64,000 bases of DNA. It comes from Flavobacteriaceae bacterium NBU2977. Its GTDB lineage: Bacteria > Bacteroidota > Bacteroidia > Flavobacteriales > Flavobacteriaceae. Numbering within the stretch: the first letter of the stretch is position 1; every line of letters begins with the position of its first letter. The notes under the pieces were generated by a model. It saw nothing but the letters and a program-made list of their open reading frames with translations. It made no database searches and had not been told where the DNA came from. Shown piece by piece: positions 1 to 64,000 of this stretch. The stretch spans positions 806,001 to 870,000 of the forward strand of contig JAIOUW010000002.1 of assembly GCA_019931105.1 (NCBI GenBank), given 5' to 3'. A program made the position numbers and the translations under genes.

Positions 1-128
1 ATAAATACAGATTCCTTTACGCCCGTCGTCCTATTTCACTATATTTCCAGAAAAGGTTAAAACTTCTCGCAGATTGTACAAAAAAATGCCGCATCGAGGG
101 GTATTACCCATGTTTTAAAACCGCTGTC

Positions 129-1226
129 ATGAAAGTGTTATTTCTTATTCCGTTATCCATCATTTGTACGGTACTGTATCCACAAAAAGCAAAAAAACCG
201 GATAATGCCGTACTTGATTTTAAAAATCTGTTCAGTTCATCAATGAAAAATGATGTCGCGTGTTTCAGGATACCCGCCCTGGCGACGGCACCTAATGGCG
301 ACCTCATCGCCGCTATAGATGAAAGGGTTGCTTCATGTGGTGATCTAAAATGGAATAACAATATAAATATTGTGGTCAGACGTAGCATCGATAATGGAGA
401 TTCTTGGTCGGCCATTGAAACTGTGGTCGATTACCCATTGGGAAAATCGGCGTCAGATCCCTCAATGATAGTTGACAAAATAACAGGTGAAATTATTTTG
501 TTCTTCAACTATATGGATCTGGAAAATGAGAAAGACGTCTACTATTTAAAAATGACCAAAAGCAGTGATAACGGAAAAACCTGGAGCGCCCCCGAGGACA
601 TTACTTCTCAAATTACCAAACAAGATTGGCACCGTGATTTCAAGTTCATAACATCGGGGCGGGGTATGCAGACCCGCGAGGGCAAATTGGTACACACTTT
701 GGTCAATCTGCAAAAAGGCTTGTTCCTCTTTGAAAGTAATGACCATGGGAAGAATTGGAGCTTGATAGACACGCCTATCGAACCCGCGGACGAATCTAAA
801 GTGGTCGAATTGAGCGACGGTTCGTGGATGGTGAACAGTCGTGTGAACAATTTGGGCAATCGTTTTGTGCATATATCTTCGGATGAGGGAAAAACATGGA
901 AGTCCATGCCGGATCCATCGCTTATAGACCCGGGATGCAATGCCAGCATAATCCGGTACAGATCCAGAAATGAAGAACCGGGTACGTACATCTTACTTTT
1001 TTCCAATGCAAATGATAAGGGGCAGCGTAAAAATATGACCGTTAAAATAAGCACCGATGAAGGTAAAAGCTGGTCGAAAGGCAAGACCCTATATAAAGAA
1101 AGTGCGGCCTATTCATCAATGACCGTTCTTTCCAATGGTGATATCGGTATATTCTTTGAAAGGAACGAGTATCAAGAAAATGTTTTTGCCCGTTTTTCGA
1201 TACGTTGGCTCACGGATCGAAGGTAA
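129..1226 (+). CDS. Secreted sialidase-family glycosidase (exo-alpha-sialidase-like)
   Basis: 365-residue protein with a signal peptide (hydrophobic residues about 3-17). It carries an FRIP motif at residues 46-49 and five Asp-box repeats of the S-x-D-x-G-x-(S/T/N)-W type at about 86-93, 145-152, 203-210, 250-257 and 308-315. These are hallmarks of the six-bladed beta-propeller sialidase fold (GH33-like). Arg47 would be the first carboxylate-binding Arg, Glu227 (in VVELSDG) and Tyr328 (in AYSSM) are plausible catalytic partners; these assignments are inference. Expected to cleave terminal sialic acid or a related acidic sugar in the periplasm or outside. No nan catabolic genes are visible nearby, so the true substrate may differ. 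The start is the ATG preceding the signal peptide. Confidence 0.85.
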   Translation: MKVLFLIPLSIICTVLYPQKAKKPDNAVLDFKNLFSSSMKNDVACFRIPALATAPNGDLIAAIDERVASCGDLKWNNNINIVVRRSIDNGDSWSAIETVVDYPLGKSASDPSMIVDKITGEIILFFNYMDLENEKDVYYLKMTKSSDNGKTWSAPEDITSQITKQDWHRDFKFITSGRGMQTREGKLVHTLVNLQKGLFLFESNDHGKNWSLIDTPIEPADESKVVELSDGSWMVNSRVNNLGNRFVHISSDEGKTWKSMPDPSLIDPGCNASIIRYRSRNEEPGTYILLFSNANDKGQRKNMTVKISTDEGKSWSKGKTLYKESAAYSSMTVLSNGDIGIFFERNEYQENVFARFSIRWLTDRR

Positions 1227-1436
1227 GTTGAAGGATTTAACGCCACGAGGCAACAACGCGTTCAAGGCCGAACACCGATTTTATTACCCTTGGGCCACTT
1301 ATCTTAACATTGAGCTAAAATCAATTTCATGACCCTATGACGGAAGCTAATCAACTCAAATACCGGACCTTTCAGTCAAATTGCCCCGTCTTTCATTTGA
1401 AATCGATTTTTGGCGCGACCCTAATAGGTCAAGGCC

Positions 1437-1916
1437 TCATATCTCTTCGGCCAACCAAGCCTTCATCATCCAGACTGTTTTTTCTTGTTCGCTAATGAAA
1501 TCGCTCATCATACTGTTGGTACCTTCGTCATTGGAGACATCGGAAGCTTCCAGTATTCTTCTTTCAATGACCAACAATTCCGTTAGCGAATCAATGACCA
1601 GGCGAATGGCATCTTCATCCCGGGTCACGTTCTTGCCCACGGGCACCTTTGAATTATCGATATAGTCCTTAAAAGTATGCTGGGGCACGCCACCCAAGGT
1701 TAGGATGCGCTCCGCGATCCCATCGACCTTCATGTTGGCATCGGTATAGAGTTCCTCAAACTTAATGTGAAGGTCAAAAAAACGTTTTCCCTTAATGTTC
1801 CAATGTATGCCTCTGAGATTCTGATAATAGGTCTGAAAATTGGCGAGCAATGCGTTCAAATCATTGCTCAGCTCTTGCGATTTCTGGGCATCTAAGCCTA
1901 TGCTATTTAGTTTCAT
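1437..1916 (-). CDS. dps: Dps-family DNA-protection / ferritin-like protein
   Basis: 159 residues, the usual Dps length. The inter-subunit ferroxidase ligands are visible with family spacing: His38 (in GIHWN), His50, Asp65 and Glu69, i.e. spacings of 12, 15 and 4. Dps forms a dodecamer that oxidises and stores iron using hydrogen peroxide and shields DNA in stress. It is transcribed divergently from an OxyR-type regulator across a 104-bp A+T-rich gap, so peroxide control is the natural inference. Confidence 0.93.
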   Translation of the reverse strand: MKLNSIGLDAQKSQELSNDLNALLANFQTYYQNLRGIHWNIKGKRFFDLHIKFEELYTDANMKVDGIAERILTLGGVPQHTFKDYIDNSKVPVGKNVTRDEDAIRLVIDSLTELLVIERRILEASDVSNDEGTNSMMSDFISEQEKTVWMMKAWLAEEI

Positions 1917-2020
1917 GTCTATTTCCTTTTAGTTTTGTATAAATTTATTAAATATTAAACGCTTATTTATATAAATTTTATCGATAGTTTTTATACTTTT
2001 ATTGTTCAATATTATCACCT
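1917..2020. promoter_or_regulatory. Divergent dps / oxyR promoter region
   Basis: 104-bp very A+T-rich region between the start codons of dps (minus) and oxyR (plus). LysR-type regulators commonly bind their own divergent promoter, so an OxyR site is expected here. No unambiguous operator could be read by eye. Confidence 0.45.
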
Positions 2021-2962
2021 ATGACAATTACCCAATTGCAATACGTATTAGCAGTCGCCGAGTACCAGAATTTTACTTTGGCCGCACAAAAAAGCTTTGT
2101 AACCCAACCGACATTGAGCATGCAGGTGCAAAAATTGGAAGATGAACTCGATGTCTTGATCTTCGATCGGAGCAAAAAGCCCATAGGCATAACCGAGGTC
2201 GGCAAAAAAATAGTTACCCAGGCAAAAAATATTGTCAACGAGGCCGAACGCATTAAAGATATCGTAGATCAGGACAAAGGTTTTATCGGCGGCGATTTTA
2301 CCCTAGGTATCATACCAACGATCATGCCAACGCTATTGCCAATGTTCCTGAAAACATTTATAACCAAATACCCGAAGGTCAATCTCATTATCAGGGAGCA
2401 GAGTACCGAAGACTTGATCAGTGATATCTTGGAGGGCCATATCGATGCAGGCATTGCCGCGACACCCCTTGAAATCGAATTTATCAAAGAACGCCCATTA
2501 TACTATGAGCCCTTCGTTGGTTATGTGCCTGAAGGCCACCGACTCGGAAAATCCCAAAAACTGGACCCCAGTGACCTTGATATCTCCGATGTGCTTTTGT
2601 TAAAAGACGGACATTGTTTTCGTGACGGTGTCATAAATCTTTGCAATAGCTCCAAAAAAAGGTCTGACGAGCACTTTCAACTGCAAAGCGGTAGTTTCGA
2701 GACTTTGGTGAATCTCTCCAATGAAGGTATGGGAATGACCCTTTTGCCCTATCTGAATACACTGGAACTTGATACGGGCAAAAAGAAGAACCTGAAACAT
2801 TTCAACAACCCTTCGCCCGCGCGCGAAGTAAGTCTTATCTACCATAAAAGTGAACTGAAGATTCAAATCACAGAGGCCTTGCGCGATGTAATATCGGGGA
2901 TTGTCAGGGGCGCCATCGCCTTTCAGGATGTAAAGATCATAAGTCCGGTAAGCGGAAAATAA
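2021..2962 (+). CDS. oxyR: LysR-type peroxide sensor OxyR
   Basis: 313 residues: an N-terminal winged HTH (about residues 1-60, LysR type) and a substrate-binding-like domain. The two redox cysteines fall at Cys199 and Cys208 in the motif DGHCFRDGVINLC. This is the same spacing and numbering as E. coli OxyR, which senses hydrogen peroxide by forming this disulfide. The divergent dps neighbour supports the assignment. A rho-independent terminator follows directly. Confidence 0.95.
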   Translation: MTITQLQYVLAVAEYQNFTLAAQKSFVTQPTLSMQVQKLEDELDVLIFDRSKKPIGITEVGKKIVTQAKNIVNEAERIKDIVDQDKGFIGGDFTLGIIPTIMPTLLPMFLKTFITKYPKVNLIIREQSTEDLISDILEGHIDAGIAATPLEIEFIKERPLYYEPFVGYVPEGHRLGKSQKLDPSDLDISDVLLLKDGHCFRDGVINLCNSSKKRSDEHFQLQSGSFETLVNLSNEGMGMTLLPYLNTLELDTGKKKNLKHFNNPSPAREVSLIYHKSELKIQITEALRDVISGIVRGAIAFQDVKIISPVSGK

Positions 2963-2963
2963 A

Positions 2964-2994
2964 AAATCCCGCCGATGGCGGGATTTGTTTTTTT
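2964..2994 (+). terminator. Rho-independent terminator after oxyR
   Basis: A perfect 10-bp stem (AAATCCCGCC / GGCGGGATTT) with a 3-nt loop is followed by G and seven T. The A-run on the left could let it also work for the convergent small gene, whose stop codon overlaps the T tract. Confidence 0.9.
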
Positions 2995-3190
2995 ATGCCT
3001 TTAAATAAACAAGGCTTTGTTGTAGTTCGGGCTTATCGGTTATAAAGCCAAGCAGCCATTGTTTTAATTCTTCTATTTCTTCCGGTAATAATCTTGCTAC
3101 CGCCTTTTTAACTTCTTTGCAAAACAGTTTTGTGTCAAAACTAACTTTTTTGAGCACCGTTTTCGTGTACTCAAGCATAGCTCTAGCCAT
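2993..3190 (-). CDS. Small hypothetical protein (65 aa)
   Basis: A 65-residue ORF with a good coding look: basic N-terminal half, a repeated Lys/Glu helical pattern, and LLPEEIEELKQW in the middle. No signal peptide or membrane segment. It is convergent with oxyR, and its stop codon lies in the T tract of the oxyR terminator. No family is recognised and the function is unknown. It has a clean upstream gap of about 110 bp before the next gene, consistent with its own promoter. Confidence 0.6.
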   Translation of the reverse strand: MARAMLEYTKTVLKKVSFDTKLFCKEVKKAVARLLPEEIEELKQWLLGFITDKPELQQSLVYLKA

Positions 3191-3307
3191 ATTACAAATT
3201 GTTTTTAGATTAGTTGTTACCTACAATGTAAAGTTAACAAGCAAAAGGTATATTATATTGCGCCTCGGGCGTTAAAAATTAGATAAATTCATGTTAAATT
3301 GGACAAC

Positions 3308-4612
3308 ATGCATAAGACCGATCATTTTTTTGGCAAATCGACATGGGCAAACCGTGCATCTAAAGTACTGGTATTGTTATTTTTAATAGGATGCGGGACA
3401 ACAAAAAATCGAATTCAAAAACATGTCGCCACAACCATTGATTCTCCTTTTTTCAAGAATCAGTTTACGGGGCTTTTAGTAATCGACCCCATCACGAAAG
3501 ATACCCTCATCGACCGCAATGGTGCCCGCTACTTTACCCCGGCCAGCAATACCAAGATTTTCACACTTTATGCCGCCTTGCAATTGCTGCCCGACCAGAT
3601 TCCCGCTTTGAAGTCCATTCTCAAAAACGACACACTTTTTATCGAAGGAACGGGCGATCCCACCCTACTCCACCCCCACTTCAATGACAGCACGACAATC
3701 GAATTTTTGAAAGGATATAAAAACATCGCACTCTATCTCAACAATTTTCATGAGCAAAAATATGGTCCAGGGTGGTCTTGGGACGATTATCCATACTATT
3801 ATCAACCTGAGCGAGCGGCTTTCCCCCTATACGGAAACGTGGCCACTATTTTCGGTGGCGATTCGACACAAGTATTACCAGAGCATTTTAAAAAGAACGT
3901 TGTCGATCTCGACCTACCCAAAAACAGGGAGGCTGAAAAAAACATCTTCTACTATGCCGCCTCACGACGTGACACTACTGAAATTCCCTATCGGATCGAT
4001 AGCACTTTGACACGCATATTGCTCGAAAAAGCATTGAACAAAAAGGTCACTGTGGTAAACAAAATCCCTAAAGGAGAAAAAAGTATCGTCTATGGTATGT
4101 CTACCGATTCCGTTTTAAAACGGATGATGCACCAAAGCGATAATTTTTTGGCGGAACAGTTGATGCTTTTGTCCACCAGCACCTTGACCGACACCTTGAA
4201 TTTCGCCAAGGCGCGCGACCATATTCTTGAAAATCAGTTGGTCGATCTAAGGCACCCCCCTCGCTGGGTCGATGGATCCGGACTTTCGCGTTACAATCTT
4301 TTTACACCGCAATCGATGGTTCATGTGCTGCAGAAATTATATGGGGAAATTCCTCGGGAACGCTTGTTCCATTTTTTTCCTGCCGGAGGAGTTTCAGGTA
4401 CTTTGGAAGATTGGTACCCCGGAAATCATGAACCTTACATCTTTGCCAAGACCGGAAGTCTGGGCAACAATCATTGTCTTAGTGGATACCTCATCACAAA
4501 ATCGGGCAAGACTTTGATTTTCAGTTTCATGAACAATCATTTTCGAAATCCATCCTCGGAAGTCAAAAAGCGCATGCAAGCGATTCTTGAGACAATTCGG
4601 GATAGTTATTAG
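3308..4612 (+). CDS. PBP4-type D-Ala-D-Ala carboxypeptidase lipoprotein (peptidase S13)
   Basis: About 434 residues. The frame opens at a TTG three codons earlier, but the ATG at 3308 is preferred. A lipoprotein signal ends LFLIGC (Cys29). The three penicillin-binding motifs are all present: SxxK as SNTK at 80-83, SDN at 277-279, and KTG at 381-383. Class C PBPs of this family trim D-alanine or cut cross-links in periplasmic peptidoglycan. Its outer-membrane or periplasmic anchoring is inferred from the lipobox. Convergent with nudK, with a 7-bp repeat tract between the two. Confidence 0.88.
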   Translation: MHKTDHFFGKSTWANRASKVLVLLFLIGCGTTKNRIQKHVATTIDSPFFKNQFTGLLVIDPITKDTLIDRNGARYFTPASNTKIFTLYAALQLLPDQIPALKSILKNDTLFIEGTGDPTLLHPHFNDSTTIEFLKGYKNIALYLNNFHEQKYGPGWSWDDYPYYYQPERAAFPLYGNVATIFGGDSTQVLPEHFKKNVVDLDLPKNREAEKNIFYYAASRRDTTEIPYRIDSTLTRILLEKALNKKVTVVNKIPKGEKSIVYGMSTDSVLKRMMHQSDNFLAEQLMLLSTSTLTDTLNFAKARDHILENQLVDLRHPPRWVDGSGLSRYNLFTPQSMVHVLQKLYGEIPRERLFHFFPAGGVSGTLEDWYPGNHEPYIFAKTGSLGNNHCLSGYLITKSGKTLIFSFMNNHFRNPSSEVKKRMQAILETIRDSY

Positions 4613-4764
4613 CGGTTGGCGGTTGGCGGTTGGCTGTTGGCTGTTGGCTGTTGGCTGTTGGCTGTTGGCTGTTGGCTGTTGGTTAAAGAAACAAACTTTC
4701 AACTTTCAACTTTCAACTTTCAACTTTCAACTTTTAACTTTTAACTTTTAACTCCTAACTCCTA
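4613..4764. repeat. Two 7-bp tandem repeat arrays
   Basis: Just after the carboxypeptidase stop lie about nine copies of a ttggcgg / ttggctg heptamer (4613-4683). About ten copies of tttcaac follow, grading into tttaact and ctaactc (4694-4764). The last copies run into the 3' end of nudK and supply its final residues and stop codon. Confidence 0.9.
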
Positions 4765-5352
4765 ACTCCTAAGCCCTAACTTATTGATTTCCGCATATTG
4801 CAATAACATTATGGTTTTTGCATCCTTTATTTCACCTGATTTCACCATTTCAAGTGCTTTTGCGAAAGTTATTTCCAGTACCTCGATGTTCTCGGTCTCA
4901 TGTTCGGCACCACCCCCTTCGCCCACTTTCATATTGTCTTCGTATTCGCCAACGAACAAATAAAGGATTTCTGTCACGGATCCAGGCGACGTATAGGTCT
5001 CAAAAACCCGTTTTACATTGTCTATTCTATAACCGGTCTCCTCTTCGGTTTCCTTGCGAATGCAATCCTCGGGGTTGTCGCCATCCAACAATCCGGCACA
5101 GACTTCGATCATCATTCCGTCTTCATTGCCATTGACATAGGTCGGCATTCTGAACTGCCGGGTCAGGACTACGGTACTTTTTCGTTTATTATAAAGTAAA
5201 ATCGCGGCGCCATTGCCCCGGTCGTACGCCTCGCGGTGTTGGGTCTCCCAAGTACCGTCCTCTTTTTGGTATTCGAAAGTGAACTTGTTCAAGGTGTACC
5301 AATTATCAGATAGTAATTGTCTTTTGATATTCCGGATTTTTCTATTTCCCAA
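4762..5352 (-). CDS. nudK: Nudix hydrolase, GDP-mannose pyrophosphatase type (NudK)
   Basis: NudK-type proteins are about 190 residues. From the TTG at 5352 this one is 196 residues and aligns end to end from LLSDNWYTLNKF onward. The open frame extends upstream to an ATG at 5487, but that extension resembles no NudK N-terminus, so the internal start is chosen; this is uncertain. The YDRGNGAAILLYN segment and a Nudix box around residues 87-109 (GLLDGDNPED...ETEEETGY) are clear. The family hydrolyses GDP-mannose and similar nucleotide sugars to sugar phosphate plus GMP in the cytosol. The C-terminal GLRS and stop are encoded by the adjoining 7-bp repeat. Confidence 0.87.
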   Translation of the reverse strand: MGNRKIRNIKRQLLSDNWYTLNKFTFEYQKEDGTWETQHREAYDRGNGAAILLYNKRKSTVVLTRQFRMPTYVNGNEDGMMIEVCAGLLDGDNPEDCIRKETEEETGYRIDNVKRVFETYTSPGSVTEILYLFVGEYEDNMKVGEGGGAEHETENIEVLEITFAKALEMVKSGEIKDAKTIMLLQYAEINKLGLRS

Positions 5353-5499
5353 AACGTATATTTTATATTTCCTAAAGATAGATTTTGCATCGATGTAATA
5401 AAAGTCGGTAGTTATTTGGCACCAATAAAAAGGATAAAAACCTATTTTCGTATTTGTGCTGTTCGGAAACAGCCGGTCCAAAATCAAAACGCTGGTACT

Positions 5500-6408
5500 A
5501 TGATGAAAAGGAAACTGTTCTTCGCCCTTCTAATTATTCCTGTGATGTCTTGGGGTCAAAAAGTGAATCTCGCCGCCTTTGACAACCTGCTGGACAAAAA
5601 ATGGCATGCAGAAGGAGCATGGGGAGATGGAAGTAAATTCAAGCAAGAAATTATTTTTGAATACGATTTGGAAAATGCAATATTAATTAGTCGATCAAAG
5701 GGTTTTACCAATGTAGAGCAAAGCAAGTATGGCAATAGAAACCATGGTATTCGAAAAGTCAATGCCGACTCGACCGGCATAGATTTTTGGGAATTTGATG
5801 TTTTCGGGGGAGTTACCAAAGGTAAGGTCATCATAAAGGAGAAAGACATTTTATATCAGTATGATTACGGAGGTTCCAAAGTAACCGATTACTGGGAATA
5901 CGTCAACGATTCCATCTATAATTTTACCGTCGGCAGCTATGAAAATGGCACATGGAACCAAAAATACTTGACCTGTCAATTCACCGGTCAAAACATAGAC
6001 CGAAAATCGAAACTATATCTCAAAGTAAAGGAAACCTTGGTCGGCAATTGGATTTCCCCGGCCTGGGATGGGCAGCTTATCGAAATGTGGTCTGTCGACA
6101 AGGATCAAAACCTGGTACAGACATCGAAGTACATAGAAGGTAAAAAGGTACTGTTCAGATCACAGAACAAAATTGAGTACATAGGCGGCGAATTGATCTT
6201 GATAAGTGTTATCGAGAATAGTGACCCCAAGATATTCAAAGCGGTCGAAGCCAATGGTTCGCGAATTGTCTTTGAAAACAAAGAATACAAAAATCCTAAT
6301 CGCGTTGAATACGTTTTATATGAAAAGACTTTTCATAGAAAGATAAGTGGCGCCGAAAACGGGTCACCGACCAGTTATACCTTTAAATTTGAGCCTTTCA
6401 AAGAATAA
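5500..6408 (+). CDS. Secreted protein of unknown function, two lipocalin-like repeats
   Basis: 302 residues from tandem ATGs at 5500/5503. An open frame continues upstream but is not needed. A signal peptide (residues about 1-20, ending MSWGQ) is followed by beta-rich sequence with two similar parts: about residues 25-165 (W-H-A-E-G-A-W start) and about 180-300 (LVGNWIS..., followed by QLIEMWSVDKDQNLVQ). The latter resembles the DUF6265 / lipocalin-like proteins common in Bacteroidota. Function is not known; periplasmic location is inferred. It stands alone, divergent from nudK. Confidence 0.7.
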   Translation: MMKRKLFFALLIIPVMSWGQKVNLAAFDNLLDKKWHAEGAWGDGSKFKQEIIFEYDLENAILISRSKGFTNVEQSKYGNRNHGIRKVNADSTGIDFWEFDVFGGVTKGKVIIKEKDILYQYDYGGSKVTDYWEYVNDSIYNFTVGSYENGTWNQKYLTCQFTGQNIDRKSKLYLKVKETLVGNWISPAWDGQLIEMWSVDKDQNLVQTSKYIEGKKVLFRSQNKIEYIGGELILISVIENSDPKIFKAVEANGSRIVFENKEYKNPNRVEYVLYEKTFHRKISGAENGSPTSYTFKFEPFKE

Positions 6409-6427
6409 CATGGCCTTTACGCGCGTA

Positions 6428-7021
6428 TTACAGGCTCCAACGGTTTCCAACCTCTGAAATAGGCTTGCAGGCCTCGTACCCACCGGGGATCGGGTCATAA
6501 CTCAATACATTTTCGCCAATTTCCTCAGAAGTAAAATAGGCCCATATCGCCATCGATTTCATCGAGCGATAAAAACCTATGGGTTCTTGCTTACCAACAG
6601 CCGTTCCCCAGACTCCCCTACTGAACTTACCTGAATTCGCCTCGTTCTTTTGCAGCACTTTGATGCGTTCATCTTCACCCAGGTTGATGAATACATCGCC
6701 AAAATCCTTCTTGCAGTCTTCATTAAACGCTGCAATTGCATCACGCATCCGCTTTTGCCCCTCATCATCGTAGGTCTTGCCGATGACCTTGTCGATGAAC
6801 ATATCGGCCTTTACATCCAAAGCACCGGGAGTATCGGTCCGTGGTAAGATCATATCTATCAAGGTGGAAACGGTTTTGGCCTCCTCTTCAGTAAAAAACA
6901 GGGGTTGCCAACCTAATCTTGGCTCGTTTTTACACGATTGCAATAATGAAAACATTGAAGGCACGGCCAAGGTAGCCCCTGCCAATAGTCCCGTTTTTTT
7001 TAAGGCATTTCTCCTATCCAT
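6428..7021 (-). CDS. Gluconate 2-dehydrogenase subunit 3-like protein (Tat signal)
   Basis: 197 residues beginning with a twin-arginine type signal (RRNALKKTG followed by a hydrophobic stretch to about residue 30). The body matches the small subunit that pairs with membrane or periplasmic GMC dehydrogenases. Subunit 3 is thought to chaperone or carry the flavoprotein through the Tat route. It follows the GMC gene by 3 nt, so the two are one operon and probably one complex. Confidence 0.88.
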   Translation of the reverse strand: MDRRNALKKTGLLAGATLAVPSMFSLLQSCKNEPRLGWQPLFFTEEEAKTVSTLIDMILPRTDTPGALDVKADMFIDKVIGKTYDDEGQKRMRDAIAAFNEDCKKDFGDVFINLGEDERIKVLQKNEANSGKFSRGVWGTAVGKQEPIGFYRSMKSMAIWAYFTSEEIGENVLSYDPIPGGYEACKPISEVGNRWSL

Positions 7022-7024
7022 AGC

Positions 7025-8725
7025 TTATATGTTCATTTTTTTAAGTTCGGAAACCGCATGATCCGCGGCCCGGGCGGTAATCGCCATATAGGTCAACGAA
7101 GGGTTCACACATGATGAAGAGGTCATACAGGCCCCATCGGTCACGAATACGTTCTGCGCACCATGAACCTGATTGAATCCGTTCAATACCGAGGTTTTGG
7201 GATCCCGTCCCATGCGTGCCGTACCCATTTCATGTACCCCATAGCCCGGTGGATGCTCGTTGTCGAAGCCCAAGATATCCTTTAAACCTGCCTTTTCGAG
7301 CATTTCTACGGCATCTTCTTGGATCTGTTTGTTCAAGGCCTTTTCATTTTCCTTGAACTCGGCATCGATCGATAAGGTCGGCTGCCCCCATTTATCCAAA
7401 ACATCGTTGTTCAGGCTTATTTTATTGTCGTGGTAGGGCAAGCATTCGGCGAAGCCGGTAATAAAGAATTCCCAGGGACCTGGTTTCAAAATGCTGTTTT
7501 TGTAATCCGCCCCGAAGGATTCGATATTGGCGGCATTTCCTCCGCGGTAACCTCCCCCTTGATAGCCAAAACCGCGTAGAAACTTATCGGATCTTGTTTT
7601 TTCGTCGATATTCCAATACCTGGGGATATAAATACCATTAGGTCGCCTACCCTTGTAATATTTGTCCTCGAAACCATCGATACGGCCCATGGCACCCACC
7701 CGATAGGTATGGTCCATTAGATTGTGGCCCAATTCACCACTATCATTGCCCAAGCCGTTTTCGAACCGTTTCGATTTTGAATTCATCAATATTTGTGTTG
7801 TACTCAGCGTAGAAGCATTCACGAAAATTATCTTGGCTTTGTACTCAATGTCCTCATTGGTCTCGGCATCGATAATGCGCACTCCGGTGGCCTTACCCTT
7901 GACATCATCGTAGATGACCGACTGTACAATCGAATAGGGTCGAATCGTCATGTTTCCCGTGGCATTTGCCGCAGGCAAGGTAACGGCATTACTACTAAAG
8001 TAAGCTCCATAGGGACAGCCCCTACTGCATCGGTTTCTATACTGACATTGGCCCCTTCCGTTCAGGGGTTCCGTTAAATGTGCCACCCTGCCTATAATCA
8101 TGTGTCTTCCCGGAAAATCGTTCTCGATCTTGTTTTTGACATGTTTCTCGACACAATTGAGCTCCATGGGCGGCAGAAAATGGCTGTCGGGCAATTGGGG
8201 CAGCCTCAGTGCTTCGCCGCTGATCCCCGCAAACTTTTCGACATAGGTATACCATGGTTCGATATCCTTATAGCGAATGGGCCAATCGACACCATGGCCA
8301 TCCTTGGCATTCGCTTCAAAATCAAGGTCGCTCCAACGATAGGTCTGTTTACCCCATAATAAGGACTTGCCCCCCATTTGATGCCCGCGCAACCAAAGAA
8401 ACGGTTTGACCTCGGTATAAGGATTGGCCTCGTCATCCGCCCAAAAATGTTCGGTATCAGAACCCACCCATCCGGAACGGATGTTCTTGTAATGTTTCTT
8501 TTTTTGCTCGGGCGTCAGTCCTCCCCTGAGTTCCATATCCCAAGGGTCGAGGTTCATCGTCGGATAGTCCGTTACATGCTCCACGATCCTACCGCGTTCG
8601 AGCACCAAGGTTTTAAGTCCTTTTTCGCAAAGTTCTTTGGCCGCCCATCCACCACTAATTCCAGAACCTATGACAATGGCATCATAAACCGTATCTTTTT
8701 GTGCGTCAATATTGAAATTGGCCAT
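7025..8725 (-). CDS. GMC-family FAD-dependent sugar/alcohol dehydrogenase
   Basis: 566 residues. A dinucleotide-binding GxGxxG at residues 20-25 (GSGISGGWAAK) and the acidic end LERG near 45 bind FAD. The C-terminal HEMGTARMG and NPSLTYMAIT segments are typical of the gluconate-2-dehydrogenase-like GMC group. It has no signal of its own; co-export with the Tat-signal subunit 3 is inferred from the operon. Family members oxidise free or glycosidic sugars (for example to 3-keto derivatives) and pass electrons to cytochromes. The exact substrate is unknown. Confidence 0.9.
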   Translation of the reverse strand: MANFNIDAQKDTVYDAIVIGSGISGGWAAKELCEKGLKTLVLERGRIVEHVTDYPTMNLDPWDMELRGGLTPEQKKKHYKNIRSGWVGSDTEHFWADDEANPYTEVKPFLWLRGHQMGGKSLLWGKQTYRWSDLDFEANAKDGHGVDWPIRYKDIEPWYTYVEKFAGISGEALRLPQLPDSHFLPPMELNCVEKHVKNKIENDFPGRHMIIGRVAHLTEPLNGRGQCQYRNRCSRGCPYGAYFSSNAVTLPAANATGNMTIRPYSIVQSVIYDDVKGKATGVRIIDAETNEDIEYKAKIIFVNASTLSTTQILMNSKSKRFENGLGNDSGELGHNLMDHTYRVGAMGRIDGFEDKYYKGRRPNGIYIPRYWNIDEKTRSDKFLRGFGYQGGGYRGGNAANIESFGADYKNSILKPGPWEFFITGFAECLPYHDNKISLNNDVLDKWGQPTLSIDAEFKENEKALNKQIQEDAVEMLEKAGLKDILGFDNEHPPGYGVHEMGTARMGRDPKTSVLNGFNQVHGAQNVFVTDGACMTSSSCVNPSLTYMAITARAADHAVSELKKMNI

Positions 8726-8855
8726 CCTGCTTAAATTGTTTAATGGTTGAAGATAAGAAATTAGAATCCATCGTCAATCGCGACAAATTCTGAAAAAAGA
8801 AAATTAGCACTATATTTATGCTGTATCTAGTTTAGACCTTGCAAACAGAATTCGG

Positions 8856-10364
8856 GTGAAGAAATCAATATTGTACCTAATGCTTTTAGCATTGCCGGTG
8901 CTGGGTTGCAAACAAAAATCCACGGACCAAAATATCAAAAACGAAACTTACGAAAATTCACCCACCGATTTAACCTTTGATTCGTCAAACGAAGAATTGA
9001 CAAATGCATTTATATGGGCAAAGGATAAGGCCCTATCGTATGTTCACGATGGCGCGGATCCCGTAGGATTATGGTACGAGGCCGCCCTACCCAACCGTGA
9101 AGCCTTCTGCATGCGAGATATTTCGCATCAGGCCATCGGCGCCGAAATTTTAGGGCTTAGCGACCATAACTATAACATGTTTCTAAAATTTGCACAAAAT
9201 ATCAATGCGGAAAAAGATTACTGCTCGTATTGGGAAATCAATCGATACGATCGGCCCGCACCGGTCGATTATGAAAACGATTCAGACTTTTGGTATAACC
9301 TGCCCGCCAACTTCGATATTATCTTCAATGCCCATCGCCTTTACAATTGGACGGGCAATAAGGCCTACCTCGAAAACAAAGAGTTGCAAAATTTCTATAG
9401 CTTAAGCATGAATGAATATGTAGATCATTGGGATCTCGGGCATGAAGAGGTCTTGAACAGAAATAGGAATCTGCATGTAAAAGTCAAGGATAGTTCTCGA
9501 TTCGGAAATAAGCGAGGGATACCCACCTATAATGAAGGAGGCAGGGGCGACACTCAATTGGGAATCGACATGACGGCTTCGCTAATAGCAGCCTACAAAG
9601 CGTATGCCGAGTTGTTAAGACTGCAAGGAAATTTAGGCGAGGGCGACCACTTTAAATCGAAGGTCGAAGACGAACTTCAATTTCTGCATGACTTTTGGTG
9701 GGACAAGGAGCGAAAAGAATTTCGTTCTATTTTATACGATAGCGGGCAATTCGATTATTTTATGGTCGGCGATAATCAGGCCTTTTTGCACTACCTACTC
9801 TATTTTGATGTGCTTATCAATCAGGATAATATCACCGACATCATAGATGCCTACGCCCAAAATTTTGATAGGTTGATTGTCGAGCTTAAATCATATCTGC
9901 CCATACTTTTCTACGAAAATGGACGGTGGGCATTGGCCAACCGAACCATAATCGATTTATGCAGTGTAGAAAACAAACGTAGGGACTATCCTGAAAACTC
10001 TTTTACCATCATCGAACATCTAACCCGAGGACTCATGGGAATAAATGTGGAAGCCGAAACAAATACTTTTACCACGAGCCCTAGAATCGAAAGTGAAGAA
10101 GAATGGGCCGAAATGAAGTACATTCCCGTTCTCTCTAATAAAATTGCCGTGAAACACCACGGAACTACGAAAACGGTTACCACCAATCTACAAGGTAGGT
10201 CTATCGACTGGGTCGCCGAAATACCGGGCGAACATGAATTCCTATACCTGAACGGCAAAAAAATCAAATGTCATCAAAAAAATGTAAACGGAAGGACAGT
10301 TTCTTATTATAAGGTTACGCTTGAGGAAAGTGACGCAATGGTCGTTTCGGTACATACTCAATAA
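8856..10364 (+). CDS. Lipoprotein with six-hairpin glycosidase-like fold
   Basis: 502 residues from a GTG start. The lipobox LPVLGC ends at Cys18. The sequence looks like an (alpha/alpha)6 glycosidase barrel, with repeated aromatic/acidic helices (NREAFCMRDISHQ, GDTQLGIDMTASLIAAYKAY, FWWDKERKEF) and a C-terminal beta domain, as in GH78-like and unclassified six-hairpin enzymes. The RD of residues 87-88 and several conserved-looking Asp/Glu are candidate catalytic acids; this is inference. It opens a two-gene unit with the M81 lipoprotein 20 nt downstream and is divergent from the GMC dehydrogenase. Confidence 0.65.
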   Translation: MKKSILYLMLLALPVLGCKQKSTDQNIKNETYENSPTDLTFDSSNEELTNAFIWAKDKALSYVHDGADPVGLWYEAALPNREAFCMRDISHQAIGAEILGLSDHNYNMFLKFAQNINAEKDYCSYWEINRYDRPAPVDYENDSDFWYNLPANFDIIFNAHRLYNWTGNKAYLENKELQNFYSLSMNEYVDHWDLGHEEVLNRNRNLHVKVKDSSRFGNKRGIPTYNEGGRGDTQLGIDMTASLIAAYKAYAELLRLQGNLGEGDHFKSKVEDELQFLHDFWWDKERKEFRSILYDSGQFDYFMVGDNQAFLHYLLYFDVLINQDNITDIIDAYAQNFDRLIVELKSYLPILFYENGRWALANRTIIDLCSVENKRRDYPENSFTIIEHLTRGLMGINVEAETNTFTTSPRIESEEEWAEMKYIPVLSNKIAVKHHGTTKTVTTNLQGRSIDWVAEIPGEHEFLYLNGKKIKCHQKNVNGRTVSYYKVTLEESDAMVVSVHTQ

Positions 10365-10384
10365 AAAATACACTTGTACAAACT

Positions 10385-11965
10385 ATGATCAAAGCAAAAA
10401 AAACAATATTCAAGACACTGCTTATTCTTATCGCGCTGAGCGGATGTAAGCAAAACCCCGAGAACAAGGAAAATGGGAATGGACTGCCAAGAATCGCTAT
10501 TGCCGGAATCGGCATAGAATCGAGCACCTTCTCCCCCGCCCAGACCCATGAAGAGGCTTTTCATGCTCGGATTGGGGATTCGATTTTCGGTCGTTACTCC
10601 TTTTTTGAAGAAGGTTCCGATATTCGAAAAAGAGCCGAGTGGATCCCCACCTTGTTGGGAAAATCGTTACCGGGAGGCATCGTTACCCGCGAGGCCTACG
10701 AATCAATGGTCAACAAAACTTTGGCAATGCTAAAGGAAAATGGACCATACGACGGCCTTTGGTTGGATATCCATGGGGCAATGAGCGTTGTCGGACTTCA
10801 AGATGCGGAAGGCGATCTGATCAAGCGAATCCGCGAGGTCATCGGTACGGATGTATTGGTCTCAACCTCAATGGACCTGCATGGCAATGTTTCGGAACAA
10901 TTGGCGGAACACTCAGACCTGATCACCTGCTATCGCATGGCACCACACGAGGATGCCCTCGAATCAAAGGAACGCTCCATTGTCAACTTATTGGATCGCT
11001 TGGAAAGCGGTAAAGGAAAGCCCAAATACAAGGCCTGGATTCCCGTTCCCATTTTACTTCCGGGCGAAAAGACCAGCACCCGTATCGAACCGGGTAAAAG
11101 CCTTTACGGTAAAATTCCTTCCGTGGCAGACCAAGAAGACATCGTCGATGCTGCCATTTGGATCGGCTATGCCTGGGCCGACGAACCACGAAACCATGCA
11201 GTGGTCATGGTTACCGGTGACGACAAAGAAAAAGTTGTTACGGGAGCGGAAAAATTGGCCAAGGCCTTTTGGGATGTGCGCAACGAATTCGAATTCGTGG
11301 CACCTGTCGCCACTTTGGATGAAAGCCTGAAAATGGCCCTCGCCAGTAGCGAGAATCCATTTATAATAAGTGATATGGGAGACAATCCTACGGCCGGAGG
11401 TGCAGGTGATGTCACGTGGACATTGCAAAAACTATTAAAAAGACCCGAGTTCAAAAAAGAGAACGGCCCCTCGCTGATCTACGCTTCGATACCCGGGCCC
11501 GAATTGATACAAGAGGCCCTGAAAGTGGGTGTTGGCGGAAAAGTTTCGGCCTTGGCCGGAGCCGCCGTCGATAACCGTTTTGCCCCGCCCCTACAACTCG
11601 AAGGTACCGTTACCGCAATCAAAGAAGGTGATCGCGATGCCGAAGTCGAAGTCGTGGTCAAAATCGGAAGTGCGAATGTCATCGTGACCAAAAAACGAAA
11701 ACCCTATCACCATGAAAAAGACTTTACCGATTTGGGACTAAACCCAAGGGAAACCGATATTGTCATCGTGAAAATCGGTTACCTCGTACCCGAATTGTAC
11801 GATATGCGAAAAGGTTGGATTATGGCCCTTACCCCTGGTGGTGTCGATCAAGATCTCGAACGATTGGGATACAAAAACATCAAAAGACCGATGTTTCCCT
11901 TGGATGCCGATATGCTAGATCCCGATTTATCGGCCAGATTGATACGGGCGTCCGATGAATTATAG
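10385..11965 (+). CDS. M81-family (MlrC/DUF1485-like) metallopeptidase lipoprotein
   Basis: 526 residues with a lipobox ending at Cys21 (IALSGC). The body matches the MlrC / DUF1485 family: GIGIESSTFSP near the start, then DIHGAM, STSMDLHGNVSEQ, and a glycine-rich ISDMGDNPTAGGAGDV, all thought to hold the Zn site. MlrC of microcystin degraders cleaves small linear peptides; most relatives have no known substrate. Being an exported lipoprotein next to a glycosidase-like lipoprotein is notable. Confidence 0.85.
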   Translation: MIKAKKTIFKTLLILIALSGCKQNPENKENGNGLPRIAIAGIGIESSTFSPAQTHEEAFHARIGDSIFGRYSFFEEGSDIRKRAEWIPTLLGKSLPGGIVTREAYESMVNKTLAMLKENGPYDGLWLDIHGAMSVVGLQDAEGDLIKRIREVIGTDVLVSTSMDLHGNVSEQLAEHSDLITCYRMAPHEDALESKERSIVNLLDRLESGKGKPKYKAWIPVPILLPGEKTSTRIEPGKSLYGKIPSVADQEDIVDAAIWIGYAWADEPRNHAVVMVTGDDKEKVVTGAEKLAKAFWDVRNEFEFVAPVATLDESLKMALASSENPFIISDMGDNPTAGGAGDVTWTLQKLLKRPEFKKENGPSLIYASIPGPELIQEALKVGVGGKVSALAGAAVDNRFAPPLQLEGTVTAIKEGDRDAEVEVVVKIGSANVIVTKKRKPYHHEKDFTDLGLNPRETDIVIVKIGYLVPELYDMRKGWIMALTPGGVDQDLERLGYKNIKRPMFPLDADMLDPDLSARLIRASDEL

Positions 11966-11970
11966 ATAAT

Positions 11971-12624
11971 CTAAACCGTAACCGCTTTGTTCAGATAGCG
12001 TCGAAAAGGAAGCATTTCGTTATAAATCTTGATCACTTTTTCCTCGAAATCATCTTTAAGAACTTCCTTTGAAGAGAATTCGGTAGCGACGGCAAATGTC
12101 TTGTTGCGCAATAAATCGATATGTGGGTGGTCGTTCGTAAAACCCTTAGGGACATTGGTCAATTTCACATCTTCGTAAAGTCCTCCAAAAAGGTCTTTAA
12201 AGGACTTTTTATCAAGGATTTTTTTTAATTCTTCCCCATCGTAATCGATCGCATCGCGAATGCTTTTCAAGGTCTTGGGACCCGGCCGCCAAAAACCACC
12301 GGCCATGATGGATCTTTCGATACCTATTTCGATATAAAAATCCCCCGTTCCAGGACGTTTGTCGAATCCTGCGCCAAAGTGATCCTTATAAATCGGTTTA
12401 TGCGGGTGGAACATCAAATTATTGTTGATCCGATTGATTCCTTTTTTGCCCGGGGTATCATAATATTCATCATCGATCGTGGCCAATTTTGCGTTCATTC
12501 TGTCCAACCACGAAATGTAGTCATCCCGGACATCCTTATACCACTTTCGGTTTTGGTCCATCCATTCTTTACTATTATTTTTTTGAAGTGCCCTTAGAAA
12601 GTCGATAAGGTTTTTGAAATCCAT
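11971..12624 (-). CDS. DUF2461 domain protein
   Basis: 217 residues matching DUF2461 across nearly the full length. Recognisable segments are the N-terminal ALQKNNSKEWMDQNRKWY, the central NNLMFHPHKPIYKDHFGAG and ERSIMAGGFWRPGP. No signal peptide, so cytosolic. The family has no assigned biochemical function. Convergent with the M81 gene, 5 nt between stops. Confidence 0.88.
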   Translation of the reverse strand: MDFKNLIDFLRALQKNNSKEWMDQNRKWYKDVRDDYISWLDRMNAKLATIDDEYYDTPGKKGINRINNNLMFHPHKPIYKDHFGAGFDKRPGTGDFYIEIGIERSIMAGGFWRPGPKTLKSIRDAIDYDGEELKKILDKKSFKDLFGGLYEDVKLTNVPKGFTNDHPHIDLLRNKTFAVATEFSSKEVLKDDFEEKVIKIYNEMLPFRRYLNKAVTV

Positions 12625-12806
12625 TTAATTTGGTTGTTGGCTTTTGCCGTTAGCTTCTGGCCTCTAGTTTCTGGCCTCTGGCTTTTGGATTTTCGCCTTA
12701 CGCTAATCGCCAATTCTTCATTTTAAGTGCTTATTCAAACTGCGTACGGCTTACTGTTTACTGCCTACTGCTTAAACTTATCATTTAACTCTTTACTCTT
12801 AATCAT
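12625..12806. repeat. Degenerate 7-bp repeat tract
   Basis: Intergenic DNA upstream of the DUF2461 gene and downstream of the AIM24-like gene. It consists of decayed heptamer-like units (ctggctt, ctggcct, tttctgg, then ttactgc, ctactgc). It looks like an older version of the 4.6-kb array. No gene is seen in it. Confidence 0.6.
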
Positions 12807-13604
12807 TTAAAACCGGTTATCCCCACCGACAATATCGCCCAGGGTACCTAAAATGCTTCCTTCTCCTTTATCCTTGCCGCCTCTCGGAACCGAAGCCAGA
12901 ACACGACCTGCCAACCTGCTGAAAGGCAATGACTGAATATAGACCGTACCCGGACCACGGAGTGTCGCAAAGAATAGTCCCTCGCCTCCAAAAACTGTAT
13001 TTCTTATGCCGCCGACAAATTCAATGTCATAATCTACGGTTTGTGAAAAGCCGACTATACAACCTGTATCTACTTTTAAGACTTCTCCGGGGGCCAAAAC
13101 TTTCTTGGCAAGGGTTCCGCCCGCATGTACAAAGGCCATGCCGTCACCTTCCAATTTCTGCATGATAAAACCTTCGCCTCCAAAAAGTCCGCGGCCGAGC
13201 CTCTTGGAGAATTCGATGCCCACCGAAACCCCTTTGGCGGCACATAAAAAGGCATCTTTCTGGCAAATGAACTTTCCGTTTTCTTCAGATAGATCGATGG
13301 CCTTTATCTTTCCCGGATATGGTGAGGCGAAACTGACCTGCTTTTTGCCTTGACCAACATTTAAAAATGCGGTCATGAACAGACTCTCCCCCGTCAGCAC
13401 ACGTTTGCCCGCGGAAAAAATCTTTCCGAGAACACTGTTGTCCTGATTCGACCCGTCCCCAAAAATCGTATCCATCTTAATATCGGAATCCATCATCATA
13501 AAACTTCCCGCTTCGGCCACAACGGCCTCTTGTGGGTCGAGTTCGATCTCGACGTACTGCATTTCTTCCCCGTAAATCTCGTAATCTATTTCGTGTGCGT
13601 TCAT
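12807..13604 (-). CDS. AIM24/TIGR00266-family protein
   Basis: 265 residues with the features of the TIGR00266/AIM24 family: MQYVEIELDPQEAVVAEAGSF near the N-terminus, a central Gly-rich FGGEGFIMQKLEGDG, and IQSLPFSRLAGRV near the end. It is built of repeated beta strands and is soluble with no signal. Mitochondrial AIM24 supports cristae organisation; bacterial members are of unknown role. Confidence 0.9.
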   Translation of the reverse strand: MNAHEIDYEIYGEEMQYVEIELDPQEAVVAEAGSFMMMDSDIKMDTIFGDGSNQDNSVLGKIFSAGKRVLTGESLFMTAFLNVGQGKKQVSFASPYPGKIKAIDLSEENGKFICQKDAFLCAAKGVSVGIEFSKRLGRGLFGGEGFIMQKLEGDGMAFVHAGGTLAKKVLAPGEVLKVDTGCIVGFSQTVDYDIEFVGGIRNTVFGGEGLFFATLRGPGTVYIQSLPFSRLAGRVLASVPRGGKDKGEGSILGTLGDIVGGDNRF

Positions 13605-13618
13605 TTTAATAGTTTTTT

Positions 13619-13762
13619 GTTGATAATTGTTAGTTGTCAGTTGTGTTTGAAATGTTACAAATGAAACTAGCTTTTTTTACATTCTTGATTGAAAAGCTGA
13701 ATCATTTCTAATAAGTGACAATAAGGTTGAACACTATCAACCGACAACTATCAACAATCAAC
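13619..13762. repeat. Imperfect inverted repeat pair, about 25-bp arms
   Basis: The left arm (13619-13643) begins GTTGAT and ends AGTTGTCAGTTG. The right arm (13738-13762) is its reverse complement with a few changes. Arms are about 95 bp apart and bracket the non-coding gap. The right arm overlaps the end of the DUF4442 gene and contains its stop codon. Confidence 0.75.
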
Positions 13763-14216
13763 CGTTTTTTACCCTAACCGTCCACTCAAAGTTAAAGGTA
13801 CTCACCACTACACCATCTTCATTGACCCCTATGGACTTCATCCAAATGGTTTCCCCCTCCCCTGTTTCTATGGTTTTCTTTATCGCTGCATCGACCTCGT
13901 GTCCCTGATTACAGGTAAAGGTAATCCTACCTGTGGCCTTTTTCATAAAACTGGCATTATTGTTCAATACGAGCATTGAAATTTTCTTTCCACTTTGCTG
14001 GATCTGTCGCATCACCAGCGCTCCCGTAGTCAATTCAGCGGCCATACCCTGAACGGCCCAGAACATAGAACGAAACGGATTCTGGTTGATCCATTTGTGC
14101 TTTACGGTAGCTACGCAAGTGGTATCGTCGAGTCGTTTTACGCGAATTCCGCACCACCAAACCGATGGAAGTTTAAAAAAGTTGAACGAATTTATCGTTT
14201 TGGGAGTCATGCTCAT
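13758..14216 (-). CDS. DUF4442 hotdog-fold protein (thioesterase-like)
   Basis: 152 residues matching DUF4442, a hotdog-fold family related to acyl-CoA thioesterases. Typical are the HKWINQNPFRSMFWAVQG segment and the following MAAELTTGALVM. The hotdog Asn/Asp catalytic position is not clear, so activity is unproven. Cytosolic. Its last codon and stop lie in an inverted-repeat arm. Divergent from the DUF4870 gene. Confidence 0.82.
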   Translation of the reverse strand: MSMTPKTINSFNFFKLPSVWWCGIRVKRLDDTTCVATVKHKWINQNPFRSMFWAVQGMAAELTTGALVMRQIQQSGKKISMLVLNNNASFMKKATGRITFTCNQGHEVDAAIKKTIETGEGETIWMKSIGVNEDGVVVSTFNFEWTVRVKNG

Positions 14217-14329
14217 AATTGCATTCGATTTTATCCAAAAGTATTGAATTTACTTGTATTTCAAGAGATTTATTAGCAAAACAGGCATAAATTACAATGT
14301 TAATATTTTGTTAATTTTTAGTACTTTGT

Positions 14330-14362
14330 TTTGCATAGTACCTTCTTTCGGATATATATTTG
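14330..14362 (+). promoter_or_regulatory. Bacteroidota-type promoter for the DUF4870 gene
   Basis: TATATTTG at 14355-14362 is an exact TAnnTTTG -7 element. A TTTG at 14330-14333, 21 nt upstream, serves as the -33 element. The start codon lies 19 nt after the -7 box. Confidence 0.65.
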
Positions 14363-14381
14363 CATAAGAAATTACTAAGCT

Positions 14382-14852
14382 ATGACAGATACATTGACCA
14401 AGCACGAAAGAAATTTGTCCGCGATCATACACGCGTCGACCCTTTCAAAGTACTTCATTCCCTTTGGTAACTTTTTGCTACCGTTGGTACTTTGGACGGC
14501 CAATAAGAACGATCATGACTTTGTCGATCACAATGGCAAGCAGGCCTTGAATTTTCAGATCAGCATTTTATTATATGGCGTGGTCATGGCGTCGATTACA
14601 GCAATCTTGTTTTTTGTCTTTGCCTTTGAGTTCGTTGGTTTCATCGACATTTTTGATGTGAACCGGCATGATATATCCGAGTTCAGTCACCATCATTCAG
14701 GTATGGGCATTCATATCGCTTTCATGGTAGCAGCAATAATCATCGGCGTCGGGCTCTTGGTCTTGGATATCGTCTGTACTATTTTGGCGACTTTGAAAAG
14801 CGGCCAGGGCGAAAAGTATGTATATCCGTTCACTATCAATTTTATCAAATAA
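14382..14852 (+). CDS. DUF4870 small membrane protein
   Basis: 156 residues. An N-terminal soluble segment is followed by FIPFGNFLLPLVLW, NGKQALNFQISILLYGVV and two more hydrophobic segments (about 62-85 and 110-138), giving roughly three to four membrane helices as in DUF4870/Tic20-like proteins. The His-rich linker (HHHSGMGIH) between the last helices is a local feature. Function is unknown. It precedes the PadR-PspC group, which suggests a membrane-stress context. Confidence 0.85.
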   Translation: MTDTLTKHERNLSAIIHASTLSKYFIPFGNFLLPLVLWTANKNDHDFVDHNGKQALNFQISILLYGVVMASITAILFFVFAFEFVGFIDIFDVNRHDISEFSHHHSGMGIHIAFMVAAIIIGVGLLVLDIVCTILATLKSGQGEKYVYPFTINFIK

Positions 14853-15078
14853 AGGGCTTGGCCCACTTAAAAAGAAGAATCATCAATCAAAAGGGTCTTA
14901 ATCACGCCCAAATAGGAGTTTAATCATCAATCAATTAGGACGTTTATTCATCAGCTTGCCCGCTGCAAGGCGGAATCAAAAAACGAACAGTTAAACTATG
15001 CGGACCATTATTTCAGATGTATTGGAAAAAAGTTCCCTCGAAAAAGGGAAGGTCGGGCGTAAAAAGAAGAAAGAAATT

Positions 15079-15414
15079 ATGAATGTAGAAAACACAAAGG
15101 CACAAATGCGCAAAGGGGTGTTGGAGTACTGCATACTGTCGATCCTTAACGGAAAGGACAAATATGCTTCCGAGATTCTGGATACCTTGAAAGATGCCAA
15201 GATGCTTGTCGTCGAAGGCACTATCTACCCCCTATTGACCCGATTGAAGAATGCGGGACTTCTCAACTACCGTTGGGAAGAATCGACTTCGGGGCCACCG
15301 AGAAAATACTATACGTTGACCGAAACCGGTAAACTTTTCCTCAAGGAACTGGATACCACTTGGGACGAATTACGAAATGCCACCAACGTGGTGACCAATG
15401 CAAAAAACAGCTAA
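15079..15414 (+). CDS. PadR-family transcriptional regulator
   Basis: 111 residues from the ATG at 15079, which follows an A/G-rich stretch. An in-frame ATG 27 codons upstream gives a Lys-rich tail unlike the family and is not used. The winged-helix core KGVLEYCILSILNGKDKYAS, the EGTIYPLLTRLKNAGLL wing helix and YYTLTETGK are classic PadR. In Flavobacteria a short PadR repressor often sits directly before a PspC gene; here the gap is 2 nt, so it probably controls this operon. Confidence 0.93.
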   Translation: MNVENTKAQMRKGVLEYCILSILNGKDKYASEILDTLKDAKMLVVEGTIYPLLTRLKNAGLLNYRWEESTSGPPRKYYTLTETGKLFLKELDTTWDELRNATNVVTNAKNS

Positions 15415-15416
15415 AA

Positions 15417-17210
15417 ATGAACAAGACAGTAAATATAAATCTAGCGAACACACTTTTTCATATCGATGAACAAGCGTACAATAAGATGAGGCGCTACCTT
15501 GAATCGATAAAACGCTCATTTGCCAACACCCCCGGCAGCGATGAAATAATGGCCGATATTGAGGCAAGGATCGCAGAGCTTTTCTACGAAAAACTCGAAA
15601 ACGAGCGCCAGGTAATCACCGAAAAAGAAGTCGACGTGGTCATTTCTATCATGGGGCAACCCGAAGATTACATGGTCGATGAAGACATCTTCGAAGATGA
15701 ACCAAAAGCCAAAAGAACCAATGAAGGCAGTGCAAGGAGGACTAAAAAACTATACCGCGACACCGAATCGAAATACGTCGCGGGCGTTTCCTCGGGGCTC
15801 GGACACTATTTTGGCATCGACGCCATTTGGATACGATTGCTTTGGATCTTCTTGACCCTTGGATCAGGCGGAGGTTTTATTCTGATCTACGGACTTCTTT
15901 GGATACTGATTCCCGAAGCGGCCACGACCTCACAAAAATTGGATATGCGCGGCGAGGCCATAAACATCAGCAACATCGAGCGAAAAGTAAAGGAAGGGTT
16001 CGAAGAAGTAGCCGATCGTGTTAAAAGTGTCGATTACGAAGGCATGGGCAAAAAAGTAAAAAGCAGTGGAAAGACTTTTTTCGATACCCTGGGTGATATC
16101 ATCATGTTCTTTTTCAAGATTATCGGAAAGTTCATCGGTATCTTATTGATCATCATCGGTGCAGCGACCATAATCGGGTTGTTCATCGGGTTGTTCACGG
16201 TAGGTATTGTTGGTATGGTCAATATTCCAGGGGTTGACTTCTATAATATCGTCAATGCGACCAATACGCCTATGTGGTTGGTATCCTTGCTTGGGTTTTT
16301 CGCCATCGGGATCCCTTTTTTCTTCCTCCTGTACCTCGGGCTGAAGATATTGGTAAACAACCTAAAGTCGATTGGAAACATTGCCAAGTTCTCACTTTTG
16401 GGCCTTTGGTTGATCTCTTTGATCACTTTGATCGTTCTAGGTGTAAAAGAAGCGGCCGCCCATGCCTATTCGGGAAGCACAACTACTGAAAACGAACTTG
16501 TCTTTCAGCAGCCCATCGATACCTTGAACATTGTAATGCGGGCTTCCGATATTCAAGATGACGGCAATCGCATCGGTATCAATGGTATGGTATTGAACTT
16601 CAATGAAGAAGGACAGGAAATATTAGTATCGGAGGATGTTAGGATTTCCCTAAAAAAATCGAAGGATACGATCGCTAGGCTAGAGATCAGAAAAAATGCC
16701 GATGGAAGTTCCTTTCAAAATGCAAAGGAGACCGCCGAAAACATAGATTATTCCTATACAATAGAAGGAAACAGCATCGTATTCGATAACTTCTTGACCA
16801 CCCCGCGAGAAAATAAGTTCAAAGACCAAGAAGTCAGAATAAACCTTTATTTGCCCGTCGGGACCATCATCGACTATGATCGTTCAAATGGCCGCTGCAG
16901 AGCGCTTCACGCCAACAATGATAGAGATATGGACGGATGCGGGTTTGATGACTATCTCTGGAAGTTGAGCCCCCAAGGCGAGTGGATCTGCCAAAACTGT
17001 CCAGAATTCGAAAGCGACGATGATGAAGATAACAATCACATTCGAATCGATGCCGATGGTGTGGATATCGACATCAAAGACAATGGTGATTCGTTCAAAA
17101 TGAAAATCGACGAAGATGGTGTAGAGATGAGGGCCAAGGACAGCCAAGATAGCGTGAACATCAATGTAAATGGCAGGGGCGTGAAAATCGATGCGGGTGA
17201 CAACCGTTGA
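15417..17210 (+). CDS. PspC-domain membrane protein
   Basis: 597 residues from the ATG at 15417, 2 nt after the PadR stop. It has an N-terminal soluble helical domain (about 1-85), a PspC domain (about 110-170; KYVAGVSSGLGHYFGID then a membrane helix), and three or four further membrane helices to about residue 350. A large beta-rich domain follows, ending in repeats alternating Asp/Gly with hydrophobics (about 540-595). PspC senses or reacts to inner-membrane stress in the phage-shock system; the C-terminal domain is typical of Bacteroidota versions. A role in envelope stress is inferred from family and neighbours. Confidence 0.88.
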   Translation: MNKTVNINLANTLFHIDEQAYNKMRRYLESIKRSFANTPGSDEIMADIEARIAELFYEKLENERQVITEKEVDVVISIMGQPEDYMVDEDIFEDEPKAKRTNEGSARRTKKLYRDTESKYVAGVSSGLGHYFGIDAIWIRLLWIFLTLGSGGGFILIYGLLWILIPEAATTSQKLDMRGEAINISNIERKVKEGFEEVADRVKSVDYEGMGKKVKSSGKTFFDTLGDIIMFFFKIIGKFIGILLIIIGAATIIGLFIGLFTVGIVGMVNIPGVDFYNIVNATNTPMWLVSLLGFFAIGIPFFFLLYLGLKILVNNLKSIGNIAKFSLLGLWLISLITLIVLGVKEAAAHAYSGSTTTENELVFQQPIDTLNIVMRASDIQDDGNRIGINGMVLNFNEEGQEILVSEDVRISLKKSKDTIARLEIRKNADGSSFQNAKETAENIDYSYTIEGNSIVFDNFLTTPRENKFKDQEVRINLYLPVGTIIDYDRSNGRCRALHANNDRDMDGCGFDDYLWKLSPQGEWICQNCPEFESDDDEDNNHIRIDADGVDIDIKDNGDSFKMKIDEDGVEMRAKDSQDSVNINVNGRGVKIDAGDNR

Positions 17211-17237
17211 TCACGGTTCATACCGATAATTTGACAG

Positions 17238-17252
17238 TTCGGTTCGACCGAA
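17238..17252. other. Short palindrome after the PspC gene
   Basis: A 6-bp stem (TTCGGT / ACCGAA) with a 3-nt loop 27 nt after the stop codon. The downstream T run is poor (tttat), so termination is only possible, not likely. Confidence 0.3.
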
Positions 17253-17306
17253 TTTATAGCGAGAAATTTTAATACGACTTTTATATCAATCATAAAAACA
17301 ACTATC

Positions 17307-18038
17307 ATGACAACTTTAGCAAGAATTGCAATAGGCCTTATAATGGCTTTGATCCTATCCTCGTGTGGATTCGATATCAACTTTGGGGACTTTGGGACCG
17401 GCGTACGGGGCAACGGTGACGTAGTTACCGAAAACCGCGAAGTAACCGACGACTTCACCGAAGTACATGCCTCTGAAGGCATAGAAGTATATGTTACCCA
17501 AGCCAATGATTTTGAAATTTCGGTCGAGGCCGATGAAAACATTATCGATCTTATTGGAACCGACATCAAAAACGGAACGCTAAGAATACACGCCATTGAG
17601 AATATCAGCAGGGCCACCAAAAAGGTTTTTGTTTCCCTGCCCGATGTAACCGCTTTAAAGGGCACCAGTGGGTCTCATTTGATAACCCAGAACACGATTA
17701 AATCCGATAGACTCGAAATAGATGGCAATAGCGGTGCATTGTTGGATATCGAGATACAGGCCAACGAGGTGGATATCGATGCCAGTAGCGGGGCCAATCT
17801 AGACATAGGGGGCAGCGCACAAATGACTTACGTTGATGGTAGTAGCGGGGCGAACATCCATGCGAAAAACCTACACTCCGAAAACTGTAATGCTGAGGCC
17901 AGTAGCGGTTCGAACATAAGTATCGAAGTATCGGAAAGGCTTACGGCCAACGCTAGTAGCGGAGGAAACATCTCGTATTCGGGAGATCCGAACGTAACCA
18001 CCAAAAAATCGGTTTCCGGAAGCGTTCATAGAAATTAG
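17307..18038 (+). CDS. Head-GIN domain lipoprotein (DUF2807)
   Basis: 243 residues with a lipobox LSSC at Cys20, then a DUF2807 / head-GIN beta-solenoid. The second half has four to five short repeats of (A/G)SSG(A/S/G)N(I/L) spaced by about 15-20 residues, which predicts stacked beta turns. Such proteins are surface or periplasmic and sometimes labelled putative autotransporter adhesin, but their function is unknown. In Bacteroidota they commonly follow PadR-PspC genes, as here. Confidence 0.87.
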   Translation: MTTLARIAIGLIMALILSSCGFDINFGDFGTGVRGNGDVVTENREVTDDFTEVHASEGIEVYVTQANDFEISVEADENIIDLIGTDIKNGTLRIHAIENISRATKKVFVSLPDVTALKGTSGSHLITQNTIKSDRLEIDGNSGALLDIEIQANEVDIDASSGANLDIGGSAQMTYVDGSSGANIHAKNLHSENCNAEASSGSNISIEVSERLTANASSGGNISYSGDPNVTTKKSVSGSVHRN

Positions 18039-18069
18039 ACCAAGTTACAAAACCACCTAGCATATAAGG

Positions 18070-18098
18070 CCCAGATTCTTTTGAAGAACCTGGGTTTT
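18070..18098 (+). terminator. Likely terminator after the head-GIN gene
   Basis: An 11-bp stem with one mismatch (CCCAGATTCTT / AAGAACCTGGG) and a 3-nt loop, followed by four T, C, A and four T. Confidence 0.7.
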
Positions 18099-18148
18099 CA
18101 TTTTGTAGTAGCCAAGGTTTGGCTATATTAGTACAAACCATTTTTGCA

Positions 18149-19162
18149 ATGCGCCTAGCCCTTAAAAAGTTCACCCTAGTTTTAAAGCATACCTTTAGCA
18201 TTTCACGTGAATCGCATGACTTTCAAGATACTTTGATCGTTTCATTAAGTGGAAAAAATGAAACGGGGTATGGAGAGGCGACTTCCAATCCGTATTACGG
18301 AATTACGATTGAAAGCATGATTTCGGAAATCGAGTCCGTTCGCGATGAAATCGAAGCATTCGACATGGGTTCCCCTAAAGATTTTCACTCCTTTTTGGTC
18401 GAAAAGGGATTGAGCAATTTTGCCATCTGCGCACTCGACCTGGCGGCATGGGATCTTTATGGAAAGCTAAAGGGTAAACCCCTCTATGAATTATGGGATA
18501 CTTCGAACGAAAACTATCCGATTACCAATTACACCATAGGTATCGATTCCATAGAAAAAATGGTGGCCAAGATGCAAGAAACACCATGGCCCATCTACAA
18601 GATAAAACTGGGCACCGATGATGATGTGAACATCGTCAAAGAACTACGTAGGCATACCGATGCCGTATTCCGTATCGATGCCAACTGTGCATGGACGGCT
18701 AAAGAAACCATTCAAAATGCCCCACAACTTAAGGCCTTGGGCGTTGAATTCTTGGAGCAACCCTTAAAAGCCGATGATTGGGAAGGTATGGAACAGGTTA
18801 TGCACCGAAGCGTACTTCCGGTGATTGCCGATGAAAGTTGTATCGTCGAGGCCGATGTGGAAAAATGTAGCCTCCATTTTAATGGTATCAATATAAAGTT
18901 GACCAAATGTGGAGGCCTTACCCCCGCCCTACGCATGATCCAAAAAGGTAGGGATTTGGGTCTAAAGACCATGGTCGGTTGTATGACAGAATCGACTGTT
19001 GGAATTTCCGCGATCGCTCAACTGCTTCCGCAACTGGACTATGTCGATATGGACGGTCCTTTATTGCTTAAAGAAGATATTGCAGATGGCATAATCATTA
19101 CAAAAGAGGGCGGTTTGGTCTTTCCAAAAATGGGTGGTAGCGGTATAACTATGCGGTCATGA
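18149..19162 (+). CDS. Dipeptide epimerase (L-Ala-D/L-Glu epimerase type)
   Basis: 337 residues from the ATG at 18149; an upstream TTG in frame adds ten residues and is rejected. It is an enolase-superfamily enzyme of the muconate-lactonising subgroup. KIK at 151-153 gives the acid/base Lys, Asp177, Glu203 and Asp228 are the metal ligands, and a second Lys lies in NIKLTKCGG (about 250). This class epimerises the L-Ala-D-Glu released from peptidoglycan, or other dipeptides. Its stop overlaps the next start (ATGA), so the two genes are translationally coupled. Confidence 0.9.
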   Translation: MRLALKKFTLVLKHTFSISRESHDFQDTLIVSLSGKNETGYGEATSNPYYGITIESMISEIESVRDEIEAFDMGSPKDFHSFLVEKGLSNFAICALDLAAWDLYGKLKGKPLYELWDTSNENYPITNYTIGIDSIEKMVAKMQETPWPIYKIKLGTDDDVNIVKELRRHTDAVFRIDANCAWTAKETIQNAPQLKALGVEFLEQPLKADDWEGMEQVMHRSVLPVIADESCIVEADVEKCSLHFNGINIKLTKCGGLTPALRMIQKGRDLGLKTMVGCMTESTVGISAIAQLLPQLDYVDMDGPLLLKEDIADGIIITKEGGLVFPKMGGSGITMRS

Positions 19163-20208
19163 TCTATAGAATCGATGGTTTTCCCGGACGCGAAATTATC
19201 GTTGATGGCCAAAAACACCTGTATTTTGGCGGAACTTCCTATTTGGGGTTGCAAACCGATCCCCAATTTCAAGAAATCCTGATAAAGAACATTAAAAAAT
19301 ATGGCACGGGCTATGGCGCTTCCCGTAAGTCGAATGTACGCTTTACCATTTTTGAGGAAGTCGAAAACCATTTGGCAAACCTGGCCGGAAGCGAATCTTG
19401 CGTTACTATGTCCTCCGGCTATTTGGCAGCACAATTATTGGTCCGTAATTTCAGTTCCCCGGAATACAAGCTTTTTTATGCACCCCATACGCATTCGGCC
19501 TTACATTTAGTGGGGTCGAGACCTTACGCAACATACACCGCGTTGAACATTGCGCTGAAGGCCCATTTGGAGGCAAATCGAAAAGCCACACCTGTCGTGC
19601 TTCTTGATTCCATTGATTTTTCGGGATGCAATTATCCTGATTTCACTCAACTAAAAGAGCTTCCCCTAAGTCAAGTAATATTGATAATCGACGATTCACA
19701 TGGTATTGGAATTGTCGGCGACAATGGGGGCGGTGTATTTAATGAACTGGTCAAAGCTGAGGCAAAAGAACTTATCGTATGCGCTTCCCTAGGCAAGGCT
19801 TTTGGCGTGCAGGCCGGTGCCGTTTTTGGTAAAAAAGAGAGAATTCGAACACTGATGGAAACCGATTTCTTCGGGGGGGCAAGTCCGGCTACCCCTGCCG
19901 GTCTGGCTACCTTACTCGATTCAAAAAATATCCTTGAGGAAAAAAGGATTAAACTGCAGCACAATATCTCCTTCTTTCTGAAACATTTAAAACAGAAAGA
20001 AGGCTTCTTTTTTATGAAAGACTATCCCGTTTTTTCCTTTATGGACGAAGATTTGGCGACTTATTTGGAACAACGTTGCATTATTACCACAAACTTCAGC
20101 TATCCTTCGGATGGAGATTCAACAAAGAGTAGAATCGTTTTAGGGGCACAACATGATATTGATGACATTCAAGTATTGTTAAGGCAGATAGCCGATTACA
20201 AAATCTGA
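19159..20208 (+). CDS. PLP-dependent alpha-oxoamine synthase-like enzyme
   Basis: 349 residues, fold-type I PLP enzyme related to 8-amino-7-oxononanoate synthase and 2-amino-3-ketobutyrate CoA ligase. DDSHGIG at 178-184 is the cofactor-binding Asp/His motif and Lys213 in SLGKAFG is the Schiff-base Lys. It is shorter than BioF/Kbl (about 385-400), mainly at the N-terminus. Substrate is unclear: coupling to a dipeptide epimerase argues against biotin synthesis and suggests a role in amino-acid or murein-peptide use, which is inference only. Confidence 0.78.
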   Translation: MIYRIDGFPGREIIVDGQKHLYFGGTSYLGLQTDPQFQEILIKNIKKYGTGYGASRKSNVRFTIFEEVENHLANLAGSESCVTMSSGYLAAQLLVRNFSSPEYKLFYAPHTHSALHLVGSRPYATYTALNIALKAHLEANRKATPVVLLDSIDFSGCNYPDFTQLKELPLSQVILIIDDSHGIGIVGDNGGGVFNELVKAEAKELIVCASLGKAFGVQAGAVFGKKERIRTLMETDFFGGASPATPAGLATLLDSKNILEEKRIKLQHNISFFLKHLKQKEGFFFMKDYPVFSFMDEDLATYLEQRCIITTNFSYPSDGDSTKSRIVLGAQHDIDDIQVLLRQIADYKI

Positions 20209-20334
20209 GGTTTTTCAAAACTTTTGAAGTTATGCTGACAATATGTTAATTCTTGGGTATTAAAATTATCATATCGTCATATTTTTTTGTAACTTTTGAA
20301 TGCTAACGTAGTAATAATCCTAAAGAACACCGCC

Positions 20335-20784
20335 ATGAAAAAAATATCCGCACTAATAGTTCTAATGTTATTATTGATTTCCGCTACTGGTCCCATGGAC
20401 AAAGATCCAGTTTTGCACCCTTCCATCGAAGGCACTTGGGAACTGGTCAGCTTCTATAATTATACCGACGGCGTAAATGTTTCCGATACCTTGCCGACCA
20501 CCGATGGCTATCGCCAAATTAAGATGTATTATAATGGTAAGGTTATGTGGACACGATACGTGCCTGACGACTCTGTAGAATGGTTCGGTTATGGTTCTTA
20601 TGAGGTCGAAGACAATATGCTGACAGAACGTTTGGAATATATGTCGGCCTCAATGCGAAAAATCGCAAATGCAAATATGGAGTGGAAAATGGAACTTGAT
20701 TTAAAGAACCACAGGTATAGCCAAATATTCGTCGATGAAGAAGGAAATCGGATCAATGCCGAGAATTATAAGCGTATCGACTGA
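20335..20784 (+). CDS. Secreted lipocalin-like protein of unknown function
   Basis: 149 residues from the ATG at 20335; an upstream in-frame start adds 13 residues before the signal peptide. The signal peptide is residues about 1-18. The mature part begins near HPSIEGTWELVSFYNYTDG, a lipocalin-like opening, and continues as an antiparallel beta pattern (DGYRQIKMYYNGKVMWTRY). Its function is not known. It has its own strong terminator. Confidence 0.72.
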   Translation: MKKISALIVLMLLLISATGPMDKDPVLHPSIEGTWELVSFYNYTDGVNVSDTLPTTDGYRQIKMYYNGKVMWTRYVPDDSVEWFGYGSYEVEDNMLTERLEYMSASMRKIANANMEWKMELDLKNHRYSQIFVDEEGNRINAENYKRID

Positions 20785-20808
20785 GCCGATTCATGAAGAA
20801 CAGTACTA

Positions 20809-20841
20809 AAAAAAGCCCCCGTGATAAACGGGGGCTTTTTT
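20809..20841. terminator. Bidirectional rho-independent terminator
   Basis: A stem of 14 bp (A-run, GCCCCCGT paired with ACGGGGGC, T-run) with a 5-nt loop. It lies between the convergent lipocalin-like gene and trxB, with T runs on either strand. Confidence 0.93.
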
Positions 20842-20863
20842 GTAGGTTATAAACCTTTTTCAA

Positions 20864-21832
20864 TTAGGCCATTTCCTCCTTGGCCGTTTCGATGGTGGCC
20901 AAATAACGTTCGGCATCCAAGGCCGCCATACAACCGGTTCCCGCCGCGGTAATTGCCTGCCGATATTCTTTGTCCTGTGCGTCACCACTGGCAAATACAC
21001 CCGGTTTATTGGTTTTCGTCGATTTCCCTTTGGTAATGATATAGCCTACATCGTCCATATCTAACTGACCTTTGAAAATATCGGTATTCGGTTTATGGCC
21101 GATTGCTATAAAAAGTCCGGTTATCGCAATATCCTCTTTTTCTCCGGTCTGATTGTTCACCATACGCAGGCCTTCGACCACTTGGTCTCCCAACACCTCA
21201 TCTACTTCGGTATTGTACCGCACTTCAATATTCTTTAGGCTATTGACACGATGTTGCATGGCTTTCGAAGCGCGCATAAAATCTTTTCGCACCAACATGG
21301 TCACCTTATTGCAGATATTCGCAAGGTACGATGCTTCTTCGGCAGCGGTGTCTCCTGCCCCCACGATAGCGACGTCTTGACCCTTGTAGAAAAATCCGTC
21401 ACAAACCGCACAGGCGGATACCCCTCCGCCCCGCAAGCGTTGCTCACTTGGCAGATTCAGATATTTGGCCGTTGCGCCCGTAGAAATAATAATGGTCTCC
21501 GCCTCGATTGCCTTCGAATCATCGACGGTCACTTTATGAATACCCCCAATTTCATCGCTTAACTCGACCGCCGTGACCATTCCTATTCGCACATCGGTAC
21601 CGAACCTTTCTGCCTGCTGCTGTAACTGCACCATCATGGTGGGGCCATCGATACCTTCGGGATATCCGGGGAAGTTATCAACTTCTGTGGTCGTGGTCAA
21701 TTGCCCGCCAGGCTCCATTCCGGTATAAACCACAGGTTTTAGGTCTGCCCGTGCAGCATAAATTGCGGCCGTGTACCCTGCAGGCCCTGACCCGATGATC
21801 AATGTTTTAATGCGTTCTATGTTCTCTGACAT
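20864..21832 (-). CDS. trxB: Thioredoxin-disulfide reductase
   Basis: 322 residues, standard TrxB length. FAD-binding GSGPAGYTAAIYAAR near the N-terminus, redox centre CAVCDG in mid-sequence, NADPH-binding GAGDTAAEEASYL, and the C-terminal FASGDAQDKEYRQ segment are all present. The enzyme moves electrons from NADPH to thioredoxin in the cytosol. It is a single gene, convergent with the previous gene and divergent from a LytTR regulator. Confidence 0.96.
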   Translation of the reverse strand: MSENIERIKTLIIGSGPAGYTAAIYAARADLKPVVYTGMEPGGQLTTTTEVDNFPGYPEGIDGPTMMVQLQQQAERFGTDVRIGMVTAVELSDEIGGIHKVTVDDSKAIEAETIIISTGATAKYLNLPSEQRLRGGGVSACAVCDGFFYKGQDVAIVGAGDTAAEEASYLANICNKVTMLVRKDFMRASKAMQHRVNSLKNIEVRYNTEVDEVLGDQVVEGLRMVNNQTGEKEDIAITGLFIAIGHKPNTDIFKGQLDMDDVGYIITKGKSTKTNKPGVFASGDAQDKEYRQAITAAGTGCMAALDAERYLATIETAKEEMA

Positions 21833-22182
21833 GACTTAAAGTTGCTCTATATAGTTTATACGGACAAAAGTAGGTTTTTTACAAAAAACCTTACTTTAAA
21901 GTTATCAAAAGTTATATGGCTCTCAAGAAGACATTCCCCCTCCTCAATTACAGTCAATAACGATTGATAAATATCATATTATAGGTAAAGGCAAAAAAAA
22001 TTTAGAGGCTCCGCCTGAATATATCGCGAGTTCTTAAATTAATGATTTTTATCATGTCTCATAAGTCTTCAAACCTCATATATTTGCGAATATATTTAGG
22101 TTGGGCAAGCTTCTAACCAGGCCTATTATACATTATTGACAATTATTGACTATATTGCTACTTAACTGATATATTGCACGTT
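21833..22182. promoter_or_regulatory. Divergent trxB / LytTR regulator intergenic region
   Basis: 350-bp A+T-rich gap with no gene. It holds a hairpin at 21866-21898 (AAAGTAGGTTTTTT against AAAAAACCTTACTTT, one extra base) about 35-65 nt upstream of the trxB start. It also holds an exact -7 element TATATTTG at 22079-22086 facing the LytTR gene, about 97 nt before its start. The -33 match for the latter is poor. Confidence 0.45.
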
Positions 22183-22884
22183 ATGAATAACATAACACTA
22201 AAAACAATAGTCGTCGATGACTCCTCGGTGCAGCGAGAGGCAGTTGTCAAACAAGTTAATGACCATCCTAATCTTCAGTTGATCGGAGAGTTCCATAATG
22301 GTATCAATGCAAGAAAGATTGTCATGGAAAACGATACGGATCTCATTTTTCTCGATGTCGAAATGCCTGTTTTGGATGGATTTCAACTTCTCGAATCACT
22401 TGACCATCTTCCTCAAATAATAATTATCACGGGTAATCCAAAACATGCCCTTCAGGCATTTGATTATAATGTGACGGACTATCTTTTGAAGCCCATCAAC
22501 AAAGACCGCTTCAATGAAGCGATCAAGCGAGCTGTCACGAATCATAAGTTCAACCAGAAAATTGCCACTGAGGGTGAATTTATCTATGTGAACAGCAACC
22601 TGAAAAAAATAAAGGTCTTTTTAAAGGACATCAACTGGATCGAAGGTTTTGGGGATTATGTCAAAATAATGACGGATACCGAGAATATTCTAGTACTCTC
22701 TACAATGAAGAAATTCGTCACCAAATTACCGGAAGACAAGTTTCTACGCACCCATAAATCATACATTGTCAACCTTGAAAAGGTGGATAAATTCAATACC
22801 ACCATCGTTGAGATAAAAGGGCGTCAATTACCCTTGAGCCGTCATAAAAAGGATCGCCTCGAGGAAGCACTGGTCAATTATTGA
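22183..22884 (+). CDS. LytTR-family response regulator
   Basis: 233 residues from the ATG at 22183; a TTG three codons earlier is ignored. The receiver domain spans about residues 6-122, with the phospho-acceptor Asp58 in IFLDVEMP, the acidic pair near 12-13 and Lys in LLKPINK. The LytTR DNA-binding domain spans about 135-233 (FLRTHKSYIVNLEKVDKF is diagnostic). No sensor histidine kinase is adjacent, so it is an orphan regulator with an unknown partner. Confidence 0.93.
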   Translation: MNNITLKTIVVDDSSVQREAVVKQVNDHPNLQLIGEFHNGINARKIVMENDTDLIFLDVEMPVLDGFQLLESLDHLPQIIIITGNPKHALQAFDYNVTDYLLKPINKDRFNEAIKRAVTNHKFNQKIATEGEFIYVNSNLKKIKVFLKDINWIEGFGDYVKIMTDTENILVLSTMKKFVTKLPEDKFLRTHKSYIVNLEKVDKFNTTIVEIKGRQLPLSRHKKDRLEEALVNY

Positions 22885-22913
22885 TTCCCTTTTTGACATT
22901 CTTAGCACTACAT

Positions 22914-24047
22914 TCATATTTTGGAAGTTCCACCACTGGGGCTCGCCTCAAACGCCATTAGTTCCCTGCCGAACTCCTTCTTATAGGCATCGATGGCCAG
23001 GTCTATGAAATTCTCCGCTTCATCTTTATGTACAATATTAAGCGTGCAGCCGCCAAAACCGCCACCGGTCTGCCTTGCACCTAGTACCGAGGCATTGTTC
23101 TTTGCAAAGTCTACGAGAAAGTCCGACTCCTTACAACTCACTTCGTATTCCTTGCTTATGCCATCATGGGCCTCGTACAAAATGGCACCGGCTTTTTCAA
23201 TATCTCTGTCTTTCAATACTTTCGCCATTTCTAAAACCCTTTGGTTTTCCTTGATTATGAAATGGCATCTTTTATAGACAACAGGGTCTATCTTATCTTC
23301 AAAGCGTTCCAACATTTCCATGGAAACATCCCTCAGTGATTTTATTTCAGGATTTTCAGCTTTCAATATGGAAACGCCCTTTTCGCACTCGGCCTTTCTT
23401 TTATTGTATTCACTGTTCGCGAGACTATGTGAAACGCCCGTGTTGAGCATAATGATCTTGTAAGGGTCGAGATTGGCCGAAATCAGATCATATTCAAGTG
23501 ACCTACAGTCTAAAAGAATCATATGGCCCTTTTCGCTCATTACCGAGGCAAACTGGTCCATAATGCCACATTGTGTGCCGACATAGGTGTGCTCTGCGGC
23601 TTGTGATAAAGTTACGATATCCATTTTCGACAACTCCAAATCGAAAAGTTCATTTAAACCGAAGGCCATCCCACATTCAAGGGCGGCCGAAGAACTAAGT
23701 CCAGATCCCAACGGAAGATCGCTTTCAAGAACACAATCAAAACCCCGAACCTTGTCCGTAAGCTTTGTTATTTCATTCAGAACGCCCAAAACATAATTTT
23801 CCCAATCGTTATCGCTCCGGGCGATCGTTGTCAGGAAAAACTCAAAACCTTGGTCAAAATCTTTGCTATAGACACGACATCTGGTATCCGTACCGTTTTT
23901 TTGAAACTTTAGCAATATCCTTTTTTCAATAGCCGTGGGCAAAACATATCCCAAATTGTAGTCGGTATGCTCCCCGATCAAGTTGATTCTTCCCGGAGAA
24001 ACTACGTTGATCGTTGGAACAAAGTCCTTTAAGAAATCCATTTCCAT
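22914..24047 (-). CDS. galK: Galactokinase
   Basis: 377 residues of the GHMP kinase family. The galactokinase signature is GRINLIGEHTDYN at about residues 19-31, the ATP-binding loop is PLGSGLSSSAALE at about 111-123, and GGGFGGCTLNIV lies near the C-terminus. It phosphorylates galactose to galactose-1-phosphate in the Leloir pathway. The start could also be the second ATG, two codons later. It follows the FGE-like gene by 5 nt; a galM-type epimerase is close by, so the local theme is galactose use. galT and galE are not in the window. Confidence 0.95.
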   Translation of the reverse strand: MEMDFLKDFVPTINVVSPGRINLIGEHTDYNLGYVLPTAIEKRILLKFQKNGTDTRCRVYSKDFDQGFEFFLTTIARSDNDWENYVLGVLNEITKLTDKVRGFDCVLESDLPLGSGLSSSAALECGMAFGLNELFDLELSKMDIVTLSQAAEHTYVGTQCGIMDQFASVMSEKGHMILLDCRSLEYDLISANLDPYKIIMLNTGVSHSLANSEYNKRKAECEKGVSILKAENPEIKSLRDVSMEMLERFEDKIDPVVYKRCHFIIKENQRVLEMAKVLKDRDIEKAGAILYEAHDGISKEYEVSCKESDFLVDFAKNNASVLGARQTGGGFGGCTLNIVHKDEAENFIDLAIDAYKKEFGRELMAFEASPSGGTSKI

Positions 24048-24052
24048 CAGAA

Positions 24053-25207
24053 TTAGTTCTTTTCCGCTTTGACCATATCAACGGAAGCTACGGTTCGAAA
24101 ACCCAAATGCTCCAAAGAAGAGTCGAGGCTTGTCGCCATTCTTGCCGAAACCCTATAGCTTGCACAATATGATTCGCTACACAGAAAAGAACCACCTTTC
24201 ATCACCTTTTCCTTCGCATAGCGATCCCGCTCATTAAAGGGTTTCGCAGCTCCTTTGGGGTTTTTGAGCAACTGTTTTTTTGAAGAAACTTCATTGTAAT
24301 AATTGGTATTGTACCAGTCTCCTGTCCATTCCCAAACATTTCCGGCCATATCGTAAAGTCCAAAATCGTTAGGGGGATAGGATTTTACCGGGGCGCGTCT
24401 TTCGAAACCGTCTTGTTGGGTATTCATAACGGGGAATTCGCCTTCCCATGTATTGGCCTGGTTTCCCAATAAATCTTGGTCATCGCCCCAGAAAAAAATC
24501 TTGTCCTTCCGATTGCCCCGTGCTGCCAATTCCCATTCGGCCTCGGTAGGAAGTCTCCTTCCTGCCCATTCACAATAGGCCAATGCATCTTCATAGGCGA
24601 TATGTACCACAGGATGGTTTTCCTTTCCTTTTATCGAGCTGTTGGGGCCCGCCGGATGTTTCCAACTGGCACCGATAGTCCATTGCCACCACTGCGAAAA
24701 GTCATAAAGATTTGGTACCGAGCTTTTTGATTTTTTAAAGGTCAAAGAACCGGGTTGCAAAATACTGTCGTGAGGTTTTGGAGTACCTTCGGGAAGTTGT
24801 TTTTTCATCTCTTCCCAATCAATCTCCCTTTCGGCTACGGTCAAGTAGCCTGTTTCTTTGACAAATTTTTCGAATTTCGCATTGGTCACTTCGGTCTCAT
24901 CCATAAAAAACCCATCAACGGCCACCTGAAAAGATGGCTTTTCATGCCCCATGGCCATTTGATCTTGGGCAACGGCCCCCTGATCGAACATTGCACCAGG
25001 AATCCACACCATACCCGCCGGAGTATCGACTCCACCGGGAATTGTTTTTATTACGGTGGTATGCGCATTTTCCTCCTGTGGTTCTTTAAGTTCACCTTCT
25101 TTTACATTTTCTTTGGCATTTTGCTTAGGATCGCGACATGCAAAGAAAAACAGGGCAATGCTCCAGACAATTACCCAATATTTAGATTGAAAAAAGTGAT
25201 ATTTCAT
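24053..25207 (-). CDS. Formylglycine-generating enzyme-type lipoprotein (SUMF1)
   Basis: 384 residues with a lipobox ending at Cys24 (FFFAC). The SUMF1/FGE-sulfatase domain covers about 70-380 and includes GMVWIPGAMFDQG, DETEVTNAKFEKFV and GNVWEWTGDWY. Near the end, GGSFLCSESYCASYR keeps both active-site cysteines (Cys343 and Cys348) in the spacing of copper-dependent FGE. This argues for a real sulfatase-activating enzyme rather than one of the many look-alikes. FGE converts the sulfatase Cys to formylglycine; here both enzyme and the nearby sulfatase are predicted lipoproteins. Confidence 0.87.
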   Translation of the reverse strand: MKYHFFQSKYWVIVWSIALFFFACRDPKQNAKENVKEGELKEPQEENAHTTVIKTIPGGVDTPAGMVWIPGAMFDQGAVAQDQMAMGHEKPSFQVAVDGFFMDETEVTNAKFEKFVKETGYLTVAEREIDWEEMKKQLPEGTPKPHDSILQPGSLTFKKSKSSVPNLYDFSQWWQWTIGASWKHPAGPNSSIKGKENHPVVHIAYEDALAYCEWAGRRLPTEAEWELAARGNRKDKIFFWGDDQDLLGNQANTWEGEFPVMNTQQDGFERRAPVKSYPPNDFGLYDMAGNVWEWTGDWYNTNYYNEVSSKKQLLKNPKGAAKPFNERDRYAKEKVMKGGSFLCSESYCASYRVSARMATSLDSSLEHLGFRTVASVDMVKAEKN

Positions 25208-25262
25208 TTGTGAAGTCTAAGATGTAAAGTTATTTTATATCTTCATAATCCAAAGAAAAATC

Positions 25263-26456
25263 ATGAAAATCATACGAAACCACGTGCCATTGCTTCTATT
25301 TTCGGTGCTCATATTCGGTAGCTGCAAGCAAACGCCAAAGAATAACGAAGCTCCTGAAATTGTCGATAAAATAGAACCAAAAAGCTATATGTCAGGTATT
25401 TATGCTGAAGATTTTAAAACTTCATTGGATGGAAAATCGGTTTCTCTATATCTTTTAAAGAATAAGAACGGTATTGAAGCTTCATTGACGAATTTCGGGC
25501 AACACTTGGTTTCGTTAATGGTTCCTGACAAGAACGGCAACTACGTTGATATTGTCTTGGGTTTTCCTACCCTTGAGGGCTATCAAAAGCCAAGTGGCAA
25601 GTTTTATGGATCTGTAATCGGTAGATACGGTAACCGAATTGCCAAGGGCCAGTTCGAACTTGACGGAGAAACCTATTCCTTGGCCCGCAACAATGGTGAG
25701 AATCATTTGCATGGCGGTGACAAGGGTTTTGATTCCGTCGTTTGGGAGGTGGACTCGGTCGCTCAAAATTATATTGCATTCAGTCGAATCTCACCTGACA
25801 TGGAAGAAGGGTATCCTGGTAATCTTGATGTCAAGGTCGCCTATTTGCTAACCGATGACGATGCGCTTAAAATCGATTACTTCGCCGCGACCGATAAAAA
25901 AACACATGTAAACCTGACCAACCATTCCTTCTTTAATCTTAAGGGTGTGGGCAAGGGAAATGTACATGGCCATATTCTCAAGGTCAATGCAGATCATATC
26001 AATGCGGTGGACGAAGGATTGATCCCAACGGGAGCGCCAATGGCGGTCGAAAATACTCCGTTTGATTTCAGGTCTCCCAAACCTATCGGACAAGATATTG
26101 ACAAAGACCATCCACAACTTAAAATCGCCAATGGTATCGATCACAATTTTATTCTGAACGAGACGCCAAAAAATGAGGATGGCCTAATCTTCGCTGCCAG
26201 CGTAAAAGAACCCGAGAGTGGCCGTTTAATGGAAGTTTTCACAAGTGAGCCCGGGGTTCAGGTCTATACGAGCAATTTCTCGGACGGAACGACCATAGGA
26301 AAAAACAATGAACCCTTTATATTCAGAGGTGCCCTATGTTTGGAAACCCAACATTTTCCCGATTCACCGAACCAAAAAGAATTTCCGAGTACCGTTCTTG
26401 AACCTGGCCAAGAGTATAGATCGACCACGGTATATAAATTTACAATAGCGGAATAA
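25263..26456 (+). CDS. galM: Aldose 1-epimerase (mutarotase) lipoprotein
   Basis: 397 residues with a lipobox FGSC (Cys21). The GalM domain follows: NGIEASLTNFGQHLVSL, SVIGRYGNRIAKGQF, NNGENHLHGGDKGFD with the substrate His, and later GVQVYTSNFSDG and the C-terminal CLETQHFPDSPN. The enzyme interconverts alpha and beta anomers of galactose or glucose. As an exported form it would act before uptake. Divergent from the FGE gene and convergent with the sulfatase. Confidence 0.93.
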   Translation: MKIIRNHVPLLLFSVLIFGSCKQTPKNNEAPEIVDKIEPKSYMSGIYAEDFKTSLDGKSVSLYLLKNKNGIEASLTNFGQHLVSLMVPDKNGNYVDIVLGFPTLEGYQKPSGKFYGSVIGRYGNRIAKGQFELDGETYSLARNNGENHLHGGDKGFDSVVWEVDSVAQNYIAFSRISPDMEEGYPGNLDVKVAYLLTDDDALKIDYFAATDKKTHVNLTNHSFFNLKGVGKGNVHGHILKVNADHINAVDEGLIPTGAPMAVENTPFDFRSPKPIGQDIDKDHPQLKIANGIDHNFILNETPKNEDGLIFAASVKEPESGRLMEVFTSEPGVQVYTSNFSDGTTIGKNNEPFIFRGALCLETQHFPDSPNQKEFPSTVLEPGQEYRSTTVYKFTIAE

Positions 26457-26458
26457 TA

Positions 26459-28039
26459 CTATTCGTCAAAACCTAGTAAACCATTTTCGATAGCAGGAAT
26501 TCGAAAACGTTCTTCTTCGGCATCGCTATGTTGGGCCGCGAAAATTGCAACCGCTTTTTCGATAATTTCAGGATGGGACACGGCCAGATTCGTTGTCTCC
26601 GTAGGGTCGTTCTTTAGATCGTACAGTTCTAAAGTAGGATTTTCGTCGTCGTTCTTCAGGTTCTGTCTTACTACCTTCCAATCGCCCATTCTAATGGCAA
26701 CTTGCCCCCCGTATTCGGGAAACTCCCAATACATGAAATCGTGCCCTTGTTGATTTTCTTTTGAAAGCAATGTAGGAAGCAAACTAATGCCATCGGTATC
26801 TTCGGGCCTCGCATATCCGGTCACCTCACCAAAAGTGGCCAACATATCGTAGTGGGCAGAAACATGGTCGCTCTTGCTACCCGGTTTGATATGACCGGGC
26901 CATGAAGCGATCATTGGTACCCGAATACCGCCCTCATAAACAAATCCCTTTCCTCTACCATAATTTCCATCGAAAGGTTTTGCGCTTTCAAAGAATTCGG
27001 GATCCGCGCCACCCGCATAGCTCGGGCCATTGTCGGAAGTAAAAACTATCAAGGTGTTCTCATAGATACCCTTGTCCTTAAGTTGTTGTACCAACTTACC
27101 AATATTCTCATCGAGATATGAGACCATCGCCGCATATCCCGCCCTTGGATTCTTATGCGGAAAATAGCCTCGTTCACCCAAATATGGTTCTTCTTCCCCA
27201 AACTTTTCAACATAATGATCCACCCATCTTTGCGGAGCTTGAATAGCGACATGTGGTATCGGGGTCGCCCAATATAAAAAGAAAGGTTTGTCACTATTCG
27301 CCTCAACAAATAAGGTCAATTCTTTGAACATCAAATCGGGCGAATAATCGGCTAAATTGTATGCCGAGTAGCTGTTCGGATCATTGGGGTCGGCACCCTT
27401 GGGCAATTTGGTATTCGGCGGTACCGTATCGTTCGCTAGATGTACCCGGTTTCGGTTCTTGTAAAGATGTAAGGGGTAATAGGTATGTGCCTGACGCTGA
27501 CAATTGTAGCCATAGAAAAAATCAAAACCCATATCGTTGGGTACCGCTTTCGTATGCGGAGCTCCAAGCCCCCATTTCCCCACAATTGCGGTCGTATAGC
27601 CAACTTCTTGCAACCGATGGCCGAGGGTGATGGTATTTTCAGGTATCGGTTTTTGGCCTTCAAGCGTAGAATCTTTTGCCATACTGACGTAATCCCAGAC
27701 ATTGCCACGTTCGCGCCACTCGTGATTGCCCCTGATATAGGCATGCCCGGCATGTTTGCCCGTCAAGAACATATATCGTGCTGGGGCACAGACGGGGGCA
27801 CTGGTATAGTGCTGTGTAAACAACATTCCTTCTTGGGCCAAAGCATCGATATTGGGTGTCTCGATTTTTTCTTGACCGTAAGCCCCGATCTCGGCATAGC
27901 CCAAATCGTCCGCAAGGATATAAATAATATTGGGCTTTTGCGTTTCTTCGGCAACATTTTGGTTTTCGGTTTTATCTTTGCAAGACAAAATGAACATCCC
28001 CACCAAAAGCAGGGATGTTATTGATAAGGGTAACTTCAT
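26459..28039 (-). CDS. S1-family sulfatase lipoprotein
   Basis: 526 residues from the ATG at 28039; the frame extends upstream into the preceding gene but that part is not used. The lipobox is ILSC (Cys20). The metal-binding pair is Asp44-Asp45 in ILADDLGYAE. The sulfatase signature CAPAR begins at Cys84, the formylglycine site, and is followed by FLTGKHAGH. TSDNGPS supplies the C-terminal Asp/Asn ligands. It removes sulfate esters from glycans in the periplasm or at the surface. It lies 17 nt after a Gfo/Idh gene in an operon with the SSS symporter, and an intact FGE is nearby. Confidence 0.93.
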   Translation of the reverse strand: MKLPLSITSLLLVGMFILSCKDKTENQNVAEETQKPNIIYILADDLGYAEIGAYGQEKIETPNIDALAQEGMLFTQHYTSAPVCAPARYMFLTGKHAGHAYIRGNHEWRERGNVWDYVSMAKDSTLEGQKPIPENTITLGHRLQEVGYTTAIVGKWGLGAPHTKAVPNDMGFDFFYGYNCQRQAHTYYPLHLYKNRNRVHLANDTVPPNTKLPKGADPNDPNSYSAYNLADYSPDLMFKELTLFVEANSDKPFFLYWATPIPHVAIQAPQRWVDHYVEKFGEEEPYLGERGYFPHKNPRAGYAAMVSYLDENIGKLVQQLKDKGIYENTLIVFTSDNGPSYAGGADPEFFESAKPFDGNYGRGKGFVYEGGIRVPMIASWPGHIKPGSKSDHVSAHYDMLATFGEVTGYARPEDTDGISLLPTLLSKENQQGHDFMYWEFPEYGGQVAIRMGDWKVVRQNLKNDDENPTLELYDLKNDPTETTNLAVSHPEIIEKAVAIFAAQHSDAEEERFRIPAIENGLLGFDE

Positions 28040-28056
28040 ATGTTTATCTTTCGATT

Positions 28057-29406
28057 CTATAGCACAACCGTTTTGCCCGGAGTCGGAATTTCGTACCAAC
28101 CATCCGCATTGGGTTGTACGGGCGCTTGTGAATCCCACGTAAGGTTATCGGGTACCAAGGCCAGATTTGATTTCATCGCCTCATCCCAAGTAATGACCTT
28201 GCCCGAATAGGTGGCCATTCTTCCCAATATCGCCGTCATGGTGCTTTTGGCGCCATACTCTCCATTGGAAATCACACCGCCATTGCGAATCGATTCAAAC
28301 AATTTGATATGCTCGACTTGATACGGATTCGGATCATCTTTTCCACGATGTTCGAAAACAACATTTCCGCTCCAATCCTTTAAAGTGGCATTGTCACCTT
28401 CGGTCGATACGGTTCCCTTGGTACCTTGGAAAAATTCGGAAACCCTACTCATGGTCTCCGGCTGATGACGACATTGGCTGGCGATCACCGCACCGCTCGG
28501 ATAGGTAAATTCCACAAAATGATGATCGAATATTTCACCATGATCCTTGCCGGTACGTACTTGACGACCTCCCATACCCTGTGCAGATACCGGATACTCC
28601 CCGATGAACCAGTTGGCCACGTCGATATTGTGAATGTGCTGTTCTAAAATATGATCCCCGCACAACCAATTGAAATAATACCAGTTGCGCATTTGATATT
28701 CCAACTCTGTCTGCCCAGATTGACGCTCGCGCACCCATACCCCGGCACTGTTCCAGTAGACCTGGCCCGAGACTATCTTTCCGATGGCGTCTTTCTTCAA
28801 CTGATCTATGGCGGCAAGATAATTGTCTTGATAATGTCTTTGCAGACCAACGACTACGTTAAGTTTATTGGCTTTGGCCTTTTCGGCCGCTGCCAAGACT
28901 TTGCGTACGCCAGGTACATCTGTGGCCACCGGCTTTTCCATGAAGACATGCTTGCCATTGTTGATGGCGTATTCAAAATGCTGCGGCCTGAACCCAGGCG
29001 GGGTAGCCAATATGACGACATCGGCCAAATCCATCGCTTTTTGTGCAGCATCGAAACCTACGAACTGATGCTCGGTCTTTACATTTATCTTTCCCTTGCC
29101 GAGATCACCCATCTCTTTGGAAATATTGGCAAGGCTTCCTTTCAAGCGGTCTTCGAAGGCATCGGCCATAGCGACCAATTCAACATTTCCATCTGCCCGA
29201 AGGGCCTGTACCGCGGCCCCGGTGCCTCTTCCGCCACATCCGACCAAAGCGATCTTCAGTTTCTTTTCATTGAAAACATTGTACATCGCATTCATTTTGA
29301 ACGATGGTAGCATTGCTGCTCCCGAAAGTAGAGCCGTCTGCTTTACAAATGTTCTTCTCGATTTGCCCGAACCCGAATTACGGTCCGCTCGTTTTTCATT
29401 TTTCAT
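28057..29406 (-). CDS. Exported Gfo/Idh/MocA oxidoreductase (Tat signal)
   Basis: 449 residues with a Tat-type signal (KSRRTFVKQTALLSGAA). A Rossmann domain starts LKIALVGCGGRGTGAA, followed by EKPVATDVPGVR with the catalytic Lys of the EKP motif. The C-terminal domain is an alpha/beta substrate dimerisation domain. Such exported family members carry NAD(P) tightly and are common in Bacteroidota glycan loci, where they oxidise or use redox to cleave sugars. Substrate unknown. Confidence 0.9.
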   Translation of the reverse strand: MKNEKRADRNSGSGKSRRTFVKQTALLSGAAMLPSFKMNAMYNVFNEKKLKIALVGCGGRGTGAAVQALRADGNVELVAMADAFEDRLKGSLANISKEMGDLGKGKINVKTEHQFVGFDAAQKAMDLADVVILATPPGFRPQHFEYAINNGKHVFMEKPVATDVPGVRKVLAAAEKAKANKLNVVVGLQRHYQDNYLAAIDQLKKDAIGKIVSGQVYWNSAGVWVRERQSGQTELEYQMRNWYYFNWLCGDHILEQHIHNIDVANWFIGEYPVSAQGMGGRQVRTGKDHGEIFDHHFVEFTYPSGAVIASQCRHQPETMSRVSEFFQGTKGTVSTEGDNATLKDWSGNVVFEHRGKDDPNPYQVEHIKLFESIRNGGVISNGEYGAKSTMTAILGRMATYSGKVITWDEAMKSNLALVPDNLTWDSQAPVQPNADGWYEIPTPGKTVVL

Positions 29407-29537
29407 TATTTCGTATTTATTTGAATTTAAGTTATCTAAGCTGGTATTAACTGTTCTGTGAATATAAGGATAATATCATATTTGTTCTAGGTTTCACTTG
29501 ATTTTAATACAAACGGCATACGATAAAATCTTTATTC

Positions 29538-31163
29538 TTATAGCGATAATGTGCTAAAGGAGACCATTATGTACAATACGATCAAAATAACGAAGGCAGA
29601 AGCAATAATATCCCAAATGTTGTAACTTGATTTATTAGTGGCTTTTTGTTCGGCGCTGGCCGTGCCGAAAGTCAGCCCGGCAAGTTGTGTCTGCGTTGGT
29701 GCGGGATAGAACATACTGACCAAAACGGCCATTGCAACGCAAATAGCAAAAAAATAGGCTCCAAAGACCAGCCAATTGATATTCGCGATATTGAACAGGA
29801 AACTTCCCTCAGAGAAACTGGATTTTAGAATTTCAAGGGTCAATTTTGAGAATCCTATAATGAACCCTCCCACCAATGTGGCAATGGCACCATTGGCATT
29901 TATCCTCCTGTAAAAAATACCCAAAAGAAATACAGCGGCGATCGGTGGTGAAATATAAGCCTGAACGTTCTGCAGATACTCATAAAGACCATCGGATAAA
30001 CGGGAGATTATCGGAATCCACAATAACCCCAACCCTACAACGAAAAAAGTAGCGATCCTTCCCGTTCTTACCAATTGTTCCTCGGGTTTATCGGGCCTCA
30101 ATTTCTTGTATATATCCAATGTGAACAATGTCGAACATGAGTTAAAAACAGAGGCCAACGAACTCATCAAGGCGGCCAAAAGTCCGGCGGCCACCAATCC
30201 CCTCAAACCTGAAGGCAACAGATTGCTCATCAAAACCGGAAAAGCCTCATCAGGACTGTTCCAATCCAATTTTCCTTGCATTTTGAGTCCTAGTGCAATA
30301 ATTCCGGGAACCAGAAAAAGAAATACCGGCATCAATTTCAACAAGGCCCCAAAAATACTTCCACGTCTTCCTTCCTTGATATTTTTTGCGGTCAATACCC
30401 GCTGTACGATGACCTGGTCGGTACACCAGTACCAAATACCTACAATAGTACTCGTAATAAATAAAGGCAGCCAAGGATAGTCGGGATCCGAATTAGGACG
30501 CCACATATTAAAATAGTCGGAACCAATGGTCTCTTTCAATTCGCCCCATCCCCCAACGGCATCCAAGCCGATAAATGTCAATACTCCGGCTCCCAGCACC
30601 AAAATAATGGCCTGAATGGTCTCCGTATAGACAACGGCACGCATACCTCCCAGAACGGTGTAAAGCCCGGTAAGGACGACGGTCGCTACCGCGCCGATCC
30701 AAAACGGAATACCCAATAAGGCCGAGACCACTACCCCGCCGGCATATATGGTTACCGAAACCTTGGTCAGGATATAGGCGATCAAAGAAACTACCGAAAG
30801 TACCCATCTGGATCGGGCATCGAACCGTTTTTCCAGAAATTCCGGCATCGTAAAAACCCCACTTCTCGCATAAAACGGAAGGAAAACCCAACCTAACATA
30901 AGCACGATCCAGGCGTGGAGTTCATAGATCAACAAGGGCATCTTGTCACCTGCGCCATTTCCGGCCAGGCCAACGACATGTTCCGATCCAATATTGGAAG
31001 CGAATATCGATGCCCCGACCATGAACCAGCCAATGTTTCTTCCGGCCAGAAAATAGTCCTCGGTATTCTTTTGTTTTTGCATGATGACCCACCATGCCAC
31101 ACCTAGTAGAATCAAAAAATACCCAACGATTACTACCCAATCTATTGTATCAAGTCCTTTCAT
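29538..31163 (-). CDS. Sodium:solute symporter
   Basis: 541 residues with about 13-14 membrane helices, SSS family. Family features: DYFLAGRNIGWFMVGASIFASNIGSEHVVGLAG near the N-terminus (Na site), GGMRAVVYTETIQAIILVLGA, and WYWCTDQVIVQRVL in mid-protein, resembling SGLT-type sugar transporters. Located between uxuA and a Gfo/Idh gene, so uptake of a sugar or uronic acid is inferred. Confidence 0.92.
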   Translation of the reverse strand: MKGLDTIDWVVIVGYFLILLGVAWWVIMQKQKNTEDYFLAGRNIGWFMVGASIFASNIGSEHVVGLAGNGAGDKMPLLIYELHAWIVLMLGWVFLPFYARSGVFTMPEFLEKRFDARSRWVLSVVSLIAYILTKVSVTIYAGGVVVSALLGIPFWIGAVATVVLTGLYTVLGGMRAVVYTETIQAIILVLGAGVLTFIGLDAVGGWGELKETIGSDYFNMWRPNSDPDYPWLPLFITSTIVGIWYWCTDQVIVQRVLTAKNIKEGRRGSIFGALLKLMPVFLFLVPGIIALGLKMQGKLDWNSPDEAFPVLMSNLLPSGLRGLVAAGLLAALMSSLASVFNSCSTLFTLDIYKKLRPDKPEEQLVRTGRIATFFVVGLGLLWIPIISRLSDGLYEYLQNVQAYISPPIAAVFLLGIFYRRINANGAIATLVGGFIIGFSKLTLEILKSSFSEGSFLFNIANINWLVFGAYFFAICVAMAVLVSMFYPAPTQTQLAGLTFGTASAEQKATNKSSYNIWDIIASAFVILIVLYIMVSFSTLSL

Positions 31164-31208
31164 AATGACAGTTGGTTGTTAAATGATAAACGGTACATGG
31201 ACAATAGA

Positions 31209-32369
31209 TTATCTACTTTTCGAAATCCCCAATGCCAGTCCTCGAATCTCGGCCAATCCCTTCAATCGTCCTATCGCGGTGTAACCGGCATATGCGTTTT
31301 TTGTGTCAAGGTCGTTCAATATTTGATGGCCATGGTCCGGCCGCATTGGTATTTCAACACCCCTAACATCTTCAATTTCAAGAATGGCTTTTACAATCGC
31401 ATACATGTCGGACGAACCATCTAAATGGTTGTCTTCATAAAAACTGCCATCATGCTCACGTCTTACATTTCTGAGATGTAGAAAGTGAATGCGATCTGAG
31501 AACTTTCGAATCATCGCAGGTAAATTATTTTCAGGATTTGCCCCTAAAGAGCCTGTACAGAAAGTGATTCCATTAGAAGGACTATCGACAAAATTTACCA
31601 AGTCATCAAGGTCGGCCTCCGATTTAATAATTCTCGGCAACCCCATAATATCGAATGGCGGATCATCAGGATGGATGGCCATCTTGATTCCATTTTCCTC
31701 GGCAACGGGAATCACCTCGTTCAAAAAATAGGAAAGGTTCGACTTGAGATCGTCATGGGTAATACCCGCATAGGCAGCGATCATTTTCTTAAAAACGGGA
31801 ATGGTCAAGTCGTCGACCGTACCAGGAAGTCCCATTAAGACATTGTCTTGAAGTTCTTGCTTTTCTCCATTGGTCATCTTCGAAAAACGGTTCATGGCGC
31901 TTTGCAATACCTCGTCCGTATAATCGTTTTCCGCTCCCTTCCGTTTTAAGATATAGCGTTCAAAAATTGCCATATCGACCTTATCGAACCGCAAGGCGGT
32001 ACCCCCGTTTCTAAGCGGCCAATGAAGTTGGGTCCGCGTCCAATCCAGAACGGGCATGAAGTTGTAGCACACGTTCTTTACACCGCACGAGGCAACATTC
32101 TCGAGACTCTTTTTATAGTTATCGATCCGTTGCAGGTAATCGCCCGTTCGCAGCTTTATGTTCTCGTGAATAGGGATGCTTTCGATAAAGGCCCAGTCGA
32201 GCCCGGCCCCCATTATTTCATTTTTGACCTTTTGAATCTCATCGATCTGCCAAACCTCGCCGTTCGGCACATGATGCAGAGCCGTTACCACCCCACTGGC
32301 CCCTGTTTGTCCGACATAACTTAAACTGACCGGATCTGTCGCACCAAACCATCTAAATGTTTCTATCAT
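31209..32369 (-). CDS. uxuA: Mannonate dehydratase
   Basis: 386 residues, standard UxuA length. Recognised by MIETFRWFGATDPVSLSYVG at the N-terminus, GLPGTVDDL, the MAIHPDDPPFDIMGLPRI metal-site region, and CTGSLGANPENNL. It dehydrates D-mannonate to 2-keto-3-deoxy-gluconate in uronate catabolism, in the cytosol. First gene of the unit running toward the sulfatase; divergent from rhaM and GH88. Confidence 0.96.
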   Translation of the reverse strand: MIETFRWFGATDPVSLSYVGQTGASGVVTALHHVPNGEVWQIDEIQKVKNEIMGAGLDWAFIESIPIHENIKLRTGDYLQRIDNYKKSLENVASCGVKNVCYNFMPVLDWTRTQLHWPLRNGGTALRFDKVDMAIFERYILKRKGAENDYTDEVLQSAMNRFSKMTNGEKQELQDNVLMGLPGTVDDLTIPVFKKMIAAYAGITHDDLKSNLSYFLNEVIPVAEENGIKMAIHPDDPPFDIMGLPRIIKSEADLDDLVNFVDSPSNGITFCTGSLGANPENNLPAMIRKFSDRIHFLHLRNVRREHDGSFYEDNHLDGSSDMYAIVKAILEIEDVRGVEIPMRPDHGHQILNDLDTKNAYAGYTAIGRLKGLAEIRGLALGISKSR

Positions 32370-32676
32370 TTTATATTTATTAGGGATTCTAGGTCATATT
32401 GTTTAGAATCGATATCACCGCCCCTTAAAGCACACTAGAATACAAAATTGTTAGTTTAGCCCCAAATTTTTACTTCATAATCAAATAGATGTAAAACTTT
32501 GTTATATTCATACCTCAACTGAATATTTATAATTCTCTTGTTCAAAGCGGATTTTTAAAATTCCTGCCGGTGGCAGGCAGATTTAATAGAGAACGAAGTG
32601 GTCATCCGAATGGCTATCGAGATTCCAATTTCATAATTTAGGATTATTATCAATTGACCAATTAAAATTTAAACAC
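32370..32676. promoter_or_regulatory. Divergent uxuA / rhaM intergenic region
   Basis: 307-bp gap without a gene. It holds a hairpin CCTGCC-GGT-GGCAGG at 32563-32577, resembling the short G+C-rich repeats scattered in Bacteroidota. The rest is A+T-rich and probably carries both promoters; no operator could be read. Confidence 0.4.
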
Positions 32677-33012
32677 GTGAAAAAACATTGTCTTGCCCTA
32701 GATCTAAAAAACGACCCCGAATTGATAGAAAAATATGATGAATACCATAGAAATGTATGGCCTGAAGTACTGGACAGTCTGCGGGATTCTGGAATCGTAC
32801 ATATGGAAATCTACCGCATTGCCAATCGTTTGGTAATGCTGATCGAGGTTGAAGATTGGTTTTCTTTCGATAAAAAAGCGAAAATGGACGCCGATAATAA
32901 AAAAGTGCAGGAATGGGAAACCTTGATGTGGAATTATCAACAGGCCCTGCCCGTTGCCCAACCGGGAGAAAAATGGTTGCCGTTGAAAAAAGTTTTTGAT
33001 TTTAAAGCTTAA
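32677..33012 (+). CDS. L-rhamnose mutarotase-like protein
   Basis: 111 residues from a GTG start, the usual size of the RhaM/FucU-like ferredoxin-fold mutarotases. N-terminal LKNDPELIEKYDEYHRNVWPEVLDSLRDSGI with the catalytic-type His, then IYRIANRLVMLIEVE, then WETLMWNYQQALP. It interconverts sugar anomers; RhaM acts on L-rhamnose, but the neighbours point to a uronic acid or other deoxysugar. First gene of a plus-strand operon of six. Confidence 0.85.
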   Translation: MKKHCLALDLKNDPELIEKYDEYHRNVWPEVLDSLRDSGIVHMEIYRIANRLVMLIEVEDWFSFDKKAKMDADNKKVQEWETLMWNYQQALPVAQPGEKWLPLKKVFDFKA

Positions 33013-33063
33013 GATGACATTTGATTGTCGGCCGACAAAGCAACTAAGCAAAATCAATTAAGC

Positions 33064-34446
33064 ATGATCATAAATACGCAACTCGAACCTGGGCATCTCT
33101 CTGAAAAAATCAACAATCTATGGTCATATTCCAGTGCCAAGATCAAGAATGTGACCACTTCGCTAAAAGGATCCGTCGGTTCTCCTGTGGTGACCGTAAA
33201 CGGAAAATATGAACCAAGAAGTTGGACCGACTGGACGCAGGGTTTTCAATTCGGATCCGAACTTTTTCAATTTGAGGCTACTGACGATACTTACTTTCTA
33301 AATCTTGCCATCGGGAATATAAAAACCAAAATGACCTCGCATGTAAGCCATTTTGGGGTTCATGATCATGGGTTCAATAATCTGAGCACTTACGGAAACT
33401 TGTTGCGATTAATGAACGAAGGTAAGATTACCCAGGACATAGGACTAAAAGAATTTTGCGTTCTTGCATTGAAGCTTTCGGCTTCCGTGCAGGCACAACG
33501 GTGGACAACAATCCCCGAAGGTGGTTTTATCTATTCCTTTAACGGGCCGCATTCGCTGTTCGTTGACACCATCCGTACCATTAGAATTTTGGTTGCCGGG
33601 CATTTGCTCGAACATCATTCTTCAGGTGAAAACGATATTAAGATCAATTTGCTGAAAAGGGCATATCAACATGCCCTGGCAACGGCCAAGTATTCTATTT
33701 ATTATGGTGAGGGCCGCGACATTTACGATGTTTGGGGGCGTACAGCGCATGAAGCCATTTTTAACACCAATGACGGAAACTTTCGGTCACCGTCCACACA
33801 GCAGGGCTATAGCGGGTTTTCGACGTGGACCCGCGGACTGAGCTGGGCCATGTTGGGCTTTGCCGAGCAATTGGAATTCTTGCAAAGTCAAGGGAACTTA
33901 CCTGAACTTGACGAACTTGGAGGAAAAACATATCTGGAAGAAATCTTTCTCAAGGCTGCAAAGGCCACATGCGATTTTTATATCGATAATACGGCAAATG
34001 ATGGTATACCCTATTGGGATACGGGCGCTCCCGGATTGGGCGACCTGCCCGATTGGAAAGAAAAAAAGTCCGATCCGTTCAATGAACATGAACCCATTGA
34101 CAGTTCGGCGGCCGCTATTGGCGCACAAGGCCTGTTACGTTTGGGAAATTATCTAAGAAACAAGAAATCTTCCGAAGCTGAAAAATATTGGTCGGCAGGA
34201 TTGACAGTGGCCGACACTTTGTTCGATGAACCCTATCTGAGTTCCGATTTGGATCATCAAGGATTGATTCTGCACAGCATCTATCATCGGCCCAATGGTT
34301 GGGACCATATTCCTGAAAACAGCAAAATTCCATATGGGGAGGCTTGCATGTGGGGCGATTACCATGCCCGCGAACTGGCCCATTATTTGAACGTTCTCAT
34401 CAAAGGCGAATCGTATTACACCTTTTTTAAAGGCATAAATTCTTAG
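33064..34446 (+). CDS. GH88-like unsaturated glucuronyl hydrolase
   Basis: 460 residues from the ATG at 33064; the frame opens 13 codons earlier at TTG. It is an (alpha/alpha)6 barrel of the GH88 type. Typical segments are HDHGFNNLSTYG, WTRGLSWAMLGFAEQ (RGLSWA replaces the usual RGQAWA), PIDSSAAAIGAQGLLRLG and the closing WGDYHARELAHYL. GH88 hydrates and so removes the unsaturated uronic acid left by polysaccharide lyases. No signal peptide, so it works in the cytosol on imported oligosaccharides. The product would feed to UxuA through isomerase/reductase steps. Confidence 0.85.
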   Translation: MIINTQLEPGHLSEKINNLWSYSSAKIKNVTTSLKGSVGSPVVTVNGKYEPRSWTDWTQGFQFGSELFQFEATDDTYFLNLAIGNIKTKMTSHVSHFGVHDHGFNNLSTYGNLLRLMNEGKITQDIGLKEFCVLALKLSASVQAQRWTTIPEGGFIYSFNGPHSLFVDTIRTIRILVAGHLLEHHSSGENDIKINLLKRAYQHALATAKYSIYYGEGRDIYDVWGRTAHEAIFNTNDGNFRSPSTQQGYSGFSTWTRGLSWAMLGFAEQLEFLQSQGNLPELDELGGKTYLEEIFLKAAKATCDFYIDNTANDGIPYWDTGAPGLGDLPDWKEKKSDPFNEHEPIDSSAAAIGAQGLLRLGNYLRNKKSSEAEKYWSAGLTVADTLFDEPYLSSDLDHQGLILHSIYHRPNGWDHIPENSKIPYGEACMWGDYHARELAHYLNVLIKGESYYTFFKGINS

Positions 34447-34447
34447 T

Positions 34448-35896
34448 ATGGCCAAGTCAAAACCGAGATTTACAAGAGTCGCCCAATTGAAGTCCGCCGA
34501 GGATTTTTTGGCCCATCTTGAAGAGATCAAGGCCAAGATGCCTTTTAGGCAGAATTTAGACCTCGAAAGGTCATTGGCCCTTGGCCGACCCTTTACCATG
34601 AAATCGGGTCAAACCATCGGCAATCGATTCTGTATTCTCCCAATGGAAGGATGGGATGGCACGCATGATGGACTTCCGACAGATCTAACAAAAAGAAGAT
34701 GGCACAATTTTGCCATTAGTGGTGCCAAACTGTTGTGGGGCTGTGAGGCCGTCGCCGTACGCCACGAAGGGCGGGCAAACCCGAACCAATTGTTGATCAA
34801 CGAAAAAAATCTAGGAGCCTTCAAGGATCTATATGCGAACCTAGTTTCGGATCATGAAGAAAAGTTCGGCACATCTTCAGATTTGTTGATAGGCCTTCAA
34901 TTGACCCATTCAGGTCGTTTTGCCATACCTGACCCCGACAGGGTAAGAAAACCAAAAACGATTTATAAGCATTCCATACTTGACAAAAAATTCAATTTGA
35001 CGGAGAGTCATGAAGTGATGACCGATGCCGAAATCGATGAACTGGTGAAGGATTTTGTATCGGCCGCAGGTCTTGCCAAAGAAGCCGGCTTTCAGTTTGT
35101 AGACATTAAACACTGCCACGGGTATCTGGGCCATGAGTTTCTAAGTGCCAAGAACAGACCAGGAAAATATGGCGGTTCCCTTGAGAATAGAATGCGTTTC
35201 CTGACTTCAATTGTGGAAGGTATTCGCGCGACCAGTAATATTCCTGTTGCTGTGCGATTGAGTGCTTTTGATTTTATTCCATATACAAAAGACGATTCGA
35301 ACATTGGCATTCCAGAAGCGACCGATCAAGCTTATAAAGAAGCTTTTGGAGGCGATCCTACAGGTACCGGTATCAATCTGACCGAAGTTTTCGAAATGCT
35401 GGGCCGATTCGAGCAACTGGGCATTGAATTGGTTTGCATTACCGCTGGAAGTCCGTATTATGTTCCCCATATTCAACGGCCGGCCATCTTTCCACCCTCC
35501 GACGGTTATTTACCTCCCGAAGATCCGCTTGTGGGCGTTGCACGGCAAATCCGTATCAGCAATGAAATCAAAAAGAAGTTTCCTAATTTGGCAATCGTTG
35601 GGTCGGCCTATTCGTACCTTCAGGAATGGCTCCCCCATGTGGCCGAAGGGGTAATCGAGGAAAATGCTGCCGATTTTGTCGGTTTGGGAAGAATGGTATT
35701 GAGTTATCCGAATATGCCGGAAGATATTTTAAATGGCAAAACATTGGTTCGGGGCAGTATTTGCAGGACTTTTTCAGACTGTACGACCGCACCTAGAATC
35801 GGAATGATCTCGGGCTGTTTTCCGTTGGATTCCTATTACAAAAAAATGCCGGAAGCGACCGAGTTAAAGCAATTCAAGAAGAACGCCGACCTATGA
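34448..35896 (+). CDS. Old-yellow-enzyme-type NADH:flavin oxidoreductase, long form
   Basis: 482 residues, about 110 more than classical OYE. The TIM-barrel FMN core shows IGLQLTHSGRFA, the active-site-type motif HCHGYLGHEFLSAKNRPGKY at about 222-241 and YGGSLENRMRF. Extras are a 45-residue N-terminal extension and a C-terminal tail with three Cys (439, 445, 457). The tail spacing does not match the usual CxxC-type 4Fe-4S pattern of dienoyl-CoA reductases. Starts 1 nt after the GH88 stop and overlaps the next gene by 4 nt, so it belongs to the uronate operon; substrate unknown. Confidence 0.85.
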   Translation: MAKSKPRFTRVAQLKSAEDFLAHLEEIKAKMPFRQNLDLERSLALGRPFTMKSGQTIGNRFCILPMEGWDGTHDGLPTDLTKRRWHNFAISGAKLLWGCEAVAVRHEGRANPNQLLINEKNLGAFKDLYANLVSDHEEKFGTSSDLLIGLQLTHSGRFAIPDPDRVRKPKTIYKHSILDKKFNLTESHEVMTDAEIDELVKDFVSAAGLAKEAGFQFVDIKHCHGYLGHEFLSAKNRPGKYGGSLENRMRFLTSIVEGIRATSNIPVAVRLSAFDFIPYTKDDSNIGIPEATDQAYKEAFGGDPTGTGINLTEVFEMLGRFEQLGIELVCITAGSPYYVPHIQRPAIFPPSDGYLPPEDPLVGVARQIRISNEIKKKFPNLAIVGSAYSYLQEWLPHVAEGVIEENAADFVGLGRMVLSYPNMPEDILNGKTLVRGSICRTFSDCTTAPRIGMISGCFPLDSYYKKMPEATELKQFKKNADL

Positions 35897-36663
35897 AAAA
35901 AAACGTTTTGATTACCGGAGGTTCCCGCGGAATCGGTCTGGGCATCGCCAAAGAATTGGCCAAACTCGGATGTAATTTGGCAATCAACGGTATGCGCGAC
36001 AAATCGGAGATAAATGAAGTTCTCGAAGAACTCAAAACAATGGGAGCGGAAACAATCTATTGCCAGGGCAACGTTTCGTCTAGATTAGATCGTGACAAAA
36101 TCGTGAAAACCGTTACCGAGCGGTTTGGGGCCATCAATGTGCTTGTCAACAATGCCGGAGTCGCCCCGAAAGAACGCATGGATCTTTTGAAGACCAAGGA
36201 AGAGAGCTATGATCGAGTGATGGACATTAATCTAAAAGGTGCATTTTTCCTTACCCAACAGGTGGCCAATCTCATGGTTTCAAGCAAAATGGAAAATGCG
36301 GATTTCGAAGGACATATTATTAACATATCGTCGGTAAGCGCGGTGACCGCTTCAGTAGAAAGAGGGGAATACTGTATTTCGAAAGCAGGTATGGGAATGA
36401 TGACCAAATTGTTCGCCACGCGCTTGGGCGAACATGATATTCCCGTTTACGAAATCCGGCCGGGGTTAATAAAAACCGATATGACTTCCGCGGTACTTGA
36501 AAAATATCAAAAACTGATTGCCAAAGGGCTCACCGTCGAACCTAGAATGGGCTTGCCCGAAGATATCGGAAAGGTCGTCTCGGCCTTGGTTCAAGGTCAA
36601 ATGCCCTACGCGACCGGTCAAGTAATCAATGTGGATGGCGGATTGTCGATTCCCCGATTATAA
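35893..36663 (+). CDS. SDR-family oxidoreductase (3-ketoacyl-ACP-reductase-like)
   Basis: 256 residues. Cofactor loop TGGSRGIGLG at the N-terminus, NNAG in mid-sequence, catalytic Ser in ISSVSAVTASVERG and Tyr-xxx-Lys as YCISK, and the C-terminal GQVINVDGGL. Overlaps the OYE gene by 4 nt (ATGA), so it is translationally coupled. In this operon a sugar-acid reductase role (for example, converting a keto-uronate to mannonate) is more likely than lipid synthesis; this is inference. Confidence 0.9.
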   Translation: MKKNVLITGGSRGIGLGIAKELAKLGCNLAINGMRDKSEINEVLEELKTMGAETIYCQGNVSSRLDRDKIVKTVTERFGAINVLVNNAGVAPKERMDLLKTKEESYDRVMDINLKGAFFLTQQVANLMVSSKMENADFEGHIINISSVSAVTASVERGEYCISKAGMGMMTKLFATRLGEHDIPVYEIRPGLIKTDMTSAVLEKYQKLIAKGLTVEPRMGLPEDIGKVVSALVQGQMPYATGQVINVDGGLSIPRL

Positions 36664-36664
36664 A

Positions 36665-36892
36665 ATGCTTATGAAAACAAAACGAACCCGATTATTGAGA
36701 ATTTTGGATGTGCTCGCGATGCTTTTAGTAATTGCGACCTTCAGTCCGATGGTGATACCACAAAATGAGTCCGGCCCCTATGTTTTGGGAATACCCTACA
36801 CCATGTGGATGGGTTTCTTGGTCAGCGTTCTCTTCGTAGTTCTCGCCTATTTGGTTTCAATGGTCAATAAAGAAGATCGACATGCTGACTAA
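36665..36892 (+). CDS. Small membrane subunit beside SSS symporter (DUF3311-like)
   Basis: 75 residues from the ATG at 36665 (an ATG at 36671 is the alternative), 1 nt after the SDR stop. Two hydrophobic helices (about 12-32 and 48-70) with SPMVIPQ and a GIPYTMWMGF loop between, as in DUF3311-type small subunits encoded next to SSS symporters. It overlaps the symporter gene by 11 nt, which supports a two-part transporter. Confidence 0.75.
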   Translation: MLMKTKRTRLLRILDVLAMLLVIATFSPMVIPQNESGPYVLGIPYTMWMGFLVSVLFVVLAYLVSMVNKEDRHAD

Positions 36893-38285
36893 ATTCATTA
36901 TCGCCGGCATAGCCTATCTGATTATTTTGGTTTTCTTGCTCCGGCTCACGCGCGTAAAGGAAAAAACGACTTCGAACTATTTATTGGGTGGCGGCAACAT
37001 CGGTTTTGTAATCGGGTTGTTCACAACGGCGGCTACCTTGTTCAGTGCGTTTACCGTGGTAGGCATGCCTGATTTTTTTAGAACGCACGGCGTGGGTGCA
37101 TGGATTTTTCTTGCGGTATCGGATGCCATAATGGTCTATGGATTGATCCGGATCGGGGAATTGTTAAGAAGAAAGGCCCGTAAACTTGAGTTCAAGGGAA
37201 TGTCGGGTTTGATGGCGAATACCTACAACAGTAAATTGGCAGGATATGTGGCTTTCGGGGGAGCAGTGGTTTTCTTGATTCCGTATATCGCGGTACAGAT
37301 CAGTGGCATTTCCATTTTCTTGAATGCAGCCTTTCCGGAAGCCATTCCCGTTTGGGGGTGGAGTTCAATCATTGTGGCCATCATGATTCTATACAGTGAG
37401 ACCGGTGGATTACGGGCCATTATGTACAACGATACCTTACAGGGGATCCTACTTTTCATCATGATATGGATTATCGGATGGAATTGTATCGACCACTTTG
37501 GAAGTATTGAATCGATGTTCGAGAAAGTAAAAATGGTGAACAATGAATTATTATCGGTTCCCGGACCTAAAGGACTTTTCACGCCTCAATTTTTGATCGT
37601 TTCGGCCATTGCCATTATTTGCCTTCCCTTTACCCAACCTCAGATTTCGACCCGGGTGGTCATCATGAAAAGTAGTTCGGCATTGCGAAAAATGGCGATC
37701 GGCTTGGGCATCGTTGCCATTCTGATCATTCTTCCGACATTGTTTATGGGTATGTACGGGGCCGTTTTATATCCCGAAGAGTCCACCCAGGATTTTGTCG
37801 GACACGTACTCCTATATGATCAGGCTTCAAGTATTGCCGCTTTCGGACTGGTAGGGTTGATTGCCGCAGCTATCTCCACTTCCGATTCTCAAATATTCGC
37901 CCTGGGTTCCGAATTGCGGTCCTTGCTTTCTATGGATGATATTAAAGCCGTATCGATTACCCGTGTCTTCATTTTTGTATTTGCCTTGCTCGCCTTGATA
38001 TTTTCAATAATCAGTACCGAACATTTGGTTTTATTGGCCCGAACAAGCTTTACCGGTACCGCCATGATGGCTCCTATGATTTTGGTCGGAATTTTGAGCG
38101 CGAAGAAACTTTCGTCTTTAATGCCTGTGGTGACCTTGATGGCATTGCTATTGTTTATTTTGGCCAAAATGGGAAGTATTCCATCAAAAATAGGAAGTTT
38201 CGAAATCGAAATACTTCTGTTTTTTGGCCTTGGCCTTTCAGCACTAATCGAAGTGGCCCTATTGTGCAAAAATGACAAAGCCTAA
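36882..38285 (+). CDS. Sodium:solute symporter, second
   Basis: 467 residues with about 12 membrane helices, SSS family: NYLLGGGNIGFVIGLFTTAATLFSAFTVVG near the N-terminus, YSETGGLRAIMYNDTLQG, and FTQPQISTRVVIM. Closer to the pantothenate/proline branch than to SGLT. Last gene of the rhaM-GH88 operon; likely imports the sugar acid or unsaturated oligosaccharide product. Confidence 0.92.
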   Translation: MLTKFIIAGIAYLIILVFLLRLTRVKEKTTSNYLLGGGNIGFVIGLFTTAATLFSAFTVVGMPDFFRTHGVGAWIFLAVSDAIMVYGLIRIGELLRRKARKLEFKGMSGLMANTYNSKLAGYVAFGGAVVFLIPYIAVQISGISIFLNAAFPEAIPVWGWSSIIVAIMILYSETGGLRAIMYNDTLQGILLFIMIWIIGWNCIDHFGSIESMFEKVKMVNNELLSVPGPKGLFTPQFLIVSAIAIICLPFTQPQISTRVVIMKSSSALRKMAIGLGIVAILIILPTLFMGMYGAVLYPEESTQDFVGHVLLYDQASSIAAFGLVGLIAAAISTSDSQIFALGSELRSLLSMDDIKAVSITRVFIFVFALLALIFSIISTEHLVLLARTSFTGTAMMAPMILVGILSAKKLSSLMPVVTLMALLLFILAKMGSIPSKIGSFEIEILLFFGLGLSALIEVALLCKNDKA

Positions 38286-38318
38286 TAAATCAAAGTGAGT
38301 TCGACTTAAAATTTGAAG

Positions 38319-38398
38319 TATGTCTCCTCGAGCGCAGTCGAGAGGTAGATTAAATCCATGATGTAAAATGAGGTCTCGACTGCGCTCGACCAGACATA
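38319..38398. repeat. Inverted repeat with 27-bp arms
   Basis: Left arm 38319-38345 and right arm 38372-38398 are reverse complements with two or three mismatches, sharing the core TCGAGCGCAGTCGAGA. The loop is 26 nt. It lies just past the symporter stop and before the end of the convergent cytochrome gene, so it could also end transcription. Confidence 0.88.
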
Positions 38399-38447
38399 GA
38401 CATGAAATATAGATTATTGAAAAAGCCACATTAAATTTCAGCCTATT

Positions 38448-41400
38448 TTATTCCATCGGATGCTCCTCTAACAATTCCGTAGGCGAATAAAATCCTTCCT
38501 TGTCCTTAACGGCTTCACGAACCTCTTTCACTTTTTCGGGTGTGATCGGATCCGCTTTATTGCCAAAGGTATTGCGTACAAAAGTCAGTACCGCGGCAAC
38601 TTCTTCATCGTTCAGCATTCCCCCAAAAGGGGTCATCGGCACTTGACCGGGATAAGTTTTGCCCCCTAATTGCAATGGTCCCATCAAACCTTTCAAGGTC
38701 AATTTTATCAAACGTTCTTCGTTGCCTGTCACCCATTCCTGTCCGGCCAACGGCGGAAATTGAGAGGCGCTCAATCCTTGTCCATCAGGTTGGTGGCAGG
38801 TAACACAGAAACCTTCGCGATTATAGATTTCCTCACCCTTGACGAACAATTCTTTGGCCGCACCCTCTAAATCAGTCTTGGTTCCACCCTCGGGATCATC
38901 TCCAACGTTATGATCGTTCAAATGGGCCAAGGCAGCCTCATACGGCTTTTGCATCCAATCATCCAGGGGAAGTTTTCCCGCCGCTTCCACAATCGGAATC
39001 CCTACTTCTTTATCCAACCAAGAAGCGGCCACAAAGGCTTCCAATCGCACACGGGGATTTTCGTCTTGTACAGCGGCCATCAACAAATCTGCCTGATCCG
39101 AGATTTGATGCCCGGCATATCGCAATACTTTCACGGCGGCCGAGCGTGCCCGAAAGTCCTTGGCATCAAGGTTTTGGACCAAAAGATCCCTATCGACTTT
39201 GTTCAATCCCCAAGTTACCCAAAGGGCTTCCAGTAGATGGTGCTCAAATCTTGGGTCGCTTTTATCCAAATTTGCGGCCCAGGCCTTTGTCTTTTCCAAT
39301 ACCTGTTCGGCATCCCTTGCCCGTAGTTCCCTTCTTGTACGATAACGCGTTCGATATTCGGGAAGTTTTAAATTGTCCAATAATTCCTCGATACTGGCAT
39401 CCACGATTTTGGCCGGTTCGACCAATGGTCGGGATGGGTACGTCAATCGATAAACCCTTCCATGTACATGATCGCGCAGTGGGTCACGGGCATTGTGTTG
39501 CATGTGGCCGACCAACACATTGTGCCAATCGACGAAATAAAGCGAGCCATCAGGGGCAAACTCCATGTCGACGGGCCTAAAATTGGTATCGTCGGAAACA
39601 ATGAGGTCTGTTCTATGTTTACTGGTATAACTCGAGGAATTCGGGTCATCGACCATCGTATGCTGTTTGGTACCCAAGAAGCCTATGGTATTGTTTATCA
39701 AAATATCGCCCTGAACATTATCGGGAAAATGTCGGCTATGTACAAACTCCAATCCCGAGGTCGGCCTCACGCGATGTGCTTCTTCGATCAGGTTTTTCGG
39801 TAGCGGATTGGCCTGCCCGTAGCGCGATTTTATCGTTCCCGGCATCATCCAGGTCATATCAGGACCCGAAGTGTGTGCAAAGAAGGGTTGCCCCCATTCG
39901 TCAAAAGCGATTCCCCAAGGGTTCGGAATCGATAATTGCGCCGTGCGTTCCAAATAATGCCGTTGCGGGCTATACCGGTAAAAACCGCCATTGGTAGCCC
40001 TTACCGGGCCATAAGCCGTTTCGACATTGGTATGTAGAAAAACACCTTCGCCCATATACATCGCTCCAGAAGGATCGGCGGCATAGGCACTAATGCCATG
40101 GTGCGTATCGTGATCATCGAATCCGCTTAAAATGATTTCCTTTATATCGGCATGGTCATCGCCATCGGTATCCTTTAGCAAGACCAAATTGGTGCCCTGG
40201 GTGACGTAAACACCTTCAGGGGCGAATTCAAAGCCCAACGGCAAATGGAGCCCTCGTGCAAAAATGGTCTGCTTATCGGCCTTTCCGTCATTATCGGTAT
40301 CCTCCAAGATCAACAACTTATCATCAGGCTTGCTGTCCCCCGGTTTGTAATGGGGATAACTTGGCATCGTGGCGATCCATAACCTTCCCTTATTGTCAAA
40401 GGACATCTGCACGGGATTCGCCAAATCGGGAAACTCTTTTTCAGAAGCGAACAGTTCCAATTTGTAACCCTCGGCCACCTTCAATTTGTTCAGTGCGTCT
40501 TCGCCATACAAATATTCCGGATTTCCGGCACCGTTGACATCTTTGTAATTTGTTTCCACGGGGAGGAGTTTTTTGGTCATGGCATCCATTGCCGCCAAAT
40601 CGGTCGGTTTTCCTTGGGCGGTATTCCAGATCAGGGTATCACGATTGGCCGTCATTTCGTTGACCTTCACTTTCTCATCAGGATAGTTGTCTGGGCCAAA
40701 AGGATCATAGCGCCTTCCCCAGGCATGCACCCCGTTCGGTAATTTTATCTCATTGTGCCAAAACCAATTTTTATCCATCACGGCAGCATGCACAGATTCA
40801 CGTTTTTCATCTGCAATCTTTCCATTTTTACCAAAAATGCTATCGGCCAATAGTCGGGAAAGTTTTTGATAGCCTAGATCATTCAGTTGAAATCCGTCAG
40901 CGGTCATTGGTGCATTTTCTGAGTCGTACCATTTTTTGCTCGGGCCATAGGCATCCACAAAAACTACGCTGTCCTTAGCGGCCACTTCCCGCATGGCATC
41001 GGTATACAGCTTAAGATTTTTGTTTTCCTCGATTCCATTGGGCAAATCCATTTCTGCAGAGCGGTCTTCAAAAGCGGTCGGGGAAACCAATACCAATCTT
41101 GGGGCCGATTCACCATTGTATCTTTGTTTTTTGGTATGCTCGATGAAAGCATGTAGTTCGTCTTTAAAGTTTTGCAATCCGGCCTCTCCATAAAACGATT
41201 CGCTATAACCGAAAAAACCGATAATAATGTCGGCACCCAAATTGGTCAGCCATTCATCTTCCGAAGGAAAAAAACCAATGCTCCCCGATTTATTGGCATG
41301 GGCACCCTGATGAAACTTTTCGGCCCCGGGAAATGCCCATGGTAAATTTCTTGAGGAATGTGGTCGAAATCCGGGAGTGTTGCCCCCATCAGCCATGTTT

Positions 41401-41612
41401 CTAATAAATAGGGTGCTATCGGGATAGCGCAGGTGCATTTCGGTCTCAAAATATCCATAATCCATCATTCGGGAGGCTAAATTATTTCCGATAAGAACGA
41501 TGTGGTCGTTCTTACCGACCTCAATCGCACCTTTCTGTTTTTGCGAACAGGCAATGCCCAACAGTACGATTAAAACTGATGATCCGATAATCCTTTTAAA
41601 ACTCTGTACCAT
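38448..41612 (-). CDS. Multidomain SGNH / beta-propeller / HEAT / cytochrome c lipoprotein (PVC-type heme-binding)
   Basis: 1054 residues from the ATG at 41612; an ATG 11 codons earlier overlaps the upstream gene. The lipobox is LGIAC (Cys22). Domains in order: SGNH-hydrolase-like (about 35-265), PVC-type propeller (about 375-725; GEDALNKLKVAEGYKLELFA onward, with LLILEDTDNDGKADK calcium-like loops), HEAT-like repeats (about 740-890), and cytochrome c with CVTCH at 936-940 and Met ligand in PMTPFG. The SGNH serine block reads IGNN instead of GDS, so esterase activity is doubtful. This family is implicated in periplasmic sugar oxidation; electron transfer is inferred from the heme site. Confidence 0.88.
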   Translation of the reverse strand: MVQSFKRIIGSSVLIVLLGIACSQKQKGAIEVGKNDHIVLIGNNLASRMMDYGYFETEMHLRYPDSTLFIRNMADGGNTPGFRPHSSRNLPWAFPGAEKFHQGAHANKSGSIGFFPSEDEWLTNLGADIIIGFFGYSESFYGEAGLQNFKDELHAFIEHTKKQRYNGESAPRLVLVSPTAFEDRSAEMDLPNGIEENKNLKLYTDAMREVAAKDSVVFVDAYGPSKKWYDSENAPMTADGFQLNDLGYQKLSRLLADSIFGKNGKIADEKRESVHAAVMDKNWFWHNEIKLPNGVHAWGRRYDPFGPDNYPDEKVKVNEMTANRDTLIWNTAQGKPTDLAAMDAMTKKLLPVETNYKDVNGAGNPEYLYGEDALNKLKVAEGYKLELFASEKEFPDLANPVQMSFDNKGRLWIATMPSYPHYKPGDSKPDDKLLILEDTDNDGKADKQTIFARGLHLPLGFEFAPEGVYVTQGTNLVLLKDTDGDDHADIKEIILSGFDDHDTHHGISAYAADPSGAMYMGEGVFLHTNVETAYGPVRATNGGFYRYSPQRHYLERTAQLSIPNPWGIAFDEWGQPFFAHTSGPDMTWMMPGTIKSRYGQANPLPKNLIEEAHRVRPTSGLEFVHSRHFPDNVQGDILINNTIGFLGTKQHTMVDDPNSSSYTSKHRTDLIVSDDTNFRPVDMEFAPDGSLYFVDWHNVLVGHMQHNARDPLRDHVHGRVYRLTYPSRPLVEPAKIVDASIEELLDNLKLPEYRTRYRTRRELRARDAEQVLEKTKAWAANLDKSDPRFEHHLLEALWVTWGLNKVDRDLLVQNLDAKDFRARSAAVKVLRYAGHQISDQADLLMAAVQDENPRVRLEAFVAASWLDKEVGIPIVEAAGKLPLDDWMQKPYEAALAHLNDHNVGDDPEGGTKTDLEGAAKELFVKGEEIYNREGFCVTCHQPDGQGLSASQFPPLAGQEWVTGNEERLIKLTLKGLMGPLQLGGKTYPGQVPMTPFGGMLNDEEVAAVLTFVRNTFGNKADPITPEKVKEVREAVKDKEGFYSPTELLEEHPME

Positions 41613-41631
41613 ATTTTGCTTAGATTGGATA

Positions 41632-42600
41632 TTATAATGTAACATGTATTCCTTTATTGACCGAAAGCTCACAAGCCTCGATAATTCGCTGGCAGGTAAT
41701 CGCATCTTGCAAGCTTGATAACGGTGGTTCAGACTCCCTTAATATTTTGTCGACAAAATGGGTCGCCGTATTCTTGATCGATTCAGGATAGCATTGATAG
41801 GTCTGCGAATGTGCCCCGTTGCGATCGTTGATCACGAAATCGCGATAACTATATCGGGTGCTACCTTTCGTACCGATTACCTTGATGATACATGTCCATG
41901 GGTCTCCGGCATGGTCATCGTTGGCAAAACTGGCGCAGAGGTGGCTCAAGGTGCCGTTTTGCATTTGAACATTGGCCATGGCCACATTCTCTTGGGGGGC
42001 AATGGTATCATCGACCGTATTCATAAAACAAGAAACCTTTCTCGGTGCACCTGCCAGATAGAGCATCGTATAGCTGTGATGGGTCAGTATCTGACGAATG
42101 ACCCCGGGATACCGCGCCCGGATCTCATCGGCATGGTGGATGTTGTACATCATGTAGAACTGCACCACATCGCCCAGTTTACCACTTTCGATCATTTGCT
42201 TGGCACGCATGATGCCCGGTTCGTAAATGTAATTATGTACGGGCATGCATTTGACACCAGCTTTTTCAACGGCCATTTGCATTTTTTTCAATTCGGCGAT
42301 ATTGGAAGCCGCCGGTTTTTCCACTAAAATATGTTTTCCGGCTTCCGCTGCCCGAACGGTATATTCGCAATGGGTTTCCATATTGGTCAACACGAAAACC
42401 GCATCAATCTTTGGATCTGACAAAAGTGCCTCGACCGAACCATAGACCTTACAGCCAAATACAGAAGCCCTGGCTTGCGCCTTTTCCGGCGTACGATTCC
42501 ATAACCCGATAAGTTCTGCCCCTGGCAATCGGTTTATAGCCTCGGCATGTAGATTGGCAATGTCGCCCGCTCCTATAAATCCGATTCCATAGGTCTTCAT
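41632..42600 (-). CDS. Gfo/Idh/MocA family oxidoreductase
   Basis: 322 residues, cytosolic, no signal. The Rossmann start GIGFIGAGDIANLHAEAI and the EKPAASNIAELK motif with the catalytic Lys are present. The C-terminal part includes a HHSYTMLYLAGAPR segment with a plausible substrate His. The gene overlaps the upstream epimerase gene by 4 nt and ends 20 nt before the propeller-cytochrome lipoprotein, so the three form one operon. Confidence 0.9.
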   Translation of the reverse strand: MKTYGIGFIGAGDIANLHAEAINRLPGAELIGLWNRTPEKAQARASVFGCKVYGSVEALLSDPKIDAVFVLTNMETHCEYTVRAAEAGKHILVEKPAASNIAELKKMQMAVEKAGVKCMPVHNYIYEPGIMRAKQMIESGKLGDVVQFYMMYNIHHADEIRARYPGVIRQILTHHSYTMLYLAGAPRKVSCFMNTVDDTIAPQENVAMANVQMQNGTLSHLCASFANDDHAGDPWTCIIKVIGTKGSTRYSYRDFVINDRNGAHSQTYQCYPESIKNTATHFVDKILRESEPPLSSLQDAITCQRIIEACELSVNKGIHVTL

Positions 42601-43616
42601 GAACTAGCTTTTGAATATTCTAAAATTCCATTTTTCGCCATGGTCTTGAACGCGACCAACGATTTGCGTACACCTTCTGAAATAGCCGTCAAGGGAAGGT
42701 TATCAAAAGTACTATCTATTTTGTCATGGCTCAGATCGGAAACGAACAAATTCGGAGGAGCCCCTTCGGTTATCGAAAGTTCGGCAAAGTCGCCCATTCC
42801 CAATTCCGTGGCCTGTTGTTTGGCTATTTCCAAAAAATCTTCAATCGCAATGGTCTTTCCTTTGATGTTAAATGCCCCGAACCCTTCATACGGTTGTAAG
42901 GTACACTGAGCAAAATGACTGCCAACATCTTCCACAAAATGGTAGTTTTCACGACCTTGATACGGCATGGCAAAAGGTGATATCTCATTGGCTACCGCTC
43001 CCATCGCTATGGCCTTCAATGCATTGGTCGGGGCCGATGTCTTACCTTTGTCCCTTCCTTTTCCATAGGTCGTGTTTATACGAAGACAAACTGTCGGTAC
43101 CTTGGTATTGTCGTGAAAAAGTCGGGCCAAATGTTCCCCGGCCAACTTCCAGATACCGTAATGGTTAGGGGGAGCCAATTGTGCATCTTCTTTAATACCG
43201 GGCTCGGAATACATAGACCGCATACCGTAGACCGCGGCAGAACTGGCAAATACGAAACGCTTCAGATTCGGAAGCTTTTCTGCGGCATCGAAAAGTGCCA
43301 TCGTACCGCCCGTATTGATCTGCATACCACCGATATGGTCGTTGGAACAATCCGGACTCTGATACGCACCCAAGTGGATGATATGTGTCGGATCTATCTT
43401 GTGAAGGGTCTCTTCAATGGCCTTATAATCGGAAACATCGAGTTTTATAAACTCCAGTCGCGGATCTAAATTTTCGCCCAACCATAGTTTTAACGGCTGG
43501 GTGTTATTGGATCGGGTCGCGACCACAATTTTGTCGACCGACGACGACTGCAATAATTTATAAATAGTTACGGAGCCGATGCATCCGGTACCTCCCGTAA
43601 TAAAGATTTTTTGCAT
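42597..43616 (-). CDS. NAD-dependent epimerase/dehydratase
   Basis: 339 residues of the extended SDR type. Cofactor loop TGGTGCIGSVT at residues 7-17, HLGAYQSP in mid-domain, FASSAAVYG with the catalytic Ser, and YGIWKL with the catalytic Tyr-xxx-Lys. These enzymes epimerise or oxidise sugars, often nucleotide-linked. First gene of the operon; starts close to a degraded heptamer tract. Confidence 0.9.
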   Translation of the reverse strand: MQKIFITGGTGCIGSVTIYKLLQSSSVDKIVVATRSNNTQPLKLWLGENLDPRLEFIKLDVSDYKAIEETLHKIDPTHIIHLGAYQSPDCSNDHIGGMQINTGGTMALFDAAEKLPNLKRFVFASSAAVYGMRSMYSEPGIKEDAQLAPPNHYGIWKLAGEHLARLFHDNTKVPTVCLRINTTYGKGRDKGKTSAPTNALKAIAMGAVANEISPFAMPYQGRENYHFVEDVGSHFAQCTLQPYEGFGAFNIKGKTIAIEDFLEIAKQQATELGMGDFAELSITEGAPPNLFVSDLSHDKIDSTFDNLPLTAISEGVRKSLVAFKTMAKNGILEYSKASS

Positions 43617-43711
43617 GTTTTTATAGATGTTAGACTTTAGGTTTGAGATTTTAGATTTGGGACTTTGAACGTATTATCTCAAGCCTAACTTCTCAAATCC
43701 CATAGCTCCCT
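43617..43711. repeat. Decayed heptamer repeat tract
   Basis: The gap between the alcohol dehydrogenase stop and the epimerase start holds units like ttagact, ttaggtt, tgagatt, ttagatt followed by cctaact. It is a worn version of the 7-bp arrays seen elsewhere in the window. No gene is seen. Confidence 0.5.
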
Positions 43712-44818
43712 TTAATTCATTTTAACCACCGCTTTCATATTTTTTGCCTTAATGGAATCTTCAAAGGCCTGCGTCACATCATCAAAATCATAGAAATCGG
43801 TATAATGTTCGGCAGGAAAGACTCCGGTTACCATCAACTTCATCGCCGCCATATAGTCATCCCTACACGAACCCATAGACCCTCTCATGTTCAAAGATGT
43901 ACGCGTCAAATGCGTTGCGTTAATAGGCACTTCTTGCCCATAAGTGGCAATCACACAGATATCACCTTCTGGGCGCACTACCTCTATAGCCTCGGTCAAT
44001 ACGGCCGGCACGCCCGAACATTCGATGAGCAAATCAACCTTTCCGTTCGTGCCAAAAGGAATTCCTTGGTCATCGGTCAACCCATTTTGTAATTGAACGG
44101 CCAAGCTGTTTTCTGGAGAAACCTCTAAAGTGATGAACCCTCTTTCCCTTGCCTTTTTCAAACGGATATCACGATCATGGGCGATGCCCGTGACGGCTAC
44201 CCTAGCGCCGGCGGCCCGTGCCACTTCGGCGGACATCAAACCTATGATTCCGCAGCCGGTGACGATTACATCTTGTCCCGGTTTGATGTTGCATTTATTA
44301 TAGAGGGCATTGGTGATAATCGATAAGGGTTCGACCAAAGCCCCTTGCTCGGGGGTCATGCCCTCGATCAAATGCACAACCCTATCGGACTCCAATACGA
44401 CTTGTTGGCCGAAACCTCCATTTCTATGAAAACCAATGATTTGCTTCGATGGGCAAAGATTCCATTTGGAAACACTGCAAGCCGGACAGTCCTCATCACG
44501 GCAACCCAACATGGCCAATGGCGTAAAGATATCCCCCACTTTTAGGTCACCGTGGTCGCCCGGTCCCAATTGCAAAACCTCGGCGCTGAATTCGTGGCCG
44601 ATGATCCGCGGTCGTTGTACCCAGTCAAAATTGGCCTTTCCGATGGAGGCACTATTATCGGAGCCGCATATTCCGGTATATAACGTTTTGGCCAGAATTT
44701 CCCCTTCTTTTAATTCAGGGATTTCCATATCCACAACCGAGGTATTCTTGGTTACGTTATCGGAATTCGGATAAATTTTTTCCTTGCCGTGAAGACAAAA
44801 GCCTTTTATTTTGGTCAT
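43712..44818 (-). CDS. Zinc-dependent alcohol/sugar dehydrogenase (MDR family)
   Basis: 368 residues from the ATG at 44818. The open frame continues 37 codons upstream through an inverted repeat, and that tail is an artefact. Catalytic zinc motif GICGSDNSASIG and GHEF, structural zinc cysteines in GCRDEDCPACSVSKWNLC, and nucleotide loop VTGCGIIGLMSAEVARAAGA. Resembles threonine, sorbitol and 2,3-butanediol dehydrogenases. In this neighbourhood a sugar or polyol substrate is inferred. Confidence 0.9.
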   Translation of the reverse strand: MTKIKGFCLHGKEKIYPNSDNVTKNTSVVDMEIPELKEGEILAKTLYTGICGSDNSASIGKANFDWVQRPRIIGHEFSAEVLQLGPGDHGDLKVGDIFTPLAMLGCRDEDCPACSVSKWNLCPSKQIIGFHRNGGFGQQVVLESDRVVHLIEGMTPEQGALVEPLSIITNALYNKCNIKPGQDVIVTGCGIIGLMSAEVARAAGARVAVTGIAHDRDIRLKKARERGFITLEVSPENSLAVQLQNGLTDDQGIPFGTNGKVDLLIECSGVPAVLTEAIEVVRPEGDICVIATYGQEVPINATHLTRTSLNMRGSMGSCRDDYMAAMKLMVTGVFPAEHYTDFYDFDDVTQAFEDSIKAKNMKAVVKMN

Positions 44819-44831
44819 TGTATATTTTTTC

Positions 44832-44961
44832 GAGGATGTCTTAAAAGCAAGTTTAGTTACATTGTCAGGTTGAGCTTGTCGAAACCGATTTTTGATAATA
44901 AGCAAGTTAAAATATTTCGACAGGCTCAATATGACATTTAGTCAAATTTTTAGACATCCTC
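44832..44961. repeat. MITE-like imperfect palindrome, about 130 bp
   Basis: Ends are GAGGATGTCTTAAAA on the left (44832-44846) and its near reverse complement on the right (to 44961). Inside lie further paired blocks, TTGAGCTTGTCGAAA against TTTCGACAGGCTCAA, so the whole element could fold into one long hairpin. It sits upstream of the alcohol dehydrogenase. No transposase is present. Confidence 0.87.
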
Positions 44962-45005
44962 TTTCCTTAATAATTACCTTATTTTTCTATTGGAGTCTTG
45001 CCGGC

Positions 45006-46166
45006 CTACCAACTTACCCCGGTATCTTTCCAGCTTTTTGATTTTGCGGATTCAAGAACGGCTTCGCAGACTTTCTGTGTCTCTTGGGCTTCCTTGAATG
45101 TCGGGGAACACGGTTTGCCTTCCTCCAAACATTGCAGAAAATCGGCCACTTGGTGAACGAAACTGTGCTCATAACCGATGGATAATCCGGGTACCCACCA
45201 TTTGTCCATATAGGGTTGGTCGCCGTCGGTTACATGAATGGAACGCCATCCTCTTTCAATCGACTCGTCCCTATGGTCAAAATATTCGAGACGGGTAAGG
45301 TCGTGCAGGTTCCATTTTATGGAAGCGTGCTCGCCATTGATCTCAAAAGTATACAGGGCCTTGTGGCCCCTGGCATAGCGTGTGGATTCGAACAATCCCA
45401 ACGAACCATTATCGAAATGACAATGAAAGATACAGGCATCGTCGATACCTACTTTTTGCTTTTCGCCTGTCAAGGAGTGTACCCTTTCTTTGATGAAAGT
45501 CTCGGTCATGGCCGAAACGTCCTTGATACCCCCATTGAGCCACATTGCCGTATCGATACAGTGTGCCAATAAATCGCCCGTAACCCCAGAACCCGCGGCA
45601 TCATTGTCTAATCGCCACAGGCCTTCGCCACCTTGGGGCAGTTCGGGGCTTATCGTCCAATCTTGTAAAAAGTTGGCCCGATAGTGGAAAATCTTACCCA
45701 ATTTTCCGGCATCTATGAGTTGTTTGGCCAAGGTAACGGCCGGTATTCTTCTATAATTGTAATACACGGTATTAGCGACCCCGGCCTTTTCGATGGCATC
45801 TACCATAGGTTGTGCCTCGGCCACCGTTCGTGCCAATGGTTTTTCGCAAAGTACCATTTTACCCGCTTCGGCAGCGGCAATGGCAATTTCGGCATGCATA
45901 TTATTGGGCGTACAAATATCTATGGCATCGATATCGTCGCGGGCGACCACTTTGCGCCAATCGGTCTCTACCGATTCGTAGCCCCACTGTTCGGCAAAGG
46001 CGGTTACGCGCTCTTCGTTACGCGCACACACCGCTTTCAAGACCGGTCTGTATTTTAAATCGGGGAAAAAATCGCCGACTCTTTTATAGGCATTGGAATG
46101 GGTACGCCCCATAAATCCGTAGCCGATCAATCCTACTCGAAATTCTTTTTTGTCACTCATGTCCAT
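45006..46166 (-). CDS. Gfo/Idh/MocA family oxidoreductase
   Basis: 386 residues, cytosolic. The Rossmann opening is [19 protein letters not shown]; the EKP motif reads [14 protein letters not shown]-terminal hallmarks include [16 protein letters not shown] and the glycine-rich [16 protein letters not shown]. The start may instead be the ATG two codons later. Next gene upstream in the same direction is a TIM-barrel isomerase (131-nt gap), a pairing typical of sugar/inositol oxidation pathways. Confidence 0.93.
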
Positions 46167-46297
46167 ATCTTGATAATCTTAGTAGTCGTTCTATTTACGT
46201 TTTGGGAAACCCACTGTTGAGATTTCCCATTCCCAAAAGGAAAGGGATAGATTTCAACGTTCCAACGGCGCACATTGCCACTTTTGAATATTTGGAT

Positions 46298-47341
46298 TTA
46301 TTCTTTCCAGCCGTGTAGTTCGCGAACCTTCAACATCGCCCCTAAAATATCGTTCCATGTTTTGGGTTGCATCATCACATCGTTGGGGAACATACATCCG
46401 TCCCAACAAATGTGCTTTAATTTCTTGGTCAGGTTTCCATTTTCATCGCGTAGCCAGTGGCCGGCATCCACGGCAATATCCAATTTACCGTTGGGATCGG
46501 AGGCCTGGCAATGCCTTCCCGTCTTATCATGGGAGCCCGAACCGAAAACGGTACCATCATTTTGTGCTACGTGAAAATCGATCGTCCACGGTCGCAGGGC
46601 TGCTGTCAAAGTTTTTAGTCCCTCGGTTAAAGTTTCCCGATCATTCCAATCGAAATCTTTGGGAAGAATGCGTTCATCCTCTTTATTATAACCCAGAAGG
46701 TACAATAAGGTATGCGCCATATCCGCCTGAAAACCGATATTGGGCCTATCAACGGCCTCCAAAGTGTTGATCATCGTTTTCCAGCCATGCATACCGCCCC
46801 AGCAAATTTCGCCTTCAGCGGCAAGTGATTCACCATAGTCGGCCGCGACATCACATGCCTCGCGAAAGGTTTGGGCGATGAGCTTCGTATTACCTGCCGC
46901 GTCTTTGGCCCAACTTTCTGGATCGACCGAAGAGTCGATCCTGACAATGCCATGGGGCCTGATTCCCATATCACGTAATTTTTTCCCTATGGCACAGGCC
47001 TTTTGAACTTGGGTAACAAAATTTTTACGTTCTTCGGCCGAACCCATTGCCGAACCACCGCCCGTAACCCCCCAGACCGGAGCCACAAAACTTCCTATTT
47101 CCAAGTTGTACGAACCGACCTTGTCGGCCAATCGCTTCAAATCATCATCGGAGGAATCGATACTCACATGGGGATCGGCCAAGAATAGGTCGACACCATC
47201 GAATTTTTGTCCATCTACCTCGGCATCGGCGGTCAATTTCAGCATCGTATCCAAATCGATAGGCGGTTCAGAATCCGGGCCTTTGCCCACCACCCCGGGC
47301 CATGACGCATTATGAAGCTTAGGAAAGTTGTTCTCTTGCAT
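46298..47341 (-). CDS. TIM-barrel sugar phosphate isomerase/epimerase-like protein
   Basis: 347 residues, AP-endonuclease-2-like fold. Metal-ligand-like segments: [15 protein letters not shown] (Glu), [14 protein letters not shown] (Asp/His), [13 protein letters not shown] (His) and [14 protein letters not shown] near the end. No signal. Transcribed with the Gfo/Idh gene downstream. Likely acts on a keto-sugar or inositol-type substrate; this is inference. Confidence 0.85.
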
Positions 47342-47576
47342 TTTTATAGGGATTTTACAGTTTAAAGGCTATTTTTCACTGTTCTAAAATTAACTAAAAA
47401 TAGGATTATCGAAAATTTTTGCAAGATTAATATCCTAACATAAATGACAATGGCACATCGGTTTAACAAATTAATTATGAAAAGTTCAAAAAAAAGTCGA
47501 ACTTTTGACGATATTTAATTCCGCTTTTTATAAGTTCGAAACTTGTGTAACCAACTAATTACTTAAACAATATATT
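47342..47576. promoter_or_regulatory. Divergent promoter region, isomerase / MFS
   Basis: 235-bp A+T-rich gap between two divergent starts. Contains an inverted pair around AGTTCGA / TCGAACTT near 47484-47504 and another TTCGAA near 47535; possibly an operator for a shared regulator. Not proven. Confidence 0.35.
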
Positions 47577-48827
47577 ATGGAAAATACTGCATCTGCTTCG
47601 ACTACCAATGCCAATAGGCTGTTTTATGGTAGTTGTTTTGCATTGATTACCACAGCTCTTTCATTCAGCATAAGAGCTGGAATTTTGCCACAGCTGGGCG
47701 AGGAATTGAGTTTGAACGCCGAGCAATTGGGTTATATCAATTCAATGTGGTTCTTGGGCTTTCCCATATCAATGGTAATCGGAGGATTGATATATCATAA
47801 GGTTGGCGGAAAGGCCATTATGCAATTCGCGTTTTTTGCCCATGCCATCGGTATCATAATGACCATCTATGCCGGGAGCTATACAGGCCTTTTGATATCG
47901 ACCTTGCTCATCGGTCTAGGTAACGGGTGTACCGAGGCCGCTTGTAACCCGATGATAGCCGATGCCTATCAAGGAACCCGAATGAGCAAGATGATGAACC
48001 GTTTTCACATGTGGTTTCCAGGGGGCATCGTAATAGGAAGCTTGGTCTCGAAATTCATGACGGATGCCGGTATGAGCTGGGAGTCGCAAATTTGGGTCAT
48101 TATGATTCCTACATTGATTTACGCTTATTTATTCTTCGGGCAAAGTTGGCCCAAGGCAAAAGTTCAGGAAGGCGCCACGCTTATGGGAAATTTAAAGGCC
48201 ATGGCATCTCCGTTGTTCCTGTTCATGGTGGTTTGTATGGCACTGACCGCCGCTACTGAATTCATACCGCAACAATGGACGAGCGTTATCCTTTCTAAAA
48301 GTGGTGCCCAGCCCATGTTGATTCTAGCCTTGGTAACGGGTATTATGGCAGTGGCCCGCTATTTTGGTGGCGAAATGGTAGCAAAATTCGACCAGACCGG
48401 CGTATTGCTCGGATCCGCGGTCTTGGCTACGGTCGGTATTTATCTGTTCAGTACTCAAACGGGCACAATGGCCTATGTAGCGGCAATATTTTTCGCGCTC
48501 GGTGTTGCCTATTTCTGGCCGAACATGATCGGGTTCATTGCGGACAAAATTCCAAAAAGTGGTGCTTTGGGGATGTCAATACTGGGTGCCGTGGGAATGT
48601 TTTCCCAGACCATTTTTCAACCCCTAACCGGGCGATGGATCGATTCTGACAAAGCTGAGGCTGCGGCAGCCGGACTTACAGGTGATGAATTGGAACTTGT
48701 AGCCGGGCAAGATACCATGCAGACCATTACCATTTTTCCAATTATATTGATCGTACTATTTACCATACTATATTTTTGGGTGAAGAACCGTAAGCAAGAC
48801 GATACTCCTGTGGCAACCGCACACTAA
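47577..48827 (+). CDS. MFS sugar transporter
   Basis: 416 residues with 12 predicted membrane helices. Major facilitator features: helices start at about residue 17, a loop motif GGLIYHKVGGKAIM between helices 2 and 3, and GLGNGCTEAACNPMIADAY in helix 4-5 as in the fucose/glucose permease-type group. It is placed between two TIM-barrel isomerase genes, so a sugar-like substrate is inferred. Terminator follows. Confidence 0.9.
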   Translation: MENTASASTTNANRLFYGSCFALITTALSFSIRAGILPQLGEELSLNAEQLGYINSMWFLGFPISMVIGGLIYHKVGGKAIMQFAFFAHAIGIIMTIYAGSYTGLLISTLLIGLGNGCTEAACNPMIADAYQGTRMSKMMNRFHMWFPGGIVIGSLVSKFMTDAGMSWESQIWVIMIPTLIYAYLFFGQSWPKAKVQEGATLMGNLKAMASPLFLFMVVCMALTAATEFIPQQWTSVILSKSGAQPMLILALVTGIMAVARYFGGEMVAKFDQTGVLLGSAVLATVGIYLFSTQTGTMAYVAAIFFALGVAYFWPNMIGFIADKIPKSGALGMSILGAVGMFSQTIFQPLTGRWIDSDKAEAAAAGLTGDELELVAGQDTMQTITIFPIILIVLFTILYFWVKNRKQDDTPVATAH

Positions 48828-48846
48828 CTAAAAATGAAAGAAACTT

Positions 48847-48886
48847 AAAATGACCCCCTGCCTGTTTTTAAGGAGGGGGTCATTTT
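48847..48886 (+). terminator. Rho-independent terminator after MFS gene
   Basis: A 13-bp stem (AAAATGACCCCCT / AGGGGGTCATTTT) with a 14-nt loop, followed by three more T in the T run. Confidence 0.9.
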
Positions 48887-48946
48887 TTTATTGAGAATCC
48901 AGCATTTACTTTTGTGTATGTGGGAATCAAATAAAACAATTTAGTT

Positions 48947-49786
48947 ATGAAGATAGGAATGAACATGCTCCTCTGGACCAACCATGTGACGGAAGCACAT
49001 TTCCCCCTTGTGGATACTCTGAAGAAAACCGGCTTTGATGGTGTGGAACTATTTTTAGGGGAAGGCGATGAAGCTCATTATGCCAAACTGGGCCGATATT
49101 TTTCAGATGCGGAAATGGGCGTAACCGCTGTGGCCGCCTTGGCACCTGATGAGAATATTGCGAGTCCTAATAAAAATTATAGGGCCGCCGGCTTGGATAA
49201 ACTCAAATGGTCGATCGATATGAGTGCTGCGGCCCATGTCGAGGTCATTTGCGGACCGTTTCATTCAACATTCGCTTATTTTACCCGTCAACCTCCGACC
49301 CTTGAAGAAAAACAATGGAGCATCGAAATGTTGCGAAAAGCGGCCGAATATGCAGAACGATCGAATATCATGCTAGCCCCCGAGGCCGTAAATCGTTTCG
49401 AATGCTACTTGTACAATACCATGGCCGATCTGAAAACCATGGTAGAGGCGGTGGATCATCCGAATTTGGGCGCGATGTACGATACGCACCATAGTAACAT
49501 CGAGGAAAAAAGTCAGTCCAGCGCTTTAAAGACCATTGCACCCGTTTTAAAACATATACATATCAGTGAAAACGACCGTGGTACGCCGGGAAGCGGACAA
49601 GTCGATTGGAACGATGTTTTTCCGGCCATAAAGGAAATAGGCTACGATGGATGGCTGACCATAGAAGCTTTTAGCACGATCATTCCCGAATTTGCCAATG
49701 CGATCAACGTATGGCGAGATTATTCGCCTTCCGAAGAGATATATACCAAAGGTTTGAAGCTCATAAAAGAAGGTATGGGTATCTGA
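48947..49786 (+). CDS. TIM-barrel isomerase (hydroxypyruvate isomerase / tagatose epimerase-like)
   Basis: 279 residues. Xylose-isomerase-like TIM barrel: MNMLLWTNHVTEAHF at the start, LAPEAVNRFECYL with metal Glu, GAMYDTHHSNIEE with Asp/His, KHIHISENDRGTPGSGQVDW and LTIEAFSTIIPEF with the second Glu. These motifs match the ketose 3-epimerase group (DTE-like), which binds Mn via Glu-Asp-His-Glu. Role in the local keto-sugar metabolism is inferred. Confidence 0.9.
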   Translation: MKIGMNMLLWTNHVTEAHFPLVDTLKKTGFDGVELFLGEGDEAHYAKLGRYFSDAEMGVTAVAALAPDENIASPNKNYRAAGLDKLKWSIDMSAAAHVEVICGPFHSTFAYFTRQPPTLEEKQWSIEMLRKAAEYAERSNIMLAPEAVNRFECYLYNTMADLKTMVEAVDHPNLGAMYDTHHSNIEEKSQSSALKTIAPVLKHIHISENDRGTPGSGQVDWNDVFPAIKEIGYDGWLTIEAFSTIIPEFANAINVWRDYSPSEEIYTKGLKLIKEGMGI

Positions 49787-49787
49787 A

Positions 49788-49851
49788 GTCGGAAGTTTGA
49801 AGTTTGAAATTGGAAGTTGGAAGTTGGAAGTTGGAAGTTGGAAGTTGGATA
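49788..49851. repeat. 7-bp tandem repeat array
   Basis: About eight copies of a gaagttt / gaagttg heptamer immediately after the isomerase stop and before the ThuA gene. The reverse strand reads as SNFQLPT-type peptide repeats in an open frame, which is not a gene. Confidence 0.88.
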
Positions 49852-49897
49852 AGGAAAGATGTTCAACGCAGTGTGTAAACATTTAAAAATAAAATTT

Positions 49898-51013
49898 GTG
49901 AAAAAAACAATCCTTTTATTGGTTTTCGGTCTTCTAATCGGTTCCTGTGTAGAAAAAAAGAAAGAAACCGTAGTTGAGAAAGTCGAAGAGACCCCAAAGC
50001 AATGGTTGAGTTTCGAGGGAGACGATGAAAATGCAAAACATATCGTTTTGATTTCAGGCGATGAAGAATACCGTTCCGAAGAGGCACTTCCTCAATTGGC
50101 AAAAATACTTTCTGAACATCACGGATATAATTGTACGGTCTTGTTTGCGCAAGACCCCTCAAAACCTGGAATCGTAAATGCCAACTACGTCAATAATATT
50201 CCCGGCCTCGAAGCCTTGGATTCGGCTGATATGATGGTCATATTTACACGGTTCCGTGCATTGCCCGATGACCAGATGCAACATATCGACGACTACCTAA
50301 GGGCGGGGAAACCCGTGGTCGGTATCAGAACGGCGACCCACGCTTTCAATTTTTCAAAAGATTCAACCTCGAATTTCAAACATTACGGTAATTATTACAA
50401 AGGCGATAAAACCGAATGGGAAGATGGCTTCGGGCGGTCGGTACTTGGCGAAAACTGGGTGAATCATCACGGGCACCACAAACATCAAAGTACCCGGGGA
50501 ACCATTGCAGAAGATGCCAAATCACATTCCATAGCAAACGGTATTGAGGATGGCGAAATTTGGGGACCCACCGACGTTTACGGCATTCGGCTACCGTTAC
50601 CGGAAGACGGTCAACCGATAATTCTAGGACAGGTCGTCAATAGAAAAGGTGACTATGACGAAAACGACCTCTTTTTCGGCATGAAGCCCACCGATGATGA
50701 ACTGGCTACCGAAAACAATGCGGGAGAAAAAGTGAATGACGTTCTGATGCCCATTGCGTGGACCAAAAGCTATCAATTGCCCGGTGGTAAAAGGGGAAAG
50801 GCATTTACCTCGACCATAGGTGCGGCCTCGGATTTATTGAACGAAGGGGTGCGACGGCTATTGATAAATGGTATTTTTTGGACAATGGATGAAACCGTTC
50901 CCGAAAATGCGAATGTCGATTTGGTCGGAAAGTACAATCCCTCTGCATACGGATTTAAAGATGATGAATACTGGATAAACAAGAAGCTTTCGGTCGAAAG
51001 CCTCGCGCAGTGA
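49898..51013 (+). CDS. ThuA-domain lipoprotein
   Basis: 371 residues from the GTG at 49898; an upstream ATG at 49859 adds 13 residues before the signal and is less likely. Lipobox LIGSC. The ThuA fold (glutamine-amidotransferase-like) shows HIVLISGDEEYRSEEALPQLA, YLRAGKPVVGIRTATHAF, and NHHGHHKHQSTRG. ThuA/ThuB of rhizobia act in trehalose and related sugar use through keto intermediates. Here it is exported, fitting periplasmic sugar oxidation; the substrate is unknown. Confidence 0.85.
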   Translation: MKKTILLLVFGLLIGSCVEKKKETVVEKVEETPKQWLSFEGDDENAKHIVLISGDEEYRSEEALPQLAKILSEHHGYNCTVLFAQDPSKPGIVNANYVNNIPGLEALDSADMMVIFTRFRALPDDQMQHIDDYLRAGKPVVGIRTATHAFNFSKDSTSNFKHYGNYYKGDKTEWEDGFGRSVLGENWVNHHGHHKHQSTRGTIAEDAKSHSIANGIEDGEIWGPTDVYGIRLPLPEDGQPIILGQVVNRKGDYDENDLFFGMKPTDDELATENNAGEKVNDVLMPIAWTKSYQLPGGKRGKAFTSTIGAASDLLNEGVRRLLINGIFWTMDETVPENANVDLVGKYNPSAYGFKDDEYWINKKLSVESLAQ

Positions 51014-51059
51014 TTCGCTTGGTCTTGGTGCCTGAAGGGTTCAATCAAAACTTTTTAAA

Positions 51060-51881
51060 ATGAACGAGAAACGAAAATTTACCGGAATCCCTTACATGGT
51101 TACATTCGCCATGCTATTGCTTTTAAATGTTATCCCATTAACTGCCCAAGATAATGGGGAAGGTAAAGTACTTATGGCAATTTTTGCCCATCCCGACGAC
51201 GAAATGACCGTATCACCCATTCTTTCAAAATATGTCGATGAGGGTATCAAGGTGTATCTCGTTATTTGCACTGATGGCCGATTGGGCACCAATGATTTTA
51301 CCGATCATGAGGCCGGGGATGGTTTGGCCGCCCTGCGTAAAGAAGAGATGCAGTGTGCCGCCGAAAAACTTGGTGTAGAACTGATACATTTAGATTATCA
51401 TGACCAGCTTAGGGCCGCCGAGGGTTACGATGGCCATGTACCGCACGCCAGGGAGTTGATTTTAGAATTAGAAGGTATCGTTGCCGACAAGAAACCCGAC
51501 GTTCTGATTACTTGGGGACCCGACGGAGGGAGCACCCATATGGACCACCGTTTGGTAGGCGCATCGGTTACACAGGTATTTCTCAGTAAAATTTGGGAGA
51601 AACCAAAAAAGTTATTTTACGTCGGCACCCCTTCTTATCTCATTGATGAACCAGAACGAAAAAAATTGGCCGGAATCGATTCGACGTATCTCAACGTTGG
51701 TATCAAATACGCTGAAAAAGATGCCGCAAGAGCCTTAGAATCGTTGAAATGCCATAAGAGCCAAGTTTCGCCTGAAATGCTCAAATGGAGGGAAACATCG
51801 GGTAAAAAATCGAAGTCAACAATCTATTTAAGAGAATTTGTTGCACCTGTACAGAAAAAGCAATCTTCTCTATTTGAATAA
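51060..51881 (+). CDS. PIG-L/LmbE-family deacetylase, secreted
   Basis: 273 residues with an N-terminal signal (about 13-30). The Zn-binding motif AHPDDE (about residue 42) and the second His in MDHRLVGASV are present, together with LHLDYHDQL-like ELIHLDYHDQLRAAEG. The family removes N-acetyl groups from sugars such as GlcNAc-inositol. It follows the ThuA gene by 46 nt. Convergent with eboF. Confidence 0.9.
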   Translation: MNEKRKFTGIPYMVTFAMLLLLNVIPLTAQDNGEGKVLMAIFAHPDDEMTVSPILSKYVDEGIKVYLVICTDGRLGTNDFTDHEAGDGLAALRKEEMQCAAEKLGVELIHLDYHDQLRAAEGYDGHVPHARELILELEGIVADKKPDVLITWGPDGGSTHMDHRLVGASVTQVFLSKIWEKPKKLFYVGTPSYLIDEPERKKLAGIDSTYLNVGIKYAEKDAARALESLKCHKSQVSPEMLKWRETSGKKSKSTIYLREFVAPVQKKQSSLFE

Positions 51882-51932
51882 ACACAATTGGTCACAATTT
51901 CAACCTTTCAAAACCTTTTGGTTTCTAATGGG

Positions 51933-53303
51933 TTACTGTACGTGGGTTCTGATCACTTCAAAGACTTCGGTCGGTGCTATGTTTTTCTCAAGACTACAAG
52001 TTTGATTATTGGTAATCAAAATGGGATGGTCATCAACATCATCGGGAATCCGGCCATGTGAACCCTTTACCAGTTTTGCATTCAGGGGAATGATATCCAT
52101 TACCGTTCTAAAACCCAACTTCTTCTTGATCAGTTTGCCGATTACCTTGGGCATCACGAATTTGTCCTTTGGATCGGTCAGCATTTCGACGGGATCATAC
52201 CCCGGTTTTTTATGAATATCCACCATTCTGGCATAGTCGGGCGCTTTTTTATCATCCATCCAAAAATAATAGGTAAACCATGATCGGGAGTCCGCCAAAA
52301 CGACCAGATCACCACAACGTTCATGATCCAGATTGATCGCTTTTCGCGCTTCACCGAAATATACCTTTTCAACGCCCTCAACTTTTTCAAGTAGTTTTTT
52401 GACTTCCGACGCTATCGATTTGTCATTTAAATAGATATGTGCGATTTGATGGTCAGCCACGGCAAACGCCTTGCTCGCACCGGCATCTAAAAGTTCCAAT
52501 CCTCGCTCGATCCGAACGTTGAGCAGTCCTTCTTCCCTTAAGACCCGATTCAGATGAATGGGATTGTCAACATTCGTAATACCATATTCGGAAAGCAGAA
52601 TGATATTGGCATTTTTTTCTTGATAGTATTCGACCAACTGCCGTACAACACGATCTATTTCATTCAAGTCTTTCGAAATGACCTTAAAATCGAGTCCGTG
52701 CCTTTGAAGGTTATAATCCAGATGGGGAAGATACACCAGTGTCAGCGTCGGATCATATAAACGATCGGTTTCCAGAGTGGCATCCGCTATCCATTGGCTC
52801 GATTTGATCGAGGTTTTCGGCCCCCAAAAATGGAACAAGGGGAAAGTACCCAATTTATCCTGAAGCTTGTCACGTAGATCTGCCGGATGCGAATAACAAT
52901 CGGGAATCTTTCTGCCATCGGCCAAGTAATTCGGGCGGGGCGTAACATTGTAATCGGTATTGGCGTACATATTGTACCACCAGAACATATTTGCACAGGT
53001 GAATCCCGGATTTTGGCTTTTGAGCCTGTCCCAAATTTTTTCGCTTTTCACGAGTTTGTTGGATTGTCGCCAGAATTTCACCTCGCACTCATCTTCAAAA
53101 TACCAACCGTTACCCACAATACCGTGTTCCGATGGATACTTTCCGGTGAGGTAGGTAGACTGGGCCGTACAGGTTACGGCAGGAAGTACAGGGGTAATCG
53201 TCGTCGATTTGCCCTTCTCAAAAAATGATTTTATAAATGGGGTGTGCTCGCCAATAAGTCTTTTGGTCAGGCCCACTACATTTATTACAACGGTTTTTTG
53301 CAT
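51933..53303 (-). CDS. eboF: EboF: alkaline-phosphatase-superfamily phosphodiesterase-like protein
   Basis: 456 residues, nucleotide pyrophosphatase/phosphodiesterase fold. The nucleophile region PAVTCTAQSTYLTG gives Thr44 and SHGRIPDD keeps a late metal His. But the first metal Asp is replaced: the opening strand reads VVINVVGLT with Val10 at the usual Asp. SEYGI stands where the family has SDHGM, and PHLDYNLQRHG where it has PDxxGH. So the metal site is remodelled or lost. Last gene of the ebo operon, 3 nt after eboE. Letter assignment follows the published A-F scheme by gene type. Confidence 0.85.
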   Translation of the reverse strand: MQKTVVINVVGLTKRLIGEHTPFIKSFFEKGKSTTITPVLPAVTCTAQSTYLTGKYPSEHGIVGNGWYFEDECEVKFWRQSNKLVKSEKIWDRLKSQNPGFTCANMFWWYNMYANTDYNVTPRPNYLADGRKIPDCYSHPADLRDKLQDKLGTFPLFHFWGPKTSIKSSQWIADATLETDRLYDPTLTLVYLPHLDYNLQRHGLDFKVISKDLNEIDRVVRQLVEYYQEKNANIILLSEYGITNVDNPIHLNRVLREEGLLNVRIERGLELLDAGASKAFAVADHQIAHIYLNDKSIASEVKKLLEKVEGVEKVYFGEARKAINLDHERCGDLVVLADSRSWFTYYFWMDDKKAPDYARMVDIHKKPGYDPVEMLTDPKDKFVMPKVIGKLIKKKLGFRTVMDIIPLNAKLVKGSHGRIPDDVDDHPILITNNQTCSLEKNIAPTEVFEVIRTHVQ

Positions 53304-53306
53304 AGG

Positions 53307-54500
53307 TCAGAGCCTTTCTTTGAACCACTCGATTTCACGTACAATGGATCCGGACAGGTTTTTCTTCAATTCTTGCGGAAGAACATCCCAAGTATACGTT
53401 TCTATTTCAAGATGTTCCGAAACTTGATTTTCTTTGAGATAATCGACCACTTTGAGAATATGGTCCTGGGTGGAATATAACTTACCAAAATGCTCCAAAA
53501 AAATAGGAACATGAAAATGGGCACGAAGTTCTGAAAATGCCTTTCGTTCTTTCAAAACGATTGGCAGGTCATTATAAGTCTTGACCTTTCCATTGATTTT
53601 TTCGGTTACCTGATGTAAATACGTGGGTTCGTCAAAACGAGAAAGTGACTCCCATACGGCTTCTTCGTCGGTTTCGTCATTTATAATTTTTAATGCGGCG
53701 CTCACTTGGATCTTGCCGATTTTTATACCCGCATTACGCAATTTCAGGAAAGTATCCAAAGGTTCTTCGAAGGCCAGCGAAAAATGGCAGATATCGTAGC
53801 ATACGGTGATGTAGCGCTTGATGATCTTTTCAGCTTCCGGTTCATTTAAATCAAGTCTTTCCTTTAAAATTTCCGTGCCGATAGGTATTAAATAGTCGGC
53901 GTAAAAATGCAAGACCTCATCACTGTTCTCCAACAATCCATCAGGTTCTGGTTCAATGTCGAGATGCAAATATTTGCCCGTTTTGCCTTCTATGTCGTAA
54001 AGCCGTAATGCGATTTCCGTAAAGTTCTTTGCGCCTGTCTCAAAGGCCCTTTGGGTGGTTTCCTTTGTATCGTGCCAGTATTTGTAAGTTATTGGGGAAG
54101 TTGATATTCCGCCCGATAATCCCTCTGGGATCAATTCGGACAATTGGTCAAAAAGTCGTTTGGTATAGGTTACCCGATCTTTCGTGGTCCAATCAGGGGC
54201 ATGTACATTTTCTTTGACCCTTTCATCATGAAAATTCCCATAAGGAAAGCCGTTCATGGTAAACACGTACACCCCATTTTCATGCAACCATTGTTTGAAC
54301 GCTTTGAGGTTGTTTCCCTCGGCAAGTTCTTCGCTTGCCTTGTTGGACAATCGAAGGCCCAGACCAAAATCCGATCCGTTGGAAACTTTCGCCTTTATGC
54401 CGGGCACATAGGTTTTAAGACTTTCAAACGTACTTTTCCAATTCGCCCCGGGATGAATGTTGGTACAATAGGTAAGATGAAAAGAATTGTTGATCAGCAT
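53307..54500 (-). CDS. eboE: EboE: TIM-barrel metabolite traffic protein
   Basis: 397 residues, xylose-isomerase-like TIM barrel. Opens with the EboE hallmark LTYCTNIHPGANWKSTFESL. Likely metal ligands lie in YLHLDIEPEPDG (Glu/Asp), VCYDICHFSLAFE (Asp/His) and KIGKIQVSAAL; the fold is kept but the substrate is unknown. 10 nt after eboD and 3 nt before eboF. Confidence 0.92.
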   Translation of the reverse strand: MLINNSFHLTYCTNIHPGANWKSTFESLKTYVPGIKAKVSNGSDFGLGLRLSNKASEELAEGNNLKAFKQWLHENGVYVFTMNGFPYGNFHDERVKENVHAPDWTTKDRVTYTKRLFDQLSELIPEGLSGGISTSPITYKYWHDTKETTQRAFETGAKNFTEIALRLYDIEGKTGKYLHLDIEPEPDGLLENSDEVLHFYADYLIPIGTEILKERLDLNEPEAEKIIKRYITVCYDICHFSLAFEEPLDTFLKLRNAGIKIGKIQVSAALKIINDETDEEAVWESLSRFDEPTYLHQVTEKINGKVKTYNDLPIVLKERKAFSELRAHFHVPIFLEHFGKLYSTQDHILKVVDYLKENQVSEHLEIETYTWDVLPQELKKNLSGSIVREIEWFKERL

Positions 54501-54510
54501 TTACCTGAGT

Positions 54511-55674
54511 TTAGGTTAATTGGCAAAGTGTGTTCAAATGGTTGACGGCACTTTTCATAACTTCGAGGTCGATGGTATTTACGTTTTGCTGTTTGCCGAT
54601 ATCGGTGATCAAGGTAATACAAAGTTCTCCGCCCAGATGTTCTTGAAACTCTTTGAGCCCTAATAGTAGTTCGTCCATTTCCTGATTTGAATCAACAGGA
54701 ATATGCAGGTCGAAACCTATCCGCTCCATCAAATCAAGGATTCGCTTCAATATTTTTTCAGAAATCATACCTATCAGATAGGCATACGTAACATCCAGTG
54801 CAATGCCCTTTGCCACGGCTTCTCCATGCCGCAGTCCGTAATTGGACATCTGCTCCAATTTATGGGCGGCCCAATGGCCAAAATCCAAAGGCCTTGACGA
54901 ACCGCTTTCGAAAGGATCACCACCTTGGGCGATATGATGCATATGGATTTCGGCACATCTATATATCAGATTTTGCATAGGTTCCATTTCGCGTACATGG
55001 AGACCGTTTGCATTGTTCTCTATATCTTCAAAGAAAGTTTTGTCCTTGATCAAGGATACTTTTATGGCCTCGGCCACACCGGCAATCCAGTCGCGTTGTT
55101 CCAAAGTGGACAAAAAATCAATATCGTTGATAATCGCATAAGGCGGGGCAAAAGTGCCCAAAAAGTTCTTTTTTTCGAATAGATTGATGCTGTTCTTTAC
55201 ACCGACGGCGGAATCGTTCTGTGAAAGTACCGTAGTAGGAATGCGGATCAATTTCACACCCCTATGGGCTATTGCGGCCGCATAGCCCACCATGTCGATC
55301 AACGCGCCACCACCAATGGCAATTACAAAAGAGTGCCTGTCGATATGCCGGTCATTGATGGCCTTTAGAACACGCTCTACTTCTTGATGTTCATTTTTGC
55401 AGTGCTCCCCTCCTTTGATCACTATACTTTCTGTATGTTCCAAATGTTGTCGATACGAACGACAATAAGCTACGATAGCGTTCAACAAGTCTCGGTGATT
55501 TTCGCTTACCCCGTCATCAATGATGAAAAGCAATTTTATGCTTTCATTCGTTTTGTACGCATTTAAAATATCCTTAAACAGTGGATTCCCAACATTGAAC
55601 AAATCTTTCGTAAAATGAAGTTTGTATTCGTAAGGAACCGAAAATGATTGTGCTATGGGTCTCAAGGGCGTCAA
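54511..55674 (-). CDS. eboD: EboD: sugar phosphate cyclase (3-dehydroquinate synthase-like)
   Basis: 387 residues of the DHQS/EEVS superfamily. NAD-binding IGGGALIDMVGYAAAIAHRG at 120-139, metal ligands Glu202 (AGVAEAIKV), His267/His271 (DFGHWAAHKLE) and His283 (LRHGEAVAKG). This enzyme class turns a seven-carbon sugar phosphate into a carbocycle (dehydroquinate, valiolone or gadusol type). The presence in ebo rather than aro context says it is not the housekeeping AroB. 6 nt after eboC. Confidence 0.93.
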   Translation of the reverse strand: MTPLRPIAQSFSVPYEYKLHFTKDLFNVGNPLFKDILNAYKTNESIKLLFIIDDGVSENHRDLLNAIVAYCRSYRQHLEHTESIVIKGGEHCKNEHQEVERVLKAINDRHIDRHSFVIAIGGGALIDMVGYAAAIAHRGVKLIRIPTTVLSQNDSAVGVKNSINLFEKKNFLGTFAPPYAIINDIDFLSTLEQRDWIAGVAEAIKVSLIKDKTFFEDIENNANGLHVREMEPMQNLIYRCAEIHMHHIAQGGDPFESGSSRPLDFGHWAAHKLEQMSNYGLRHGEAVAKGIALDVTYAYLIGMISEKILKRILDLMERIGFDLHIPVDSNQEMDELLLGLKEFQEHLGGELCITLITDIGKQQNVNTIDLEVMKSAVNHLNTLCQLT

Positions 55675-55680
55675 TTTGGT

Positions 55681-56559
55681 TTAGGTAACGGCAAAAAGTT
55701 TTGACAAAAGTATGGACAACGGCAATAATAACAATACCAAAAGACCATACCACCAAACGGAAAAGCCGGCAACCAGGGTCGCGTCAAGTACAATCAATGA
55801 AAGTACCCCTGCTATGACCGCTTTTTTTATATTTTCAGGAGTGTTCGATCGAAAGGCGGCGACCAAAGGTCTATATACCGAAAAAGCAAAAAGTGCCAGA
55901 AAGGGGACAGCTTGCAAGATATTATCCGTTTTCATCATTACTATAGCTAAAACGGCCAAAATGACGATTAGGTATAAAACGCCCGCCCAAAGAATGTGCT
56001 TCGAATTGTTCCCATGAACTTCGCCCCTACTTATCAAGGTAATCGCAAAGATATATATCAATGGAATGATGCCGTACCACCATGCATTTATTTCCCCAAG
56101 TAGCGACATGCCCAACAACAGATTGAGTCCTCGGCAAAGTCCCATGTTCATGGGGCCTAAAAAGCCATGTTTTTTTGAGTAGGCGTCATAAAGTATGATC
56201 GAAAAAGCCAATGTTAAAGCTATAATGCCGCTCAATCGATTCGTAAGAAAGGCAAATAATACGCCGATCAACAACAGTACCATACCAAAGAAAGCTGCCG
56301 CTTTTAATGGAATCAAGCCACTTGGAATCGGACGCTCCGGGCGCTCGACCTTATCAAGTTTGTAGTCAAAAACATCGTTCAGTACAACGCCACCGGCATA
56401 GAGGAAAACCGAAGCCAGTACAAGATAAACGATGTTCGGTCCGAGGGAATTTATGGAAAACATGCCCGATAAAGCTGCCCCGGCGAATATATCGGCAGCG
56501 GCAGTTGGCAAATTCGCGGGACGCATCAATCGCAAATAGCCCTTGAACACAGAACCCAT
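55681..56559 (-). CDS. eboC: EboC: UbiA-like prenyltransferase
   Basis: 292 residues with about eight to nine membrane helices. The UbiA Asp motif reads VLNDVFDYKLDKVERPERPIP near residue 61-81, keeping Asn-Asp-xx-Asp-xxx-Asp and Arg-Pro. A second Asp-rich motif, usually DxxxD, is YDAYSKKHG near residue 128. UbiA enzymes attach isoprenyl chains to aromatic or cyclic acceptors in the inner membrane. It directly abuts eboB (no gap). Confidence 0.93.
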   Translation of the reverse strand: MGSVFKGYLRLMRPANLPTAAADIFAGAALSGMFSINSLGPNIVYLVLASVFLYAGGVVLNDVFDYKLDKVERPERPIPSGLIPLKAAAFFGMVLLLIGVLFAFLTNRLSGIIALTLAFSIILYDAYSKKHGFLGPMNMGLCRGLNLLLGMSLLGEINAWWYGIIPLIYIFAITLISRGEVHGNNSKHILWAGVLYLIVILAVLAIVMMKTDNILQAVPFLALFAFSVYRPLVAAFRSNTPENIKKAVIAGVLSLIVLDATLVAGFSVWWYGLLVLLLLPLSILLSKLFAVT

Positions 56560-57468
56560 TTAAACGATTTTATCGGAATCTATTTTGGGCTCTTGACCCC
56601 TTAGTACGCTATTGTCATTGTACAGCTCCCTTTGATCGATCCCTTTGGCGTCCAGCCAATCCGATTCTTTCATCTTGCCGTTTTTACCAAAAATATCGAG
56701 GGCATTTTGATAGCATGTCTTGACAACATCTTCCTTCGCAATACCTCTTCTTAGCATTAAACCTGCCGTTTTCGGAACGGCCAATGGGTCACTGACCCCC
56801 CAATCCGCCGAACTGTCCACAATAATATCGGTGCTACCAAATTTTCTCACTACCTCTACCATTCTTTCGTTGCCCATTTTGGTTTTCGGGTAAATGGTAA
56901 ACGCCGCAATGAAGCCCCTGTTCAAGACTTCTTTTACGGTTTCTTCGTTGTTATGGTCGATAACGACCATTGAAGGATCAAGACCATGTTCAAGACAGAC
57001 CTCCATACTTTTGATGGTTCCCGCTTTTTTATCCCTGTGGGGCGTATGCACCTGAACGACCATGCCCAGCTCTTTGGCCAGTTCCAATTGCATTCTAAAG
57101 TACTTGTCCTCAGCAGGGGTCTGGTCGTCGTAACCGATCTCACCGATGGCCACCACATTTTGTTTATGCACATAGAGGGGCAATAATTCGATTACCTGCT
57201 CTGCCAAGGCCTCATTGTTCGCTTCTTTGGAATTCAAACCGATCGTACAATAGTGTTGAATGCCAAACTGACTTGCCCGAAAAGGTTCCCAGCCTACCAA
57301 ACTGCTGTAATAATCTTGAAAAGAACCCACTTGTGTTCGTGGCTGGCCCAACCAGAACGAAGGTTCTATCAGTGCCACTACCCCTGCATTTGCCATTGCC
57401 TCATAGTCATCAGTGGTTCGCGACGTCATATGCACATGCGGGTCGATAAACATCATTTTTTCTTCCAT
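56560..57468 (-). CDS. eboB: EboB: TatD-like metal-dependent hydrolase
   Basis: 302 residues, amidohydrolase/TatD-like TIM barrel. Metal His-x-His in FIDPHVHMTSR near the N-terminus, IGEIGYDDQTP in mid-sequence with the metal Glu, VQVHTPHRDK and VVIDHNNEETV (His), and VDSSADWGVSDP for the last Asp. Soluble. 1 nt after eboA. Confidence 0.93.
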   Translation of the reverse strand: MEEKMMFIDPHVHMTSRTTDDYEAMANAGVVALIEPSFWLGQPRTQVGSFQDYYSSLVGWEPFRASQFGIQHYCTIGLNSKEANNEALAEQVIELLPLYVHKQNVVAIGEIGYDDQTPAEDKYFRMQLELAKELGMVVQVHTPHRDKKAGTIKSMEVCLEHGLDPSMVVIDHNNEETVKEVLNRGFIAAFTIYPKTKMGNERMVEVVRKFGSTDIIVDSSADWGVSDPLAVPKTAGLMLRRGIAKEDVVKTCYQNALDIFGKNGKMKESDWLDAKGIDQRELYNDNSVLRGQEPKIDSDKIV

Positions 57469-57469
57469 G

Positions 57470-58324
57470 TTATTCTTTTAGATTTTCCCAGGTTAATGTT
57501 TTGTTTTCGATTTGACCAACGAGATCTTCATGGTTTTCAAGTTCCTTTTTTGCTTCCGGGTAATCCGATCCATAACAGCAAAGAGCCCCGGCTTTGTTTT
57601 CCATGGGGTCATCGCTTGCCAATAACCGCTTCATGTCTCCTAAAAGCGTATCGTTCAAAAACTTGGAAACCGGTCGCCAAAAATAGGGGTCGATGGCACG
57701 CCCTGCCGCCCATCGTTCGTGGGCATAATCGGATATAATCCTGACCAGATCGGTATTGGCCATTTTGTCAATGTCCATTATCGCGCTAAGATCTCCCTGC
57801 ATAAATGCCGTCTTCAGGTACATCTGGTTCCATTGTTGGTCATTGAAAAACAAAGATGGATACGGATTATTGTAGGCAATGGCATTGAAAACTGTAGCGA
57901 TGTTCGTTCTCAGGGCATCAACGGCAGTCGTTTTGTATCGCACGGGATCGGGCAGTAAAATCAAAAACTTTAAAAAAGTTTCCAGCTCGCCCGTATCGGC
58001 CACCTGAATGATATTGGCCACTTTGGGCGCAAAAAAATCGGTATCGGCCTCCAAAACCTTTACCAAAAGATATATTCTGGCCACCTGTCGAATGTTCGCC
58101 CTTTGAGTTTTTAGGTACTGGCCGACATCGGAATCTGTAGCGAATTCCAAATTTTCTTCAGAACCGAACTTGGTTCCGATCAAGCTATAGGTCAAATAAA
58201 GGTCTTTTGCCGATCGCTCGTCTACGATGTTTTTTATTTTTCCCCCCAACCAGTTTTTCAATGCCGTTGAAACATGGTCTTCGACAATTTGGGATAGGTA
58301 CGCACCTACATTTTCTACCTGCAT
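57470..58324 (-). CDS. eboA: EboA-domain protein
   Basis: 284 residues, all-helical and soluble, with the EboA-family pattern RQVARIYLLVKVLEADTDFF in the first half and NTDLVRIISDYAHERWAAGR plus VDP-like AIDPYFWRPVSKFL in the second. No catalytic motif can be named. First gene of the six-gene operon. Function is not known; in cyanobacteria the ebo set is needed to bring a scytonemin precursor to the periplasm. Confidence 0.92.
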   Translation of the reverse strand: MQVENVGAYLSQIVEDHVSTALKNWLGGKIKNIVDERSAKDLYLTYSLIGTKFGSEENLEFATDSDVGQYLKTQRANIRQVARIYLLVKVLEADTDFFAPKVANIIQVADTGELETFLKFLILLPDPVRYKTTAVDALRTNIATVFNAIAYNNPYPSLFFNDQQWNQMYLKTAFMQGDLSAIMDIDKMANTDLVRIISDYAHERWAAGRAIDPYFWRPVSKFLNDTLLGDMKRLLASDDPMENKAGALCCYGSDYPEAKKELENHEDLVGQIENKTLTWENLKE

Positions 58325-58676
58325 TATATCGTTGGTTTGGTTTGGAAGGACTCGAAAATTTTAGAAAAGACCTTGAATTAGTAACACCATCAAAAATAAA
58401 GTTTATTCCGCTATAAAAGAAATACGACACTTTGTTTTTGAACAATATCTCACCATGAATTCTCCCCAAACAACGTAAAAATACTGGACACTTTGTGTAA
58501 AAAAATTTTACATCTTAAGAATTGTCACTAAAAATAGTCAAACATAAAATATTGATTATCAAATGGTTTTGTTTTTGGCATAAATATAGGTGTGGAAAAA
58601 TCGGAATACTATAACGGGCAATTCGATATTTACAAATTCTGTTCGGTCTTCAAATCATCATCAAAAAACGAGAACC
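58325..58676. promoter_or_regulatory. Divergent ebo / permease intergenic region
   Basis: 352-bp A+T-rich gap without a gene. On the minus strand TATTTTTG at 58391-58398 is an exact TAnnTTTG -7 element, with TTTC (one off from TTTG) 20 nt upstream at 58419-58422. This would start the ebo mRNA about 60 nt before eboA. The permease promoter is less clear. Confidence 0.5.
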
Positions 58677-61106
58677 ATGTTCAAAAACTATCTAAAAATC
58701 GCCTGGAGGAACCTGACCAAGAACAAGTTGCAAACCGGAATCAACCTTCTGGGGCTTACGGTCGGTACGGCAAGTTGCCTCTGCATTTTGGTCTATGTAC
58801 TCGCACAAACGGGTTATGACACCCAATTCAGCGACGCCGACAGCATTTATAGAATCCGGACCAAGATAAAACATATAGGAGGTAGTTCTCCCGATACGAA
58901 TTCAGCAGCGGCAGGACCTCCAATCGCTTTTGCGATGAAAGAGGACTTTCCCGAAATTGAAGAGGCCTGCCGTATAGTTTATATGGAACAATTTGAATCG
59001 CCGATTCGAATAGCAGAATCTACTGAAAGCTACTATGCAGAAAGGGGTTATGTGGCCGATTCAACTTTCTTTAAAGTCTTTGACTATCCCCTATTGGAAG
59101 GGACGGCCCAAAATGCTTTAGACGCCCCGAATGCCATCGTGCTTTCCGCTACCTTGGCAAAGAAACTTTTCGGAAACCAAAATGCGTTAAATAGAAATAT
59201 CGTATTAGGGGCAGGTGACCAAGCTGCCAATAAAACGGTCACTGCGGTCTTTAAAGATGACTTTGGTAAGACCCATCTAAATCCGAACTACATCATAAGT
59301 ATGAATACCCCCGGGGTGGGTCAATTTGTAAGGAGTGTCCAAAACTATGCAACACAAAATTTTGTCCACAGTTATGTAAAATTGGCTCCAGCCTCCAGTG
59401 CCACAAATTTGGAAAGCAAGCTTCCCGAATTTTTACAGAGGCGGGGCGCCAAAGATCTGGCCGCCGCAGGTTTTGAAAAGACATTGTTATTACAGCCCAT
59501 AACGGACATACATCTATACTCCAAAGGAATAAATAATCAACTTGATATCGTTTCGGAAATTGGGTTCTTGTACACCCTTCTCATCTTGGCAGCTATAATA
59601 CTAGTCGTGGCCTGTATCAATTTTATCAACCTACGTACGGCTTTTGCGAACAAGAGAGCAAAAGAAATAGGGGTCAGAAAAGTGGTGGGCGCCAATAAAA
59701 GCTCCCTTACCTATCAATTTTTGGGAGAATCTTTACTGCTGACCTTTTTTGCGACCCTGATCAGCATACCCCTGACTATTTTATTGTTTCCCTTTATCAA
59801 TGAGTTGGGACATGGTGATTTGAATCTTTACGATGTCTTAAATTTCAAAATCGCAGTATTGTTATTTGGTTTGGCATTGATTACGGGACTTTTGGCCGGT
59901 ATTTATCCAGCTTTGATACTGGCTGCGATCAAACCTATACAGGCGTTAAAAGGTGGAATTACAGAAATGGCTTCTGGGGGTGTCGGATTGAGAAAGGCCC
60001 TGGTCGTTTTTCAATTTGTAGCATCTACAGCGCTGATCGTGGCCGTAGTCATTATAGTTCAGCAAGTGCGTTATGGGCAAAATAAGGATTTGGGTTACGA
60101 ACAAGAAAATCTTTTGGCCGTACGTTTGGGCACTTCTGAAACATCTAGTCGTTTTGATGCAATTAAGGAGCAGTTTTCTACCGTTTCGGGGGTAAAAAAT
60201 ATTGCAGGGGCCAACAATTACCCCTCGCAACGCGTCTTTGGCGATTTCGGAGGGCATTTGCCCGGGACCGACCCCACCAAAAGAACATTGATACACTATA
60301 GCGGAATGAGCCCCGGGTATATAAACACCGTGGGCATGAGATTGATCGCAGGTAGGGATTTTAGGTCCAACGACAGCACGCAGACCATCGTGAACAAAGC
60401 CGTTTTGGAATCGCTGGGCATTCCATTTGAACAGGCACTTTCATCAAAAATTGCAAGCACTTATGAAGGCGAAACAGAACTTTACGATATAATTGGGGTG
60501 GTAGAGAACTATCATTTTGCGCCATTGACAGAAAGCATAGCGCCCATTGCCCTTTTCAACGACAATACCCCGGGATGGATTGTTATTCGTACCGAAACCA
60601 CCGACTTTAAGACATTATTGGCTGGTTTGGAAGATAAATGGATGGGAATTACCAAAGAAACCCCATTCGAATATACTTTTGTCGACCAACAGGTAGCAAA
60701 GTTATTTGAGGAGGAACAACGACTCGGCAAGATATCAGTTGTATTTACCATCTTGGCCATTTTGATAAGCTGTCTCGGCCTTTTCGGTCTTGTGTCCTAT
60801 GTGGCCGAACAGAAGAAAAAAGAAATCGGTATTCGAAAAGTATTGGGAGCCAGCATCAACTCGGTATTAGGGCTATTGACCAAAGATTTCATCAAACTTG
60901 TAGGTATTGCATTTTTAATAGCTTCCCCTATGGCCTATTATTTTATGCAAAAATGGTTGGAAGGATTTACATACAGAATCGAAATTCAATGGTGGGTATT
61001 TGCGTTGGCCGGAGGGTTTGCCCTGTTAATAACCCTCATAACAGTAGGTTTTCAATCGATTAAATCGGCCATGGCCAACCCGGTAAAAAGTCTGCGGACG
61101 GAGTAA
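58677..61106 (+). CDS. ABC transporter permease (MacB/FtsX type), first of three
   Basis: 809 residues from the ATG at 58677; the frame begins 29 codons earlier. Starts YLKIAWRNLTKNKLQTGINL, the usual Bacteroidota opening. First membrane helix about 22-42, MacB-type periplasmic domain to about 285, three FtsX helices (about 290-440) with KEIGVRKVVGA, then a second periplasmic domain and three more helices with KEIGIRKVLGAS near 725. These duplicated permeases pair with a separate ATPase for export of lipoproteins, peptides or drugs, or act as mechanotransmitters. No ATPase is in the window. Confidence 0.9.
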   Translation: MFKNYLKIAWRNLTKNKLQTGINLLGLTVGTASCLCILVYVLAQTGYDTQFSDADSIYRIRTKIKHIGGSSPDTNSAAAGPPIAFAMKEDFPEIEEACRIVYMEQFESPIRIAESTESYYAERGYVADSTFFKVFDYPLLEGTAQNALDAPNAIVLSATLAKKLFGNQNALNRNIVLGAGDQAANKTVTAVFKDDFGKTHLNPNYIISMNTPGVGQFVRSVQNYATQNFVHSYVKLAPASSATNLESKLPEFLQRRGAKDLAAAGFEKTLLLQPITDIHLYSKGINNQLDIVSEIGFLYTLLILAAIILVVACINFINLRTAFANKRAKEIGVRKVVGANKSSLTYQFLGESLLLTFFATLISIPLTILLFPFINELGHGDLNLYDVLNFKIAVLLFGLALITGLLAGIYPALILAAIKPIQALKGGITEMASGGVGLRKALVVFQFVASTALIVAVVIIVQQVRYGQNKDLGYEQENLLAVRLGTSETSSRFDAIKEQFSTVSGVKNIAGANNYPSQRVFGDFGGHLPGTDPTKRTLIHYSGMSPGYINTVGMRLIAGRDFRSNDSTQTIVNKAVLESLGIPFEQALSSKIASTYEGETELYDIIGVVENYHFAPLTESIAPIALFNDNTPGWIVIRTETTDFKTLLAGLEDKWMGITKETPFEYTFVDQQVAKLFEEEQRLGKISVVFTILAILISCLGLFGLVSYVAEQKKKEIGIRKVLGASINSVLGLLTKDFIKLVGIAFLIASPMAYYFMQKWLEGFTYRIEIQWWVFALAGGFALLITLITVGFQSIKSAMANPVKSLRTE

Positions 61107-61195
61107 AGAAGATAAATTTTAGAAGTAAGATTTGAGAAGTCATATATGAGACCATAGACAAAAAATATAACCCTCAAAGAACTATAAACAAAAAC
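61107..61195. repeat. Degraded heptamer tract between permease genes
   Basis: Gap of 89 nt containing units such as ttttaga, agtaaga and tttgaga, a weak version of the 7-bp repeats, then an A-rich leader before the next start codon. Confidence 0.4.
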
Positions 61196-63640
61196 ATGCT
61201 TAAAAACTACCTGAAAATAGCATCCCGAAGCATTACCAAGAACAAATTGTTTTCCTTGATCAAGGTAAGTAGCCTTGCCATTGGGTTGAGTGCTTCTTTC
61301 GTAATCGGCCTAATGGTGTATTACGATTTGAGTTTCGACAAGTTTCATCCCGATGTGGAGCGTATTTATCGTATCACTTCTGAATTTACCTCTCCCGAAG
61401 GAAACGGGTACAATCCCGGCGTATCTTATCCACTGGCGGAGACCTTAAAAGAAAAGGGGGCAGGTCTTGAGGCCGTCGCTCCCGTACTCACGACCTACCC
61501 CGTTACAGTCAGAAATAACGAAGACAATAAAATCTTTAAAAGGCCGGAATATGTGGTGTATACCGACGCTGCTTATTTTAACGTCTTTGAATATGATTGG
61601 ATTGTCGGTTCTCCTGACAATATATTGGAAAACCCCAATGAAGTTGTGTTGTCCGAAAATAGGGCCAACATCTATTTTCCAGACAGGCGGCCCGATGAGA
61701 TTATAGGAAGCACCTTGGTGTATCAAGATACCATTCCAGTAAAGGTTATCGGCATTGTGGCCAATTTTGAAAAACGTACCGATTTGGTCTTTGAAGAATT
61801 CATATCGTTGAAAACCGCCCAACAGGCTGATATGTCGAACAATGTTGAGTATGCGGGATGGAACAATACCAATTCTTCATCCCAATTATTTGTAAAGCTC
61901 GAACAAAATGTAACTAAGGAAACTGTACAATCTACCCTCGATGCGCTTGCCAAGGAGCATAACGAAGAAGAAGAAGTGGCCCGTGGCCGTATCAGAAACT
62001 TTTACATGCAACCCCTAACCGAACTGCACTTGGACCCCAACTACTATACTTTTGATTTTAGCAGGGTCAAGGCAAGCAAGTCGGTATTGATCAGTCTAGG
62101 TTTTATCGCCCTTTTTTTGTTGTTATTGGGCTGCATTAATTTTATCAACCTCAATACCGCACAGGCTACTCAGCGCGCCAAGGAAATAGGGGTGCGTAAA
62201 ACGTTGGGAAGTTCTAAAAAGCAACTTGTCTTTCAATTTTTGGCGGAGACCTTATTGTTGACAATTTTTGCATCGGCACTTTCGATCGTATTTTCATACT
62301 GGTTACTTCAAGCGTTTTCCGATTTCATTCCAGAAGGTCTTGATTTTGGGCTTTTCAGTGAACCGTGGGTAATCGTGGGCATATTGGTTCTTTTGGCTTT
62401 GGTAACCTTGCTATCAGGATTTTATCCCGCTCTTGTGCTTTCAAGCTACCGGCCGGTAGCTGTACTTAAGAGCCAAATCTCCCAAAAAAGTGAAAAAACG
62501 ACCCTACGCAAATACCTGACCGTTTTTCAATTTAGTGTTGCCCAAGTATTCGTCATAGCAACATTCTTGGTCGGAAAACAAATCGACTATTTAATGACTA
62601 AGGATATGGGCTTTCGAACTGAGGCCATTGCTTCAGTCAGAACACCTTGGCATGTGCCCGGACCTGAAAAGCGCACATTGCTGGCCGAAAGGATCGAGGC
62701 GTTGCCCATGGTGCAGAGACTAAGTTTAAGTGGGAATCCTCCAGCGTCGAACAGTACCAGTTCCACTTATGTAACCTATATGGACGGGGAAAGGGAGATT
62801 GTTTCCATTCTCCAGCTGCTGCGAGGGGATATGGAATATCTCAATCTTTATGATATTCCCCTTTTGGCCGGACGTGATAGACTGAACGATACCATTCGTG
62901 AATATGTGATCAATGATACCTTTAGAAAACAGTTAGGCTTTAAGACACCCGAAGAAGCTATTGACAAAAGAATAGGTCGGAACGATGCCAAATACCCCAT
63001 AGTCGGGGTCGTGGCCGATTTTAATCAACGATCCTTAAAAACGGCTGTGAAGCCCATGGCCATCGTTGGGGATTGGGACCCCGACCGTAGCCAGTTCAAT
63101 ACAGTTCATTTCTCGTTTCAGACCGATGATGTTAGCGGTTGGTCCGAAGCCATCGCGCAAATAGAGTCCATTTGGAACGATGTGTATCCCGATGTAGAGT
63201 TTGAATTGACCTTCATGGACGACACCATTAAAAGATTTTATGAAAGTGAACGCAGGACCTCTACCCTATTAAAATGGGCCATGGGGTTATCGATCGCCAT
63301 CAGTTGTTTAGGGCTTTTTGGCTTGGTCGTCTACACCACCGAACGGCGTACAAAGGAAATCGGTATACGAAAAGTACTAGGGGCCTCCCTATTGCAATTG
63401 AACATCTTGCTCTGCACAGAGTTTTTGGTCCTCGTCGGTATCGCCTTTGTGATTGCGGCCCCTGTCGCTTGGTACGGACTACATCAATGGTTAGAAGATT
63501 TTGCCTATAAAACCGAATTAAGTGCATGGATATTTATATTGAGCGGAATTATCATGGCTTTTATTTCACTGATAATCATGAGTATAAGAACTATTGCCAA
63601 GGCCAATACAAACCCGGTAAAAAGTTTACGAACCGAATGA
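61196..63640 (+). CDS. ABC transporter permease (MacB/FtsX type), second
   Basis: 814 residues, same architecture as the first: N-terminal helix, periplasmic domain, FtsX block with KEIGVRKTLGSSKKQ, second helix at about 437-457, second periplasmic domain, and C-terminal FtsX with KEIGIRKVLGASLLQL. The last residues NPVKSLRTE are shared with the first permease, suggesting a tandem duplication. Confidence 0.92.
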   Translation: MLKNYLKIASRSITKNKLFSLIKVSSLAIGLSASFVIGLMVYYDLSFDKFHPDVERIYRITSEFTSPEGNGYNPGVSYPLAETLKEKGAGLEAVAPVLTTYPVTVRNNEDNKIFKRPEYVVYTDAAYFNVFEYDWIVGSPDNILENPNEVVLSENRANIYFPDRRPDEIIGSTLVYQDTIPVKVIGIVANFEKRTDLVFEEFISLKTAQQADMSNNVEYAGWNNTNSSSQLFVKLEQNVTKETVQSTLDALAKEHNEEEEVARGRIRNFYMQPLTELHLDPNYYTFDFSRVKASKSVLISLGFIALFLLLLGCINFINLNTAQATQRAKEIGVRKTLGSSKKQLVFQFLAETLLLTIFASALSIVFSYWLLQAFSDFIPEGLDFGLFSEPWVIVGILVLLALVTLLSGFYPALVLSSYRPVAVLKSQISQKSEKTTLRKYLTVFQFSVAQVFVIATFLVGKQIDYLMTKDMGFRTEAIASVRTPWHVPGPEKRTLLAERIEALPMVQRLSLSGNPPASNSTSSTYVTYMDGEREIVSILQLLRGDMEYLNLYDIPLLAGRDRLNDTIREYVINDTFRKQLGFKTPEEAIDKRIGRNDAKYPIVGVVADFNQRSLKTAVKPMAIVGDWDPDRSQFNTVHFSFQTDDVSGWSEAIAQIESIWNDVYPDVEFELTFMDDTIKRFYESERRTSTLLKWAMGLSIAISCLGLFGLVVYTTERRTKEIGIRKVLGASLLQLNILLCTEFLVLVGIAFVIAAPVAWYGLHQWLEDFAYKTELSAWIFILSGIIMAFISLIIMSIRTIAKANTNPVKSLRTE

Positions 63641-63643
63641 AAA

Positions 63644-63735
63644 GCCCCCTCTAACTCCCCCGAAGGGGAGAAAACTGAAATACTAAATTAATGCCGAATC
63701 CATTCCCCCTCCTTCGGAGGGGGCTAGAGGGAGGC
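63644..63735. repeat. G+C-rich inverted repeat with about 27-bp arms
   Basis: Left arm 63644-63670 (CCCCCTCTAACTCCCCCGAA core) and right arm 63709-63735 (its near reverse complement, with TTCGGAGGGGG). Lies between the second and third permease genes. It may be a MITE-like element or transcript stabiliser. Confidence 0.82.
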
Positions 63736-63750
63736 CGATAAACAAAAGCC

Positions 63751-64000
63751 ATGTATAAACTATTCCTAAAAATCGCGACACGCTATCTACTTAAAAATAA
63801 ACTATACTCGTTTATCAACATTTTTGGGCTGGCCATCGGCATCGCCTCTTTCTTTCTGATCATGCTCTATGTGCATTACGAAAGAAGCTATGACAAATTC
63901 GAGGGTTCTGAAAACGTATATCGCGTGTATATGGATTATCTCGAAGGTGGCGAATGGGTTCCAGGCGATGCAAATGCGTATATTGTAAGTGGGCCAACAC
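63751..64000 (+). CDS. ABC transporter permease (MacB/FtsX type), third, cut by window end
   Basis: Begins with ATG at 63751 and stays open to the last base (83 codons). The translation starts MYKLFLKIATRYLLKNKLYS, followed by a hydrophobic helix (FINIFGLAIGIASFFLIMLY) and YERSYDKFEGSENVYRVYMD. The same opening as the two previous permeases identifies it. The rest is outside the window. Confidence 0.85.
   Translation, partial: MYKLFLKIATRYLLKNKLYSFINIFGLAIGIASFFLIMLYVHYERSYDKFEGSENVYRVYMDYLEGGEWVPGDANAYIVSGPT

Follow-up and report, generated by a model that had tools for sequence, protein, structure and literature searches.

A conserved gene island in the window (the whole 64,000-nucleotide stretch analyzed, from contig JAIOUW010000002.1 of Flavobacteriaceae bacterium NBU2977) appears to encode a mainly cytosolic, oxidize-first catabolism of a glycoside or modified hexose. 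C3 oxidation by a Gfo/Idh dehydrogenase, here termed LgdA, would be followed by the action of a TIM-barrel protein, TIM1. We put the probability of this reading at roughly 0.6.

Gene content and extent of the island

A preliminary description had listed ten genes between 38448 and 51881 as a keto-sugar island, and this inventory was borne out: all ten were open frames in the window, and the Pfam scan placed each product in the family named.

38448..41612 (-): lipoprotein with DUF7133, cytochrome c and HEAT domains (Pfam, TIGR02604)
41632..42600 (-): GfoB, second Gfo/Idh oxidoreductase (PF01408, 101 bits)
42597..43616 (-): extended SDR, NAD epimerase/dehydratase family (PF01370, 115 bits)
43712..44818 (-): ZnADH, Zn-dependent medium-chain dehydrogenase (PF08240/PF00107)
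45006..46166 (-): LgdA-like Gfo/Idh sugar dehydrogenase (NF052479 and PDB matches)
46298..47341 (-): TIM1, 347-aa xylose-isomerase-like TIM barrel, AP_endonuc_2 (PF01261, 46 bits)
47342..47576 (no strand): intergenic region between the divergent arms, presumed promoter region (gene coordinates)
47577..48827 (+): MFS transporter, probable importer (PF07690, 100 bits)
48947..49786 (+): TIM2, ketose-3-epimerase-type TIM barrel, AP_endonuc_2, distantly YcjR-like (family model and PDB)
49859..51013 (+): divergent ThuA-domain lipoprotein (PF06283, 42 bits)
51060..51881 (+): PIG-L deacetylase with signal-like start (PF02585, 94 bits)

The genes for GfoB and SDR overlap by 4 bases. ZnADH probably starts at the ATG at 44818, and for the heme lipoprotein a start at 41612 is likelier than one at 41705, judging by eye from the lipobox ...LLGIAC. 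The PIG-L deacetylase had been counted as an island member, but its orthologue was grouped in only 4 of 80 related loci and is therefore peripheral; the conserved island is 38448–51013, with PIG-L outside it.

The GMC dehydrogenase and Tat subunit described at 6.4–8.7 kb were both found (7025–8725, and a Gluconate_2-dh3 subunit at 6428–7021 whose start, MDRRNALKK, looks twin-arginine-like by eye). This pair lies 30 kb from the island, and neither protein gave a listed match at 1e-10 in the flanking DNA of 88 related loci, which reached up to 10 kb in each direction. Being unlinked in relatives, the pair was rejected as part of the island, contrary to the link first proposed. Similarly, the window indeed contained no PF06439 (DUF1080) match, from which it had been argued that another protein, for example ThuA, does the cleavage. 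A search of the genome, as had been suggested, gave 19 PF06439 matches elsewhere, all over the cut-off, so the argument from a missing DUF1080 protein is unsupported. Two of these genes lie in a textbook locus (C8, 1183–1194 kb) together with a GMC and Gluconate_2-dh3 pair, a Gfo/Idh protein, a symporter and three TIM barrels.

ThuA was also rejected as the cleaving enzyme. The island protein is a divergent PF06283 member (42 bits, cut-off 33.4; the best copy in the genome scored 261 bits), gave no PDB sequence match at 1e-3, and is predicted to be an exported lipoprotein from its lipobox LIGSC, read by eye. The literature search found no paper on ThuA with 3-ketotrehalose, or with Gfo and Planctomycetes. 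The heme lipoprotein matched PF23500 (DUF7133/PVC-type, 231 bits), PF00034 (38 bits) and TIGR02604 (220 bits, cut-off 122), and its N-terminal part was SGNH-like below the cut-off (PF13472, 23.2 bits; cut-off 32.9). No paper was found for PVC-type heme-binding CxxCH or for AtHYD.

The TIM1-LgdA pair in distant phyla

A scan of relatives, in which the best 80 of 112 were kept, gave loci with titles from five phyla or more. Flanks were compared in a wider set of 88 loci (these 80 and 8 more), of which at least two (L029 and L051) seem to come from one contig. TIM1 and LgdA were same-strand neighbors in 71 of the 80 loci by tblastn on DNA (2 truncated, 7 without), and the unit showed at least 67% identity throughout. 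Among 395 genomes of the phylum, an LgdA orthologue (E<=1e-120) was present in 11, all with TIM1; TIM1 occurred in 16, five of which had a divergent TIM1 without LgdA. The association gave a Fisher value of 5.5e-18, uncorrected for relatedness, and pairwise distances of the two proteins were correlated (r 0.91 over 59 loci; Mantel 0/2000).

The partners of the pair differed by lineage. We called 37 loci flavobacterial-type (L036–L069, L072, L073 and L092); these include some MAGs with general titles as well as L067 and L068, which we believe to be Cytophagales. Here ZnADH, SDR, GfoB and MFS surround the pair, and each of these, like TIM2 and ThuA, was found in 33–34 of the 37 loci, the ThuA count also containing second ThuA copies; the heme lipoprotein was found in 29. 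The MFS orthologue family occurred in 34 of the 37 and in none of the 43 others. In two genomes of the family, L034 and L035, TIM1 and LgdA lie about 1.8 kb apart and the other island genes are not nearby. In other Bacteroidota, the pair is surrounded by a heme protein, DUF1080, DUF4432 and a cupin with the phosphomannose isomerase (PMI) fold (Z 21.3–23.7 versus 12.7 for the next group), whose family matched no Pfam or NCBIfam model. A DUF1080 gene was found within 10 kb of the pair at 8 of the 17 loci from other Bacteroidota, at 2 of the 37 flavobacterial-type ones and at 3 of the 26 from other phyla, where this count and the family counts may be low because ORF calling in high-GC loci gave antisense ORFs (e.g. 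family 16 of the orthologue grouping). TIM1 itself was lost to such ORFs in the grouping of L091, L099, L104, L105, L107, L110 and L113; the tblastn-based counts (71 of 80 neighbors; the 88-locus flanks) are unaffected.

The DUF1080, DUF4432 and PMI-fold neighbors favor a keto-sugar or keto-glycoside over an inositol. The flavobacterial island carries neither a glycoside hydrolase nor SusCD and its flanking genes vary, which would suit a function in sugar-acid, amino-sugar or surface-polysaccharide metabolism with keto-sugar chemistry as a side aspect. With the DUF1080 neighbors, an importer in the island, and TonB receptor or SusD genes adjoining in several relatives, we regard this as the least probable explanation.

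The best NCBIfam match of LgdA was levoglucosan dehydrogenase (NF052479), at 347.2 bits against a cut-off of 650, and this name was not assigned. PDB matches were 4h3v (343 bits) and 6a3f (280 bits), the latter presumably levoglucosan dehydrogenase; DgpA (7xr9) gave 90 bits only. K109, D198 and H202, each kept by 98% or more of 62 aligned sequences, are taken to be the EKP lysine and the active-site Asp/His of Gfo/Idh/MocA enzymes, and place LgdA in that family. The levoglucosan pathway proper comprises two Gfo/Idh proteins and a pair of TIM barrels, roughly 30 and 36 kDa in mass (PMC7676230). TIM2 (279 aa) and TIM1 (347 aa) are similar in size, so that orthology to LgdA/B1/B2/C deserves mention. 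We consider it very unlikely: besides its low score, LgdA shares only 39% identity with a Gfo scoring above the cut-off, and a pyrolysis sugar is improbable for a marine flavobacterium. The passing Gfo of a Metabacillus plasmid (758.2 bits; Arthrobacter, 353.7, and Spirosoma, 377.7, do not pass) is clustered with a ZnADH and three complete TIM barrels; TIM2 was 28–29% identical to two of the three barrels, whereas the TIM1 profile matched none of them, nor YcjR, and TIM1 had no match among the plasmid sequences.

TIM1 gave no match in the NCBIfam scan and no PDB sequence match, either singly (1e-3) or as a profile (1). Its AF2 model (mean pLDDT 89.7) is a TIM barrel, and E176, D207, H257 and D314 were invariant in 51 sequences. 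The nearest folds were IolE (Z 26.0), 2zds (25.2) and AtHYD (24.1), together with epimerases (Z 24–25) and xylose isomerases (Z 23); AtOGE and CGE were absent among the matches listed, which excludes neither. As these scores differ little and many families are tied, the fold does not choose the reaction. The results suggest that TIM1 belongs to a TIM-barrel family for which no characterized member was found. Tentatively, and at somewhat under even odds, TIM1 may represent an undescribed sugar-enzyme family and form, with its Gfo/Idh partner, a two-enzyme unit that carries out a keto-sugar reaction, the surrounding enzymes being swapped by lineage.

TIM2 and the other dehydrogenases

TIM2 scored 163.4 bits against D-psicose 3-epimerase (NF051856; cut-off 300) and matched 2ou4 (1.4e-32) and YcjR (6wn6; 7e-15, 58.6 bits) in the PDB. 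E146, D179, H182, H205, R211 and E240 were conserved, with the same letters aligned in 2ou4; we take them to be the metal and catalytic E/D/H/E and the H and R of the epimerase, and by these residues TIM2 falls in the ketose 3-epimerase/YcjR superfamily. ZnADH retained C51, H75, E76 and C106/C111/C114/C122 (at least 98%, 35 sequences), and SDR, without a PDB sequence match at 1e-15, retained Y153 and K157 (at least 98%, 34 sequences). GfoB seemingly lacks the usual catalytic Asp, by eye.

Instead of catabolism by LgdA and TIM1, the island might remodel glycosides as YcjQRS does: LgdA would oxidize C3, TIM2 would epimerize the 3-keto sugar at C4, and ZnADH or GfoB would reduce it back. A rare-sugar glycoside would thus become a common one with its bond uncut, cleavage being left to other enzymes. 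In E. coli, YcjR shares 26% identity with TIM2 (254 columns) and YcjS 28% with LgdA (240), and both clusters share a dehydrogenase of similar size, zinc-type in E. coli, a TIM barrel and a Gfo/Idh protein. RefSeq names YcjQ D-guloside 3-dehydrogenase, YcjR 3-dehydro-D-guloside 4-epimerase and YcjS D-glucoside 3-dehydrogenase. However, YcjQ gave no BLAST match to ZnADH at 1e-3, the ketose 3-epimerases (116.6 bits) are closer to TIM2 than YcjR is, and TIM2 was seen in only 9 of the 43 non-flavobacterial-type loci, where the TIM1-LgdA pair mostly stays. The annotated ycj cluster also lacks TIM1, SDR, ThuA and the heme protein. We judge this alternative unlikely.

A cyclitol pathway seems more doubtful still. 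The Thermotoga-type inositol pathway consists of IolG, IolM, IolN and IolO, and here GfoB would be an inositol dehydrogenase, ZnADH an IolM-like inosose dehydrogenase, TIM1 an inosose dehydratase and TIM2 an IolO-like epimerase. The distant likenesses (GfoB to IolG, 126 bits; ZnADH to IolM, 144.7; TIM2 to IolO, 134) and the IolE top rows for TIM1 agree with this, but the scores are far under the curated cut-offs (355, 450 and 300, respectively), and the IolE lead of 1–2 Z units is too small to decide. Related operons carry DUF1080 and the PMI-fold protein, fitting reducing sugars. An inositol pathway was rejected, since the genome has neither IolE (best 57.8 versus 290 bits) nor IolN (27.8 versus 245) over the cut-off.

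Proposed pathway and known systems

In the oxidize-first catabolism that we prefer, the MFS transporter would import the substrate, and LgdA would use NAD to oxidize a hydroxyl of the ring, most likely the one at C3. TIM1 would act on the keto-sugar and most likely abstract a proton adjacent to the ketone with the help of a metal, leading to beta-elimination, hydration or epimerization; TIM2 may serve as a ketose-epimerase-type enzyme. The released keto-sugar would be reduced or epimerized to a usable hexose by GfoB, ZnADH and SDR, and the exported heme and ThuA lipoproteins may prepare or pre-oxidize the substrate outside. We infer the substrate, the position of oxidation, the order of steps and the roles of TIM1, ThuA and the heme protein. 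In favor of the pathway are the near-constant pairing and co-occurrence of TIM1 and LgdA, the keto-sugar and hexose enzymes beside the pair in other lineages, levoglucosan dehydrogenase as the best family match of LgdA, the plasmid cluster with TIM barrels related to TIM2, and the alignment of TIM2 with YcjR and of LgdA with YcjS. The keto-sugar island first described holds as a coherent conserved set, with DUF1080 near the pair elsewhere, and loses its DUF1080 argument, GMC link and ThuA cleavage. Some observations speak against the pathway: DUF1080 is rarely near the flavobacterial-type pair, LgdA is under the levoglucosan dehydrogenase cut-off, the TIM1 folds are tied, GfoB seems to lack the usual Asp, inositol enzymes are among the likenesses of ZnADH, GfoB and TIM2, and the pair in L034 and L035 stands without island genes.

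The island is probably a variant of the oxidize, eliminate or epimerize, reduce scheme already known in kind. Bacillus smithii LgdA/LgdB1/LgdB2/LgdC likewise combines 3-oxidation by a related Gfo/Idh, TIM-barrel steps and a second Gfo/Idh (PMC7676230, PMC10066097), but with an ABC transporter in place of MFS; the island adds ThuA, the heme protein and an SDR of this type. The Agrobacterium GlycDH-AtOGE-AtHYD-Gfo operon oxidizes, eliminates, hydrates and reduces in turn, likewise using two TIM barrels and one Gfo/Idh. There the flavoenzyme GlycDH, which has a TAT subunit, performs the initial oxidation (PMC10628242), whereas the window's GMC pair is unlinked to the island in relatives. TIM1 resembles AtHYD in fold, as one of many ties, and from strand positions its Glu176/Glu178 on strand 5 would take the place of AtOGE His132/His134. 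DUF1080 proteins hydrolyze 3-ketoglycosides (BT2157; Caulobacter lactose; PMC9007349), and several lineages of Bacteroidota have DUF1080 close to TIM1-LgdA; the island itself has none, with the genome's copies elsewhere. C-glycoside deglycosylation by DgpA/DgpBC relies on a heterodimeric eliminase with a small beta subunit, and the Pfam scan of the ten proteins showed no subunit of that type.

Instead of being cut by glycoside hydrolases, glycosides can be broken down by way of an initial oxidation, a route in which many enzymes are unassigned. The TIM1-LgdA pair, highly conserved and nearly fixed in gene order across distant phyla, offers a compact, testable target. If it is a two-enzyme unit, it would join DUF1080 and OGE/CGE/LgdB as one more means of opening or remodeling 3-keto-glycosides. 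Knowing its substrate would give the TIM1 family a function and bear on the PMI-fold cupin family.

Layout of the island and its neighbours

The window lies in contig C9 (806001-870000) of a 3.8-Mb genome. The genes that the preliminary description had assigned to a keto-sugar island were found in both of its arms, which diverge on either side of a 235-base region. The minus arm runs from TIM1 through LgdA, ZnADH, SDR and GfoB to the haem lipoprotein, and the plus arm comprises MFS, TIM2, ThuA and PIG-L. The features of the window are as follows.

22914-36663: genes for galactokinase, FGE-type sulfatase activator, aldose epimerase, sulfatase, Gfo/Idh, SSF symporter, UxuA and SDR
38448-41612, minus: haem lipoprotein combining SGNH-like, DUF7133, HEAT and cytochrome c regions
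41632-42600, minus: GfoB, a Gfo/Idh protein
42597-43616, minus: SDR
43712-44818, minus: ZnADH, a Zn dehydrogenase
45006-46166, minus: LgdA, an LgdA-like Gfo/Idh protein
46298-47341, minus: TIM1, a 347-aa TIM barrel
47577-48827, plus: MFS transporter, probably an importer
48947-49786, plus: TIM2, a second TIM barrel
49859-51013, plus: ThuA
51060-51881, plus: PIG-L
51933-58324, minus: complete ebo-type operon, immediately adjoining the island
58590-63640: two MacB/FtsX-type permeases in succession, each >800 aa

Neighbouring genes within an arm overlap by as much as 4 bases or lie up to 187 bases apart. Inspection by eye indicated lipoboxes in the lipoprotein and ThuA and a signal-like start in PIG-L, and neither feature in TIM1, LgdA, ZnADH, SDR, GfoB and TIM2. 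The genes at 22914-36663 look like a uronate/sulfated glycan locus. The ebo-type operon has the order phosphodiesterase (EboF), EboE, DHQ-synthase-like protein (EboD), UbiA (EboC), TatD (EboB) and a 284-aa protein in the EboA position, for which no Pfam match was found; EboE matched NF035939 at 483 bits (cut-off 250), and the other letters are our presumed assignments from gene order. Two relatives, L036 and L038, also have EboF close to the island. PMC5133447 reports that the plastids of algae contain a cluster of six genes whose origin is probably in Bacteroidetes.

The TIM1-LgdA pair across genomes

A search of genome contigs with TIM1 yielded 112 relatives, of which the best 80 were kept. 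The 80 matched at 67-98% identity, and the named relatives were chiefly Maribacter and Arenibacter, on which basis the host is assigned to the phylum Bacteroidota. Their titles include Flavobacteriaceae, Cytophagales, Saprospiraceae, Chitinophagaceae, Poribacteria, Verrucomicrobia, Planctomycetes, Bryobacteraceae, Acidimicrobiia and Hyphomicrobiaceae; many are MAGs, and single odd titles may reflect binning errors. A same-strand LgdA homologue (at least 50% identity) was present within 4 kb downstream of TIM1 in 71 of the best 80 loci, at a distance of 204 bases or less in 66 of those 71; by the same measure it was absent in seven, and two loci end too early. Across 395 genomes of the phylum, LgdA was detected at E ≤ 1e-120 in 11, all with TIM1, and TIM1 of 53-56% identity occurred without LgdA in five further genomes (Fisher 5.5e-18, relatedness ignored). 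The distance matrices of the two proteins were correlated (r 0.91 over 59 loci; Mantel 0 of 2000), the pattern expected when two partners share their inheritance or transfer. In most loci from other phyla, the pair was all that appeared of the island genes searched for; in L034 and L035 the two genes lie ~1.8 kb apart, and no other island gene was seen near them. No description of this gene pair was found among the titles and abstract openings listed in searches of a library of open-licence papers, and TIM1 with its near-constant partner is the most novel part of the island.

Orthologue families in the 37 flavobacterial-type loci, some of which are short contigs, were counted as ZnADH 34, SDR 33, GfoB 33, MFS 34, TIM2 34, ThuA 33 and haem lipoprotein 29. 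The PIG-L family was represented in four of the best 80 loci. Family grouping placed an AraC-type regulator in 23 loci; in L042 it stands between MFS and TIM1, where the window has just 235 bases. A second ThuA-like gene (36-40% identical, from ~9000) lies directly upstream of TIM1 in Arenibacter loci L043-L050 and L053, and one is also found upstream of TIM1 in L059, L067 and L068. In Maribacter halichondriae (L041), a UxuA homologue follows the island.

Enzyme identities

The known active-site motifs of LgdA, ZnADH, SDR and TIM2 were conserved among relatives. GfoB reads ILTHH (by eye) where other Gfo/Idh proteins have the active-site Asp before His; it thus seems to lack this Asp, and its chemistry is possibly altered. 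LgdA scored 347 bits against the levoglucosan dehydrogenase model (cut-off 650), and its solved relatives were 4h3v (343 bits) and 6a3f (280 bits). A Gfo protein on a Metabacillus plasmid exceeded that cut-off with 758 bits and is 39% identical to LgdA; it lies with a ZnADH and four TIM barrels, three of them whole and one truncated at the edge. A 43% LgdA relative also occurs on a Spirosoma oryzicola plasmid (L119:1-12525) with two TIM barrels, ThuA, GH5, GH140, a TonB receptor and SusD, which makes it a glycan locus sharing the island's toolkit.

TIM2 aligned with 2ou4 and YcjR and is a ketose-3-epimerase-type enzyme. Strands 5 to 8 of TIM1 carry at their ends E176, D207, H257 and D314, which were invariant in 51 sequences and which we read as a putative metal site. 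The residues used by AtOGE on strands 5 to 8 (PMC10628242) are His132, Asp163, His189 and, weakly, Glu233, with His134 as the base. Unlike AtOGE with its His at strand 5, TIM1 has Glu there, like ketose epimerases, which makes an isomerase- or hydratase-type reaction no less likely than an elimination of the OGE type. Structural matches of TIM1 (IolE 26.0, 2zds 25.2, IolI 24.9, AtHYD 24.1 and many epimerases) do not decide between reaction types.

Keto-sugar surroundings

From the lack of DUF1080 in the window, the preliminary description had reasoned that another protein may do the cleavage. The genome does not bear this argument out: it has 19 matches to PF06439, and a single open frame accounts for two of them. 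The genome also contains 28 Gfo/Idh matches to LgdA (itself and GfoB included), five GMC and six ThuA proteins, five of the latter over the cut-off, with the island ThuA the weakest of these five. The following loci bear on DUF1080 and its companions.

C8:1183000-1194000 (L127): standard 3-ketoglycoside locus with two DUF1080, GMC and subunit, Gfo/Idh, symporter and three TIM barrels
L072:2357-3202 and L073:3524-4369: DUF1080 gene right beyond ThuA in two Arenibacter islands
L076:1926-3182, L093:8738-9958 and relatives: 407-aa family, members without a Pfam/NCBIfam match (two and one members scanned, respectively)

The GMC dehydrogenase and its subunit at 6.4-8.7 kb of the window, mentioned together with the island in the preliminary description, are 58% and 34% identical to those of the C8 locus, and more likely relate to that keto-glycoside system than to the island.

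In several non-flavobacterial Bacteroidota, the pair is accompanied by a haem-c protein, DUF1080, DUF4432 and the 407-aa protein, as in all four genomes of L132-L135; L134 additionally carries ThuA, a DUF7133 protein and TIM2. The 407-aa family lies upstream of TIM1 in 18 of the best 80 loci. Its AF2 model (pLDDT 72.8) matched phosphomannose isomerases at Z 21.3-23.7, the following group reaching 12.7, and a phosphomannose-isomerase fold is predicted. In L131, SusD lies upstream of a row formed by DUF7133, ThuA, a divergent TIM1 and TIM2. Two Poribacteria MAGs have a PhyH protein, a 45-46% ThuA and a Zn dehydrogenase after the pair.

Seven proteins of the host genome were used to construct a DUF1080 HMM, which matched in 8 of 17 other-Bacteroidota loci, in 2 of the 37 flavobacterial-type loci and in 3 of 26 from other phyla; among the loci compared, L081-L084 represent near-copies of a single locus. 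At the host's own density (19 in 3.8 Mb), the 17 loci, 264 kb in all, should contain about one. The pair thus belongs to keto-sugar surroundings, although the flavobacterial island does without DUF1080. Keto-sugar catabolism is the best-supported reading of the confirmed gene set, with a probability of roughly 0.6. TIM1 was present in 9 of the 120 genomes of the family, which makes its pathway an accessory one.
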